From the NCBI GenBank assembly GCA_029964075.1, contig CM057144.1, positions 15,151,281 to 15,215,280 of the forward strand: a stretch of DNA of 64,000 nucleotides, written 5' to 3'. This stretch comes from Patiria pectinifera. Lineage: Eukaryota; Echinodermata; Asteroidea; Valvatida; Asterinidae. Below are positions 1 to 64,000 of the stretch, one piece after another. Positions within the stretch are counted from its first letter, which is position 1, and every line of letters starts with the position of its first letter. The notes below the pieces were generated by a model. That model worked only from the letters and a program-made list of their open reading frames with translations. It made no database searches and had not been told where the DNA came from. A program made the translations under genes and the position numbers.

Positions 1-1340
1 GGCATACAAATGTACACTTCTTACAAAAATTGCAACTTCAAAAGGAACGAGGAGCCATCAACTGCATGGTCTCCTATTCAATCACCAAATGAATGACTTT
101 TACATCCAGAAAGAATAAAGTGCTATCACAGAAAAACATTGTACCATCTGCATGAATATAGGTGATTGTGGAATGGCTAAACACATCCAAAATGTTTACA
201 GATATATTAAGTAAATTGTTACAATTTGATACAAAATGAGGATCCATCAACTGCATGGCCTAGAATTCAGTCATAAAAAGTACTTATTTGTTGAAAATAT
301 ACTTATATGCAACCAAATTAACAACTTGAAAGAGTTCACTTAACTCTAGAACTAAATGATATACAACCATCATCTGCATGACTGATAAGCTATTATGAAA
401 ACAAAAATTATGGGAAACAATCTAGCACGATACTAACTACTCGTCAAATTGTAACTTCAACAACAATGAGGAGCCATCAACTGCATGGACTCCTATTCAA
501 TCACACAGCCCAAATTAATAAACTTGATTATGTGGCATATGTGCAATGATCATCGATGCAAAATAAAATTAACAGATAATAAAATAGGGAATACACAGCC
601 ATCGCCTACATGTGTGTACAGGATAGTATTTTTGCCTTAAAATATCTTACACTTCTTTCAGAAATATTGAGAATTGCAATTTCAATACAGAATGAGGAGC
701 CATCAACTGCATGGCCTCCTATTCAATGGCAACATTTAGGATTTCTTAAATTCTGAATTAATAATCTGTTTGTAGCTACCATCTCCAATGATGATGAGAG
801 TCAAAACAAATATAACTTGAAGGAGGGGCCATCAACTGCATGGTCTCCAATTCAATGGCAAAATTTAGGATTTCTTAAATTCTGAATCAGTTATCTGTTC
901 ATAGCTAGCATCTCCAATGATGATGAAAGTCAAAACACATGTAACCTGCAACCGGAAGGAGGAGCCATCAACTGCATGGTCTCCTATTCAACCCCAGACT
1001 ACCTATATCCCAAACAAATAAACCCAAATGCAACAACACTCGGGGAAAATAAACAACCATCATTTGCATATCTGTAAATGATATTGGTGAAGGGCTGAAC
1101 ACATCTAACACTAATTAGTATGTAAAAACTTCATTTTGAGATTTCATATCCATCAGCTGCACGGCCTCTTTCCAAATCACCTAACTGATAATGCGTCAAA
1201 ATAAAAACCTAATGCAGCCGTCAAGTGTCACGATTTAATAACACTTAACACTAACCAGCCATGCATTGTAACTGCATTAACTGTACCTGCCTAAATCATT
1301 TAATATGTTTGACAAGCCATCATCTGCATGACTGTTTACT
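1..1340. repeat. Hairpin-repeat array, left copy (cut by window edge)
   Basis: About a dozen short inverted motifs recur every 80-190 bases, at about 51, 239, 363, 470, 597, 692, 824, 960, 1064, 1143, 1219 and 1316. The best units have arms GGAGCCAT and ATGGCCTCC around the loop CAACTGC, or arms ACAGCCAT and ATGACTGT around CATCTGC. Some units (597, 1064, 1219) are decayed. Spacers between units also resemble each other. The array lies downstream of copy 1 of the RNF213-like gene and aligns with the right end of the array at 47.9-51.5 kb; for example the units at 960, 1143 and 1316 match those at 51242, 51351 and 51520. It probably continues beyond the left edge. Function unknown. Confidence 0.85.
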
Positions 1341-2765
1341 TCAAGTGGCATAATATTATTTAGCATATTACATTAACAGTGTCGCATTTAGACAAACGTC
1401 TTGTCTACAAGAGCCCAAGTCTAAGTTTAAGTAAGTAAGTAAGACAGTCCAAGTTAGCTATTATCATTAATTATTATACAGATTGAACTGGATAATAATC
1501 AGTCTTCAGTAGCACTGTAGTCATGACTCCAAGGTAACTTGGTAGATAATAGTCCTAATCTCATAGGAGCTTTGTACACAGTACCAAGGTCTGAGGAAAC
1601 ACTTCTATGTAAAAGACAAAACAGAAAATCAAGAGTAAAAATACACGTACATACAATCTTCTGTGGTTATGTGTAAAATGTCTAAGAAATTCAAAGTAAG
1701 AAAGGCACAATTTAAAGATTTCTGCGAAAAGTTGGACGATGGGGAGGTTTAAACGTACGTGTACACCTTTCAGAAAAGCAGGATTTGAGAAAAGATTTTA
1801 GGTCAGGAAATATATCTTAAAGTAAGGGGACGGCTGGGATGCATTGCCATTTTCTTTTATTAAAGCTAGAGTCCATCATTTGCAGCCATCCGAAAAGTAA
1901 CTGGCGTAATTATTGTTGAAAAACAAAATTGGTTGAAAGATAGTAAGGGAACTAAACTCCCTGTGAAATTATTCTTTCTGGGAAGCTGTCATTTTGAAGT
2001 AATCAACGAAAGAAGGCATTTCCAACGGTGATTCTTAAGAAGCACCGTAGGAAAATTTAAATTAGTAGTTCGTTTTGTTATTCAGCGCAGCGCGCATAAG
2101 TATTGGAACGACGCACATGCGCGCGCGGTTGTTATAATTCGTCGGATCAGTGCGCAACGTCGCGTATAGCTGCAATTCAAAACAATTCAAAACATGATTC
2201 AGTGACTTTTGATTTGAAATTGAGATCTTAGAATGCTGTTTTTCTCGGAATGTACAGCTGAAGCTTAGCTGAAACTTCATCAGGTTAGTTGCTCAGTATC
2301 CTTCATTAGATTTTGAACTCTTTTGTTGCTTCAAACGAACAAAATGCACAAATTACAAATGATGGACTGTAGCTTTAAAGGAGGGTGGACAGGAAGCCCC
2401 TCCTTCTTACACAAATGAACGTATCTCACTTAGATCTCTGTGGCTGCTATTAAACAATCTGGAATTTATAAAACTGACATTGTTAAATACACGAATGACT
2501 CTTTTGAATCAAATGCTCAAACAATTTGACATTTTGTTTCATTACATTTTGTTTTATGGCATACCCTTGTCACGGCATCAGTATGAGCCAACCGAAGGTG
2601 CTGTTTTCTTTGTTCTTCCGTGTTTTCTCTTCACTGCTTTTTCCTCTTTACGCTGCAGATATAAAACAGCAAGAAGTTTGGAATTATCACATTTCATGCA
2701 GCTTCTGACTCAGTCTAGATTGTGTCTCTTCAGCAATAAAGAATTATAAGAATAAAAACATCTTA
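1341..2765. other. 3' flank of RNF213-like copy 1
   Basis: No coding potential seen. The stretch 1380-1850 aligns with 51560-51990 downstream of copy 2, and 2376-2765 aligns with about 52030-52400, so this is duplicated flanking DNA and perhaps 3' UTR. About 500 bases (roughly 1850-2375) have no counterpart there and look like a later insertion in this copy; they include a GC-rich spot near 2095-2130 with an NRF1-like core. No clear poly(A) signal could be fixed. Confidence 0.5.
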
Positions 2766-2849
2766 TCATTGCCCGCCCAGAGGCAATACAAATCTAGAAA
2801 AAAACCATGGTAGTGAAGATGTAGTGATTGCCTTCAAGTTCTTGAAGTT
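2766..2849 (-). CDS. RNF213: RNF213-like copy 1, predicted terminal coding exon
   Basis: An 84-nt exon giving 27 residues and a TGA stop. It follows an AG acceptor at 2850-2851 and continues in phase 0 from the donor AAG|GTATAT at 3953-3959. Copy 2 has an exon of the same length, phase and stop at 52402-52485, with similar residues (both contain FSRFVLPL and end in GQ). The support is the match in length, phase and stop; the flanks are also conserved, so conservation alone is weak evidence. The acceptor here has a poor pyrimidine tract. If wrong, the protein ends about 10 residues past the big exon by reading into the intron. Confidence 0.45.
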   Translation of the reverse strand, partial: NFKNLKAITTSSLPWFFSRFVLPLGGQ

Positions 2850-3958
2850 CTGATGTGTGCATCTGTATCAAACTCATCAAAGACGTTTCTGAGTATTCAC
2901 ATTCCACTTGTTAAAGAATTCAAGAGTATATTTAAAGGTAGAGTATATATATTTGTCATTTGTGCATTGTTTTGGAAGCACCACAAATGCTCAAAATCTA
3001 AAGAAGTGTGCTTTTAATGAAGACGTTTTAGCTCAGTGGATGCTGTATATTCCCAGAAAACAACATTATAGGAACTCGATTTCAATTTTAAGGTTGACGA
3101 GTCATGTTTTGAATTGCGCCGGAAATTTCAGCGTCTGGGATATGTTCTCATTCAGAAAGAAGAGGAACTGTAGCCCGATACCAACACGAAAAATGTCTCT
3201 TACATGAAGAAATTTCTCACTACCGGTCGTTCACTGTACCCTGACTCGTTTAGGTACAAAACGATACAAGCCTTCGAGACACCTGTCTTTCAGAGCAGAC
3301 GAACGTCTCGATGATCCGTATCGTTTTGCACGTAAAAGAGTCGGTGTACAGTGCACGACAGTTGAGAGAATTTCTGCATGGATCAAGGAGCCTTTTTTCA
3401 TATGTGTATCGGGCTTCAGTTCCTCTTATTTCTGTGAAACGACAGGTCCTGTGCGAATGACAATTCACGGATAGCCTTATAATGTAAGTAGTCCCTACCA
3501 AGTAAATGCAATTTCAGCTCAGAAAGCGCCACAGTTCACCACTGTATTAGCCTTGTTTAGGCTATACTCCGAGATCCTTCTTAAAAATGCAATGAGACAC
3601 AAACTACCTAAAATACGGATTGCTGCCTGGGGGGAATTTGAGCTATCCATCCATTTATAAGACTGTCAATCTGCTGTTACTTTGCGAGAGTCAATCGTTT
3701 ACCGCACACACTATTTACGCCGTCAAATTTGTTAGCATTATTTGCCTCTCTTTGATTTTCAAGATGGCGTACCCCGAGAAAGGTCTATTAAAACGAACTA
3801 CTAATGGACATTTCCAAAAATGCGTCTTTAGGTGCATCTTTTATAGTTTTCTTCAAAATGACAGCATGCCAGAAAGAATAATTTTACATGAAAGTTAGTG
3901 CCATTACTATCTTTGAACCAAGTATGATTTTTTACAATAATGTACAGTTAAAATATAC
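2850..3958 (-). other. Last intron of RNF213-like copy 1, with insertion
   Basis: The matching intron of copy 2 is only 80 nt (52486-52565). The extra kilobase here is largely a foldback element, so the size difference arose after the gene duplication. No coding signal seen. Confidence 0.5.
3050..3500. mobile_element. Foldback (palindromic) MITE in the last intron
   Basis: The two halves are imperfect reverse complements centred near 3293. Clear pairings are the block near 3171-3192 with the block near 3405-3425, and 3229-3281 with 3306-3361. No open reading frame of its own. Target-site duplication not resolved, so the ends are approximate. Confidence 0.6.
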
Positions 3959-6900
3959 CTTGATAGTCACGTCCAAATGTTCTAGGAGGTTCACAATGTG
4001 GCGAAGTTGAGTGTCTTCATGAAGAAGAGGCATCTCACGATCATATCCAGCCATTCCTCCCAAAAGATCTCGAAGTCGCTCGCTGCAGTTTGGGAAAAAG
4101 TCCTGTCTCGCTTTGAGGTAGCGAAAAACAAACCGCTTTAGGATGTCTCTGAACCGAATGATGACATCTGGAGGACAGTCAGAGCAGCATTTGTTAAGTT
4201 CGTTCCGGGACGTGACAGGGAGCTTCGTTCGATATTCTTTACCAAGGGTCTTTATGACAGCAGCTGACAGAAGAACCTCCAAAAGTTGGTACAGGGCAAC
4301 TATGTGTTTTAGCTTGATGGATCTTGGCAGGTCTGAAGACTGAATTGAGTAAACTGAGCTCCACTTGCTGATGAAATCTTTTAATGTAGCCTCTGGGTCG
4401 CCACTGGTTCTCTTAAGAAGACCCATAATTACCTCTACCATTTGAAGCAAGTCATTTGTGGACGTACCGTACCTTTTTCTATGCAATTGAATGACCCTAT
4501 AGACATCGTCTTTTAACAAGGGTTCCTGACTGACCTTGGATGCCACGTCATCAAGAATGCCCGTTGATGAACTGTACACGTCATCAGCATAGATGAAGCC
4601 TTCGAAGAGAATCCCATCAGTAAGGATTACTTTGTTCAGGACAGTATTTAATGCCACATCCATCTCAATCTGGTTCAGGTCATAAAATATCTCCGTTCCA
4701 TGCCCATACTCTGTATTGATGTCGTGGTAATCGAGACATCCTTCAGACGGGGGTAGAATGACATCCTTCTTTCTCACCATGTTCAGAGGTTTGGTTTGGG
4801 CAGCAGCAAGATGGCTGTCCTTGACGAGGAAGCTGACTGCTGGGCAGTCCGTGGTTGCAGCAATACTGAGTGCCCGCTTCAAGAATGAATTCTGCATTTC
4901 TTGAAGAGTCCTGATCATTCGTTTCAATGTGTTTTCCTCAGTCACTTTAGGCATGAGACACTCCTTGATCTGAGAGTCAGGTGTGATGTCATCTGGACGG
5001 GTGGTTTCACCAGTGAGCTCAGTCCATGAGGCACAGATCTCATTGAATGCCTCCTTAAAATCTGACCAAGGCTCGGACATATTTGGCTGAGTATCAAGCA
5101 AAACCCTGATGGGTAATACGCCAAATTTACGCATGCGTCTTTTAAGGCGCATGTGACTACTCACCAGCAAATTCCACCTCAGCAATATAGGGAGGAAGCC
5201 AATGTACTTTAGAACATTGAATCGTGACAGAACAAGATGAAGAAATGGAAAACGCTCTGAATTGTTGCTGCTGTGATCACAAAAGCATGCACGGAGATCT
5301 TCAAATGATGGCTGACGTTTCTTACGAGATGATCTTTGTAAAATCTTGCTTGAGCTCTCATCAATGTTATCAAGCTCATGCACATGATGCTGAACGGATT
5401 CAGCTGGTGTCGACAATTCTTCGAACGAATCTTCCAAAAATTGACGTTTGGAAAGGGTTGAATTTTTAAGTACCTTCTCAACAACATTGTGGATATCCTT
5501 CTCCTGACGATCTATGTCGGACGCTGAGGCACTTGTGTATTGCGAAGAAACTAAAACTTCAGAAGTTTCCTTGATGATGCAGTGAAGCAGCACAGAGGTG
5601 TCTAGGCAATTTGCCCTTAGTACCTTCCGTAAAACCGACCACAATTTCAGCAATCTGGCCTCCACCAGCCTTCCTTCATAAAAGGGAACCTTCTTGAAGT
5701 CATTGGGGAATACCTCAGCTGCAACATAGAGACACCCATGAACCATGAAGTCAGTGACTAATTGTGATGCAATGGACATGTCTTTGTTTCCCTGAAGGGT
5801 ATTCCACAACTGAAGTACAGGACGATAGCTGTATCCACTTGGCCTTTGGGTCTGTTGTGTTGACCGATTCTCATCAGGCGTTGTATTACCAAATATCAAA
5901 TTATCACAAGTTGGGCAGTTTTGGTACCGTTCATACCGTAGATCCTGTACAAACTGCAGTCCACAATGGCAGACGACTGTCCTGGTACATGCATCTTCGG
6001 TTGAAGACTGTTCCTGTGATCCCGGGAAAAATATCCCTTCCTTAGTCACAGCTTGCGATGAAAAGAGCTGCTGAAAGGTACTCTGTTCTTTACCCGGCTG
6101 CAAAGAACCTAGTATGACAGTGGCAAGGTGCATTAGCACGGAGGCCAGTTGCGCTTCCTGCACTTCAGATTTTTTTGACAGCTGCAGTATACCTTTGAAG
6201 TCGGAAACCCCTGAAATACCTCTTATGAGGCAATACCATGCTGTTTTGTGGAGGTTTGTACCTTCGATTTCCTTGATGATCCACTGAGCATGAGACTTCT
6301 CTGAGTCACTCAGGTTCCGTGTTGTTGTGACAAGGTAGGAGTAATCAACAAGCACCGCCATGAGTGCGAGGCGGTGTTGTGGGGAGGTTTCGAGCTTACT
6401 GATGACAGCCTTCATTCCAGGCTTATTTCCTTGAGGATTAAGCTGTGCTAGTGCATCCCTCACGTCACTGTACATCTCCATGTAATTCATCGGGCTATAA
6501 CCAATAACCGGGCGAAGAAGACTTTGGGAATTTATTTTTTGGAAGAACGCGTCTGACTCCGAGAGAGAAGACGCCGCCTGACTCAGGTTAAACGGACTGA
6601 TGTCCTGATGAAACATATACCTAAAGATCCACTTATGGACATCGACAGGTGTTTCAGATCTGCCAAAGAAATCAGCCAAATTCTTGAGTTCTTGAATGAT
6701 GCAAAGATCGGTCTCGCTTTGAGGAAAGCTCCCAGCATGGCTACCGTTGATGAATATCTCTGCAAAAACACGAAACAGCTTGCTCAGAAATGCCAACGCA
6801 CAAACAAACTTCAGGGAACATTCAGTGGAAGAAGCCACCACTCGGCTTGCAATGTCGGAAGTGGTCATGTAACCAGAATGACCTTCCATCAAACTAAGAC

Positions 6901-9900
6901 TTGTTAGGTTGTCGAAGCCATATTCTTCAATCGAATCACAACATAGTGTTGCAATATGAGAGTTCAGCCCATCTGGTTGGTTTTGAAGCATGTTGTCCAA
7001 AATGACAAGATTTTCCGAATGACTGTCTCGATTCACATCGTCACGGATGAGCTGTGTGAACACTGTTTCTTGCTCAGTATCATCAATTTCACTTCTTATG
7101 ATACGCCACATCACCAGTCGTGATCCTTCGATAAGACTGCCATCATCAGTGACCAGAGATCTGCAGATGTCCTCCAACAAAGGGGTTTCAACATTTGCTT
7201 CGATGCAACGACCAAAATACTTGGACAGAAATAGGTGGTGTTCAGATGTATCAGACTGGCTGCTGCTGTCTTGCTGAATGAACTTGATAGTCTCCTTCAC
7301 GAAACTGAGAATGTCCTCGCTGTCCAAAACGATGACCTCTTCTGTGGTGACAATCAGTTTACCAAGTTTAGCTAAAACATCATCTGCAAGATGACTTGGC
7401 AAGGCAAGCAAGTTGACAAAGTCTTTGCAAAAATGTAAGTAATGGAGTTCCCTGGGCCGAACCTCAATACTTGCGGCTGATAACAAAATGTTGTTGACAC
7501 ACCTCACCCATGATTTCTGACCTTTGGATTTCTCAAGAATACGTGCGCTTGGCAGCAAGGACTGGCATACAAATGAGACCATTTTGAATTTTAATGAACT
7601 TTCTTCAGTCTCCCCATTACTTTCAAGCGCTGACACAAAAGATCCCTCGTCAGAATCCAGGTCATCGGGAAATTCACCTGCATCCACAATCTCTGATGTT
7701 TCGCTTACAGGACTCTTATTGCAGTTCGTACCAAGAAATGACAGCATTCGCACGGGATCATCACCCGTTACCAGATGGTAAATGTGCAAAAGCTGAAGCT
7801 GGGCGGCCAAAAGTTCGGAATTCATGTTAAGAGCAATGTGCCACTTACACAGTTCTTCGTTTGCTGAAGGCACCTCGCCAAATCCCAACACTTGATGCTG
7901 TACGAGCAACTTTGTGGTATTGGTGCGCATTTCTTCTGGCATCTGACTCACATACATGCTTGAGAAGACATTACATAAGTCATTCAAATAGGAGTGGATG
8001 TGCTGTAGCAGGAACTCCTTATCAACAACCTTTGACATGTCGTCTGTCATAGCCTTTGGAAGCATGTCATTTAAGATGCTGGTCAACTGGACAACCATCT
8101 CGTCGGACTGCACAAAAGACTGTTCTGCAAAAAGCTTTGCCTCTGCGTCCGCCCGAAGGCACTTCATGTGCTCCTCAATAATGGTGTAAAGCTTGTGGGA
8201 AAAGGGAAAACTTAGCGCTGGTGGAGGTGTATCGATCTTGCATGATCCAATCCCTTCTGGATCTGGAACAGCTTTTGACCGAACATTACAAACTGATGTA
8301 TTCATGAGCATGTTTTCCCAAATGACCATGAACTCTTCTCGGTTCAAGTAACTGTCCCATGCATTGTGTTCCTCTAGAAAGAACACGATTTTAAAGAGAG
8401 GCTGGATAATCCTACGTTTCACATACTCTATCAGTGCAAGGATGAAACTGGCGTACTTGAACAGTAGTTCGACTTTACACGCAACAGCCACGTGCCAGTT
8501 CATTTTGTCATTGGAATCTTTGTGAACCTTTATGTCGTCCAAGATTTTCCTAGCGAAGCATTGAATCAGTTGGGGACACTCGGTAATCCTTCTAATTAAC
8601 TGGAAGATCTCATCTGGAGATTTTGACCGATAATTGTATGAGATACAAGAGAAACACCACAGAAGATTCTCCTCATCAATGACCGCGTCGATGTCAACTG
8701 ACTTGGTACAGATGTCAGACATGGACATATTGATTACCTGATCAAGTGGGAGCTTTGGTTGTTCCAGTGAATCAAGTGTGACTTGTTGCCAACCACACAG
8801 GAAGTTGAACTGCCACGGAAAGGTCATGGTCATTCCACCAACATCCTGATCCCTTTCTACATGGACTACAATACAGGCGTGCTTCACTTCTTGGGGAGAT
8901 CTTGCTTCCCTATACTCCTCTAAATATTTGTCAAATTGACATTTGGCCATCAGCATATTTTGTGCGTCTAGAGATGTTTTGCACTGAAGAATGAAAAGCT
9001 GATCGTTGCTCTCGCTAAATCGTTGAAGTGCTTCTGTAAGTTGTCTCTCTGATTTGAACTGACTCAGTTTTGCAGCTTGCATTCTCAACAGACCATCCAT
9101 ACATTGGTCCAAGTCAACATGAATAGTGCAGTAAGTATACACTATCAGCTTACATGGACGTATCTGGAATTCACCATCCACTAAGGATGCAGAGGGAGCT
9201 TGCTCAAAGATAGCATGTTGAAGGTAGCGCTTTAGTCCACCGTGAAGTGGAAGATCAAGGTACTTCTTTTGGATGCAGAGTACTTCCTCTTGTTCTTCAA
9301 TTGCCAACTGGGACTTTAACGCTCGTAGAACTGCATCAGCTGACGCAATTTTCAACAGGTCTTGCTTACACGTGTCTGCAATCTCTCTGAAGTTCAAAGT
9401 CTGACTGTTCATCTCTTGACCGCGAAACGCAACCAAAGAGGGAAGAGTATCATCGTGATAACCCAAGAAAGCTTGACTTGAAGTAAACTGCATTTCTTCT
9501 ACTGTGGATATGTCCTCAACCCACCTACGCAAGGTGTCTATTGCTCGCTTCTGCTCATCACTGACAATATCCATAAACGTGAGCGTCTGCTTTTCAAATC
9601 TGTTCAACAAGGGAGGATCTGAGTAGTCAACATTCTGCTGGTCGATGATGACTATGCAACGGAAATCACGATGTACCTGACACATTGGGTTGCTGTAGGC
9701 TCCTAAAGCCACACGACAGTGTCTCTTCTGACCAACAAGGGTATAGTTCTGATTCAACATATCATACAGGCTGCTGTACACATTCTCCAAATCACGGAGC
9801 ACAAGAACGCAGCCTTCTTCCATACACAGAATGATCCGACTCAGGATACGGTAGTTGTATTCTTCTGACATGTCATCATCAAATCTACTTCCCAGCAGTA

Positions 9901-12900
9901 TTACAGGTTTCTTGTTTAACTGAAACAACACTTTCTCTATGATGCTCAGCGCAGAGTCTCCACTTGTGATCAGCATGAGGTGCCGGGCATGTTTGTCTTC
10001 TAGGTTTTCTTTGATCAGATCTAAAGCTGACGGATGCCTGTCAGGATGTTGAGCAACATTCAGTGCTTCTGTGAATGTGGTCATGATTTGTGGCATATCT
10101 GATCGAATCCCTCCAAAGTTTCGAAGAAGCCCTATTTCTAATGAACTTAGTCCGTCTTGTGAACTTGGTGGCACTACCATGCTTTTGATGAGAGAATAAT
10201 AATCCCTCAAGCCATGGAAGTTTGCATGTGTTTGTTTATGTTGGTAGTCATAGTATGCCTCGGCAAGCTTTTTCAACTGCTGGTCATAAAACAGTTTGTG
10301 TGCATCAGTCTCAGGAACTCTGCGATGTGCACTCTCATCTCGGATTGACCTTGCTGTCTCAAACAAATCATCTTCATTTGGCTCTGGCCTGGACAGGTAA
10401 ACAGCTCGATTCATTTTTGCAGCATCGAGTGCCCAGTTAGATATTCCAACTACAGCCATCTCAGGGAAGTCACCCGTGCTAGGTTCCAACAAACTGTGAA
10501 GAACCTTGAGTGGATTGAAGGAGGAATTTTCCGCCAGGCCTATTTCATCTAGGAGGACAACTGGTATGATGTCTGGATTAGCCTTCTTGTAGCGTCTTGC
10601 CTTTTCAAAGACCTTTTTTATCCCTTCAGATGTTGATGACTCAGATCCTTGATAGGAAACGACATAGACAGCTGGCAGTGTCTTGAAGTACTTATCTTTT
10701 GAGTCCGGTCCCCTGAGATTACTCCTGATAAGCTGCATCGAAAGGGATTTGCTGCAACCTGGTTTCCCCACCAAAAATACTGGTATCCTGCTGAGGATGG
10801 ATATAAGGACAACAAAAACATTCTCCCGCAGTGCCTCATTCTTGGCTATCCCCTCCTCAAGCTCCATTCTGTTGAGAATATCATGTTGCTCAGTCTTGAT
10901 GACTTCCTCAATGTGCCTTTCAGTTACTTCATGCAGATACTTTTTCGTTAACTGTCGCGCTACTTCTTCCCTGTATCTCTTTCTGTCGTCTGCCGACGAC
11001 AAGCGGGAGTAGTAACAATGAGCCAGAGCAAGGACAATAGCTCTGATGTTGGAGTCATCGTAAAAGACATGGCATGGAGGATGAAGTTTTGCAAGACCTT
11101 TATCATTTAGCATGCCTGTCATCCATTTCGCAAGGTATTTGCATCGGTTTATGTCACGAAGGCTTACACAGTACCTGTTTTCCATGTTACTCCTGATGAA
11201 ACTTTGTGACATTATCAACAGGTCAACAAAAAGAGGACTCAGATCCTTCATGATGTCATTGACCATCCTTCTTGTGTATGCTTCCTCATCCTTTGCATTC
11301 AGAGCCCCATAATCCCAGACATAATCCATCAATGCCTCTGGAAGTGGATGTACTCTGTACACTAACTTCGACTGCTCGTCCAAGACAAGCTTTTCAGTTA
11401 ACCCAGACGTGCTTAACTTCCCTTTCCGCAGTGAATAGGGATTGCAGGCTGCGAGGAACACCAAGTTATACGGCAGTCGTTTGCCAAGACAGGTGTGATG
11501 GCAAATAATCTCACTTAATAGCCCAAGGTGATCGCATGTGTTTATTTCATCTAGAAAACACCAGATCTGCTGATTTAAGTTGGCCTCAGCAATGTTTCGC
11601 ATCTTGGCGATGAAGTCGATGATTATATCCTTACTTATGCCGGCATGGAAATTTTGGACATGGAAAGGAACCTCACAGATCCGGGCTAGATAAGTGATGA
11701 GAGTGGTCTTACCACATCCCGTTTCACCCATGATGACAACTGGGACTCGTGACTTAACCCTCATGTGAATTAATACCATCTTCATCATGTTGTCAGGTGT
11801 CAGAGCATACAGAGTATTCAAGTGGCCGAGATTGCGTCTATCAAACTCATCATGCGTGGTTCTGGATATTCGTTCTAACACCGTTTGTAGCTCATCCTGT
11901 GTCATAAGCTGGTAGTCTGGAAGTTTTCTATCGAGCTGGTTTTCAAACAGATTCTTGACGCTGTCAGGAACTTGGCTAAGCAAACGATAAACGGTTGAAC
12001 AGGTATGTGTGTCTTGTTGGTTGAAGACCACCATCAGATGGTTACTGTCTGCCCACTGCACCATGCCTTTCACCCGCTCTACCATCTTTTCTGCAGTAAC
12101 AGAGGCACCCTCTTGAAGTTCGCTTAAGGCCTGAACAGCATCTCTACCAGTCAGTGGTTGTGTGCCACTTGATTTCACAGAACGTGACGAAAACTCCTTT
12201 GCCACTGCATCAACGGCATAAAAAAGATCGGACCGTACTCGACGTGGACCTGCCCCTAACATGTCCCGCAGACCTTTGTTAGTAAAAAAATGAGAGGCTG
12301 ACATCTTTTTTAATTCTGTAGCAAGGACCTTCAGAAACATGTTGATGGTGGTAAATGCCATTTTAGACGTCAGGGAAAAATGACCCTTCAAAAGCTGCTT
12401 GCATTGACCGTCGGGGAGGATTTTAGCTTTCAAGGGTCCGGTCAAACGTATGTCATTTGAATCAAGTACTCCATCTTTCGATGCTTGGAGATAGTGGCAA
12501 ACTACTTGAACTGGGCTGTTTATTTCTTTGCTTACTAGATAACTATCGTAGTTGTCCCATTCTATGTGGCGCCTGTTAAAGTGACTGCAGTTAGTCAAAG
12601 AGTTGCGAAGGTGGTGCTGCTGCGTGTTTGAAATCTCAATGAAGACCTCATCATACCTCAACTCACACAAATGTGTACCTGACACGGCCATCCCAATAAC
12701 CAACAGTTCGAAAATGAAAGAATCGACTAGGCTTGGATCAGACGTCTGTCTTATGTCAATATGTAGTACTTGAAACCCGGATGAAGACTTTTGAAGAAGC
12801 TGCTGAACTAATTCATTCTTTGTTACTGGCCCACCAATCTGAAAATATATGGCATTTGACCCGTTCCCTGCTGCTTTACTGGCTATGTACTCCGACTTTC

Positions 12901-15605
12901 CAAGTCCAGGCACTTCAGATGTGATCACTTCAACATTTGGCCATCCCTGCTTAAGACAATCTCTCATCTCATTTGCTGTCATTCCCAGAATTTGATGTGT
13001 GAAATGTGGAGAAAATGTATCAATGATGTGGTGATGATGGCTCCCACGGCAAATGATTGCCAGTAAGAACGACTGATCGTCTTGCTGGAGACCTTTAACT
13101 TCATCTACTAACGAAAACTGAATCTCAGTTGCCAGTTGGTCTACATTAATAAGAGCGTAAAGTGCCCTTGATCCCGTTTGCGATGCATTGCGACATCGTC
13201 GTAGCAGAAGGTAAACCTCTTCCCAAGTTGTTTCCGAATGGCAAAACAGAACGTGACTCGCCTGAGGGTATTTTTCTGTTGTATTTCTCATAAGCTGCAT
13301 GAGAACTGGAATCGAATTATTGCTGTTTTCGTCCAATTTTGCTACAAACACCTTACCAGGTTGTACTGTGTTGCCGAACGTAGCTTTTTTGAGACACTTG
13401 ATTTCCCTTTCCCTAGACTTGGAGTCTAAAAAGATCTTGTCTAGAGCTCTACCCGTCGCAACTAAGCGAGCCTTCACATCCGCACTGTCTTCCGGTTGTT
13501 CGTAGTGTTGTCTCAGATGACTGTTAACGCAAATTCCGGAGCTCACATAATGGAAAAGATTCTCAATGTGAACATTATTTCCATTTTCTCCTCTGAAGAA
13601 CTGGTCAAGTATCCACAGTTGCCTTGAACGGAAAAAGTTCAAGTAACGGAAGTCACTTCTTGTTGCATCTAAAATTTCCCTCCAGTGTTGAAACTCAGTC
13701 TTCAAGGTCTGCTTAAGACTGAGAAGATCATCTACAGTTCTAACACTTCGTTGAAAGCTCTTGTAGTTGTAGTGACCAGCACTTGCCAGCCCCGAGCAAA
13801 GTTCGACAATCTCATTTACTTCATCAATACACTCGATAAAATTCTGGAGCTGATCAGACAAACGACACTCTTCTTTATCCTCAATTTGTCTCCGTGGCTC
13901 ATAAGACAATCTTGAGTTAACCATCAATAAAGCTCTACTACGCACATCATTTAGTTCATCTTGCTCCAATTTTGCCAAAGTCCCATCTTCCCTCGTATAG
14001 CTCATAGTAACTTGGCAAAGTTCATCCGTTTTCAAGACAAAGCTATACGAACCATTCGTCAACGCATTGTGGATTATTTTCTTAGTCATTTCTCCCCGTT
14101 GAGCAATATTGGTGTACAAGTTTTTAAGAGCATGGAAATGCTGGTTGCAGTTTTCGATCTTCTCAGAAATGTTCTTAATGCCAAGTTCTTTACTCTCAGC
14201 AAGGGCATCGATAAGCTTATCTGGTGTGTCGAGTATCTCAACTCTCAGGAAAGGTCCCATGTACCGTTGAACTTCAATAAGATCTGACACAGTCGACTCA
14301 TTAACGACAGAATCTGACCTCTCCTCGACCGCATCGATAAGATTTCGCAGATCTTCATCTTTGATTCGCTTTAGAAACTGAATTAACTGATCAGAGTATA
14401 TCAGCCTACTAATAGGCTTCCAGTTGTCACCGCTGAACTTGTTATAAACATCTTCGATTGTCTTTATTGCAGGATGGAGCTCTTGCAACAGCATCGTCGC
14501 ATTAACAGACTCAGAAATGTTGACCACAATTTTGACATCCCGAAGGAGGTCGGATTTCCCATGTTCAGGTATTTTGAAGGTTCGGAAAAGACACTGTAAC
14601 TGTTTTGCGCACTGTCCTGTCTTTTTAATGTTCACCCAACTTTTAACATATTCTTTGGATTTTCTACTGATGGGCTTGCCAGCAAATCTGGCCAGTTTGT
14701 TAAGCTCCGCAACAATGTTTTTCTCTACGACACCGCCGAGCAAACGTGTGATATCGCATGCTGTTATAATGTGGCATCCGTGGACAATGTCGGAACAAAG
14801 CTTGTTGAAGACCGGCAGGCTCTTTGATAGAATCAGTTCAGCAAATGAAGCGATCTGCATTGGTTTCTCTCCACTCTTACTCTCGATGTCTTCAGATTTA
14901 CCAGAAGTATCATATGACGCATCTTGTTTGTAGTCAGACAGAGCTTTACCGCTAGAGCTTGGTGTCACGCCGCAACCCTCAAACGCAAGGTCTCTTTGGC
15001 AGATATTGAAGAACATCTCTGACGATATAATGTTCTCTACCTTTACGGCGGTTTCCATGATTGGCCGTAAAATGCCCCAGTAATTTTCAGAGACAAGAAT
15101 CTCGAAACGTACACTACTCATAGGATCAACATCTTGCTTTTTGCAATCGACCACCTCTCGCATTTCCTTCACATCAGTTTTCCTTGCTTTCTGCGTCAAA
15201 TCTTCGTAAAACTTTACAAACTCTTCAATTTGACGAATTTGTTGTGCATGATTTTGAATAACAGTATTTTTTTCATGAAACGACTGATCACGCTTTGAGG
15301 CAGTAGTGTCATCTGGGTGAATATTGACAACCTGACAAAGTGACAATAGCTTGTCGAAAAGGTTTTCTTTCATCAACCTTTTGACAAACTGCACGGTGAC
15401 CGACCTTTTCAGAAATGATTTCTCAACAGATTGGAGACACGCAGCGACCGCCTTGTAACTCTCGTCTTTTTGGAGTTCGTAAAGAAACTCTCCTTTAGCT
15501 TTGAAAATAAGGCCCCAAAAGCTACAGTCTTTCAGAATGTTGAATACATCGTCTTCCACTTGAGGAACTACATCGAAGAAGGCCGCGAGTACATTCACCA
15601 CACAC
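3959..15605 (-). CDS. RNF213: RNF213-like copy 1, giant exon: AAA+ core and E3 region
   Basis: One uninterrupted exon of 11,647 nt encodes about 3,882 residues (about 1019-4900 of the predicted protein). In order: the end of the N-terminal stalk; AAA3 with Walker A GETGCGKT near protein residue 2310 and Walker B CFLDEIN; AAA4 with Walker A GKPGCSKS near 2630, Walker B VVLLDEIGLAE and the family signature GISNWALDAAKMNRA; the later AAA region with LLNRFEKQTL; the conserved block NFLCGWQQVTLDSL; then the E3 region. No C3HC4 RING is present. At the RZ-finger position only CxC...CxxC remains (exon-ORF residues 3211, 3213, 3229, 3232). The reading frame begins with GTG after an acceptor at 15606, so there is no start codon here; translation starts upstream. 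A donor AAG|GTATAT closes the exon. Both ATPase sites look intact. Ubiquitin-ligase function is expected from the family but uncertain without RING and canonical RZ. Confidence 0.95.
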
Positions 15606-16313
15606 CTTTATTAAATTGTAGAAAAAGAAAAGAACAGTCAGTCAGTCAGTCAGAAACTGTAATGGACTCAAGGCACAAGTGCACAAGGGAGATGGAAGGG
15701 GAGATCGTATTGCTGCAGTACGCCTGGCGCTCTCGTAAAAACGAAACAGCTCTTGCCACTTGTCCCTGCCCTGGACCTATCACGAGTGTTCGCATAACTG
15801 TTCTAAGTCAATTCGAGGTGCTCTATCTAAATGATCATGCACGGATTCCATCTATCAGGCGTTTTCAGATAGTGGTGACCAATGGGTAGACGCGACAAAT
15901 CCGCACCCATCCATTGGTTAGGTCTAACACATGCCGTAACGAACTCTCAATTATACTTAATTGGGAGAAAAATTGCCATTGGTAACTGCGGTGCGAGCTT
16001 GTTAAGCTCAATGTTGAAAAAGAGGATTCACAAAGCAGATGCAGATACGGTCGTGTGCTTAAGTCCCTCCTAGGGGAAACTACATCCAGTTTTTGCAGGT
16101 CCTCGGGCAACAGCGAACGAGCATATTATAATGTTTACACATAAATTCTCGACCAAGGTCAAAACTCATGATTTAATACACTTCTAAGTTTGTTAAGTCT
16201 TAAGTTGTGTTTGTTACCGTAGCTAAATTATATGGCATTTTAATAAAGGACAGGGGACGGAATAAGAATTGAAATATTTATGTACCCTTCTCACGAATAC
16301 TCCTCAAACTTAC
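15606..16313 (-). other. Intron of RNF213-like copy 1
   Basis: 708 nt between donor CGAA|GTAAGT and acceptor AAAG|G. It contains a short GTCA microsatellite near 15638-15652. No gene or recognisable element seen. Confidence 0.7.
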
Positions 16314-18082
16314 TTCGAGTGGAGGTCTATTTGGCCGTCTTGTGTGAATGGCGACAGTAGTGTAGAGATGGATGTGGACGTCACCTTGCCTTCTTTGATC
16401 AGCCTAATTATGTGTGTCGTCGCCATTTCTATTTCTTTGGCATGACATGTGTTTCTGTCCATAGAAGAGCTCCTAAAAACTATATCTAGGAGTGTGCAGA
16501 GTTGTTTACGTTGTTGGACGAATGCCAGCGCTTTGCTATCCATACATGCAACCACCATTTGTAGCCCTTGAATCCATGTGGTGGAGTGCACTGTATGGAG
16601 AAACTCGTACATTTTGTGTACGATGTCTTTCGGTTGCCCATCAATTCGTAGCTGTTGGACAAATCCATTCTGGACAAATTCCCCGAGATCTTTAAGACGC
16701 AACCATTTGCTAATCCACTTCTTTCGCATGACTGCAAGAAAAGAATCAACGACAAGTTGCTGGTTACTCTCCGTCAGTTTTTTCAGGACCTTTGAGAATT
16801 GCTGAGAAAGAGCATAATCAGGAGGTGATTTGTCCCAAAACGCATCATCGGAAAACAAAGTGTCCATAAGTGTTGTCGTATCTTTGGACCATTTGTAGCT
16901 TTGAGCAAGAGACTCAAGAAAAAGTTCTTTGATTAGCAACTCCATTGTGGGCATGTTCATTTCAGCAACTGTTTTCAAGAAGCCAAGCGTGCTTTCAGCC
17001 TTTTGGGGGTATAGAAGCTTTATATGGTTTAGGAGAACACCTTTTACCCAGCCTTTGTACTGTCCGTGTCGCTGGAAGGCGGGAGGATGCTGCTGTAAAA
17101 CTCGCAGGAGCACTTTGACAATTGTGATGCTCTCGAAAACGTAGCTGAGTAGTGTTTCTGCATCTTTTGTTTCGTCTTTGCAGCAGAGAGACAGGACTTG
17201 CTCCTGAGACACTGGATCCAGAGTTGATATGCTGGCTGCATTTCTCCACGACGAGTGGTATATGCACAGCTGTTTTGCGCTTATTGCTGGGTACGTATAA
17301 AAGACGAGATGCAACCAGCTTTCTTGAAGGGACCGTGTACATTCAACGGCTATGTTTATGAGATCGCTTGAACCATTTTTTTTTGTCGTCTGCAGAAAGA
17401 GAATGACTGACTGAACAGAACTGTGAAACGCAGCAAGGATTGTTTTCGCGATCTTTGTCAGACTAGGCATTTCATCCTCCAGAGAAGTGTTTCCCAACAG
17501 CCTCGCGAGGAAAACCGTCTGAGCAGCTGAGCACTCGCCCTTGTCGACTAAATTGATGATGTGTGACTGCACTTTCCTAAGACAGTTTTTGTCTTGGATA
17601 TTCTTTTTCAATGCGTGTAGCTCATAGGCATGCTGATCATCGAGAGCCTGGACCAAGTTCGCGTCGTTGACGGAACTGTATCGCCTCAGCTCATGCAGTA
17701 CGTGGCCAATGAATGACTTTTCAAGTGGTTTGGAACACCTATCCGTAAAGACATCCTCGCAACGGTCGACAGATTCCTCTATTGTTCGTTCTTGCCTCTC
17801 AGTTCCTGCTGGCGTCACAAAATTGTCAGCAAAACGACGGAAAAAACTCTTTTCTATGGCTTCAGCATACTTGTATCGATACAAAGGCCCAGCCGGAAGC
17901 TCCAAGTCAACAACAGCCCTCCACCAAGACGTCTTCGTATCAGGATCAATCAGTGCATCATGTTGCTCCAGTGCCATCGGAACAGTTAACTGATGTGAAC
18001 TACCGCATCCATGCTCATAGATGAGGACGTGAAACCCCTTTACTATTTCAGCTTCGTGTAGAACTTGAAAAGTTTGGGTTTT
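16314..18082 (-). CDS. RNF213: RNF213-like copy 1, stalk exon with second CBM20-like module
   Basis: 1,769 nt, about 590 residues, starting at a strong acceptor (TTTTCCAG) and ending at donor GAA|GTAAGT in phase 2. Near its start is a carbohydrate-binding-module-like segment ending WWRAVVDLELPAGPLYRYKYA, the usual last strands of a CBM20-type fold. The remainder is helical and matches the RNF213 N-terminal stalk in kind and position. An upstream in-frame ATG at 18157 lies in the intron and is not the start: the sequence before Lys at 18082 is intron-like and ends in a consensus acceptor. Phase agreement with the 11.6-kb exon shows it belongs to the same gene. Confidence 0.85.
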
Positions 18083-18793
18083 CTGGAAAACAAAAGTTGT
18101 GGAAAAAAACTGTGTTATTATCATTAAATACGAAATGCTAACACAAAAAGTAATCAATGCACCATAGGAATGGGGAACACATGGTATTCGATATCATATG
18201 AGACGTATCTTTTCCCTAAACCTAGACTTTACGTTTGCAAATTGTTCGGGGTTTTGGGTGTTTTTTTTTTGCATCATGCAGTTTTTAAAAACCTTTATGA
18301 TATGCATTAATTTAAGCATATAAAATATGCAAAACTTGTTCTGCATTTTTTCCTCGGTTGAAGAGGGTCTACCAGCATTTTCTAAATTCATTTCATTTGT
18401 TCTTTGCTAGCTTATGTCGACAACAAAAACGTTGACTTGAGCATATTCCAGCAGGAAAAGCATTTGCATTTGCTCACTGCATTGAAGTAACTTATTTAGT
18501 CGGAGTTATTATTTGAGGTCATTACGTTTACTAGATTCCCTCGGGATAACCTTCCGTAATAGGAGGAAATTGCCCGAGTACACTACTTATACTAAAAGCA
18601 TTGTTTGCAACCGATGAGGCACTGGAACTTGTGTTTGCTGGTCGAGAACTGAAACACGGATGAAATATAAAAGAATGTTGCTGACGAACACTTTCTATCG
18701 ACCCTCTCCATACCTTGTATTTGACGAAATGTTTAAAGTTGTTTTTAATTAAACAAAAATAGGTAAGGTAGTATATTAGTACAAGTCAGATAC
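18083..18793 (-). other. Intron of RNF213-like copy 1
   Basis: 711 nt of AT-rich sequence between the predicted 81-nt exon and the stalk exon. No gene or repeat recognised. Confidence 0.55.
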
Positions 18794-18874
18794 CCATTGC
18801 GCAGCGTCTTTGAGATCATCGTGTGGTATGGCAATGGAAGAACCCGCGTCTGCTTCAAGCCTGATCGGAAATGC
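18794..18874 (-). CDS. RNF213: RNF213-like copy 1, predicted small exon
   Basis: 81 nt in phase 0 at both ends, 27 residues, with acceptor TTTGCACAG|G and donor TGG|GTATCT. The peptide carries an acidic stretch (PHDDLKDAAQW). It would lie just before the second CBM20-like module. Evidence is only splice-site quality and matching phase; there is no recognised domain. Confidence 0.4.
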
Positions 18875-20483
18875 CTGTGCAAACGAATAGAAGAATAACA
18901 ATAATGGTCAAACTGATATTGCTCGATGCGAAACTTTTCCCGAAAACGAATCGTCAGTGAAACATTTTGTTCAAGTTTCACTTGACACACGATTGTTAAG
19001 TTCAAACAAGACTGTAGTTTTTTGGAAAGGGATATACTAATGAATTAAGGTGGGAGTAAAAAACATAGAGTATCACTACTATAGGTTTTCCTTCTAGCCC
19101 TCTGGTCAATTGATATTGCACCTTTCATAAACACAAAGGAACAATATACAGGGTGTTTCAATAAAAAGGAAACCCAACTTTGAAGAACCAGTATGGACAG
19201 ACTAAATGTTTACTGGCTATAAAACTGGTATCATCTGAAAGCGTAATCTCTATGCTTTTCAATGATACCTTGTTTACATTTCCAGGGTCATGCATCACTG
19301 AGCGCCACTGTCATGAGATTTTGATGCAAAATTGCAGTTGGTTCACTTTCATGTCAAACACAATAGGCATGGTGTGCATGATAATAAGTATTCAAGAAGA
19401 AGACACGAGAGCATAAAGAGAAACCACAAAACAAGTCGGGTTGGTTTCAAAACTGGATTTTAGTGTTTGCCATGAATTTCTCGTTTTGACCAAGCCATGC
19501 ACGTTCAAAACAATCTGCCATTTTCCCCAGGATTAACATTCAAACCATTTCACAGACATTTCTGTAACAATAGGCACACCGTGCCCAGTGGTTTTTTTTT
19601 ATGAAAGTAACTGCATTTTTGCATCCAGTTTTCAAGACAATGATGCTCAGTGATGCATGACTAAGAAAACCTAAACACGGTATCATTGAAAAGCATAGAG
19701 ATTACGCTTTCAGATGACACCAGTTTTATAGCCAATTAACATTTTGTCTGTCCATACTCATTCTTTGAAGTTGGGTTTCCTTTTCTTTTTAACACCCTGT
19801 GTAGGGCGAGTCAAAGAGAACGTAACCGAATTGAAAAAAAAAATGTAAAATGTGAAAATGCTTATTGACTGTTTAACTGAAAAATATGTCACGTAATTTG
19901 CATACTCTATTCCCAAGTTATGTCTATTTCGATAAAAAAAAATCACAAAACTAGGTTGTCCACCACTATCCATTTACCGTTCTATAAGCTGACGAATACC
20001 CATTGAGTACAATGAAACATGGACTTTTTCTCACCTCGATGAGTGAACGAGAACTTGCACAGGAAAACATACAAACGTCGCCATAAGTATTTCAGAAAAA
20101 AAGCTAACTTGTTCCTTATATTAAAAACACAAAATCTGTTAAATTATGTTTCAGTCTTGATTTCAATTACTAAAACTCGTTTGTATTTGAATGCTCGTGT
20201 GTAATCTGTAATTCTCACTAAGCTTAATAGCTTCCAATGACATTTCATTGACAGCTATAAAAATGGGTTCTTGTAGTAAAACATGCATAACTTCTGATGG
20301 CATGGGTCAATTTCAGTAATTCTTTTTTTTTTTCAGACGAGTGGAAAACATGCTCTTTTAATTACGACATACTCAATGAGTGTACCAAATTTTATTGCTT
20401 TTTGAGAAAAACCTTTAATCCGGGTCACTATCTTTTGACTCATCCCGTAAGATGCAAATTTTTATTTATCATGTGGTTCATAC
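18875..20483 (-). other. Intron of RNF213-like copy 1 containing a MITE
   Basis: AT-rich intron; about 40 per cent is the foldback MITE at 19149-19799. Nothing else recognised. Confidence 0.5.
19149..19799. mobile_element. Foldback MITE, Tc1/mariner-like ends, 651 bp
   Basis: Begins CAGGGTGTTTC and ends AACACCCTG. The arms pair over about 170 bases (19149-19310 with 19630-19799) and, less well, further inward to about 19380 and 19575. Ends starting CAGGGTG beside TA suggest Tc1/mariner-type mobilisation. The left side has TA; the right side reads TG, so the duplication is not perfect. No transposase. Inserted in an RNF213-like intron. Confidence 0.75.
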
Positions 20484-20597
20484 CTGTGAGCATGCACTGT
20501 CTGGGGATTCTCGTAGATCCGTTTGCTGAGTAGAAGATGTCGGTGTTTGCCAAGCTCCATCGCTAAATTCGTCGGTGTCGCCATCAACTGTAGCTTT
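20484..20597 (-). CDS. RNF213: RNF213-like copy 1, predicted small exon (Ser/Thr/Asp-rich linker)
   Basis: 114 nt, phase 0 at both ends, 38 residues rich in Ser, Thr, Asp and Gln, with acceptor TTCAACAG and a good donor CACAG|GTATGA. Probably a disordered linker between the two CBM20-like modules. The other open frame gives a less acidic peptide; phase 0 is preferred because both neighbours are phase 0. Its acceptor lies only 43 bases from the end of a MITE, so the branch-point region would be inside or next to the element. Confidence 0.45.
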
Positions 20598-20640
20598 CTG
20601 TTGAATTTTTTTAAAGGACATGATTAACCCAAACGTATTA

Positions 20641-21308
20641 CAGGATGGGTCAAAAAAAGCGGAACCCAAACCCCCAAAATTATATTTTTTATTAAAAAAA
20701 AAGGTAGCACCTAAAATAACAATGGCGGGAAAGACAATTTCGTAAGCCACTTTTAAATGAAAAAAAAAATACTGAAATTGCCCAATCCATTCAAAGAATA
20801 TCACCATTTTAACACAATGACCCTAAATCTCTTTCGTCCAAAAATGTGATTTTAAGAATCTTAGTCACAATTGTCTTCATACATCACAATCGACTAAACC
20901 TCAGTTTAAATGTTAACAATATTTAACAAAGTGCTTTTGAAGGCCCGTCGTTAAAAAAACAGTGGATTATATAAATCCGATTGTTTGCCTTACCCGGATT
21001 GTTAATAAAGATATTGTTTACTACAGTTGCTTACAATTGTTGAAACAAGTATTCTGAGTCATTTTCTGTGTTGTCCCAAGCAGTCAGAATTCATAATAAT
21101 TTATTCAACGAAACAGGTTTTAGGGTCATTGCGTTTAAATGGTGATATTCTTTGAACGGATTGAGCAATTTCAGGTTTTTTTTATCTAAAAGTAGCTTGT
21201 GAAATTGGCTTTTGTGGTCATTATTATTTTTGGTGCTACATATTTTTTTTTTAAATATGAAATATATTTTGGGGGGTTTGGGTACCACTTTTTTTTGTAC
21301 TCATCCTG
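20641..21308. mobile_element. Foldback MITE with TA duplication, 668 bp
   Basis: Begins CAGGATGGGTC and ends GTACTCATCCTG, flanked on both sides by TA (20639-20640 and 21309-21310). The arms pair over about 190 bases (20641-20830 and 21115-21308). TA target and end sequence fit a Tc1/mariner-type non-autonomous element. No coding capacity. It fills most of the intron between the predicted exons at 20597 and 21461. Confidence 0.8.
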
Positions 21309-21460
21309 TATTACTTCAAAATAAAGGTGTATTTTTTCTTATCTTTGCACTTATTCATTTGGGTATTCGGTTTTTTTATGTTGTGTTTAAGTGCAAATTT
21401 AATGTAACGAGACGTCAATCGTTCTAGGTATTTATGCAGCGTTTCAACCAGTGCCTATAC

Positions 21461-22510
21461 TCTACATGTACTACACAATCCTAAAAGTAGTTCGTGCATT
21501 TCTACAAATGCAGTGAAAGTTTTAATTGAATTTAAATTATTGGCAATATTATGTTGATGTAATAGTGCACAGATAAACTTGATCCACAATTTTCTCACCA
21601 TAAGTTTGTCAGATCTGTGTTTTGGGAGAATTGCTGTCCCATACAGATCTCCTATTTTGGCAATGATTTCCTCCGCGTCCCTGGTGTGGAGATGTTGGAG
21701 TCGCGGTAGTATCTTGTCTGAAACACACCACCATGTTGGTGGTTTATCACGGCGCATTGATGTGTCTTCATCATCCAAATAGGTAAACCCAATGACAGGA
21801 AAACAGTAAAGTACATGGAAAAGCCAGTGGAGCTCACCAAGCCTTGCCAACACGCCATTGACTAGCTTTACCAAATTCTTGAACGTGAAAGTGTCGTCCA
21901 ACAAAATGCTGCAAGGAATGGTATGCACGCAGCTTACCATTTTCCGAAGTAAGTTTTTGTTAAAGAAGTTGATGACAATTCGTCCAGAATTAAACTTCTT
22001 GTAGTTCATATGAGCAACAGTAATTACCAAAAAAGCCAACTGATTACTCGGCGCAGTTGCAGAAGAGATCGCCCGACGTATCCATAACATTAAGACGTTC
22101 TTCTCAAGCTCAGCCTTTTGCACCGGAAGATAATTTTTGAGCGCAAGATCGCCGTGTGGGTACAGCAGATGTCTCATTTCAGCTATTTTTGACTTCATGT
22201 TGCTTTCAGTGACGTCTTCATATATTTCTTGTAGATGAGACACTAAACCTAGGAAGTAGGCGGTCGGGAGATTTGGCAACAACACATAACGATTATTGTG
22301 CTGTGGATACACGGGTAATTGCGTAAAAGGTTCACTTTCAAATGATGTATCTTTTGTGTAACATCGATAGTGATAATCCGATTGGCAAGGTAGAACTTTC
22401 GACAAAGACCAAACATTTTGCTTCTCCTTCACCATGGGCAAAACTCCCCATTGCGAAACAATCTCGACACTGGAAAGATGTATAACGCCTGTGTGAAGAT
22501 GGAACGTCAC
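21461..22510 (-). CDS. RNF213: RNF213-like copy 1, N-terminal exon with first CBM20-like module
   Basis: 1,050 nt, 350 residues, phase 0. It starts at a strong acceptor (GCCTCTGCAG|GTGACG), so the apparent ATG at 22522 is intronic. The first 60 residues (VTFHLHTG ... W ... HYRCYT) have the spacing of a CBM20-like starch-binding fold, as at the N-terminus of RNF213. The rest is helical, with a block PNLPTAYFLGLVSHLQEIYED typical of RNF213 stalk segments. The 3' donor AGA|GTATAG is weak but is the only phase-0 donor before the stop. It could instead be a separate gene, but orientation, order and phase favour one gene. Confidence 0.7.
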
Positions 22511-23939
22511 CTGCAGAGGCAATAGTGAAAAATATTAATATTCTTAAATAATTTCCATTGTTTCACTTTCTAGTTATGATTCATAAATACCTTAGACAGT
22601 TTACCCATTCCGAGAGCCCGTCACATGATCGGTCTTAAACGGATGATAATGACCTGGCTGGCTGGTCTTGAACACTTTTCCAGTGTCACATGAAATTTGG
22701 ACTCCACGAAATCCGGTGCCTTTTAACGTTTCATTGGTTTAACGTTCACATTCCTCACGTATGCATGCGCAATACTACTAGTGAATCAGTATTTCAAATT
22801 CTGAAATTCACACTACACCCGCCCAGCTGCGTTTTGCGCGACATCGCGCTGTAAAAAAAAAGCCCATTAGAGTTGAGCAAACAGGGGATGGAGGTTTTGG
22901 GTCCCCACCCCCACTTCAAAATTTGGGGAGACATAATAGCTGTTTTATCATTACAATAATCTATAGGGGGCCTAATGAGTGGCCCTACTAACAACGAGGC
23001 CAGATTAGTGCCCCGCCTTGCAAAAACTCCTGAACATCGCAAAAACCTACATACAAAAACAGTCTCTCTGTAGTGACTGCCTGCGGTCTGATGATGTGTA
23101 TTGAAAGCCAGTTTTGTGCTAAAGCCTCAACTGTACTAGGATGTGTTTTGATCATTCGTTGTTTTAAGTGAAATGAAATTGAAAGTTTGTAGGATGTTAC
23201 CGAATTTAGCATGTTGCAGATGCCAAAATTGATTTAGCAGGTTCTTCTGTATTAATCTCCCCGAACTGGGCTTGATAAAATTATTTCCTACCCTACATAA
23301 TTTAAAAAATATTTCCACACTAGTCTAAACAAATGGGGAAACCTCCTGGGGAATAGCCGTTAAACTACAATCATGACAATGAACATGCAATAACGGGAAC
23401 ATTATATATAAACTCTCAAAAATTAGTTTGTTTGGCTCTTAAATAATATCAATTCGGTCAAACTAATATTAAATGAGCTAAAGTTTTGCAATAACTGAAT
23501 CTGTTATCATGTAAGTACATGTAAAATCTTTCTGCATAGGTTTCGCGTGTATTTTTTAAGCTGCCACGCACGCTCTACTGCCCATATTGCAATCTGATCA
23601 ACTAATGATGAGACTGATAAGCATTCTTCCTACATGGGTAACAGTTATTGGGTCAAGGGCATTTCGTTTGCATTCTTAAGAGCTTAAAATTCGTATTTCC
23701 CCAAAGACAAAAGTGGTTTAATTTTGTGTGTATTGCAATATAGGCCTACAGGTTTTTGAGTAAAACGTGGTTGTTAACTAAAATTTAAGGTTTGAGCATT
23801 TTTCATGTCATTTCACACTGGACTAGTACTCTCAGGACTAAATGCTGAGTTGGCATCACCTAAGAAACACTGGACAACCAAATTTAGAAAAAAAATGTGT
23901 CGGAAGACTTTGGGCCAAGTCCAGCGGACGAGAATTCTG

Positions 23940-24570
23940 CTAACTCTTTCACAGGATTACTAAATCTGAAAGATGTCTATCTGGAGAGAATGGACCATGG
24001 AGATCTATGGCTATTTCCCATCGTCTGTATTGCCAACAGGCAATAAGAACCACGCACCGCTGGTCCCTGGCAATGTGACATCTGATGAAATAGCTGGTAT
24101 TTCGTGGCCTTGAGTTATAGGTTACAATGATTAAACATTTCCACCACTTCCACAAGATTTGTCATGGAATCCTTACAACCTTTTCCCAAGAACGATAACA
24201 TCGTCCAAATAGGCCAACATCTTTTCCCATGTGACTTTTCTATGACGTGAGACCCTTAATAATACGGTCATGGCGCCTTTGAAGGTAGCCGGCGTATTTC
24301 AAAGCCCGAATGGCATTCGCTGAACCGCATCTACAGTAGAGGCGGTTTTGCGTTTATCTTCTACAGACGCTTCAATTTGGTAGTAACCACTACAAGGTAC
24401 TCATTTCCAAAGGTACTGAACAATTCCGTTCCACCCAGAAATCAAGACATTCTTCGATATAAAGAAGCGAGAAGGGTGTCTGTCGCTTATTTTGAGCGCC
24501 CGTAATACATACAGTGACGGACACCACCGTCTTTTTTCCTCACGAAGTACCCGGCAGGGGATGCTAATAA
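23940..24570 (-). mobile_element. Ty3/Gypsy LTR-retrotransposon fossil (pol fragment)
   Basis: Minus-strand translation gives recognisable pieces of a reverse transcriptase (a KKDGG motif region and a YLDDVIV-type active-site region, about 24570-24170), followed by a piece resembling the zinc-binding/start-of-core part of integrase (about 24150-23950). LTRs, gag, protease and most of pol are not seen. It is an old, badly broken fragment with several breaks, lying in an intron in the sense direction of the host gene. Confidence 0.65.
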
Positions 24571-24976
24571 ATTTAGATGCGCATTTTCCTCTTGTTCAAA
24601 CCCAATTGGTGTCTATACGGAGTTTTTGCCTACTAGGATTTGCATCTTCAGTATTCATTCTATTTGTAACAGCCGAAAATATACCCAGGTCAGTATCACT
24701 AATTGATAAGACATCAGCAGACTATATAAGTAAATCTGCTCGTTTGATTTTTCGTTATTCAAAACTAGTGTTTGCATGATCTGTTTACATATCAGTAACG
24801 TGTGCAGGAACTGAAGTTCAGTCCTATTGTAGAGGGTGGTCAAACAAACGCCGCACTTCCCCATTGGAACTGTATCAGTCTATCAGAATCATCAATGGGG
24901 TAAAGAATCTATTTCCTCAGCTACAATGTGCCTTCGTTTAAGGTAATATAGTTATTATTACAAACACTCACCCATT

Positions 24977-26862
24977 AGCCTTGGCAAAGGATATCAGCTT
25001 GTTGCCATACGAGCTTGTTCCCGCTACCGCACACCGCGCGCTCCGCGACACCATCACAAGTTGTGCTATACCGTTAGCCCCAACGATCCTTGCGTGTGCT
25101 TTGTATGCATGTACTTACGCCCCACACACACTTCCGCGTACAGTAAGTCGAGGCGGAAGATAGCCTTGACGCAACCTTGTATGCTGAATATGATAATTAG
25201 TACGCGCTATGGTAAATAGTCTTCTCTCATTGGATAACGGCTTACAAAAATAGGAATATTTATTAAATTGCATAATACATGTACGACCAAAGGTTTATAA
25301 AGGTTATATTATAAAAGGTTATTATAAAGGCCTGTGGTAACAATAATTATTGTAAAACACCCTCTTAAAATCTTAAATATGAGTAGAATAATATTTATAA
25401 AGTAACACACATAGTTTGGGTCAAAAATGAAATGAAAAGGATGAAAACAACCAACCTCGAAAACAATGTTCAAAAATTTTTCTTATGCCTTTAGCTGAGA
25501 AAACCTCAAAAATTATGTTTAAATTATTATCTGAAATCAATTTCTGTTTTAGCCTCTGAAGAACAACTTGCTAAGTTCGCAACGTCAGGCCACATTAATT
25601 TTTAGATTTATATATTTCAGGTCCATCCAGTCAGTAAGCAGTTTGCAGCAGTCTAGTTACTTTTTTTCAAGATAATTATTGGTTAAAGTGGTAGGAAATT
25701 GCCTCAGGTCACATCACAGAGCACCGAGAATCCAATTTTTTCGGGACCCTTATGTAGGCCCCGAACCCCACGCCTATAGCTCAGAATACCGATAGCTGAT
25801 TCAATGACTCCAACCTTGAAAACGATGTTCAGATAATTATCTTTTGCTAAAAAAATATCAGTTGAAGCATGGAGGAAAGTGGTAAGAAATTGCTTCAGAT
25901 CACACCACAGAACACCTAGAATCCAATTTTTTCGGGGCCCTTAAGCGGGCCCCGAACCCCCACGCCGTAAGGGCTTCGCGCTCGCATCAGTTCTGATCAA
26001 GGTATGTCCCCCCACTTTTGAGAAGCGATTGACGCCCCTACATGACGCCCCCCATGAAATGTTCCAGCCCCCTCCCCCAGCGCCCCCCCCCCATAAAATA
26101 CATATGTCGTACGTGTGAGATGTATGTTGCACATGGTACGAATTCAGGGAAAGTTTTTTTCACCATGTACCTGACAGTTTCGTCTATTTCCATCCCAAAG
26201 TCAATATAGCTCGTTTCTTGCAGTTAATTCATACGGGTGAGACATGACTTATAGATACGAGTTAACCTGCATTCGATTAATTGGGTACGATTTGACCTGG
26301 GTCCGAGTTGAGCTGTTCCCTACATTCGCTGTCTGCCGAATAGCACGGGCAGGTAGCGGCGTGATAATGTACGCTGTTGCACCGACAATTAACGTCGGCG
26401 GGCTGTCTTTTGTCCAATTCGCAATACATTGGAAATAGCATCATTTTGAACAATTGTTCACTCATACAGCGGCATATTTCATTTGTTTGTAATAAAACTG
26501 GAAAAAAGGTTTAATATGGGATTAAACATACATGTACGTGGTGTATACAGAAATTTGCGGGATCATGAATATGTATGTTGCGGGTCAAAGTTTACGGGCT
26601 TTGATTGGATTTCGTGTAATATATGCGCATCGGAAATTCTCGGCCGTTTTCGGTCGAAACTATAAAGAAACACATAAGGAATTCGCCACGGTTGCGTCAA
26701 GGCTATTTTCCGCCTCGACTTACTGTATTGCTGTTTGCGGACGTGTGTTCGGGGCGTACGTACATGCACACAGAGCACACGCAAGGGTCGTTGGGGCTAA
26801 CGGTATAGTACAACTTGTGGTTGTGTCGCGGCGCGCGCAAGCTGATAGCCTTGGTCAAGGCT
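24977..26862. repeat. Large inverted repeat, about 1.9 kb
   Basis: GC-rich arms at 24977-25176 and 26690-26862 are reverse complements over about 170-200 bases with small gaps; both include CCGTTAGCCCCAACGA (or its complement) and a GTCGAGGCGGAA block. The interior has no coding frame but contains local direct repeats (about 25687-25783 and 25890-25975). It could be a non-autonomous DNA transposon with long terminal inverted repeats, or two oppositely oriented copies of a shorter repeat. No target-site duplication resolved. Confidence 0.65.
25931..25956. repeat. Perfect 10-bp GC-rich hairpin
   Basis: Arms TTCGGGGCCC and GGGCCCCGAA around the loop TTAAGC. A diverged copy of the same hairpin lies at about 25739-25764 within the direct repeat. 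Possibly the end of a MITE. Confidence 0.6.
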
Positions 26863-26889
26863 ACTCACCCAAAGACTCTGTATCTTGAT

Positions 26890-27990
26890 TGACCTAGAGT
26901 GAGTCACATGGCATTCACTATTTTTGTTATCTTCACTCATAGGCAAATCAGAGTCAGGCTTACTTTTCAAATGGAGTCCAGCAACTATATGTATTAAAAA
27001 TGACTCCATTTTCGGAGTCAAACGACTCCGTTAAAGAGTCTCCATATTTACTCCTTTTCCAGAGTCACAATGACCCTCATAAGCTTTTTGGAAGAGTCAC
27101 TGTTGCGAGTTAACTGTGACCCTCCTCTGGGGCCAAGGTGACTATACTATAGGATTAAGGTGGCTCTCATATGGGGCTAAAGTGACTCTCCTATGGGGCT
27201 AAGGTGACTCTCCTATAGGGCTGGGCGAATCTCTCCAAGAGTCATAGTGGTTTTTCGAGTCAAGGCACGCTTTAAAATAACCAAATTACAGTCATGGGGA
27301 CTATTGCAAAACATTGTAGCAGCTTATTTAATGAAGTAAATTTACCTGCAAGGCAAACAATGCTACCCAGCAAAAACGATTACATTTTGACGTTTGTAAA
27401 GTCGATTTTTTACACGTCAAAATGTCGTCCCCTCATATTTAGGTATTTGTGACTGAGTGTGTCAAGCGGTTAAAAAAAAATCGTTCTTGAACATTGGCGC
27501 CGTGCCCAATACTTTATCTGGTTACTCGTAATTTGTAATGATTCCTGTTAAACTTAACTCACAAAACTTTTCAGAGCTTGACTCCCCGACCGAGCATAGC
27601 AAGCAACAAGAGTGGCAAGATGGCAGCCAGCATAGCTACGTAAGCTGGAGACCAGTAGTATCGATCTCAGTGTAAGAGAGTTAGTGACCAGACTACGGTA
27701 GCCGCAATCAACTACAACAAAAAAAAGAAACTTCACGAACCCGGTCATCAATGACTCTTGAAGGGGAGTCAAATTGAATTTGTATTATAGTCCACATTAC
27801 TCTTTTTAAGAGTAAGGGGCCATTTAATTTGTTTGACGAGTCATTTGACACCAACGATTTTTGGAGGGGAATCGAGGGCAATTTTAGGATTTTGGTCAAC
27901 CCCCCCCCCCCCCCATTCGCTGGCACAGATGTACACCACAGGTAAGGGGCCATTTGCTCTGTCTGACTAGTCATTTGACTCCGATTTGGC
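26890..27990. repeat. GAGTCA/TGACTC-rich stretch
   Basis: GAGTC or GACTC occurs about two dozen times in about 1.1 kb, in both orientations, some as inverted pairs (for example 27000-27045 and about 27750-27840). A poly-C tract sits at 27900-27914. May be a decayed element built from short repeats. Confidence 0.45.
27117..27226. repeat. 22-bp minisatellite, five copies
   Basis: Units start at 27117, 27139, 27161, 27183 and 27205, exactly 22 bp apart, with consensus TGACTCTCCTATGGGGCTAA plus GG. The third and fourth units differ at few positions. Confidence 0.85.
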
Positions 27991-29592
27991 TATGAGTGTT
28001 AATTGTGCCCGGCCGAAAGTACTATACCCGTAGGCATCAAAGTAGCTGTTTTAAACACGTACGTTTAAATGCGTTTAAATGGGTATAACAAATTCGTTTA
28101 AAATTGTTTAATGCGTTAAGAAATGTGTTTGAATGCTAAACTCGTATCCTTTTGACGCCACAAAATTAAACGTACTTAGTTTTTCGACAGAATCTCATTA
28201 CGCAGCAACTGACCAATCACAACTCACGACATTTATGTTCAAAAGAGTCATATTAAATCGTGGCGTTTGTCTACAATGCACTTTCTTAATGTGATATTAT
28301 TCAAACGAATCCTTGATTACATTTCGATTTTTTCCAACATAAGTGAAAAATCGCATTCAATCTCTTTTCGTATTAAAATATTGAAATTAATCATGTGGAA
28401 ATCATGACTTCATCATAGCGGGAATAACTTAATCTTAAGCTAAATCACGATAACTTCTAGTATACGTAGTGTGTCATACTAGTAGTTTAGGCCTATCGAA
28501 GTATTTGTATTGTACTTAAAGTAATGTGAAATAAGTTAAATTCCATTAATTTCTGGTTCCCACTTTTGCACATGATTCTGTAAATATGCAGTTACTTCCT
28601 GAAAACCTATAACATACAACCGACATTATTCAAAAGTCGTTTATATGCTAAACGTGTTATCAAGTGAACACGTCACAAATCTAAACATCTAAATGTAAAA
28701 TCTATAAACATGTCATGGGCTAAACACGTGGAAAAAAGTACCCGTAGCAACCAAAGTACTATCATTCGCTGGGGAATTCGCCAGAGTTGAAATGCGTTCA
28801 CTTTCGTGCCGAGTATGGACTGGCCTTCAAAGTTGTTTAATTTGATCAAACTTTGGTCCTGTGCCTGGTGAAGAGCTGAGTTCTTTGCCATATTTGGGAG
28901 GGGTATTCATGAACAACACTAGGCCTACGTAAAAGTAAAAGCTGTTATTATGAGATGCTATTATAAAAACAGGTCACTCTCGATACTGCCAACGCCTTCT
29001 GTTGGGAGTGACAGCCCAGCAGTTTGACCTGATTGGCAGTATTACACAATTTTTGGCTCAGAAAGGTTTTAAACCAGTAAACCAGGTTAGAGAAATATAA
29101 TACTCTCATGGGATATAACAGCTTTCACGTTAATAAAAAAAATGTAGTACATTATACATTACGTACATTTCTAAGACATATTATACAATACGTCGATATT
29201 TTATCTTATATTGGAAAATAACACAAACTTTTGAAAAGCGTTGTACTAACAGCACATACATGTAGATGCATCTAAAAATTGTTAATCAATAAGGTTTATC
29301 TTCTCAACAACGCCGACAAATATAAAATTAGCGTTTTTATCCTCTTTGCCAATGTAGTATTGCCAAATCGCACCAACCCTACACATTACCTGGGTCGGTG
29401 TTTCGGTGGACCTTGCGCTCGGGACATTGTCGGCATCCAGGGCCCTAGCCGGTTTTAAACGAACTTGTTAAAACCGGCCAAGTACATTTGTTTATTTCCT
29501 TAATATTGGCCTAAACAAAAAAAACTCGAGCATCGGGACTTTCATTTAACGTATATAGTTTACAGCAAGGAAGAAAAACTAATAAAACTCAC

Positions 29593-29631
29593 CCTTCTGT
29601 CTCCCGGAGAATCCACATTTGTTTCTGCCAT
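29593..29631 (-). CDS. RNF213: RNF213-like copy 1, start-codon exon
   Basis: ATG at 29631 in good context (AAAATGG) begins 13 codons (MAETNVDSPGDRR) and ends at the strong donor AGG|GTGAGT, phase 0. The exon starts at 29657 after acceptor TTATTCTACAG, so a 5' non-coding exon precedes it. Linking to the exon at 22510 rests on phase and order. An extra undetected exon in the 7-kb intron cannot be excluded. Confidence 0.6.
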
Positions 29632-29657
29632 TTTGATGTGTTGCACTGGTTGACACA

Positions 29658-30317
29658 CTGTAGAATAAAATAAAAGAGATCATTACAATTTTTTGTTGAA
29701 ATAATATCGCACACGACAAGTCATCACTTGTTACAAACTATACCATAGGAAGCTGCTTGAATTGAAAACATCAATTGCCATGAAACTGTCCGCCGCAGAA
29801 CTTGAAAGAGATCCGTCTTCGGTTTCTGTGCATTATAGGGTGGTGTGAATTAAAGTAAATTGGCGTATTGTCAAACGTTTTCTCCCATACGTGCTATTTC
29901 TGGAAAATTTCAGAGATTATCGAAACGATATAAAACCCTATTCTGTTGATGCCATTTTGTACCCCCAGAATGTTCATTCCAGCAAATCCAGAACATAAAT
30001 GGGATACCTTAGGGTGGATTTAACATTATTTGAAAACAGTTGCGCTTTTACTATTATATTTATTAATAGGCAGAATTCTGGATGTTTCCCTCATGTATAG
30101 CACTAACGTCATCTTTTCAAATGCGAAGTAAAAAAGTGAAAATAAAAATCAAACTTCAAAAGAAAACTAGTTTTAGGCCTTGTAAATAATAAGTTCACTC
30201 ATTAATATCTTAAGGATTCTTAAATTTCAATCGCAAAATTGTTATGCCAAAGTACTATTTTCTGAAAGAAATTGAAATTTTGACGGGGCAAGGCACGTGC
30301 AAGCCTCCGACGCTTAC
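29658..30317 (-). other. 5' UTR intron of RNF213-like copy 1
   Basis: 660 nt between donor AAG|GTAAGC at 30318/30317 and acceptor at 29658-29659. No other feature seen. Confidence 0.5.
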
Positions 30318-30670
30318 CTTGATTGACTAAGGTGTGGGCGGCTTGATTTAGTGAACGTGACTGTGACTTTGTTGCTGGTTACACGGCGGACACGTTGAGT
30401 AGGCTAGGCGGGAACACCAGTACCTCAACCCGACACCACACCTGTAGTAACAGCTTGGGGTTCCATGGTTGGCACTCAACAGCTCATGCGGTGTTCTTTG
30501 CTTTACCGTTACGATTGGACGGCAGGTCCTTTTGCTCCAACGTTGCTGGCTCGATCTTCACAGGACTCCACAAGCGATCCAAGCTTCAGCTAACGACTAG
30601 AGGTGAACTGGTTCCCGCTTCTGCATTTATATCTGGTAAACTTCCAGTGGGAGCCGGAGGTGAACCAGGC
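30318..30670 (-). promoter_or_regulatory. Predicted 5' non-coding exon and promoter region of RNF213-like copy 1
   Basis: A GC-richer island in AT-rich surroundings, ending at a near-consensus donor CAATCAAG|GTAAGC (exon end 30318). It fits as the leader exon for the acceptor at 29657. The transcription start is not fixed. It contains short upstream ATGs on the minus strand. No TATA box recognised. Confidence 0.45.
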
Positions 30671-31138
30671 TGATTAGCTTTTCATTTTTGATTCGACGTG
30701 ACGTGCACATGACCAGTCCTTCATTACAAAGCAGCTAGTAGGATTTGTAGATCCGCCCCTTTTATTTTTTAATGTTCATTTACAATATCCAATATCAAAT
30801 GAGCACAAAATATTGTAGTACTAATAAAAGTGCACACATACCTTTGATATATGCGGTCGGTTGTCACGCTCCGAGAGCGTGCACTACTTGCTTTATTCTA
30901 ATACTATCTGGGAATTCCCTATTTGTTAAAAATAATTTTGCACGTAGGCATTGTTCGTCGATTTACACGGAATTGGGGATGGTCTTGAATTTTCATCAAA
31001 GGTTGTGTAGAGAAAATCAGGCACGATTGTGGACTGATAACCGTCCTTTTCGGGCCTCGGCCTTAAACTCTCATTACTCTCAGCTCACCTCTTATTAGAC
31101 GTTTCCTCTATTTTTTGTTGTTGAAATTCTGCATATAC

Positions 31139-31604
31139 CCTTTATTACCCTTGGCACATACCCTTATGATTTTGATTCACCTCACGCCTCACTGCACAAT
31201 GGTCAATTGATCACAGCGACATTTTAGACTCTGTGACCAAGTTCCCTCCCTACCTAAATGAATTTTGCTGCTGTGTTACGTAAGCTGTTTAAAATTCTTA
31301 TGTTGTGAAAAGGGCCTGCAGTTTGGATTAGAATCATTTTGTCTGGCTAGCTAATCAGCCATCATGGCAAGACATCAGTTTAATGCTCATGGGCAAATGA
31401 TTCCAATCCAATACAACCACATCAGCTTTTATTTCACATTAGGTGGGATTTTGCACAGCTTACATAGCACAGAAGTGAAATTGAGTTTTACAAGGAACTT
31501 GGTCACAGTGTCCAAAATGTCGCTGTTATCAATTAAACATTGTGCAGTGAGGCGCGGGGGAAATTAAACAAAAATTATAAAGGTGTAGGGCAATGATAAG
31601 GAGC
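31139..31604. mobile_element. Foldback MITE, about 465 bp
   Basis: Strongly pairing arms at about 31184-31250 and 31487-31555 (inner motifs CCTCACTGCACAATG and CATTGTGCAGTGAGG, and GTGACCAAGTTCC with GGAACTTGGTCAC), with weaker pairing inward around 31440-31470 and outward to the stated ends. No coding capacity. Confidence 0.65.
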
Positions 31605-31715
31605 ATCTTCGCAATTAAAACTGTCAGAATTTACTTCTTGGTTTTGTATATTAAACCAAAAAAAATAACACAAAACTATTTTGGGACATACAGTATATAT
31701 TCATGTCTCTATACA

Positions 31716-32080
31716 CAGTGGCATGGCTGGGGAGGGGGGGGGGGGGGCTAATTTCCATTCATGTGCCCTTTTCACACCAGCGTTAAAAGCCCTAATATTT
31801 TCCACGAGTGCCCCACTTGTTTTGAATGAGCCCTTTTCCCGAACAAGTGCATTTTTTTTTTACAAAAAAAAAAGGCGCGCCCTTTTTGTGGCAGCGGCCT
31901 TGCGGGTGCCTTTTTAATAATTTCGCGCATGTGCCGCCCTGAAAGGCGCCATATATTGTCCGTTAGTATGCATAATCTTTCTGTTTTGAACAGCGCCCCT
32001 GACTGAAGATGGTACCAGAGAAAAAAAAAATGTGCAAGTGCCCTTTTCAAGAAATGTTTACCCCTCCCCCTAAAAAAAGA
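31716..32080. mobile_element. Probable hAT-type non-autonomous relic
   Basis: Starts with CAGTGGCATGGCTGGGGAGG, like the common CAGTGGCGTAGC ends of hAT MITEs, followed by G- and C-rich sequence with repeated GTGCCCTTTT motifs. The right end is not clearly matched. Confidence 0.35.
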
Positions 32081-33300
32081 CCTCGCGAAGCTCCTAAATA
32101 AACCACATTATATCTCGTGCATTTCCTCTAAAACACTGCTGCCCGACTGTAATTAATGTCCATGTAGCTGTCAGCATCGTATTGGACTTTATACGACCTT
32201 GCCATTTCCAGTTCTCTTTAGTTTGGAAATTCTCGTGCTGTCGGTCAGATAGTGACCACAACGACGTTCGAATATTTTCTTAGTTTCATATTTTTTTTCA
32301 CATTTCACACAACGTATAGTACAACATTTGCAAAGATTATAAAACAAAACTACCAAATTATCATAGAATATCTTCATGAACAGTTAGTAAATAACAGTCT
32401 AAAGCATCCTGTAAAATCATAGCATCTAGCGTGCTGTCATATAAAAAAAAAAGTTTTGTTGTATCAATTTCCAACGATGGTCGACCGACCAGCATTTGAA
32501 CAAATTCGCTTTTTTCAAAAACTGCCCCCAATTAATACCATATTAGTTAGTCCGCATTTTACTTTGCAATCGATAACACACCTACGAACGGGTACAAGCA
32601 AGCTAGATTGCTCCATATTAAGTTAGGTCAGGGAACCAGACAACAGTATAAAAAAAATAAAAAAAAATTGGAGGGGGGAGGGGTGTTTCCAGCATCTACG
32701 CACACAAAACTTCTAACAAGTCATTGTAACAATTTTTGCTGAAATATTTTAACCCCCAGGTCTATCAAAAACAAATGTTGTATATTCTCTTTTAAAAGGA
32801 ACACGTTTTGAATTAAGTATTGTTTTTCTTTCTTCTGATTTCATTTCAATGTACTTTAATACAGTTTTAAAATGTGTAACCTTTTTCGAGGGTATAAAAG
32901 TATAATTATAGTTGAGCAGAGGAAATTTTAATAAGGCCTATTATATTTCACATCAAATGGTTTTTGTTGCATTCCTTTTATTTATATTCATTGTTTTACT
33001 TGATACAAAAAAAAACACATGGCATTGAATGAAAATTTTTGTTTTACATAAATTGCAAGAAAAATGGCAGCGATCATCTATATTGAACCAAAAGATGTAG
33101 GCCCTAAGTGGTGTTATTTGAAATGTTTAAGATGTTTGAATTTGAAATCCACAACCTTGTGTTTTTTCTCACAAGTTATTAAGGATGTATAGCCGGACCA
33201 TTTTTCTTTTGAACAAATTTTTTAGAATTAAACTTTTATCGAATGCCTGTGTTCGTTCTTAATATTTAGTTGTCTTGTTCTTGTTTCATCCAGCACGCTC

Positions 33301-33906
33301 TTACAATCCCTTGGCGATCATGCCCTGTATTGTGGCAATAAGAGGGTTATAGTCCTCAGCATAGCCGGCAGATGACTTGCCAGCACTAAAGACACACCAC
33401 TTGCCTCTCTGCCTGGCCAACCAGCACATAACTATCGCCCGGTCCTGGTTCAGTTTCTTTATATAGTCCTCGCAGAGCATCTTGCCAGGGTTGGACTCCT
33501 CATGGCACCGCAGGCTAGGATTTGGGTACTTGGAGACTGTGGGAGATTTCCAAGCGCTTAGGGTGAAGAAAAGGTGAGTGATTGAACTTGGGAGGCTGTG
33601 AAGATCGATGTTGATTAAATGATGACCAGTTTGAGTTTCATCGTTCATCACATCGCCAGAATGCCGCATTGCAGGCTGGGATGTATGTTTGTAGTCGAGA
33701 ACGTCATCACATGTCTTCCCTTTAAAGATCAGCACACTTGCGTCGAGAGCATCCTTGCCACTTTCCGGATACCCCCAGCTCAGGTCGAAGACAACCTTGT
33801 CCAGACTAGCTGGCACCGAGTATAGAAGCCGCCGGACGTAGATGGTCATTTTAGGAGCAACCTGGTATGAGCCAAGGGTTGTCTTGGCATGTGATTCGGT
33901 GAATTC
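33301..33906 (-). CDS. Zinc finger-UBL-TerD protein, exon 3: end of UBL and TerD domain
   Basis: 606 nt, 201 residues plus TAA stop, after acceptor TTGAACAG|G. The first 27 residues finish the ubiquitin-like domain (TLGSYQVAPKMTIYVRRL corresponds to the last strands of ubiquitin). The rest is a TerD domain: VVFDLSWG, ALDASVLIF, MRHSGD with a following acidic ND-ET, INIDLHSLPSSITHLFFTLSAW, NPSLRCHE, IVMCWLARQRGKWCVFSAG and a final YNPLIATIQG, in the family order. In bacteria TerD proteins bind calcium and act in tellurite, phage and stress resistance; several of the acidic positions are kept here. No signal peptide, so probably cytosolic. Confidence 0.9.
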   Translation of the reverse strand, partial: EFTESHAKTTLGSYQVAPKMTIYVRRLLYSVPASLDKVVFDLSWGYPESGKDALDASVLIFKGKTCDDVLDYKHTSQPAMRHSGDVMNDETQTGHHLINIDLHSLPSSITHLFFTLSAWKSPTVSKYPNPSLRCHEESNPGKMLCEDYIKKLNQDRAIVMCWLARQRGKWCVFSAGKSSAGYAEDYNPLIATIQGMIAKGL

Positions 33907-34160
33907 CTGTTCAAATGAAATAATACAACAATGCAATAAGAAAACACAGAACCGATAGGCAACTTGTGAGAACATGGCTCCACATGAAATGTGATATACA
34001 TGTATAATTCTTTCGGGATGAGTACCAGAATGACACACGGTAGAATACATACATGTTTACACTAAGTCTATGGGTTAATCGTTTGGAATAATGCAGGTTG
34101 CACCTAGGCCAGAAAAGGAAAAAAAGACGATTTTGTAACTCGATTGGTGAGATAATTTAC

Positions 34161-34481
34161 CTCCATTTCTTTTCCATTGTAAATCAGCTGCTGGTTCTCC
34201 AGCGGCACCTTCAGTTTCTCTGTGACAATCTCCTTGAGCTCGGAGACTGTCATGGACGGGTTCAACTCCACACTGGTGCAGTCGCCGTTCAACATGGCCA
34301 TGCTGACGTAGCCTCTCTCGCCAGACGCCATCGCGGTGGTATGAGGGTCAAACGTGGGCTCGTACTCGGTAAAGAGGGCATCGAGTTCGCAGTAGCACTG
34401 TTTCAGACGACTGGAAGTTTTGCTGACTTTGTTCCCACACTGAGAACACTGCCCGTGCTGTTCAGCATGTGCTGTCACACA
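34161..34481 (-). CDS. Zinc finger-UBL-TerD protein, exon 2: second Cys pair and UBL
   Basis: 321 nt, 107 residues, between acceptor GCCATAG|T and donor GAG|GTAAAT. It opens with CVTAHAEQHGQCSQCG, completing a Cys/His-rich zinc-binding region begun in exon 1. A linker with another CYC follows, then the ubiquitin-like domain from YVSMAMLNGD to LIYNGKEME, matching ubiquitin's beta-grasp order (the LIFAGKQLE position is kept). There is no C-terminal Gly-Gly, so the UBL is an integral, non-conjugated domain. Confidence 0.88.
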
Positions 34482-34750
34482 CTATGGCAGAATATAAAAC
34501 CAATTTAAAAATTCACATGATGCAATGCAAAGTATTTTGCAACCATAATATAAAAACAGGTGGAACTAACTAGTTATAGACAAGTACATGTATGCCTGTT
34601 TTGTATATCACTCAATCTTTAAGTTCCCAACGTTTGAAAGGTTTTGCTTGAAGTCAGAACTTTGCAAGATACTTAACATGATGGTGCAATATTGCTGTAG
34701 GATAATAGCTTGGATATAATGACATGCATGAGAAACAACAGTAAAATTAC

Positions 34751-34849
34751 CCTCAGACAGTGCAGAATAGCGTGGTCACAGGATTCCCCCAAGGGCCACT
34801 GTGGGAACTCACAGGAGAGTTTCTGGACGCCGCAATTGCCACACTTCAT
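34751..34849 (-). CDS. Zinc finger-UBL-TerD protein, exon 1: start and Cys-rich N-terminus
   Basis: ATG at 34849 (context CACCATGA) begins 33 residues: MKCGNCGVQKLSC, then ESCDHAILHCLR, and donor AGG|GTAATT. Together with exon 2 the spacing is CxxC-x6-C ... CxH-x3-HC-x2-C ... CxxC, enough ligands for two zinc ions. Specific zinc-finger family not recognised. Confidence 0.8.
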
Positions 34850-35050
34850 GGTGGAAAATGTCCAATGATCTGATCAAAGACGGGAAACGTATTAGGCCAA
34901 AGCATTTACTTCCGGGGAATATAAGCTACGGCGAATTGTAGCGATCGGCGCGGGCCATGTACGCTTCAGTCGCACTTTCAAATGCGCATGTGCGACTCCT
35001 AAGGTTATGTGAATAGGTAATGAGACTGCCGATATTACACCGATGATGCG
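34850..35050 (-). promoter_or_regulatory. Probable promoter/5' UTR of the UBL-TerD gene
   Basis: Immediately upstream of the ATG the sequence becomes CpG-richer, with an NRF1-like site TGCGCATGTGCG at 34983-34994. No TATA box found; the start site is not fixed. Confidence 0.4.
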
Positions 35051-36640
35051 ACTCAAAAAGATATCTTTGTATTTTATCGTTTATAGACCACTTAATTTGG
35101 GAGCCGTTGTTATTGTGTCCCTAATTAGTTCATTCACTGTATATTTGTCGAAGAAATGTCGAAACATATTTTCGGAGAACATAGCAACAGCCATTTCATG
35201 AAACAACCGGTTTTTTTCTCAGATGTCGTTTCTTTACATTTAGGACAATTTTGTTTTGACAAAAATGTAATTTTAGAGGTTTCCCCAACATGCGTACATT
35301 TACATAACAACAGTAGAGGAGATTATCAAGTAATCAGAGTTATTTTCGCTAGACTTTTTTTTGTATCTCTTGATTGACCGGCGTTTGAATATTAACCAAA
35401 AACTGCTCTAAACATATTGACTTCGTAACTACGATCTCAGAAAATTAGTAGTTTGTTTGGGTCTGGTACTCTGGCACCACAATTGAGCAATGAAAAAAAA
35501 CCTACTAAAACAATCCTGTTTCGCGGCTTTTAAAATTGCTCACTTTTACCAAAAGAAAAAAATCTACGGAAAAGAAATCCATTGTATGCAAAACATCTCC
35601 TGGTTGGGTTTATGTTCAGTATTTTGAAAACTGCTAATGTCTAGAAATCTAAAGCGAAAAAGTGATACACAAAATAAATGATCGAAACTCAAAATTTGTT
35701 GGTTCCTACCTAATAGCGAGCACATTACAAGGGAAAAATCACCACATGGAGTGTTTCCCTGAATTTACATTTCCAGAAATAGCATGATTTAAAGTAAATT
35801 TTTCTTTAAAATTACGCGCGTAAAAACAGTTGAACTTGGCATCTAACAAGGAGAAGTAGTGACTGGTTGCCAGGGCCGATTTCGTGCGGTTTCCGAGGGC
35901 GCAGTGAAGTTCCCGCCGCACCTATATTGATAAGGCCTCCTAAAAAAGTCTCCGGTTTCTGGTATGGAACTTGCCTCAAAAGTAATGAGGCGACGCGGCT
36001 TTTTTTTTTAAATTTTTTTTTTTTACTTTTTTTGCTTCAAATGTCGGCTGTTGACTGCAAATGGTGCCAGTCTAAAAATTAGTGCAAAATACATGGGAGT
36101 CCAGCCAGAGTGGCCACATAAATAAAGCTTATGCTCGATCATAACCCCATCTAAAAACACGTTAAAATTGTGCAGCACTGATTCTAGTCAAACCAGTGAG
36201 TTTGGCGCTTTCGAGACATCATCTTACATTGGAAAAAAAAAACTTTTTCATTTTGCCGACGCGCTTAGCTACGGCGATGCGCGCGCATACCAGAAACGTT
36301 CTCTGGAAGTGAAACGTACATGGGACCTAAGTAGTAGGCAACCTCAGTTCCTGTTCATACGGGTTGGATTCTCAATGCAAGCGAGTTTCAATTAATAGAT
36401 TTTCTTTGTAAATGCATGGCGCCGACCACTCTCATTGCTACGGTATATAAGAACCGTGAAGTACCGGTAACATTACATAAAATGGACTGGTGTGAAAAAA
36501 AAAAAATTGCCACTTTAGATAATAATATCCTCTATCGCGCACGCACTGCCAAATCCACATACGTCTCTGTTTAATAAGCTGTCCATATTATAACGGAATA
36601 CTATTTTGCAACGCGGGGGTTCTCTACCGCCAATTTGAAC
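35051..36640. other. Intergenic, no gene seen
   Basis: AT-rich with homopolymer runs. A GC-richer island at 35870-36000 starts CAGGGCCGATTTCGTGCGG and may be the end of a DNA-transposon relic. Confidence 0.45.
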
Positions 36641-38420
36641 ATAATCGCATTTTAGTTGGATCACATGCCCTAAGAAAACAAGCTGGTGAAGTCAAAGGTC
36701 AAAGTTGCTATGCAAGGAATAAAGCACACGATGTCAAAGGATATCTCTTTCAATTTTTCCCAGGCTGTGTGAAACGCATGATAATGACTGAAATGGCGCG
36801 ATTGCGCCGGCAATGTGTACATAACAGGGATCATGTTCTTTTTGCAGTATATCTAACAATATGCACTAATGTTCACATTTAACTTTGACAAAGTGTTTTG
36901 ATTTTGGGTTTAGTCCAGCAGCGAACCCGAATAGGCCTACCCGATGAATTGTATTTATATAGATAAACTAGGTCTACAGCAATAAAACGTACCTCGCGAT
37001 TCGTCAGACGATTAGACGATTCCCGTGGAAGAAAGGGGGTTTAAACCGTTCACATCATTGCCTTTTGATGAGCTTGACGACCAGTTTAAGATCCAATTAC
37101 TGCCGAGCTCGGCACAAGGGGATACAAAAAGACACAAAGGTAAAAAAAACCCAAAAAACAACAACAATGAACGAGAATACCATCTCCCTGAAATTGGCAA
37201 TGACATTTTTACATACGCTATTGGCAGCCGTCTTTGGTAAGTCTTTCTCAATTTCCTTGGTAGCCATTTAAGAAGCCATATTGAAGTGCAATAAGAATAG
37301 GGGATATGGGAGGGATCCATTGGCCACTAAATACATATTTGGACAGTTGATTAAATTCAATGGTGGACGATAAGATTCTATATATACCTTCGAGCAAATA
37401 TTAGACAATTTGAATATAATCGCCTTTTAGTTGGATCACATGCCAATAACCTAGACAACAAGATAAAGAAGTCAAAGCTCAAAGTTACTATGCAACGATA
37501 AACAACACCATGTCAAAGGATATCTCCTACAATTTTATTCCCAGGCTGTGAAACGCGTGATAATGACTGAAATAGCGTGACTGCGTGGGTAATTATTTGT
37601 AAACAGGGATGATGTTAAAGTTTCAACGAATTTAAAAATTGGCATTAAAATACATATTTGACAGAATGTTTTACTAGTAGGTTTAGTCTAGCAGCGAAAC
37701 TGAATCCTTGCACTTTCACAGTCGCACGGTTTCTTGATGGTTTGAAGACGAATTTAGCGTCCATCTTGAATATATGTGACACATTAATGATAGTGCTCAT
37801 CAGTAGGCCTTATTATGATAAATAAGCAATTTCTTGTCCGGCGACGGATCCGACCATGACTTAGTTTCACCTATTGACTCCAAAATAGCCTGCCTGACCT
37901 GACAATTTCCAGGTGCCCTGACGTCTATATTGTAAGTCAGGTAGCCCCATTGGGCTTAAAAATAAACATGATTGTCATTTTTAAGCTCGGTTTCAATTCC
38001 GGTTTGGCTTTATCCATTAAAGCTTTTAACATGCTCTTGAGGCCTCCTAGCTTTCAGTCATCAGAAATAATCAGATTCTTTTAGTCTGGTTACAACTCCA
38101 AAACTATACCATGCCAACAACAACAACAAGAACAAAAATTACAACAACAAACGTTTGCAGCCGGCTTTAAACTTATGTGTATATAGTATATGTGTATATA
38201 GACAGGGATAAGTTCAATTTTCAGTATATGTAATAAACACTTTTCACTAATTTACATATTTAATTATGACATAGTGTTTTACCATTTGGTTTAATCCAGC
38301 AGCGAACCGAATACACGGTTTCACTTTCACCGTTCACGCGCAGTTTCTTGTTGGTTTGAAGGCCATCATGTCAGCCATCTTGGATATCTGTGACATATAA
38401 ATGTGTGTTCATCAATAGGG
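36640..38420. repeat. Dispersed copies of the 406-bp repeat unit
   Basis: Two good copies (about 36640-36960 and 37400-37760) and a partial one (38210-38420) share the blocks GTCAAAG, TTTCCCAGGCT, AAACGC(G/A)TGATAATGA, AACAGGGATCATGTT and a following CAGCGAACCGAATAC-like block with the units tandemly repeated at 40.8-42.0 kb. Sequence between copies is unassigned; a GAG/AAAC-rich ORF pair at 37.0-37.3 kb looks fortuitous. Confidence 0.7.
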
Positions 38421-38686
38421 GTGCAGATCAATAAGCCCAGAATTGACTACGCGGGCCAAATCACAATTTGTATCTCTCAAATACTTTGCTAGTGGAGCAT
38501 TTTTAATGGGCCATGAACTTGAAGTTTTGTAGAAAATATGGGTGGAAGCCATGCACAGGAGTGTGCATATTTTTGTGAAATTTTCATGAAAATGCGACCT
38601 AAACTTGCTTGTCTATTTTGCAATGGAGCGCAGGCATCATTTTTCAAAATGGCGATAAGCCACAAGACTAATTTAGGGGTGATAAT

Positions 38687-39633
38687 CCCGGGACATACCG
38701 TTATTTCGTTTTACCGTTTAGGATTTCCTCAAAAACAAAAACAGTAAACGCACCGTTGACCGTTTTTTCGTTTTACAGTTTTGTAAAACGGTCAAACGGT
38801 ATTAAGATAAATACGGTTTCTCTGTTTTATAAGTTTAATAATAAAACTCATTATAGCATAACGATCAATGATTTTTGTTTTACAGTTTTACACAAATAAC
38901 TTTGAAAAACAGCAAAACGGTCAGTATTGAATACAGACTGGTTTTTTTTTATATCAGTGTCATAGTGAGCAGTCCGTGGTGTATTTTGTGGTGCTGGGCA
39001 AGGGGGATGGAGGGGGACCATGCTTTACATGAGTGTTACCTCGGCATAATGCGTGGTGTGATTCCTGGCATGACCCTGACCTCCCTTCTCACGCGATTCA
39101 GTTGGTGGGGCTTAAGAGTTGCAAGCAAAAATGGCGCTGGAAAACTTCAAGGGAGGACATTACTTTTTACAATGGATACAGGATGGTAACACGTTTGAAG
39201 AAGTTGCAGATATTTGAAAGAAATTGGAGTTCGGCGCAGCTCTTCAATAGCCAGTTCGAAAACTATGTCGTGAGAACGAAATGTGAGGAGGGTAATTTGG
39301 GTCCCAGGCAATGACTCGATCCCATGAGGATGCATTAACATTCCTAGGTGCATTGCTTAAGTGCCGAACCTAAATCAAAAAAATGGTCGCCAGGACTATT
39401 GACCGTTTTTCATTGTCATGTTCTTGTAAAACAACACTCTGAAATGAAGCAACTAACCGTTTATCGCTTTCAACAATTAAGAAAAACAACAAAAAGGTCA
39501 TTGTTTTTTGTGACCTAATACCGTTTGACCGTTTTACAAAACTGTAAAACGAAAAAACGGTCAACGGTGCGTTTACTGTTTTTGTTTTTGAGGAAATCCT
39601 AAACGGTAAAACGAAATAACGGTATGTCCCGGG
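38687..39633. mobile_element. 947-bp element with long terminal inverted repeats
   Basis: Outer ends are CCCGGGACATACCGTTATTT and its reverse complement. The arms pair for at least 120 bases (38687-38810 and 39515-39633) and are rich in AACGG/CCGTT. The centre (about 38950-39370) is a non-palindromic, GC-richer block of unrelated character. No transposase motif recognised. Target-site duplication not evident. Confidence 0.7.
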
Positions 39634-40180
39634 ATTGGTGATCATCTATGGATGAAATTTTCTCTTAAAGGAAGTCAGAATCGTTTGTTCTGGGAACCAG
39701 ACTAACTCCCAAACTCCATATTGCCAACTTGGCATCTTTAGAGACATGGAAATATCCACAATGACCACAAAGATGACAGCTGTAATGGGAATATCCAAGA
39801 TGGCCGCCAAATTGACAGTCAATATTCTGCACACATACTCCCTTTCATATCCAGCTTCCTGACCTTATCATACGGCTCTCAAAATGGCCGTTCTGGTGGT
39901 ACTGGTCGTGATCGTATAAGCTGTGGCTACAAGGGTGGCAATTTGCGAAGATTTTCACTCAGTGGTGGACCAAATATCCTAATTTTAATGTTTAAAGGCG
40001 GTTTGATCAGTTGCATGCCTTTCAAAATGTGCTTATTCCAAACTATGGATGCCATCTACACACGAGGTAATTTTATACAATGTAGCCACCGACTGCTTCA
40101 ATAGAAACATTTACCTTATTTTAACTTATAGCTGAATAGTCTGGCAGTCATTTTCTTGACACACAATGCACATGTCAATG
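39634..40180. other. Intergenic, repeat-derived
   Basis: No gene. A piece at about 39960-40140 recurs at about 43425-43610 (shared GTTTAAAGGCGGTTTGAT-like and GAGGTAATTTTATACAATGT blocks), so this is part of a dispersed family. Confidence 0.5.
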
Positions 40181-40829
40181 TCTGTGGAAAGTTCCATTTC
40201 TCTATGAATGTGGGAACAATATTTCCAGGGTGGGCATAATGAAAACCCCGCCCCCTTTTTTTTCCTTATATGGTTGCCACGCCCCTAAAAGGGTGTGTTC
40301 GAGATGGCTCCACATCTGGAATTTGTTTTTCTCATGAATATATATGTTTGTGAAAAGTTCCATTTCTCTATGAGTGTGGGAACAATATTTCCAGGGTGGG
40401 CATAATGAAAACCCCGCCCCCTTTTTCTCTTATACGTTTGCCACGCCCCTAAAAGGGGGTGTTCGAGATGGCTCCACATCTGGAATTTTTTCTCATGAAT
40501 ATAAACGTCTGTGGGACGTTTTATTCGCTCATGAAATATAGGCACAATGTTTTCCAAAGTGGGCATAATAATTAAACCCCCCTTTTCTTTTAATGGCTGC
40601 CACGCCCCCAAAAAGGTACTTTTGTGGTGGCTCCGAATCTGGAAAACACTAATAATCTATATAATTATGTCTTTGTGAAGTTTCCTGCTTTTGTAACAAG
40701 TTGGAAAAACCATTTTCACTGTGGGCACGACAAGTCCCGTCCCCTTTTTTTAAATGGATGCCACGCCCCTAAAAGGGTAAATTTGCGATGGCTCCACATC
40801 TAAAACATTTTCTCGCATGAATATAAACA
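40181..40829. repeat. Tandem repeat, about 162 bp, four units
   Basis: Units start at about 40181, 40345, 40508 and 40670. Each has a TCTGTGxxAAGTTTC-like start, a GTGGGCATAATGAAAACCCC block and a GCCACGCCCCTAAAAGGG block. Divergence grows rightward. A fifth start at 40830 coincides with the first unit of the adjacent 406-bp repeat. Confidence 0.8.
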
Positions 40830-42048
40830 TCTGTGCCAAGTTTCTGCTTTTATGCAAAAGTGCACAATTCATCGATATTTTGTCACACATCCGTTGGACT
40901 TTTGGAAACAAGCCAAGTAAGTCAAAGTTGAAATGCAAGGAATAATGTACACGATTACAAAGATATCTCGTTTTTTTACTTTGTCCCAGGCTTTGAAACG
41001 CGTGATAATGATAAAATGGTGGGATCGCGCCATGTGGCCCGTGTGTACACAAACAGGGATCATGTTAAATTCGCAATAAATAACTATTATGTTGTACTAA
41101 TACACATTTAATTTTGACGGAGTTTTTAACTATTTGGTTTTAAAATAGTCCAGCGGAGATCCCGAATACCCGGTTTCACTGTTCACGCACGGGTTCTTGA
41201 TGGTTTCTAGGCCTTTGAGAACTACGTACCAAGTATCTGTGCCAAGTTTCTGCTTTTATGCAAAAGTGCACAATTCATCGATATTTTGTCACACATCCGC
41301 TGGACTTTTGGAAACAAGCCAATTAAGTCAAAGTTGAAATGCAAGGAATAATGTACACGATTACAAAGATATCTCGTTTGTTTACTTTTTCCCAGGCTTT
41401 GAAACGCGTGATAATGATAAAATGGTGGGATCGCGCCATGTGGCCCGTGTGTACACAAACAGGGATCATGTTAAATTCGCAATAAATAACCATTATGTTG
41501 TACTAATACACATTTAATTTTGACGGAGTTTTTTAACTATTTGGTGTTAAAATAGTCCAGCGGAGATCCCGAATACCCGGTTTCACTGTTCACGCACGGG
41601 TTCTTGATGGTTTCTAGGCCTTTGAGAACTACGTACCAAGTATCTGTGCCAAGTTTCTGCTTTTATGCAAAAGTGCACAATTCATCGATATTTTGTCACA
41701 CATCCGCTGGACTTTTGGAAACAAGCCAATTAAGTCAAAGTTGAAATGCAAGGAATAATGTACACGATTACAAAGATATCTCGTTTGTTTCCTTTTTCCC
41801 AGGCTTTGAAACGCGTGATAATGATAAAATGGTGGGATCGCGCCATGTGGCCCGTGTGTACACAAACAGGGATCATGTTAAATTCGCAATAAATAACCAT
41901 TATGTTGTACTAATACACATTTAATTTTGACGGAGTTTTTTAACTATTTGGTTTTAAAATAGTCCAGCGGCGATCCCGAATACCCGGTTTCACTGTTCAC
42001 GCACGGGTTCTTGATGGTTTCTAGGCCTTTGAGAACTACGTACCAATT
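40830..42048. repeat. Tandem repeat, about 406 bp, three units
   Basis: Units begin at 40830, 41236 and 41643, each with TCTGTGCCAAGTTTCTGC. Units 2 and 3 differ at very few positions; unit 1 is slightly more diverged and lacks the join sequence CTACGTACCAAGTA at its start. Recent local amplification of the dispersed unit seen at 36.6, 37.4 and 44.1 kb. Short minus-strand ORFs inside repeat with the unit and are not genes. Confidence 0.9.
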
Positions 42049-43805
42049 CCTAATCTGGATGATGTCACTTTCGCATCTACGGGCAAAACGAGATATCCAT
42101 GATGAGCCAATATGGTGGCCATAATGGATATGTATGGTTACTGTTCCTCACACATTTACAAATGTGTGTCTACAATAGGAATACAATTATGACATAATGT
42201 GTAAGCAATTTTTGTTGCGACGGAGCTGATCATGACCAAGTTTTACCGTCAAGGTTTTTTTTATGGTTGCTAGACTTTTGAAACCTGTTGAATCAAAATT
42301 GCATAATGCCAAGTTAGCATTTTTAAGGGAAATTGACATCATATCCAATGAGGAAAATTGAAGATAGCCACCAAGATAGCTGTCAGTAGATAATAAATAT
42401 TATGCACAATAATGTGCTTACACAGACGCCCACAACAGTTATGAAATTGAATCCAGTGCTCAAAATGCATTTTGGTGGCCATTGATGCAGGTTTTGCCAT
42501 ATCTTTTTCATACACACTTTCCTTCAAAATGTGGTACTGGTGATCGTATAAGCTCTGGCTACAGTACAGTGGCTATGGGTTTTAATTTTACTTTGGACCA
42601 ATTAGATACCACTTAAAGCATTTTGAAATGTTTTATTATTTCCTAATTCGCAAGCTCAAACGGAAATAAATTATTTCCTATTACGCCTGTCATCCCTCGC
42701 TGTAACAGAACATGTTAAATACACATATATATGGGGAGCACGGTTCTTCGATGAGCAGCCGACGGAGTCCGTGAACTTACAACGTACAGTGTACTAACAA
42801 TTTTTTGAACTCACCGTGAGTCTCGATCAACATCGATTATATAATATCACATTGTTTACTCTTACCTCGCCTTCTTTTGACTTACATCACAAAAAGTTAA
42901 AAGACCTTACGTGTGTTTTGTCTGTGTGTGATAATTAAACACCACTTCTGTAAAAGGTGTCCTTGGAACTTCGCAACTGCTTTTTCTTGGAGAAAGTAAG
43001 GACGTCCGTATCGGCTGTGGTGAAAACCGTCAATGGCTGCCTGCACGCCTTGCTGCTGCACAGCTCCACTCAAGCAGAACACTTCCTCATCTGCATAAGA
43101 AAGAGCACTCCCAGCCGAGTACTCCCTGCTATTCAATAGGAAAATACAATTTCTTTGAACCTGCCTATTTTAATATACTGGATGCCATCTTGGCATCGTT
43201 GGAGTAATTTTATTCAATGTGGCCGCCGATTTGGCTGCTTCAACAGAAAATGATACTGTATTTTGATTGATATAAATAGTCTGGCAGTAGTTTTCGTGCA
43301 CAGAGGCCAGCGTCTTGACCTCGAGATTCTGACATTCAGCGAGCGCCTCCTATATTAGGTCTGCTTGCAGTGTACCGGTTTGGTGCATTACAAAAACATG
43401 TGGCAACCAAATTGACTAAATAACCTAATTTTAATGTTTAAAGACGGTTTGATTGGTTGCATGCCTTTCAAAATGTGCTTATTCCAAACTATGGATGCCA
43501 TTGACACACGAGGTAATTTTATACAATGTATCCACCGAGATGACTGCTTCAATAGAAACATTACCTTCATTTAACTTAGTTGAACAGTCTGGCAGTCATT
43601 TTCTTGACACACAATGCATGTAGGGAGATGCTTACCAATGTATTAAAGTTACCAGTAGATTTAACTTTTTTTTGGTAAAAATCCCAGGTTAACCACCATG
43701 ATGGCCTTTAAAATGGCTGCCAACATGTATTAGTGACATTATATCCTCCTTCTAACTCTAAACGTGGTTAAATACAGTGGTTTTGATATGATATTTGAGT
43801 TTAAC
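42049..43805. other. Intergenic; dispersed repeats and one unexplained protein-like ORF
   Basis: 42.1-42.6 kb and 43.1-43.7 kb resemble diverged pieces of the same dispersed family. Between about 42965 and 43136 (minus) an open frame preceded by an AG acceptor-like site gives a compositionally normal peptide that I cannot assign. Confidence 0.4.
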
Positions 43806-44049
43806 CAGCAGCGTATCCAGCTTTTGATGTGGGGGGGGGGGGCAACGCACATCCGCGCCCAAATGTAGACATGTTTTTTTTCTCCGGACACTTGCCCTCC
43901 GTGGTTGTTGAGCGGTTTTCTTTGGTGGGATTGATGTCAGAAGAGGTTTATTAACATGTCTTGAAATTTTTGCTGACATAAAAAAAATTGTGAAACAAAA
44001 ATCCGCCGTGGGTGGGGGTGCCCCCTGCCCCCCGCTGGATACGCCACTG
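43806..44049. mobile_element. hAT-type MITE, 244 bp, with 8-bp duplication
   Basis: Ends CAGCAGCGTATCCAG and CTGGATACGCCACTG are inverted repeats of the hAT CAGNGGCG type. Exact 8-bp target duplications AGTTTAAC lie at 43798-43805 and 44050-44057. G/C homopolymer tracts inside; no coding capacity. Confidence 0.9.
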
Positions 44050-44129
44050 AGTTTAACCGATTAATATTTCATACGATGCTACCCGTGTCTCCAAAGTAGA
44101 TCAAAGGTATCATTATCCTGACAAACAAG

Positions 44130-44350
44130 GTGGCTGCCTCGACCGACAAAGAAAACAAGCTAATGAAGTCAAAGTTCAAAGTTGAAAGTAAGGAATAGTG
44201 TAGGCCCTACACGATTGCAAAGCCTGATACCTCATTTGATTATTTTTCCCAGGCTTTGAAACGCGTGATAATGATGAAATGCCGCGTGATCGCGCCGTGT
44301 GTACATACCAGGGATCATGTTAAATTTGCGATACATTTAATTATTTTTTT
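44130..44350. repeat. Partial copy of the 406-bp dispersed repeat
   Basis: Shares GTCAAAGTTCAAAGTTGAA, TTTTTCCCAGGCTTTGAAAC, GCGTGATAATGAT and ACCAGGGATCATGTTAAATT with the tandem units at 40.8-42.0 kb. Confidence 0.8.
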
Positions 44351-44356
44351 TTACTC

Positions 44357-44669
44357 AGGGGCGTCGGAACGCTTTTCAAACTGGTGGTTGGGCGACAACA
44401 CAAAAAAGGCCTTTTTTTCGGAAAAAGGGGCAACTTCCATTGCTGCCCAAAAAGAGGGTCGACAAAATCTACAGCGTGGGTTGGGGGGAAAGTGGATTTT
44501 AGATGCTCTGTGGTGCGATCTGAGGCAATGTCTGACCACTTTAACCAACTCGGTGAAATGATGGTGGTGTACGGAGTGGGTACCTTTTTCGTGACGTCAA
44601 TAAAAAGAAATATATTGTTTGTTTTGGGGAGGCATGGCCACTCCCCCCCCCCCTTGGATCCGCCCTTGG
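44357..44669. mobile_element. Probable hAT-type MITE
   Basis: Left end CAGGGGCGTCGGAACG; right end CTTGGATCCGCCCTTG, roughly its complement and like common hAT MITE ends. Internal pieces near the left (TTGGGGGGAAAGTGG) and poly-C near the right end fit the class. Target duplication not resolved. Confidence 0.5.
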
Positions 44670-47028
44670 GCATTCGACACACCGCATACTTTCATACACA
44701 CTTTCCTTCCCTTAAACGACTCTCAAAATGTGGTACTAAGCTGTGGCTACAGTCCTTGGCACAATAAGGTTTGAAATTTCCTCGGCCGAGGCCCAATAAC
44801 TTATATAGTTATACCGTTCAAGGTATTTAAAAAAAATTACGTCTTTGAAACCTGCTTATTTGAGTATATTGGATGCCATCTCGGCATCGTATTCAGTGTG
44901 GCCGCCGAATTGATATTTCAACAGAAAATAGTTTGAATTCCGTTCACCAATATTGCGGTGTGACAATGGTAATAAGGTAGAAATTTCGGTGATGACAACG
45001 TCGTCGTTTTCGTTACCACGTCAGTTTATATAGGCTGCACAAATCGGACTTATCAATACAATTGACAGTTTACATTTTCGAATAAATGGCAGCATTAAAG
45101 CTTCGCGTACAGAAGCCTGTGTGTCTTGACCTCGAGATTCTGACATTCAGCGGGAGCCCTCTATCAGGTCTGCGCGTGCGATGCACCGACGTTGTTGTAT
45201 TACAAAAATACTTGACAGCTAAATTGACCAATCAGCAGTTAAGTCCACATTCTTGCTCGAAACGTCATAATCTGTAAAGTGGACGGTAATACTGGCTCCA
45301 CCCACGCAAAAGATATATCGATCGCTGTATGCAATGCGGTAGTCTGGTTTCCAGACCAAATGATGCTGACTATTGTTGTTCAATTACCGACTTGGCGCTA
45401 TTGAACCCACAGAGAGACATACTAGACGCAACCCGCCGGTCAATTACGTACTAGTCTTATACCAGCCGTGCCAATGGAGTTCGACTGAAGTTCAGGGACA
45501 AAATACGACAATATCTCACGACTTGTCATCAAGTCAAGTGAAAAATACGGGACTTTATGACCATCAGTTAACCATTGCATGTAACTCATACAGCTTTGTT
45601 TTTTCCCCTATGTCAAATTACCGGGGGAGGGGGGGTCGCGAACTTTTTTATGCCTCCCATAGCTACGCCGCTGAATAAAAACGCTCTAGTAGCAAAGTCT
45701 AAGTAGAAAGGTTAATTTGATGAAATGTTAATTTGAGTTTAACCGATCAACGTTTTAGATGATATGCCACCTATCTCTGTCTTTAGGCATAGATGAAAGG
45801 ACAGGCTAAACTGAATCTACCCGAAAACATCGATATTCTTGAATCAGCATGTTACTAATAACAAAAAGATGTCATTTTTGACCGTCACTTAATGTTCGAA
45901 ATTTATCTTTGTACCTTTGTCAAAGTCACGCGGATCATTTGCAATTCCGTTGCATTCCTTGCTGTTGCAAGTGACTAGCGCCCTCAGTTGACCAATATTG
46001 TACAGAGTAACGACGGTATTAAGGTCGAAAATTCGGGGATGACAACGTCGTCGTTTTCGCATTCGTTAGCACGTCAGTTCATTTAGGCTGCACAAATCGG
46101 ATTTATCAATACAATGGCCAATTTACATCTTCGAACGAATATCAAGAAATCGTTTTCCTTCCTATTGATGGAGTATGAACGTTTTTTACGCCGATGTTTA
46201 CGAGGCTACCCGGCTTTTTTTTTCGATCATGGACCATCAGTAAAGTAAATATGTAATAAATATCTCATGCAATTTTGCTTGGAAAAAAAAAATCCTGTTA
46301 CATATCCTCAAAATGGGGGCGCTCTTCAAAACTTGCAATTATTATGCACACCAAAAAATTTGCGCTGATTTTTACAGTGCATGTATTGCTTTTGGAGCTT
46401 GATTTCCCTTTTTTGGCTGCAACTCTCCAACTCTTTATTGAAATAGTACTATAAATGAAGGTACCCGATCTGTAATCGTTTGTACAACGATTTGTAATTC
46501 TCAGAGTTCCCAGCCGAGGCCTTGCCGGCACTTTACACACACCATTTCCCTTTGTTTCTAGACAAACAACACATCACGATGGCCTGTGACTGCACTGGTT
46601 AGTGATAGAATGTACATGTATAAGGCCAAAAGAAAGAGAAAAAATACCCTTTAGGTATTGGCTCAATATGTTCCTCATCGTGCAGTGTTGCCAATCCGCT
46701 TTGTTGAGAAACTTCAAATTCAATCGGTTAAATACTGTTACTTTGCTTGCTGTCCACCTTTCAGGACAATTTCAGTGTCATGACATTTTGTCAGAAATTC
46801 AAGAACGATTGTGTCCGGAACGGAAGTTGGACACAAGATTGGTCAATCTCGCAAAATCCCACGTTAACATTACACACATTCTGTAAAGTTGATTAATTAT
46901 TTGATAAACCATTATTATCTGCACCCACATACCACTCACATACCCAGCTACAAAAATATGTTGGGTGCCTTTTAAAGGGATCATTGTGCATTTCACTGTA
47001 CACTAGAAGTGCAAATACACTGATATTT
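44670..47028. other. Intergenic; internal duplications, no gene seen
   Basis: A block with GATGACAACGTCGTCGTTTT occurs at about 44965-45095 and again at 46010-46145, and a block with GTCTTGACCTCGAGATTCTG occurs at about 45115-45235 and 43305-43425. A hAT-like right end (CTACGCCGCTG) lies near 45665. No convincing coding exon. Confidence 0.5.
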
Positions 47029-47284
47029 GGGTCATTCTATAAATTTGGGGTCCACTTTTTTTCCTGTCCCTGTTACATCTGACATCTATGATTGTATAAT
47101 TCTGATGCACTCCTTAATGCAGTCATCCTCCAAGAGTGATGATGACTAGCAAACTACCTACCCAACAAATAAACAATCATTTGAAGTCACTTTTAATGAT
47201 GCTTGAATGGCAAATTACAAAGTACCAAGGTAACAGGGACGGGAAAAATGTCACACTTTGGACCCCAAATTTATAGAATGACCC
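47029..47284. mobile_element. MITE, 256 bp, with ATTT duplication
   Basis: Ends GGGTCATTCTATAAATTTGG and its complement form near-perfect terminal inverted repeats of about 27 bases, flanked by ATTT on both sides (47025-47028 and 47285-47288). Further inward pairing includes the CCTGTCCCTGTTAC / GTAACAGGGACGGG blocks. Confidence 0.8.
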
Positions 47285-47888
47285 ATTTACACTTGTAACA
47301 TTAACTTATGGGCTAATTGGCCCTAAAACCATGAAATAAAAAATGCAAATGACAAATTAGAATTAAAGTAGATGCTTAATAAGAATTTTAATTCCATTAC
47401 TGACACCAAGTGGTTTACACAGCTTTATCACCAGATAAGAACAACAAGCCAAACTAATTGTCCAATTTCTTGAAAATGAAGTAATGGTACATGTATCAAA
47501 GTTTTAACAATGTGTTCAATTCCGTGCCGTGCCTACGCGTACGCCTGTTGTGATCCTGTCAGTATCCTCCATGTTTACAAAGTTGTTTATTTTTGTGTTT
47601 TTTTCATTTGCATAAATTGCTGTTTCAGTGTAAACATAATATGATTTTTTTTTTTACTTGACGTAGTATTTTTCAAACATGTTTTGCCAAGGTTCTTTTT
47701 GGTTAATAATTTTCAATCCAACGACTGAATCTGTGCTGATTGTAGTGGGTTTTTTTTGGCCTCTTGATTGTTTGAGAAAAAATATAAAAAGCTGTCAGGA
47801 TAAGTTGACGCAACTTATAAATTCCCTCTTAAACATTATTACAACATATTGTGTAACTAATATTTTTGTTACGATCCCAACATAAAGG
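47285..47888. other. Intergenic, no gene seen
   Basis: AT-rich sequence between the MITE and the hairpin array; an open frame near 47.7-47.9 kb is low-complexity and not supported. Confidence 0.5.
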
Positions 47889-50800
47889 TACAGCCATCAT
47901 CTGCATGACTGTCAAAATGAAACATCACAAAATAGCCATCAACTGCATGGCCTTATAATCACACAAAAATCAGAATACTTACTTTATTTTCAAAAGAAAA
48001 AACTTTTCATGACCCAGTTTATATTGTAAAGTCGCCCTCATGTCAACCTGTATCTTATGTCATCAACGGAAGTAAGAAATTGAAACCACCTACTGCATGG
48101 CTGAAAAAGGCCGTCAACTGCATGGACGATACAAAAAAAACCCATCTTGTTCATGTTGTTTTAGCTATCATGTTCATGACAGTTGGAAGGGAAAACTAAG
48201 TAAATTTGCCATTTACTCCACGGCATAATTAACGCATTTCACGTAAAACATTTCTCGATTCTTATGTAAACCTTAACTTGAATGTCATTAGATTACATGC
48301 ACATAGGCTATTTGTGCACCACAATGCTTTCTGAGTATATTTCGGATTACAACTTTTCTTCCACATCTAACTTACTATTACTTTAACATGACCAAACCAA
48401 TTGTTACTTTATATCACATGAGAAACAAGTTGAAAGCCTTCAACCGCATTGCAGACATTAAAATTAAGAAGAATTTAAAAGCCATCAAACTGCATGACTT
48501 TTAAATACACCTTGAATCCATAAATGAATGAAGCCATTATCTGCATGGCTTTAAACAAAATAACAACAGTGACCGCGACTGCTTAGCCTAGGTGTAATAA
48601 ACTTCCCTTATTCTGACACTGTCTCACATTAAAGAGAAAATTTTTCAGTATTGGCAGCCATCATCTGCATGGCTGCAAAAATAGTCATAAAACAGCATTG
48701 CTACTTCCAACAAACAGCAGAATTTACAATATATTGTGTCACACTAAAATGTTATGCCACACGTCCAACACTGCTAATATGTTTCAAAGTCTTGGGGCCA
48801 TCAACTGCATGGCGTCTTGTTTATGTGAATCATGATAATTATAAATCATGAAGTTAGAGTTGAATATAACCATCTCCAACTGTATTACTGCTGTATGTGG
48901 TCTACAAATCTGACTACCACCCCCCCCCCCCAAAAAAAACACCCAACCCCAAAACAGCCATCAACTGTATGGCAATATGAATATTTAGACCAAAGTCTTA
49001 GATTACACATGATAAAACTGTCACCCTACACGCAGTGTTGCACAACCATCATCTGGATGACTGTATAATGTTGAAGTGCATGGAGAGACAATTAGTACAA
49101 AATTATTTTTAAATTGCAACTTCATGAGACTATTGTCACAGAATTATTTGTAAATTGCAAATCTTCATGTTACGGAATAAGGAGTCATCAACTGCATGGC
49201 CTCCTATTCCATCACAAAAATATGTATGATTACTTTTGTAATTAAATAAACTTTAAAAATCCAGTCATAAATATTGCAATGTCCTGAAAGTAAGCATATT
49301 ATAGAGGAAATAATAGCAATATACAATTATCATATGCATGACTGGATCTAGGCATCTATACAATGTCTTATCGTAAAGTAATATAGAAAACAGCAGTTCC
49401 AACACAGAATGGGAAGCCATCAACTGCATGGCCTCTTATCCAATTACGATTTTATGACCAGTACATCCCAAAAGAATACATCTACAACTTTCTACACAGA
49501 AAACACTGTATTCACTAATTATGTAGCCATCATCTGCATGACTATAGATTATTGTGGAATGGCTGAACACATCCAACAATGCTTACAAAAATACAATGCA
49601 TTTACTAAATTGCTACCTCTTTGAGTTACAGAATGAGGATATATCTACTGCATGGCCTCGAATGCAGTCAGAGAGTATCTATTTGTTGAGAGAAAACTTC
49701 AATGAAGCAATCATTTAGACTGATACTGAAACTGAATTAACAACATAAAAAAAACACGTCGCTGTACTGTAGCCATCATCTGCATGACTGGACAGGCTAT
49801 TATGAAAAATATTTATGGCAAAAAATCTAGCACTTCTTACAAAAATATGTCGAATTGTAACTTCAACATGAATGAGGAGCCATCAACTGCATGGCCTCCT
49901 ATTCAAGATACAAAATGTGTGGTTATTTCATCTCAAAATAGTAAATATGCAAGCTGCAATCAACTGGGTTTTGGGAGCCATCAACTGCATGGCCTCCTAT
50001 TCAAGATACAAAATGTGTGACTGTTTCAACTCGAAATAGTAAATCTCCAAGCGGCAATCAATTGGGTTTGGGAGCCATCAACTGCATTGACTCCTATTCA
50101 ATCACAACATTTACGACTTTTACATCCAAAAAGAATAAATCTACATGTTGCATTCCCAGTAGACAATGTACTAAATATAAAATGGACTAAATATAAAACC
50201 ATGTAACAATGCTTGCTGAAGTAATTTTGCGTTACAGAATGAGGATCCATCAACTGCATGGTCCCGAATTCAGTCACAACGTTTTTTGAAAATATGCTCA
50301 TATGCAACTATCATCTGCCCTGATACTACAAGTTAACAACTTGAAAAATATTTCACTCGGCTAAATGATAATACAGCCATCATCGTCATGACTGATAGCC
50401 TACATGATTTATGAACAAACATTTATGGCAAACAAATCTAACATTACTTACAAAATCTGTGAAATTGCAACTTCAACAAATATGAGGAGCCATCACCTGC
50501 ATGGCCTCTTATTCAAAACTACAAAATGTATGATTGTTACATCCCGAAAGAATAAATATGTAAGTTGCAATCACAGAAAACACTGTACTCACTAAATATA
50601 GCCATCATCTGCATGATTGTTGTGAAATGGCTGATGAACAATGCTTGTAGAAATATTTAGTAAATTGTAACAATTTGTTACAAAATGAGGATCCATCAAC
50701 TGCATGGCCTCGAATTCAGTTACAGACTACTTATTTGTTGAAAATATACTTAAATGCAACCATCATTTGCGCTGATACTCAAAGTTAACAACTGGAAAAA

Positions 50801-51545
50801 GAGTTCACTCACTCTGCTAAATGATATACAGCCATCATCTGCTTGACTGATGAAAAACATTCAAAAGGAACGAGGAGCCATCAACTGCATGGTCTCCTAT
50901 TCAATCACCAAATGTATGACTATTACATCCAGAAAGAGTAAAGTGCAATCACAGAAAAACCACTGTACTCACTAAATATATAACCACTATCTGCATGACT
51001 ATAGGTAGTTGTGGAATGGCTGAACACATAATTGTTACAATTAATGATCTGTTTGTAGCTAGCATCTCCAATGATGATGGCAGTTTAAACAAATATAACT
51101 TGAAGGAGGAGCCATCAACTGCATGGCCTCCTGTTCAATGGTAAAATATATGATTTCTTAAATTCTGAATTAATGTTCTGTTTGTAGCTAGCATCTCCAA
51201 TGATGGGAGTCAATACAAATATAACTTGAATAACTTGAAGGAGGAGCCATCAACTGCATGGTCTCCTTTTCAATCTGAAACTACCTATATCCCAAGGCTG
51301 AACACATCTAACACAAATTAGTGTATTGAAACTTCAAATTGAGAAGTCAGATCCATCAGCTGCATGGCCTCTTTCCAGATCCCCTAACTGATAGTGTGTC
51401 AAAATAAAAAAAAAACCAATGCAGCCGTCATTTGCCACGGTTTAATTACATTTAACAATAATCAGTCATGCATTGCGACTGCATTAACTGTACTTGTCGA
51501 CGTTATTACATATGTTTAAAAAGCCATCATCTGCATGACTGTTTA
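47889..51545. repeat. Hairpin-repeat array, right copy (about 35 units)
   Basis: Units recur about every 80-150 bases. Type A: arms GGAGCCAT/ATGGCCTCC, loop CAACTGC (49876, 49975, 51106). Type A': GGATCCAT/ATGGCCTCG (50243, 50687). Type B: ACAGCCAT/ATGACTGT, loop CATCTGC (47892, 49525, 49770). Types tend to follow A-B-A'-B in a higher-order repeat of about 390-460 bp in 49.4-51.0 kb. Some outer units at 48.4-48.8 kb have different stem bases that still pair: GCAG/CTGC at 48655, AAG/CTT at 48532, AAAAG/CTTTT at 48478. The array lies at the 3' side of RNF213-like copy 2, as the other array does for copy 1. Confidence 0.9.
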
Positions 51546-52401
51546 CTTAAAGTAATATTTAGCAAATAACATTAACTGTGTTTAAATTTGACAGACTTTT
51601 TGTCTACAAGATTCCAAGTCCAACTAAGTTATGGTAAACCAGCACTATTAAAACTTATCATTGTACACTTGAACTAAACAATATTAGTCATCAATGGCAC
51701 TAGCAGTATGATCATAACTCCAAGGAAACTTGGTACATGCTCACTCCTAATCTCGACGTAGCTTTGTAGTCTGCACAAAGATCTGAGCAAAATATATGAG
51801 AGAAAGACAAAACAGAAAATAAGAATATAAGTTGATACAATTTTCCATATGTAAGGATGCTTAAGTTTAAAGTAACAAATATTCAGGAGCACAGGTCAAT
51901 TTTTTTGGGAGGGGGGTGTGAGGTTGGCGATAGGAAAATATTTAGGCCGGGAAATATATTCAAACCGGGGGGGGGGGATGGCTTGGGGTGCTTTCTGTTC
52001 TACAACCCCTTTACATTACTCCTTATTAAAGAAGAGTCTGAACATGGAACCCCTCCTTCCTACCCCAATAAATGTATCTCACTTCTTTGTGGTCGCAATT
52101 ATAAACCTGGAGATTGTGAAACTGACAGTGTTAAATACATGCTTGACTCTTTTCAATAAACTGCTGAGGCTGAACCAATTCAACGTTTGACAATTACATT
52201 TGACATACCCTTGTCACCGCATCAGTATAAGCCAGCTGAAGGTGCTTTTGTCTTGTGTGAGTGTCCTCCGCGTTTTTCCTTTACTGCTTTTTCCTATTTA
52301 CGCGGCAGAGATAAGACACGAAGAATTTTGGAATTATCACAGTTATAAAACCACTGACTATCTCGATTGTGTCTCTTAAGGTAACAAGGAATACGATTAT
52401 A
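51546..52401. other. 3' flank of RNF213-like copy 2
   Basis: Aligns with 1340-2765 downstream of copy 1, apart from the extra block there. Contains G-runs at 51906-51918 and 51967-51978. No coding exon; may include 3' UTR. Confidence 0.5.
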
Positions 52402-52485
52402 TCATTGCCCAACCAGAGGCAATACGAATCTTGAAAATAGCAACTGCAGTGAAGAAGTAGAGATTGCCTTCTGGATTTTCAAGTT
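52402..52485 (-). CDS. RNF213: RNF213-like copy 2, predicted terminal coding exon
   Basis: 84 nt, 27 residues and TGA, after acceptor CAAATTAG|A and an 80-nt intron. Same length, phase and stop as the last exon predicted for copy 1. Reading through the intron instead gives about 30 extra residues without family character. Confidence 0.5.
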   Translation of the reverse strand, partial: NLKIQKAISTSSLQLLFSRFVLPLVGQ

Positions 52486-52565
52486 CTAATTTGTGCATCT
52501 TCAAAAGCAACTTTAAAGAATTCAAAAGTGTGTTTACATTTTAAACAGTTAAAAAAAACTAATAC

Positions 52566-55500
52566 CTGGATTGTCTTGTCCAAATATTCAAGGAGGTTCA
52601 CGATGTGGCAAAGTTGAGTGTCTCTGTGAAGAAGAGGTTTAACACGGTCATATCCAGCCATTCCTTTCAAACGATCTCGAAGTCGCTCGCTGGGGTTTGC
52701 GGGAAAGTCCCGTCTTACTCGGAGGTAGCGAAAAACAAACCTCTTTAGGAGGTCTCGGAACTGAATGACAACATCTGGAGGACGATCGGAGCATTTGCAG
52801 TGGGACCGAGGAAGCTCTTTACGATATTCTTTACTGAGTTTCTGTATGAAACCAGGTGACAGTAGAAGCTCCAAAAGGTTGTACAGCGCAACTATGTTCT
52901 TTAGCTTCATGGATCCTAGCAGGTCAGAAGATTTAATTAAGATGATGGAGTTCCACTTGCTGATGAAATCTGTAAATGTATCCTCTGGCTTTCCATTGGT
53001 TCTTTTGAGGAGACCCATGATTACCTCTACCGTTTGAAACAAGTCATTTGTTAACCCTTTTCTATCCCACCAAGTGACCTTATTGATATTGTGTTTTGAC
53101 AATGCTTCTTGTCTAACCATGGATGCCACGTCATCAAGAATACCCGTTGATGAACTGTACAAGTCATCGGCGAAGATAAAGCCTTCGAAGGTGCTCCCAT
53201 CAGTGATTATTACTTTGTTCAGGACAGTGTCTAATGCTACATTCATCTCAATCTGGTTCAGGTCATAAGTTATCTCCGTTCCATGCCCGTACTCTGTACT
53301 GATATCGTGATAACAGAGGAATCCATCAGATGGGGTTAGAATGACATCCTTCTTTCTAACCATGTTCAGAGGTTTGGTTGAAGCAGCAGCAAGATGGCTG
53401 TCCTTGACGAGAAAGCTGATTGCTGGACAGTCCGTGGTTGCAGCAATACTGAGTGCCTGCATCAAGAACGAATTCTGTGTTTCTTGGAGAGTCTTGATCA
53501 TTCGCTTCAAAGTGTTTTCCTCAGTCACTTTAGGCATGAGACACTCCTTGATCGGAGAGTCAAGTGTGATGTCGTCTGGACGGGTGGTTTCACCAGTAAG
53601 CTCAGTCCATGTGGCACAGACCTCATTGAATGCCTGCATAAAATCTGACCAAGGTTTGGACATAATTTCTGAATGCGCATCAAGCAGAACTCTGATTGGT
53701 TTTTTGCCATATTGGTGTGTGGCTCGTTGAAGGCTCATGTGACTACTCACCAGCAAATTCCATTTCAGCAATTTAGGGAGGAAGGCAATGTACTTTAGAG
53801 CATGGTATCGTGACAGTACAAGTTGAAGAAAGGGAAAAAGCTCTGAATTGTTGCTGCTGTGATCACAAAAGCATGCTCGGAGGTCTTCAAGTGATGACTC
53901 GCGCTTGTTACGAGACGATCTTTGTAAAATCTTGCGTGTGCTCTCATCAGTGTTATCCAGCTCATGTACGCAGTGATGAACGGATTCATCTGGTGTCCCA
54001 AACACTTTCAACGAATTTTCCAAAAATTGACGTTTAGCCAGGGTTGGATTTTGGAGTACCTTCTCAACAACGTTGTGAATATCTAACTCCAGATGATCGC
54101 ATGAGTATTGCGGAGAAACCAGCACTTCAGCGGTTTCCTTGATGATACAGTGAAGCAGCACAGAGGTGTCTTGCCAATTTGCCCTTAGTACTTTTCGCAA
54201 AATCGACCATAACTCTAGCATTCTGTCCTCCACCAGGCTGCCTTTACAAAAGGAAACCTTCTCAAAGTCATCTGGAAATAACTCAGTTGCAACATAGAGA
54301 CATCCATGAACCATGAAGTCAGTGACTAACTGCGATGCAATGGACATGGCTTTGTTTCCCTGAAGGGTATTCCACAACTGAAGTACAGGAGAATAGCTGT
54401 ATCCACTTGGCCTTTGGGCCTGTTGTGTTGATCGATTCTTATCTGGCGTTGCATTACAAAATATCACATTACTACAAGTTGGGCACTTTTGATCCTGGTT
54501 ATACCGTTGATCCTGTACAAACTGCAGTCCACAATGACAGACGACTGTTGTGGTGCATGCAGCTTCAGTTGAAGACTGTGTCTGTGATCCTGGAAAAAAT
54601 GTCCCATTCTTGGCCACAGCTTCTGATGAAAAGAGCTGCTGAAAGATACTCCGTTCTTTACCCGGTTGCATTGGACCAAGTACGACAGTGGCAAGGTGCA
54701 TTAACACGGAGGCAAATTGCGCATCGTGCACTTCAGATTTTTCCGACAACTGTAGTTTTCTTTTGAAGTCCGCAACCCCTGAAATACCTCTCATAACGTA
54801 ATACCACGCTGTTTCGTGGAGATTTGTACCTTCAATTTCATTGATGATCCACTGAGCATGACACTTCGTCGAGTCACTGAGACTTGTAGCATCAAGGTAG
54901 GAAAAATCGACAAGCACTGCCATGAGTGCAAGGCGGTGTTTTGGGGAGGTTCCGAGCTTACTGATGACAGCCTTCATTCCAGTTTTATCATCTTGATGAT
55001 GAAGCTGTGCTAATGCATCTCTCACGTCACTGTACATCTCCATGTAATACATCGGGCTATAACCAATAAATGGCCGAAGAAGACTTTCGGAATCTATATT
55101 TTGGAAGAATACGTCTGACTCTGAGAGAGAATACACTGCCTGACTCAGGTTAAACAAACTGATGTCTTGATGAAACATATACCTCAAGATCCACTTATGG
55201 ACATCGACTGGTGTTTCATCAGAGCTGCCTAAGAAATCAGCCAAACCTTTTAGTTCTTGAATAAGGGAAAACTCCGTCTCGCTTCGAGGAAAGTTTTCAG
55301 AACGGCTGCTGTCAGTGAACATCTCTGCCAAAACTCGGAACAGCTTGTTCAGAAATGCCATGGCACAAACAAACTTCAGCGAACATTTGGTGGAGGTAGC
55401 AACGACTTGGCTTGCAATGATAGAAGTGGCCATGTAACTAGAATGATCTTCCAACAAATTTCTTTTCATTAGGTTGCAGAAGCCACATTCTCCAATCAAA

Positions 55501-58500
55501 TCACAACACAGGGTTGCAAAATGAGTGTTCAGCCCATCTGGTTGGTTTTGAAGTATGTTGTCCAAAATGACAAGATTGTCCGTATGTCTGTCTTGATTCA
55601 CGTCCACATGGATGAGCTCCGTGAACACTGTTTCTTGGTCTGTATCATCAATTTCACTTCTTATGATAAGCCACATCACAAGTCGTGATCCTTCGATAAG
55701 ACTTCCATCATCAGTTACCAGAGATATGCAGATGTCCTCCAACAAAGGAGTTTCAACATTTGCTTCGATGCAACGACCGAAATACGTGGACAGAAAAAAG
55801 TGGTGTTTGGTCGTATCAGTCTCCCTGCTGCTCTTTTGCTGAATGGATTCGATAGTCTCCTTCACGAAACGGAAAATACGCTCGCTGTCCAAAACGTTGT
55901 CCTCTTCAATGGTGACAATCAGCTCACCAAGTTGAGCTAGAGAATGATCTGGAAGTTGACTTGGCAAGGCAAGCAAGTTGACAAAGTCTTTGCAAAAGTG
56001 TAAGTAATGGAGTTCCTTTGGCCGAGCCTCAATCTTTGCGGCTGATAACAAAATGTTGTTGACAAACCGTACCCATAATTTCTGACCGGTGAATTTCTTA
56101 ATAACATCTGTGGTTGGCAGCAAAGACTTGCATACAGATAAAACCAGTTGGAATTTTAGTGAACTTTCTCCGGCCTCCAGATCAAACGATGCGCTGTCAT
56201 CTGTTTCCATGTGGTTACTTGCAGCCACAAACTCCTCTTTTGTTGCACTCTGCTCATCTTCATGAAGATCCAAGCCGTTTCCTAGACTTAAGGTGCCAAC
56301 AACACTCTTCTTGCAGTTGCTACCAATAAAAGACATTAGCAGTTGCACGGGATCATTGCCCGTAGCCAGATGGTAAATGTGCAGAAGCTGAAGTTGGGCA
56401 GCTATAAGCTCAGAATTCATGAGAAGAGCAATATGCCACTTAGACAGTTCTTCATTTGCTGAAGACACCTCGCCAAGTCCCAACGTTTGATGCATTACGA
56501 GCAACTTTGTGGTATTGATGCGCATGTCAAGTGGCATCTGGCTCACATACATGCTTGAGAAGACATTACATAAGTCATTCAGATAGGACTGGATGTGCTG
56601 CGACAAGAACTCGTTATCGACAACCTGTGCCATGTCGTATGTGATAGCCTCCGGAAGCCCGCCATTTAAGATGCTGGTCAAGTTGACAACCATCTCTTCG
56701 GACTGTACAAAAGACTGTTCTGCAACAAGCTTTGCCACTGCATCTGCCCGAAGAAACTTCATGTGCTCCTCAATGATGGTGTAGAGCTTGTGGAAAAAAG
56801 GGAAACATAGCGCAGGTGGAGGTGTATCGATCTTGCATGATTCAATCCCTTTTGGATCTGGAAGGGATGTTGACCGAACGTCACAAACTGCTGGATTCAT
56901 GAGCATGGTTTCCCAGACTATCTGGCACTCTTCTCGGTTCAAGAAACTGTTCCATGCATTGTGTGCCTCAAGAAAGAACACGATCTTAAAGAGAGGCTGG
57001 CTAATTCTTCGTTTCACATGCTCTATCAGTGCAAGGATGAAACTGGCACACTCAAACAGTAATTCGACCTCACATGCAACAGCCACATGCCAGCTCATTT
57101 TGTCAATGGAAAATCCGTCAACAACCTCTTCCTTGATGTCATCTAAGATTTTCATTGACAGGCACTGTAGCAACTCGGGACACTCAGTCACCCTTCTAAT
57201 TAATTGGAGGATCTCATCTACAGTTTTTGACCGATGGTCGTATGAAATGCAAGAGAAACACCACAGAAGCTTATCCTTAATAACCGAGTCAATGTCAACT
57301 GATTTGGCACAGATGTCAGAGATGGACATCTTGATAACTTCGTCAACTTGTAGCTTTGGTTGTTCCAGTGAATCAAGTGTGACTTGTTGCCAACCACACA
57401 GGAAGTTGAACTGCCACGGAAAGGTCGTGGTCATTCCGCCAATACTCTGATCCCTTTCTACGTGGACTATAAAACAAGCGTGCTTCAGTCCTTGCGGAGA
57501 TCCTGCTTTTGTATACTCCTCCAAACATTTGTCAATTTGACATTTGGCCAAGAGCATATGTTGTGCGTTTAGAGATGTTTTGCACTGAAGAATGAAAAGC
57601 TGATCATAGCTCTCGACGAATCGTTGAAGTGCTTCTGTAAGCTGTCTCTCTGATTTGATTTGACTCAGTTTTGCAGCTTGCATTGTTAACAGACCATCCA
57701 TACATTGGTCCAAGTCAACATGAATAGTGCAGTAAGTATACACTATCAGCTTACATGGACGTATCTGGAATTCACCATCCACTAAGGATGCAGAGGGAGC
57801 TTGCTCAAAGATAGCATGTTGAAGGAAATGCTTCAGTCCACCGTTAAGTGGAAGATCTAGGTACTTCTTTTGGATGCAGAGTACTTCATCTTGTTCTTCA
57901 ATTGCCAAGTGTGACTTTGTCGCTCGTAGAATTGCATCAGTTGACGCAATCTTCAGCAGGTCTTGCTTACAGGTGTCTGCGATTTCTCTGAAGTCCATAG
58001 CCTGACTACTCATCTCTTGGCAGCGTAAAGCAACCAGAGAGGGAAGGGTATCAGTATGATAACCCAAGAAAGCTTGACTAGGAGTAAACTGCATTTCTTC
58101 TACTGTGGATATGTCCTCAACCCACCTACGCAAGGTGTCTATTGCTCGCTTCTGCTCATCACTGACAATATCCATAAACGTGAGCGTCTGCTTTTCAAAT
58201 CTGTTCAACAAGGGGGGATCTGAGTAATCAACCTTCTGCTGGTCGACGATGACTATGCAACGGAAATCTGGATGTACCTGACACATCGGGTTGTTGTAAG
58301 CCCCTAAAGCTACACGACAGTGTCTCTTCTTGCCAACAACTGTGTAGTTCTGATTTAGCATATCATACAGGCTGCTGTACACATTCTCCAAGTCACGAAG
58401 CACAAGAACGTAGCCTTCTTCCATACACAGAATGATCCTACTCAGTATACGGTAGTTGTATTCTTCTGATACGTCATCATCAAATCTGCTTCCGAGGAGT

Positions 58501-61500
58501 ATTATGGGCTTCTTGTTTAATTCAAACAATACTTTCTCTATGATGCTCAGCGCAGAGTCTCCACTTGTGATCAGCATGAGGTGTCGGGCATGTTTGTCTT
58601 CTAGGTTGTCTTTGATCAGGTCTAAAGCTGACGGATGCCTCTCAGGGTTTTGAGCAACATCCAATGCTTCCATGAATGTGTTCATGATGTCTGGCATATC
58701 TGATCGAATTCCTCCAAAGTTTCGACGAAGCCCACTTTCTAAAGAACTTGGTCCTTTTTGAGTGCTTCGTGGCATTGCCATACTTTTGATGAGAGAATAA
58801 TAATCCCTCAAGCCATGGAAGTTTGCGTGTGTTTGTTTATGCTGGTAGTCATAGTATGCCTTGGCAAGCTTTTTCAACTGCTGGTCATCTCTCGGTTTGT
58901 GTGCATCAGTCTCAGAAGCTCTTCGTTGTGCACTCTCGTCGCGGATTGACTTTGCAGTCTCGAATAGTTCTTCTTCATTTGGCTCCGGCCGAGACAGATG
59001 AACAGCTCGATTCATTTTTGCCGCATCAAGTGCCCAGTTAGATATTCCAACTACAGCCATCTCAGGGAAATCACCCGTGCTAGGTTCCAACAAACTGTGA
59101 AGAACCTTGAGGGGATTGAAGGAGGATTTTTCCGCTAGACCTATATTATCTAGGAGGACAACTGGTTTGATGTCCGGATTAGCCTCCTTGTAGCGTCTTG
59201 CCTTTTCAAAGACCTTTATGATCCCTTCCGATGTTGATGACTCTGAACCTTGAAAGGAAACGACATAGACAGCTGGCAGTGTCTTGAAAAACTCATCGTT
59301 TGAGTCTGGTCCCCTGAGATTACTGCGGATAAGTTGCATTGAAAGTGACTTGCTGCAACCCGGTTTTCCAATCAAAAACACAGGAATCATATTAAGGATG
59401 GAAGTAAGGACAACAAACACATTTTCCCTCAGGGCCTCATTCTTGGCTATCCCCTCCGGGAGTTCCATCCTATTCAGAATGTCCAGTTGCTCTTTTCTTA
59501 AGACCTCATCTATCTCCTCCTCCTCCAGACGATAATACTTCTTTTGAAAGATTTTGGCTACGTTTTCTCTGTACATCTGTCTATCATCTGATGAAGATAA
59601 CCGTGAATGATAGCAGTGGGCGAGTGCAAGGATGATAGCTCTCACTTCAGAGTCCAAATAGACAGTGTGGTTCAGTTTTGCAGTGCCTTTCTTCTGCAGC
59701 ATGTTTTTCATCCATTTAGCGAGATAAAAGCACCGTTTGATGTCACGAAGGCTCACGCAATACTTGTTATTCATGTTACACCTGATGAAATTTTGCGACA
59801 TAATCAACAAGTCAACAAAAAGTGAAACCAAGTCTTCCCTGATGTCAGTGACCATCCGGTGAGTATATGCTTCTTCCTCCTTTGCGTTCAGTGCGCCATA
59901 ATCCCAGACGTAGTCCGTCAAGGTCTCTGGAAGTGGATGAACTCTGTATACCAACTTCGACTGTTCGTCAACAGTAAGCTTTCTTTGAAGACCTGACGTA
60001 TGATGCTCTCCTTTTCTCAGCGAATAAGCATTGCAGGCTGCAAGGAATACCAGATTTGATGGTAGGCATTCGCCTAAACACGTTTGATGACAGATTATCT
60101 CACTCAGTAGTCCTAGGTGATCACAAGTGTTTATTTCATCAAGAAAACACCAGATCTCTTGATCAAGGTTATCCTCTGCGTCTTCCCGCAATTTGGTGAC
60201 AAAGTCGATAATCGCCTGTTTACAAACGCCAGCGTGAAAATTCAGTACCTTGAACGGAACCTCACAAATTCGAGCTAGGAAAGTGATAAGGGTAGTCTTA
60301 CCACATCCCGTTTCACCCATGATGACAACTGGGACACGTGACTTAACCCTCATGTGAATCAACACCATCTTCATGAAGTTGTCAGGTGTTAGTGCGTAAC
60401 TTGCTTTCAAGTGGCCAAGCTTGTTTTTTTGGAATGGATCACGCGTGTTCCTGCATATTTTTTCCAGGATGCCTTGCAGCTGGACTTGTTCCATACTCTG
60501 ATAATTTGGAAGCTTGTTTTTAAGTTGTTTTTCAAACAGGTCCTTGACACTTTCAGGAACTTGGCTGAGCAGACGGTACATGGGAGATAATGTCTGTGTA
60601 TCCGATTGATTGAATACGACCGTCAGATGATTGCTGTCTGCCCACTGCACCATGCCGTTAACACGCTCTACCATCTTTTCTGCGGTAACGGACGGACCCC
60701 GAGCATGATCACTCAGAGCTACAACCGCATCTCTACCAGTCAGTGGTTGTGTGCCACTTGATTCCACAGAGCGTGACGAAAACTCCTTTGCCACAGCATC
60801 AAGGGCATTGAAAACATCGGACCGTACTCGATGTGAACCTGCCCCTAACATGTCCTGCAGACCTTTGGTAGTAAAAAAATGGGATGCTGACATCTTCCTT
60901 AATTCTGTAGCAAGGACATTCAGAAACATGTTGACAGTGGTAAATGCCATTTTAGACGTCAGGGAAAAATTCTCCTTCAAAAGCTGCTTGCATTGGCCAT
61001 CGGAGAGGATTCTGGCTTTCAAGGGTCCGGTCAAATGTATTTCGTTTGAATCAAGTACTCTGTCTTTGGATGCTTGGAGATAGTGGCAAACTACTTGAAC
61101 AGGGCTGTTTATTTCTGTACTAACCAGGTAACTATCGTAGTTGTCCCATTCTATGTGACGCCTGTTGAAATTACTGCAGTTTGTCAAAGAGTTGCGAAGG
61201 TGGTGCTGCTGCGTGTTTGAAATCTCAATGAAGACCTCATTATACCTCAACTCACATAAATGTGTGCCTGACACGACCATGCCAATAACCAATAGCTCGA
61301 AAATGAAAGAATCGACTAGGCTTGGACAAGACGTCGGTCTTATGTCAACGTGTAGTACTTGGAACCCGGATGAAGACTTTTGAAGAAGCTGCTGAACTAA
61401 TTCCTTCTTTGTCACGTTCCCTCCAATCTCAAAACAAATGGCATTCTTTTCTTTCTTTGCCGCTTTACTTGCTATATACTCCGACTTTCCAAGTCCAGGA

Positions 61501-64000
61501 ACTTCAGAAGTGATCACTTCAACATTTGGCCACCCCTGCTCAAAACAATCTCTCATCTCATTTGCTGTCATTCCCTGAATCTGATGTGTGAAATGTGGAG
61601 AAAACTGATCAATAATGTGATGATGATAACCCCCACGGCAAATTATAGCCAGTAAGAAGGTCTGACCGTCTTGCTGCAGACCTTTTACTTCATCCACCAA
61701 CGAAAACTGAATCTCTGTTGCAAGCTGTTCTACATTGATAAGAATGTAAAGTGCCCTTGACTCCGTTTGCGATGCATTGCGACATCGTCGTACGAGAAGG
61801 TAGACCTCCTCCCAAGTTGTTTCCGAATGGCAAAACAGAACGTGGCTTGCCTGGGGGTAATGGCCTGTTGTATTTCTCATAAGCGTCATGAGAACTGGAA
61901 TCGAATTTTCGCTGTCTTTTTCCAATTCTGCTACAAACACCTTACCAGGTTGTACTGTGTTGTCGAATGTAGCTTTTTGCGCGGTTTTGAGACACATAAT
62001 ATGTCTATCTGTTGACACGGAGTCTGAAAAGATCTTGTCCAGCGCTCTACCTGTCTCAACTAAACGAGCCTCCACATCACCGCTCTCTTTCGGTTGTTCG
62101 TAGTGTTGTCCCAGATGACTGGTCACGCAAATTCCGGCGCTCACATAATGGAAAAGATTCACAACGTCAACATCATTTCCATTCTCTCCTCTGAAGAACT
62201 GGTCGAGCATCCACAGTTGTCTTGAATGGAAAAAGTTCAAGTAGTGGAATGTACGTCTCGCGTCATCTAAAATGTTCTTCCTGAGTTCAAAATCAGTCTT
62301 CAAGGTCTGCTTAAGGGTGAAAAGATCATCTAGAGTGCTAACACTTCGTTGAAAGCTCTTGAAGTTGTAATGACCAGCATTTGATAGCCCTGAGCAAAGT
62401 TCAACAATTTCATTTACTTTATCAACACACTGGATAAAATTCTGGAGCTGATCAGACAAACGACCTTCTTCTTTATCCTCAACTTGTCTCCCTGGCTCAT
62501 AAGACAATCTTGAATTAACCATCAACAAAGCTCTACTGCGCAAGTCATTCAGTTCATCCTGCTCAAATTTGGCCACAGTGTCATCGTCCCTCATATATCG
62601 CATAGTAACTTCGCAAATTCCATCCCTTTTCAAGACAAAGCTATACGAACCGTTCGTCAACGCATTGTAAATTATTTTCTTTGTCATTTCTCCCCGTTGA
62701 GCAATATTGGTGTACAGATTCTTAAGAGCATGGAAATGCTGGTTGCACGTTTCGATCTTCTCAGAAATGTTCTTAATGCCAATTTCTTTACTCTCATCAA
62801 GGGCATCCATAAGCGTTTCTGGTGTGTCGAGTATCTCAACTCTCAGGAAGGGCCCCATGTACCATTGAACTTCAACAAGATCTGACACAGTTGATTCATT
62901 GACGAAAGAATCTGACCTCTCCTCGACCGCATCGATAAGATTTCGCAGATCTTCATCTCTGATTGGCTTCAGAAACTGAATTAACTGATCAGAGTGTATC
63001 AGCTCACTTATAGGCTTCCAGTCGTCACCGCTGAACTTGTTACCAACATCTTCGATCTTCCTCATTGCAGGATGGAGTTCTTGCAACAGCACCGTAGCAT
63101 TAGCAGACTCAAGAATGTTGAGCACAATCTTGACATCCTGAAGGAGGTCGGATTTCGCATGTTCAGGTATTTTAAATGTTCGGAAAAGACACTGCAACTG
63201 TTTTGCATACTGTCTTGTCCTTTCAAGCTTCACCCAACTTTTAGCATATTCTCTGGATTTTTCACTGATGGGCTTGCCAGCAAATCTGGACAGTTTGTTT
63301 AGCTCCACATGAAGTGTACTGCTATCGACACCTTCGAGCAAACATGTGATATCGCCTACTGTTATAATGTGACATCCCTGGACAATGTCGGAACAAAGTT
63401 TGTTGAAGACCGGCAGGCTCTTTGATAGAATCAGTTCAGCAAATGAAGCTATCTGCACAGGTTTTTCTCCACTCTTACTCGCGATGTCTTCAGAGTGACC
63501 AGAAGTATCAGATGACGCATCTTCTTCGTAGTCAGACATAGATTCACTGCTAAAGCTTGGTGGCACGCCGCAACCCTCAGACTCGAGGTGTCTTAGGCAG
63601 ATATTGGAAAACATCCTGGACGTTGTAACCATCTCTACTTTTACGGCAGTTTCAAGAATCGGCCGAAAAACGCCCCAGTAATTTTCGGACACAAGGTTCT
63701 CGAAACGTACATCACTCTCAGGATCAACATCGTGCTTTCTGCGATTGACCTCCATTTGGATTTTCTCCAAATCAGTTCGGCACGCGTTCCTCGCCAACGT
63801 TTTGTAAAACGCCACAAACCCTTCAATTTGACCAAGTTGCTGTGCATGCCTTTGAATAATCGCCATTTTGTCATGAAAACTCTGATAACGCTTTGTGGTA
63901 CTGGCTTCATCTGGGTGAAAACTGACAATCTGACAAAGTGACAATAGTTTGTCGACAAATCGTATTTTCCACAACCTGTTGACGAACTGCACGGAGACCG
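52566..64000 (-). CDS. RNF213: RNF213-like copy 2, giant exon (partial at 5' end)
   Basis: About 3,811 codons without interruption, in frame to the window edge; the GTG at 63992 is not a start because the frame stays open and aligns upstream with copy 1. Order of parts as in copy 1: stalk end, AAA3 with GETGCGKT and FLDEIN, AAA4 with GKPGCSKS, GISNWALDAAKMNRA, LLNRFEKQTL, NFLCGWQQVTLDSL, then the E3 region. AAA4 Walker B reads VVLLDNIGLAE: the catalytic Glu is Asn (codon 59147-59145), unlike copy 1. No RING; the RZ position carries CHCG ... CPTC only. The acidic linker at about 56160-56315 differs strongly from copy 1. Ends at donor CAG|GTATTA. Likely binds ATP at AAA4 but hydrolyses poorly (inference). 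Confidence 0.95.

Follow-up and report, generated by a model that had tools for sequence, protein, structure and literature searches.

The window, by which we mean the whole 64,000-nt stretch analysed here, carries two copies of an RNF213-like gene and in the 3' flank of each copy an array of short hairpins (Table 1). RNF213 itself is a subject of research on innate immunity and on moyamoya disease. The giant exon of copy 2 holds an open frame of 3908 aa. In copy 1 the high end of the giant exon is the end of the open frame, unmapped as a splice site, while the low end is an inferred donor, and the splice sites and frame of the last coding exons of both copies were assigned by eye.

Table 1. 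Features of the window. For arrays and units, strand (-) is inferred and follows the neighbouring gene, the unit matches themselves being scored on +; unit cores were located by match search at up to 3 mismatches, and the 8-nt-loop unit separately.
Feature	Position	Strand	Remark
Hairpin array A1, window part	1..1343	-	11 of A1's 32 units in window
RNF213-like copy 1, inferred last coding exon	2578..2652	-	stop TGA 2580-2578; three-copy alignment
RNF213-like copy 1, giant exon	3959..15607	-	phmmer to RNF213 chains, E 1.5e-135
Hairpin array A2	47882..51550	- (inferred from gene)	32 units at up to 3 mismatches plus one 8-nt-loop unit
Unit core, type B	47894..47908	-	ACAG/CTGT stem
Unit core, type A	47936..47950	-
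AATAAA	47983..47988	-	counterparts at -2204 and 91730
Unit core, type A	48086..48100	-	2 mismatches
Unit core, type A	48111..48125	-
Unit core, type B	48165..48179	-	3 mismatches
Unit core, type A	48437..48451	-	3 mismatches
8-nt-loop unit	48470..48509	-	AAAAG/CTTTT stem; 24.2 bits; counterparts at like places in A1, A3
Unit core, type B	48534..48548	-	AAAG/CTTT stem
Unit core, type B	48658..48672	-	GCAG/CTGC stem
Unit core, type A	48798..48812	-
Unit core, type A	48958..48972	-
Unit core, type B	49046..49060	-
Unit core, type A	49185..49199	-
Unit core, type B	49327..49341	-	3 mismatches
Unit core, type A	49417..49431	-
Unit core, type B	49527..49541	-
Unit core, type A	49641..49655	-	3 mismatches
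Unit core, type B	49773..49787	-
Unit core, type A	49880..49894	-	GGAG/CTCC stem
Unit core, type A	49978..49992	-
Unit core, type A	50075..50089	-
Unit core, type A	50247..50261	-
Unit core, type B	50377..50391	-	2 mismatches
Unit core, type A	50490..50504	-	loop GCAGGTG
Unit core, type B	50602..50616	-
Unit core, type A	50693..50707	-
Unit core, type B	50832..50846	-
Unit core, type A	50878..50892	-	GGAG/CTCC stem
Unit core, type B	50984..50998	-	2 mismatches
Unit core, type A	51112..51126	-
Unit core, type A	51247..51261	-
Unit core, type A	51353..51367	-	loop GCAGCTG
Unit core, type B	51524..51538	-	closest to gene
RNF213-like copy 2, inferred last coding exon	52222..52293	-	stop TGA 52224-52222; three-copy alignment
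RNF213-like copy 2, giant exon	52563..64000	-	continues right of window; low end approximate; 84% identity to copy 1

The arrays consist of near-identical short hairpins, about 25 to 33 per array, with 8-13 bp stems, 7-nt loops and a conserved part that spans the loop, separated by diverged DNA; long direct repeats of about 65-112 nt are present 2 to 9 times, the copies being for the most part 60-90% identical. Array A2 (47889-51545) holds 32 units within 3 mismatches of CCATCAACTGCATGG or CCATCATCTGCATGA, every match on +, and with the 8-nt-loop unit and a few further degenerate units spotted by eye the first-pass annotation's estimate of about 35 is fair; the stems it named (GGAG/CTCC, GCAG/CTGC, ACAG/CTGT, AAG/CTT and AAAAG/CTTTT) are likewise all present. 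At up to 3 mismatches, CCATCAWCTGCATGR has 55 matches in the whole window against 6.9 expected and a maximum of 14 in 100 shuffles, and these divide into 32 in A2, 11 in A1 (55-1331) and 12 scattered ones. A1 runs left beyond the window to about -2320 (C16:15148960). It belongs, as does A2, to a set of three collinear paralogous arrays, of 32, 32 and 25 units, in the same orientation relative to the adjacent gene. Thus the interval originally annotated is one of three arrays, and its association with the 3' flanks of a gene family escaped the first-pass annotation.

That association extends to every copy we found. Each array lies beyond the inferred stop codon of one RNF213-like gene, at a distance of 0.7-1.25 kb (3 of 3 genes), and a protein search with two 500-aa queries returned three genomic places only, all of them RNF213-like genes with an array; exact-pattern and protein searches of the genome found neither a fourth array nor a fourth such gene. 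Wnt exons, with 49 matches here and 0 in 14 control genomes, mark the genome as that of an animal; a COX1 family search gave no hit. Exact core matches number 64 in 613 Mb, of which 51 lie in the three arrays, all in one orientation, and 13 are scattered. With 51 of 64 in arrays and all of these on +, we reject a transposon end or dispersed mobile hairpin, an origin that the first-pass annotation had named as speaking against its own reading. A looser genome pattern (2 mismatches) gave 1507 matches against 308 for its reversed control, and, with the first 100 of the 1507 covered, diverged arrays may exist elsewhere. Rfam 15 returned no match in the window at gathering scores and none on 47800-51650 up to E 10; no tRNA or tmRNA was found, and among the titles and abstracts surveyed none deals with such hairpin arrays.

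The conserved element is an 18-nt core, GYCATGCAGWTGATGGCT in gene sense, which covers the loop and upper stem. Identity between paralogues is 0.83, 0.86 and 0.93 in the core against 0.70, 0.74 and 0.78 in the spacers (p 4e-8, 1e-7 and 1e-11), a comparison made out of sample, with units defined in the third array. Information content exceeds 1 bit at 17 of the 18 core places, whereas places at least 9 nt before or at least 8 nt after the loop carry 0.02-0.40 bits; the spacer is therefore not conserved among neighbours, and a tandem satellite is rejected. Spacers do carry local duplications, and their GC content is about 0.31 against 0.42 in the units. The consensus loop in gene sense is GCAGWUG (89 units), and the earlier recognition of an E-box (CANNTG) in it is borne out in nearly every unit (C 87, A 85, T 86 and G 84 of 89). 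Among the core places the N of CAGNTG varies most, being T in 49 and A in 36 of 89 units, and just one other, 4 nt ahead of the loop, is clearly two-state (C or T).

The stems themselves tell a more qualified story. Over 89 units, own outer arms fold better than swapped ones (0 of 2000 permutations as low), and this holds when swaps stay within type A (2 of 2000) or within type B (0 of 2000); a count of Watson-Crick-only runs yields 0 of 2000 in type A and 138 of 2000 in type B. When each of the 38 collinear groups contributes one unit, swaps are kept within loop type and the consensus core is fixed, the gene-sense energy is -9.97 kcal/mol for own arms against -8.95 for swapped ones, with a median p of 0 and a largest p of 0.014 in 40 draws. 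The covariation proposed earlier thus stands for the outer stem, and mainly there, because the inner four pairs vary little. Paralogous units were compared in the 31 collinear groups with at least 2 units, of which 5 lack an outer helix. Where one side of a Watson-Crick pair has changed, the outcome is G-U in 14 cases, C-A in 16 and something else in 24, so that 40 of 54 break the pair on the gene-sense strand, a proportion near the no-selection expectation as we estimate it. Four double changes keep pairing and two do not; one of the four belongs to group 1741, whose A3 unit has a B-like arm and may be misgrouped. In the tool alignments, pairs or cells changed on both sides were not above all slid registers. 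The type A alignment comprised 24 of 28 selected units, omitting one of an identical pair and the units at 91939, 94415 and 94793, with 25 other type A units outside it, and its both-sided-change counts lean to structure because the 28 were selected for at least 3 of 4 outer pairs; the type B alignment comprised 35 of 36 units, one identical row being omitted. Overall, stem covariation is real but modest, and between paralogues most stem changes break pairs. Selection on a hairpin-bearing unit, as first proposed, is supported by the conserved core, the diverged spacers, the covarying arms and the folding; that it acts on structure instead of sequence alone was overstated, because the core is conserved in sequence and 40 of 54 changes break pairs.

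Unit 39-mers fold at -8.8 kcal/mol against -4.1 for spacer 39-mers, the units also being GC-richer, and with local folding (span up to 120 nt) the inner-stem probability averages only 0.41 on either strand (0.412 and 0.409), and in gene sense it exceeds 0.5 for 37 of the 89 units. The two strands thus fold about equally, and the changes to G-U and C-A give no preference between them. A strand bias does appear in the fourth pair of type B units, which in gene sense is U.G or Watson-Crick in 33 of 35 rows and on the other strand a mid-stem C x A mismatch in 22 of 35, although this may trace to one ancestral event. Gene-sense spacers in all three arrays have a T-A skew of 0.12-0.14 and a G-C skew of 0.14-0.15, against -0.06 to 0.06 and -0.10 to 0.07 in pooled flanks and introns; two 1-kb windows left of A1 have a similar T-A skew (0.125 and 0.165). 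When the skew of shuffled spacers is flipped, inner-stem probability falls from 0.398 to 0.366 on + and moves from 0.395 to 0.405 on -. The skew is strong, its sign is not decisive for the strand, and it slightly favours folding on +.

Signals for transcript ends are mixed. The AATAAA of copy 2 is the sole AATAAA or ATTAAA aligned across the three copies and sits at the far array end with two hairpins beyond it, although it could be aligned by chance, 582 of 5396 six-mers being conserved in all three. Between stop and array, copy 2 has neither AATAAA nor ATTAAA, and copies 1 and 3 have one poly(A)-like signal each (1861 and 95054). A GT-like donor 13 nt past the stop would permit the array to lie inside a 3'UTR intron.

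Overall, the arrays look like docking sites for a hairpin reader, most likely in RNA, and we tentatively favour, at somewhat less than even confidence, a model wherein every array serves as a multivalent platform of RNA hairpins within a 3'UTR or downstream transcript, bound by a putative protein. The RNF213-like transcript would continue past its stop through, or be spliced near, 25-33 copies of a hairpin with a stem of about 8 or more bp, the 7-nt loop GCAGWUG and U/G-rich spacers; a putative RNA-binding protein would recognise the loop and upper stem, and many copies bound together could control the stability, translation or localisation of the large mRNA. This model is supported because all three RNF213-like genes carry the array in the same orientation past a conserved stop, because the 18-nt footprint covers loop and upper stem, because own arms fold better than swapped ones and units better than spacers, because the type B fourth pair fits gene sense, and because the aligned AATAAA lies at the far end, with no earlier signal in copy 2. 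It is weakened by paralogue changes that show no clear pair-keeping, nor any strand preference beyond the type B pair, by the low mean inner-stem probability, by the possible 3'UTR intron, by the poly(A)-like signals before the array in copies 1 and 3, and by the spacer skew.

The same features can be read in other ways. It is unlikely, in our view, that the arrays act at the level of DNA, each gene having a homotypic cluster of about 33 sites for a bHLH dimer or a reader of extruded hairpins at a 3' enhancer or terminator. Such clusters share CAGNTG in nearly every unit with the arrays, the most variable core place is the very N at which class A E-boxes vary, and neither the stem changes nor the folding distinguish the strands; however, the 18-nt block far exceeds an E-box, a dimer site has no need of covarying outer arms, and the single orientation of all units in three arrays is unusual among enhancer sites. 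Also unlikely, and if anything slightly more so, is a small-RNA function in which the units are near-perfect targets of a trans-acting small RNA, as a sponge or regulated 3'UTR, or yield small RNAs from the other strand. A conserved 18-nt block amid free spacers is the pattern expected from a complementary guide, which nonetheless leaves the covarying outer arms unexplained, and the unit stems are too short for usual Drosha/Dicer substrates. A cluster of microRNA precursors is rejected, given 8-13 bp stems and a conserved part over the loop instead of hairpins of about 60-70 nt with a mature arm. The small-RNA alternative gains weight from the locus C12:12921234, which among the matches listed is alone outside the arrays in matching GCCATCAWCTGCATGR exactly. 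Its core site forms part of one arm of a hairpin with 18 bp and an 8-nt loop, and the other arm of that hairpin could pair with the gene-sense core of the arrays. The hairpin has a z of -3.5, and none of 200 shuffles reached its stability; it is rather short as a microRNA precursor, however, and ranks first among 16 off-array loci and many windows, the remaining core loci having z between 0.4 and -2.8. A precedent for dozens of short conserved sites in one stretch is CDR1as (ciRS-7), described as having 74 miR-7 sites in one transcript (PMC5814467). In CDR1as the site is linear and is recognised by a guide RNA, whereas here the arms covary and the candidate guide locus is a single weak one.

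Two further explanations we consider improbable, and to a similar degree. The arrays might belong to a separate non-coding + strand RNA, antisense to the genes and linked to them by shared duplication only. Spacers are A/C-rich on +, as unpaired linkers of structured RNA tend to be A-rich, and flipping the skew lowers inner-stem probability on + and not on -; such an RNA would, however, hold the mid-stem C x A mismatch of the type B units, and the T-A skew recurs left of A1. Alternatively, the arrays may have no present function and represent an old tandem repeat whose hairpins are homogenised by template switching or conversion while the spacers drift. Hairpin stems can arise and be repaired through template switching (PMC8794818), the spacers hold local duplications, and the kinds of stem change between paralogues are near neutral. 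Yet template switching alone would probably not fix a 7-nt loop across 38 collinear groups in three arrays, and core divergence is 0.17, 0.14 and 0.07 against 0.30, 0.26 and 0.22 in the spacers.

The protein-bound RNA platform that we favour has parallels among known systems. The transferrin receptor mRNA carries five tandem iron-responsive elements in its 3'UTR, likewise several short hairpins with a conserved loop and changing stem, and type A units share with them a loop containing CAG and, 5' of the upper stem, a base left unpaired. Identity with this element is nonetheless rejected, since loop, bulge and Rfam covariance model all fail to fit: the loop is GCAGWUG and not the consensus CAGUGN (PMC4184891); type A leaves a G, A or U unpaired and type B no base at all, with no unpaired C or UGC/C bulge five nt upstream of the loop, although earthworm and crayfish elements are described with U or G at the bulge position (PMC4184891); and the upper stem here is 4 bp, in about 33 copies as opposed to five. 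The Xist A-repeat, described as 26-mer hairpins with U-rich linkers and proposed as a multivalent protein platform (PMC5742192), resembles the hairpin units with T-rich gene-sense spacers seen here in DNA. It differs in its AUCG loop, its 7.5 (mouse) or 8.5 (human) copies and its non-coding RNA (PMC5742192), and Rfam gave no Xist A-repeat match on 47800-51650 up to E 10.

A bolder proposal, possible but rather doubtful, is that the arrays constitute an undescribed structured RNA specific to RNF213-like genes, with some 30 new hairpins per transcript that would recruit many protein molecules to a giant mRNA in the manner of the Xist A-repeat, kept in register through two gene duplications. Animal transcripts with tandem regulatory hairpins are, to our knowledge, few. 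A set of about 30 hairpins at all three RNF213-like genes of one genome, and nowhere else by the searches made, lends itself to clean tests, since a single motif recurs in three paralogous arrays and it can be predicted which stem changes should matter.

The array of hairpins claimed by the first-pass annotation is indeed present: array A2 contains 32 copies of a 15-nt core (at most 3 mismatches), all on the plus strand at a median spacing of 113 nt, together with an additional unit whose loop has 8 nt, and core matches across the window number 55, against 6.9 expected from shuffling. Read in gene sense, the minus strand of the adjacent genes, the loops are of two types, A (GCAGTTG) and B (GCAGATG), which tend to alternate along A2 (22 switches vs 15.4 expected, P 0.0096); alternation is not significant in two further arrays, A1 and A3 (P 0.065 and 0.26). 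The three arrays are collinear, with 38 groups of corresponding units (20 common to all three, 11 to two), and sit within tandemly repeated segments at offsets of about 50 and 44 kb. Exact genome patterns, which diverged arrays elsewhere could escape, place 27 of the 29 occurrences of the CCATCAACTGCATGG core and 51 of the 64 matches to a wider pattern in the 613.5-Mb genome inside these arrays on C16, the contig of the window, the 51 all in plus orientation and the other 13 scattered; this distribution speaks against decayed copies of a dispersed element. The window occupies C16:15151281-15215280 in that genome, which Wnt family exons mark as animal (49 matches, against 0 in 14 control genomes). 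Other repeats include one of 407 bp, arranged in tandem as three copies with 98% matches and situated between the first and second gene copies, a 22-bp tandem repeat (4.9 copies) and, outside the window, CAACTGCTTCAAATGCATG repeats every ~165-168 bp in several blocks across 0.66 Mb.

Every repeated segment carries one minus-strand gene in which a giant exon keeps an open frame, of 3891, 3908 or 3907 aa; the product matches RNF213 in its AAA part (E 1.5e-135) as well as Pfam AAA domains, and two 500-aa queries against the genome matched exactly these three gene places. The coding sequence closes with a short exon whose splice sites and frame were read by eye from the alignment; its TGA stop has an equivalent position in each of the three copies, and the arrays begin about 1.25, 0.7 and 0.7 kb beyond (A1, A2, A3). 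Because they follow the stop in all three RNF213-like copies, the hairpin array is a property of a gene family's 3' flank. By eye, copy 2 has lost the AG acceptor before its last coding exon (CCGCG vs CAGCG in copies 1 and 3), and an alternative AG 9 nt further keeps both frame and stop. Upstream of RNF213-like exons and on the same strand, further exons encode a TerD domain (E 7.5e-10) and a ubiquitin-like one (E 1.4e-9). The TerD part is found again in copy 2, and the two domains may make up the N-terminal part of a single TerD-UBL-RNF213 protein.

Positions of the arrays, gene features and other repeats (window-relative unless prefixed; negative, left of the window)
Feature	Position	Strand	Detail
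Array A1	-2308 to 1331	+ (core)	32 units
Array A2	47894-51538	+ (core)	32 units
Array A3	91627-95011	+ (core)	25 units
Stop TGA, copy 1	2580-2578	-	three-copy alignment
Stop TGA, copy 2	52224-52222	-	three-copy alignment
Stop TGA, copy 3	95707-95705	-	three-copy alignment
Lost acceptor, copy 2	52222-52310	-	by eye
TerD/ubiquitin-like exons	33301-34481	-	
TerD part, copy 2	82739-83386		
407-bp tandem repeat	40829-42046		
22-bp tandem repeat	27116-27222		
CAACTGCTTCAAATGCATG repeats	C16:6525463-7183758		
Inverted repeat, copy 1	-2210 to -2189		C16:15149070-15149091
Off-array hairpin locus L055	C12:12921084-12921399		

The core is under constraint as sequence. When units were defined in one array and the other two compared at those columns, core identity was 0.827, 0.859 and 0.927 vs 0.697, 0.740 and 0.782 in the spacers (p 4e-8, 1e-7 and 1e-11). 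Per position, the conserved block spans 18 nt, from 5 nt before the loop to 6 nt after; T or A occupies its most variable position, which belongs to the loop, and four positions ahead of the loop the base is either C or T.

Unit 39-mers fold at a mean of -8.8 kcal/mol and spacer 39-mers at -4.1, a difference to which the higher GC of units may contribute; against dinucleotide shuffles the mean z of units is -1.1 (below -2 in 22/89). The stem covariation first proposed held up insofar as a unit's own arms fold better than arms exchanged among units outside a fixed consensus core (permutations as low: type A 2/2000, type B 0/2000, all units 0/2000), an advantage that persists with a single unit per collinear group; on Watson-Crick runs alone, the type B signal is weaker (138/2000). 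Covariation scores, from one alignment per loop type, were 0.120 vs 0.090 shuffled for type A (2/500; rows preselected) and 0.222 vs 0.177 for type B (3/500), both exceeding all slid registers, one of which reaches 0.178 for type B. Pairs changed on both sides number 4 (A) and 6 (B), not above the slid registers, which reach 6 and 7; type B shows no more further pair types than shuffles do (336/500). Selection on the fold, likewise suggested, draws on the arm-swap signal, but stem changes between paralogous units are close to our own expectation without selection on pairing: of the one-sided changes from Watson-Crick pairs, 14 gave G-U, 16 gave C-A and 24 gave another mismatch, and of the double changes 4 keep pairing and 2 do not. 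Our conclusion is that the pairing took shape further back in time and that, since the genes duplicated, it has been preserved weakly at best, whereas the sequence of the core is preserved.

Which strand, or which molecule, the hairpin serves may be read in three ways. The gene-sense strand may carry it: the arrays are positioned behind the stop, the type B fourth pair forms in 33/35 rows, a single AATAAA aligned in the three copies lies at the far array end with two hairpins beyond, and copy 2 has neither AATAAA nor ATTAAA from stop to array, although copies 1 and 3 each have one. The plus strand may do so instead, as spacers there are A/C-rich in all three arrays, unlike pooled flanks and introns, and this skew slightly aids folding; in gene sense, the spacers (GC 0.31-0.32) show T over A of 0.12-0.14 and G over C of 0.14-0.15, and a similar T-A skew occurs to the left of A1 in two windows of 1 kb (-9000, -7000). 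A DNA-level function may also be considered, given stem changes without strand preference and an E-box in the loop. In copy 1 the conserved AATAAA is embedded in CTTTATTCTG-TA-CAGAATAAAG, an inverted repeat that is perfect there, almost intact in copy 3 and altered in copy 2.

Sixteen off-array loci containing the core were retrieved and folded. Outside the arrays, GCCATCAWCTGCATGR, the type B core, has a single exact match, at C12:12921234, which forms part of one arm of a hairpin (18 bp, 8-nt loop) on the equivalent of the array gene sense (z -3.5; 0/200 shuffles as stable; second best of the 16, z -2.8). Short for a microRNA precursor and chosen from 16 loci and many windows, this hairpin counts as a lead rather than a finding.

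As a class, tandem regulatory hairpins are already known, among them the IRE set in transferrin receptor mRNA. The array hairpin matches no Rfam model at the thresholds used, departs from the IRE loop and bulge rules and has a loop different from that of the Xist A-repeat; as far as tested it belongs to neither, and we did not find it described in the open-licence literature. Returning to the gene-sense reading, we tentatively propose, at somewhat less than even likelihood, that the arrays constitute a multivalent RNA hairpin platform in RNF213-like gene transcripts, resembling the IRE set and the Xist A-repeat in its action. In such a platform, loop and upper stem would form the recognition surface, the outer stem would be a clamp needing only to pair, and copy number would supply avidity.
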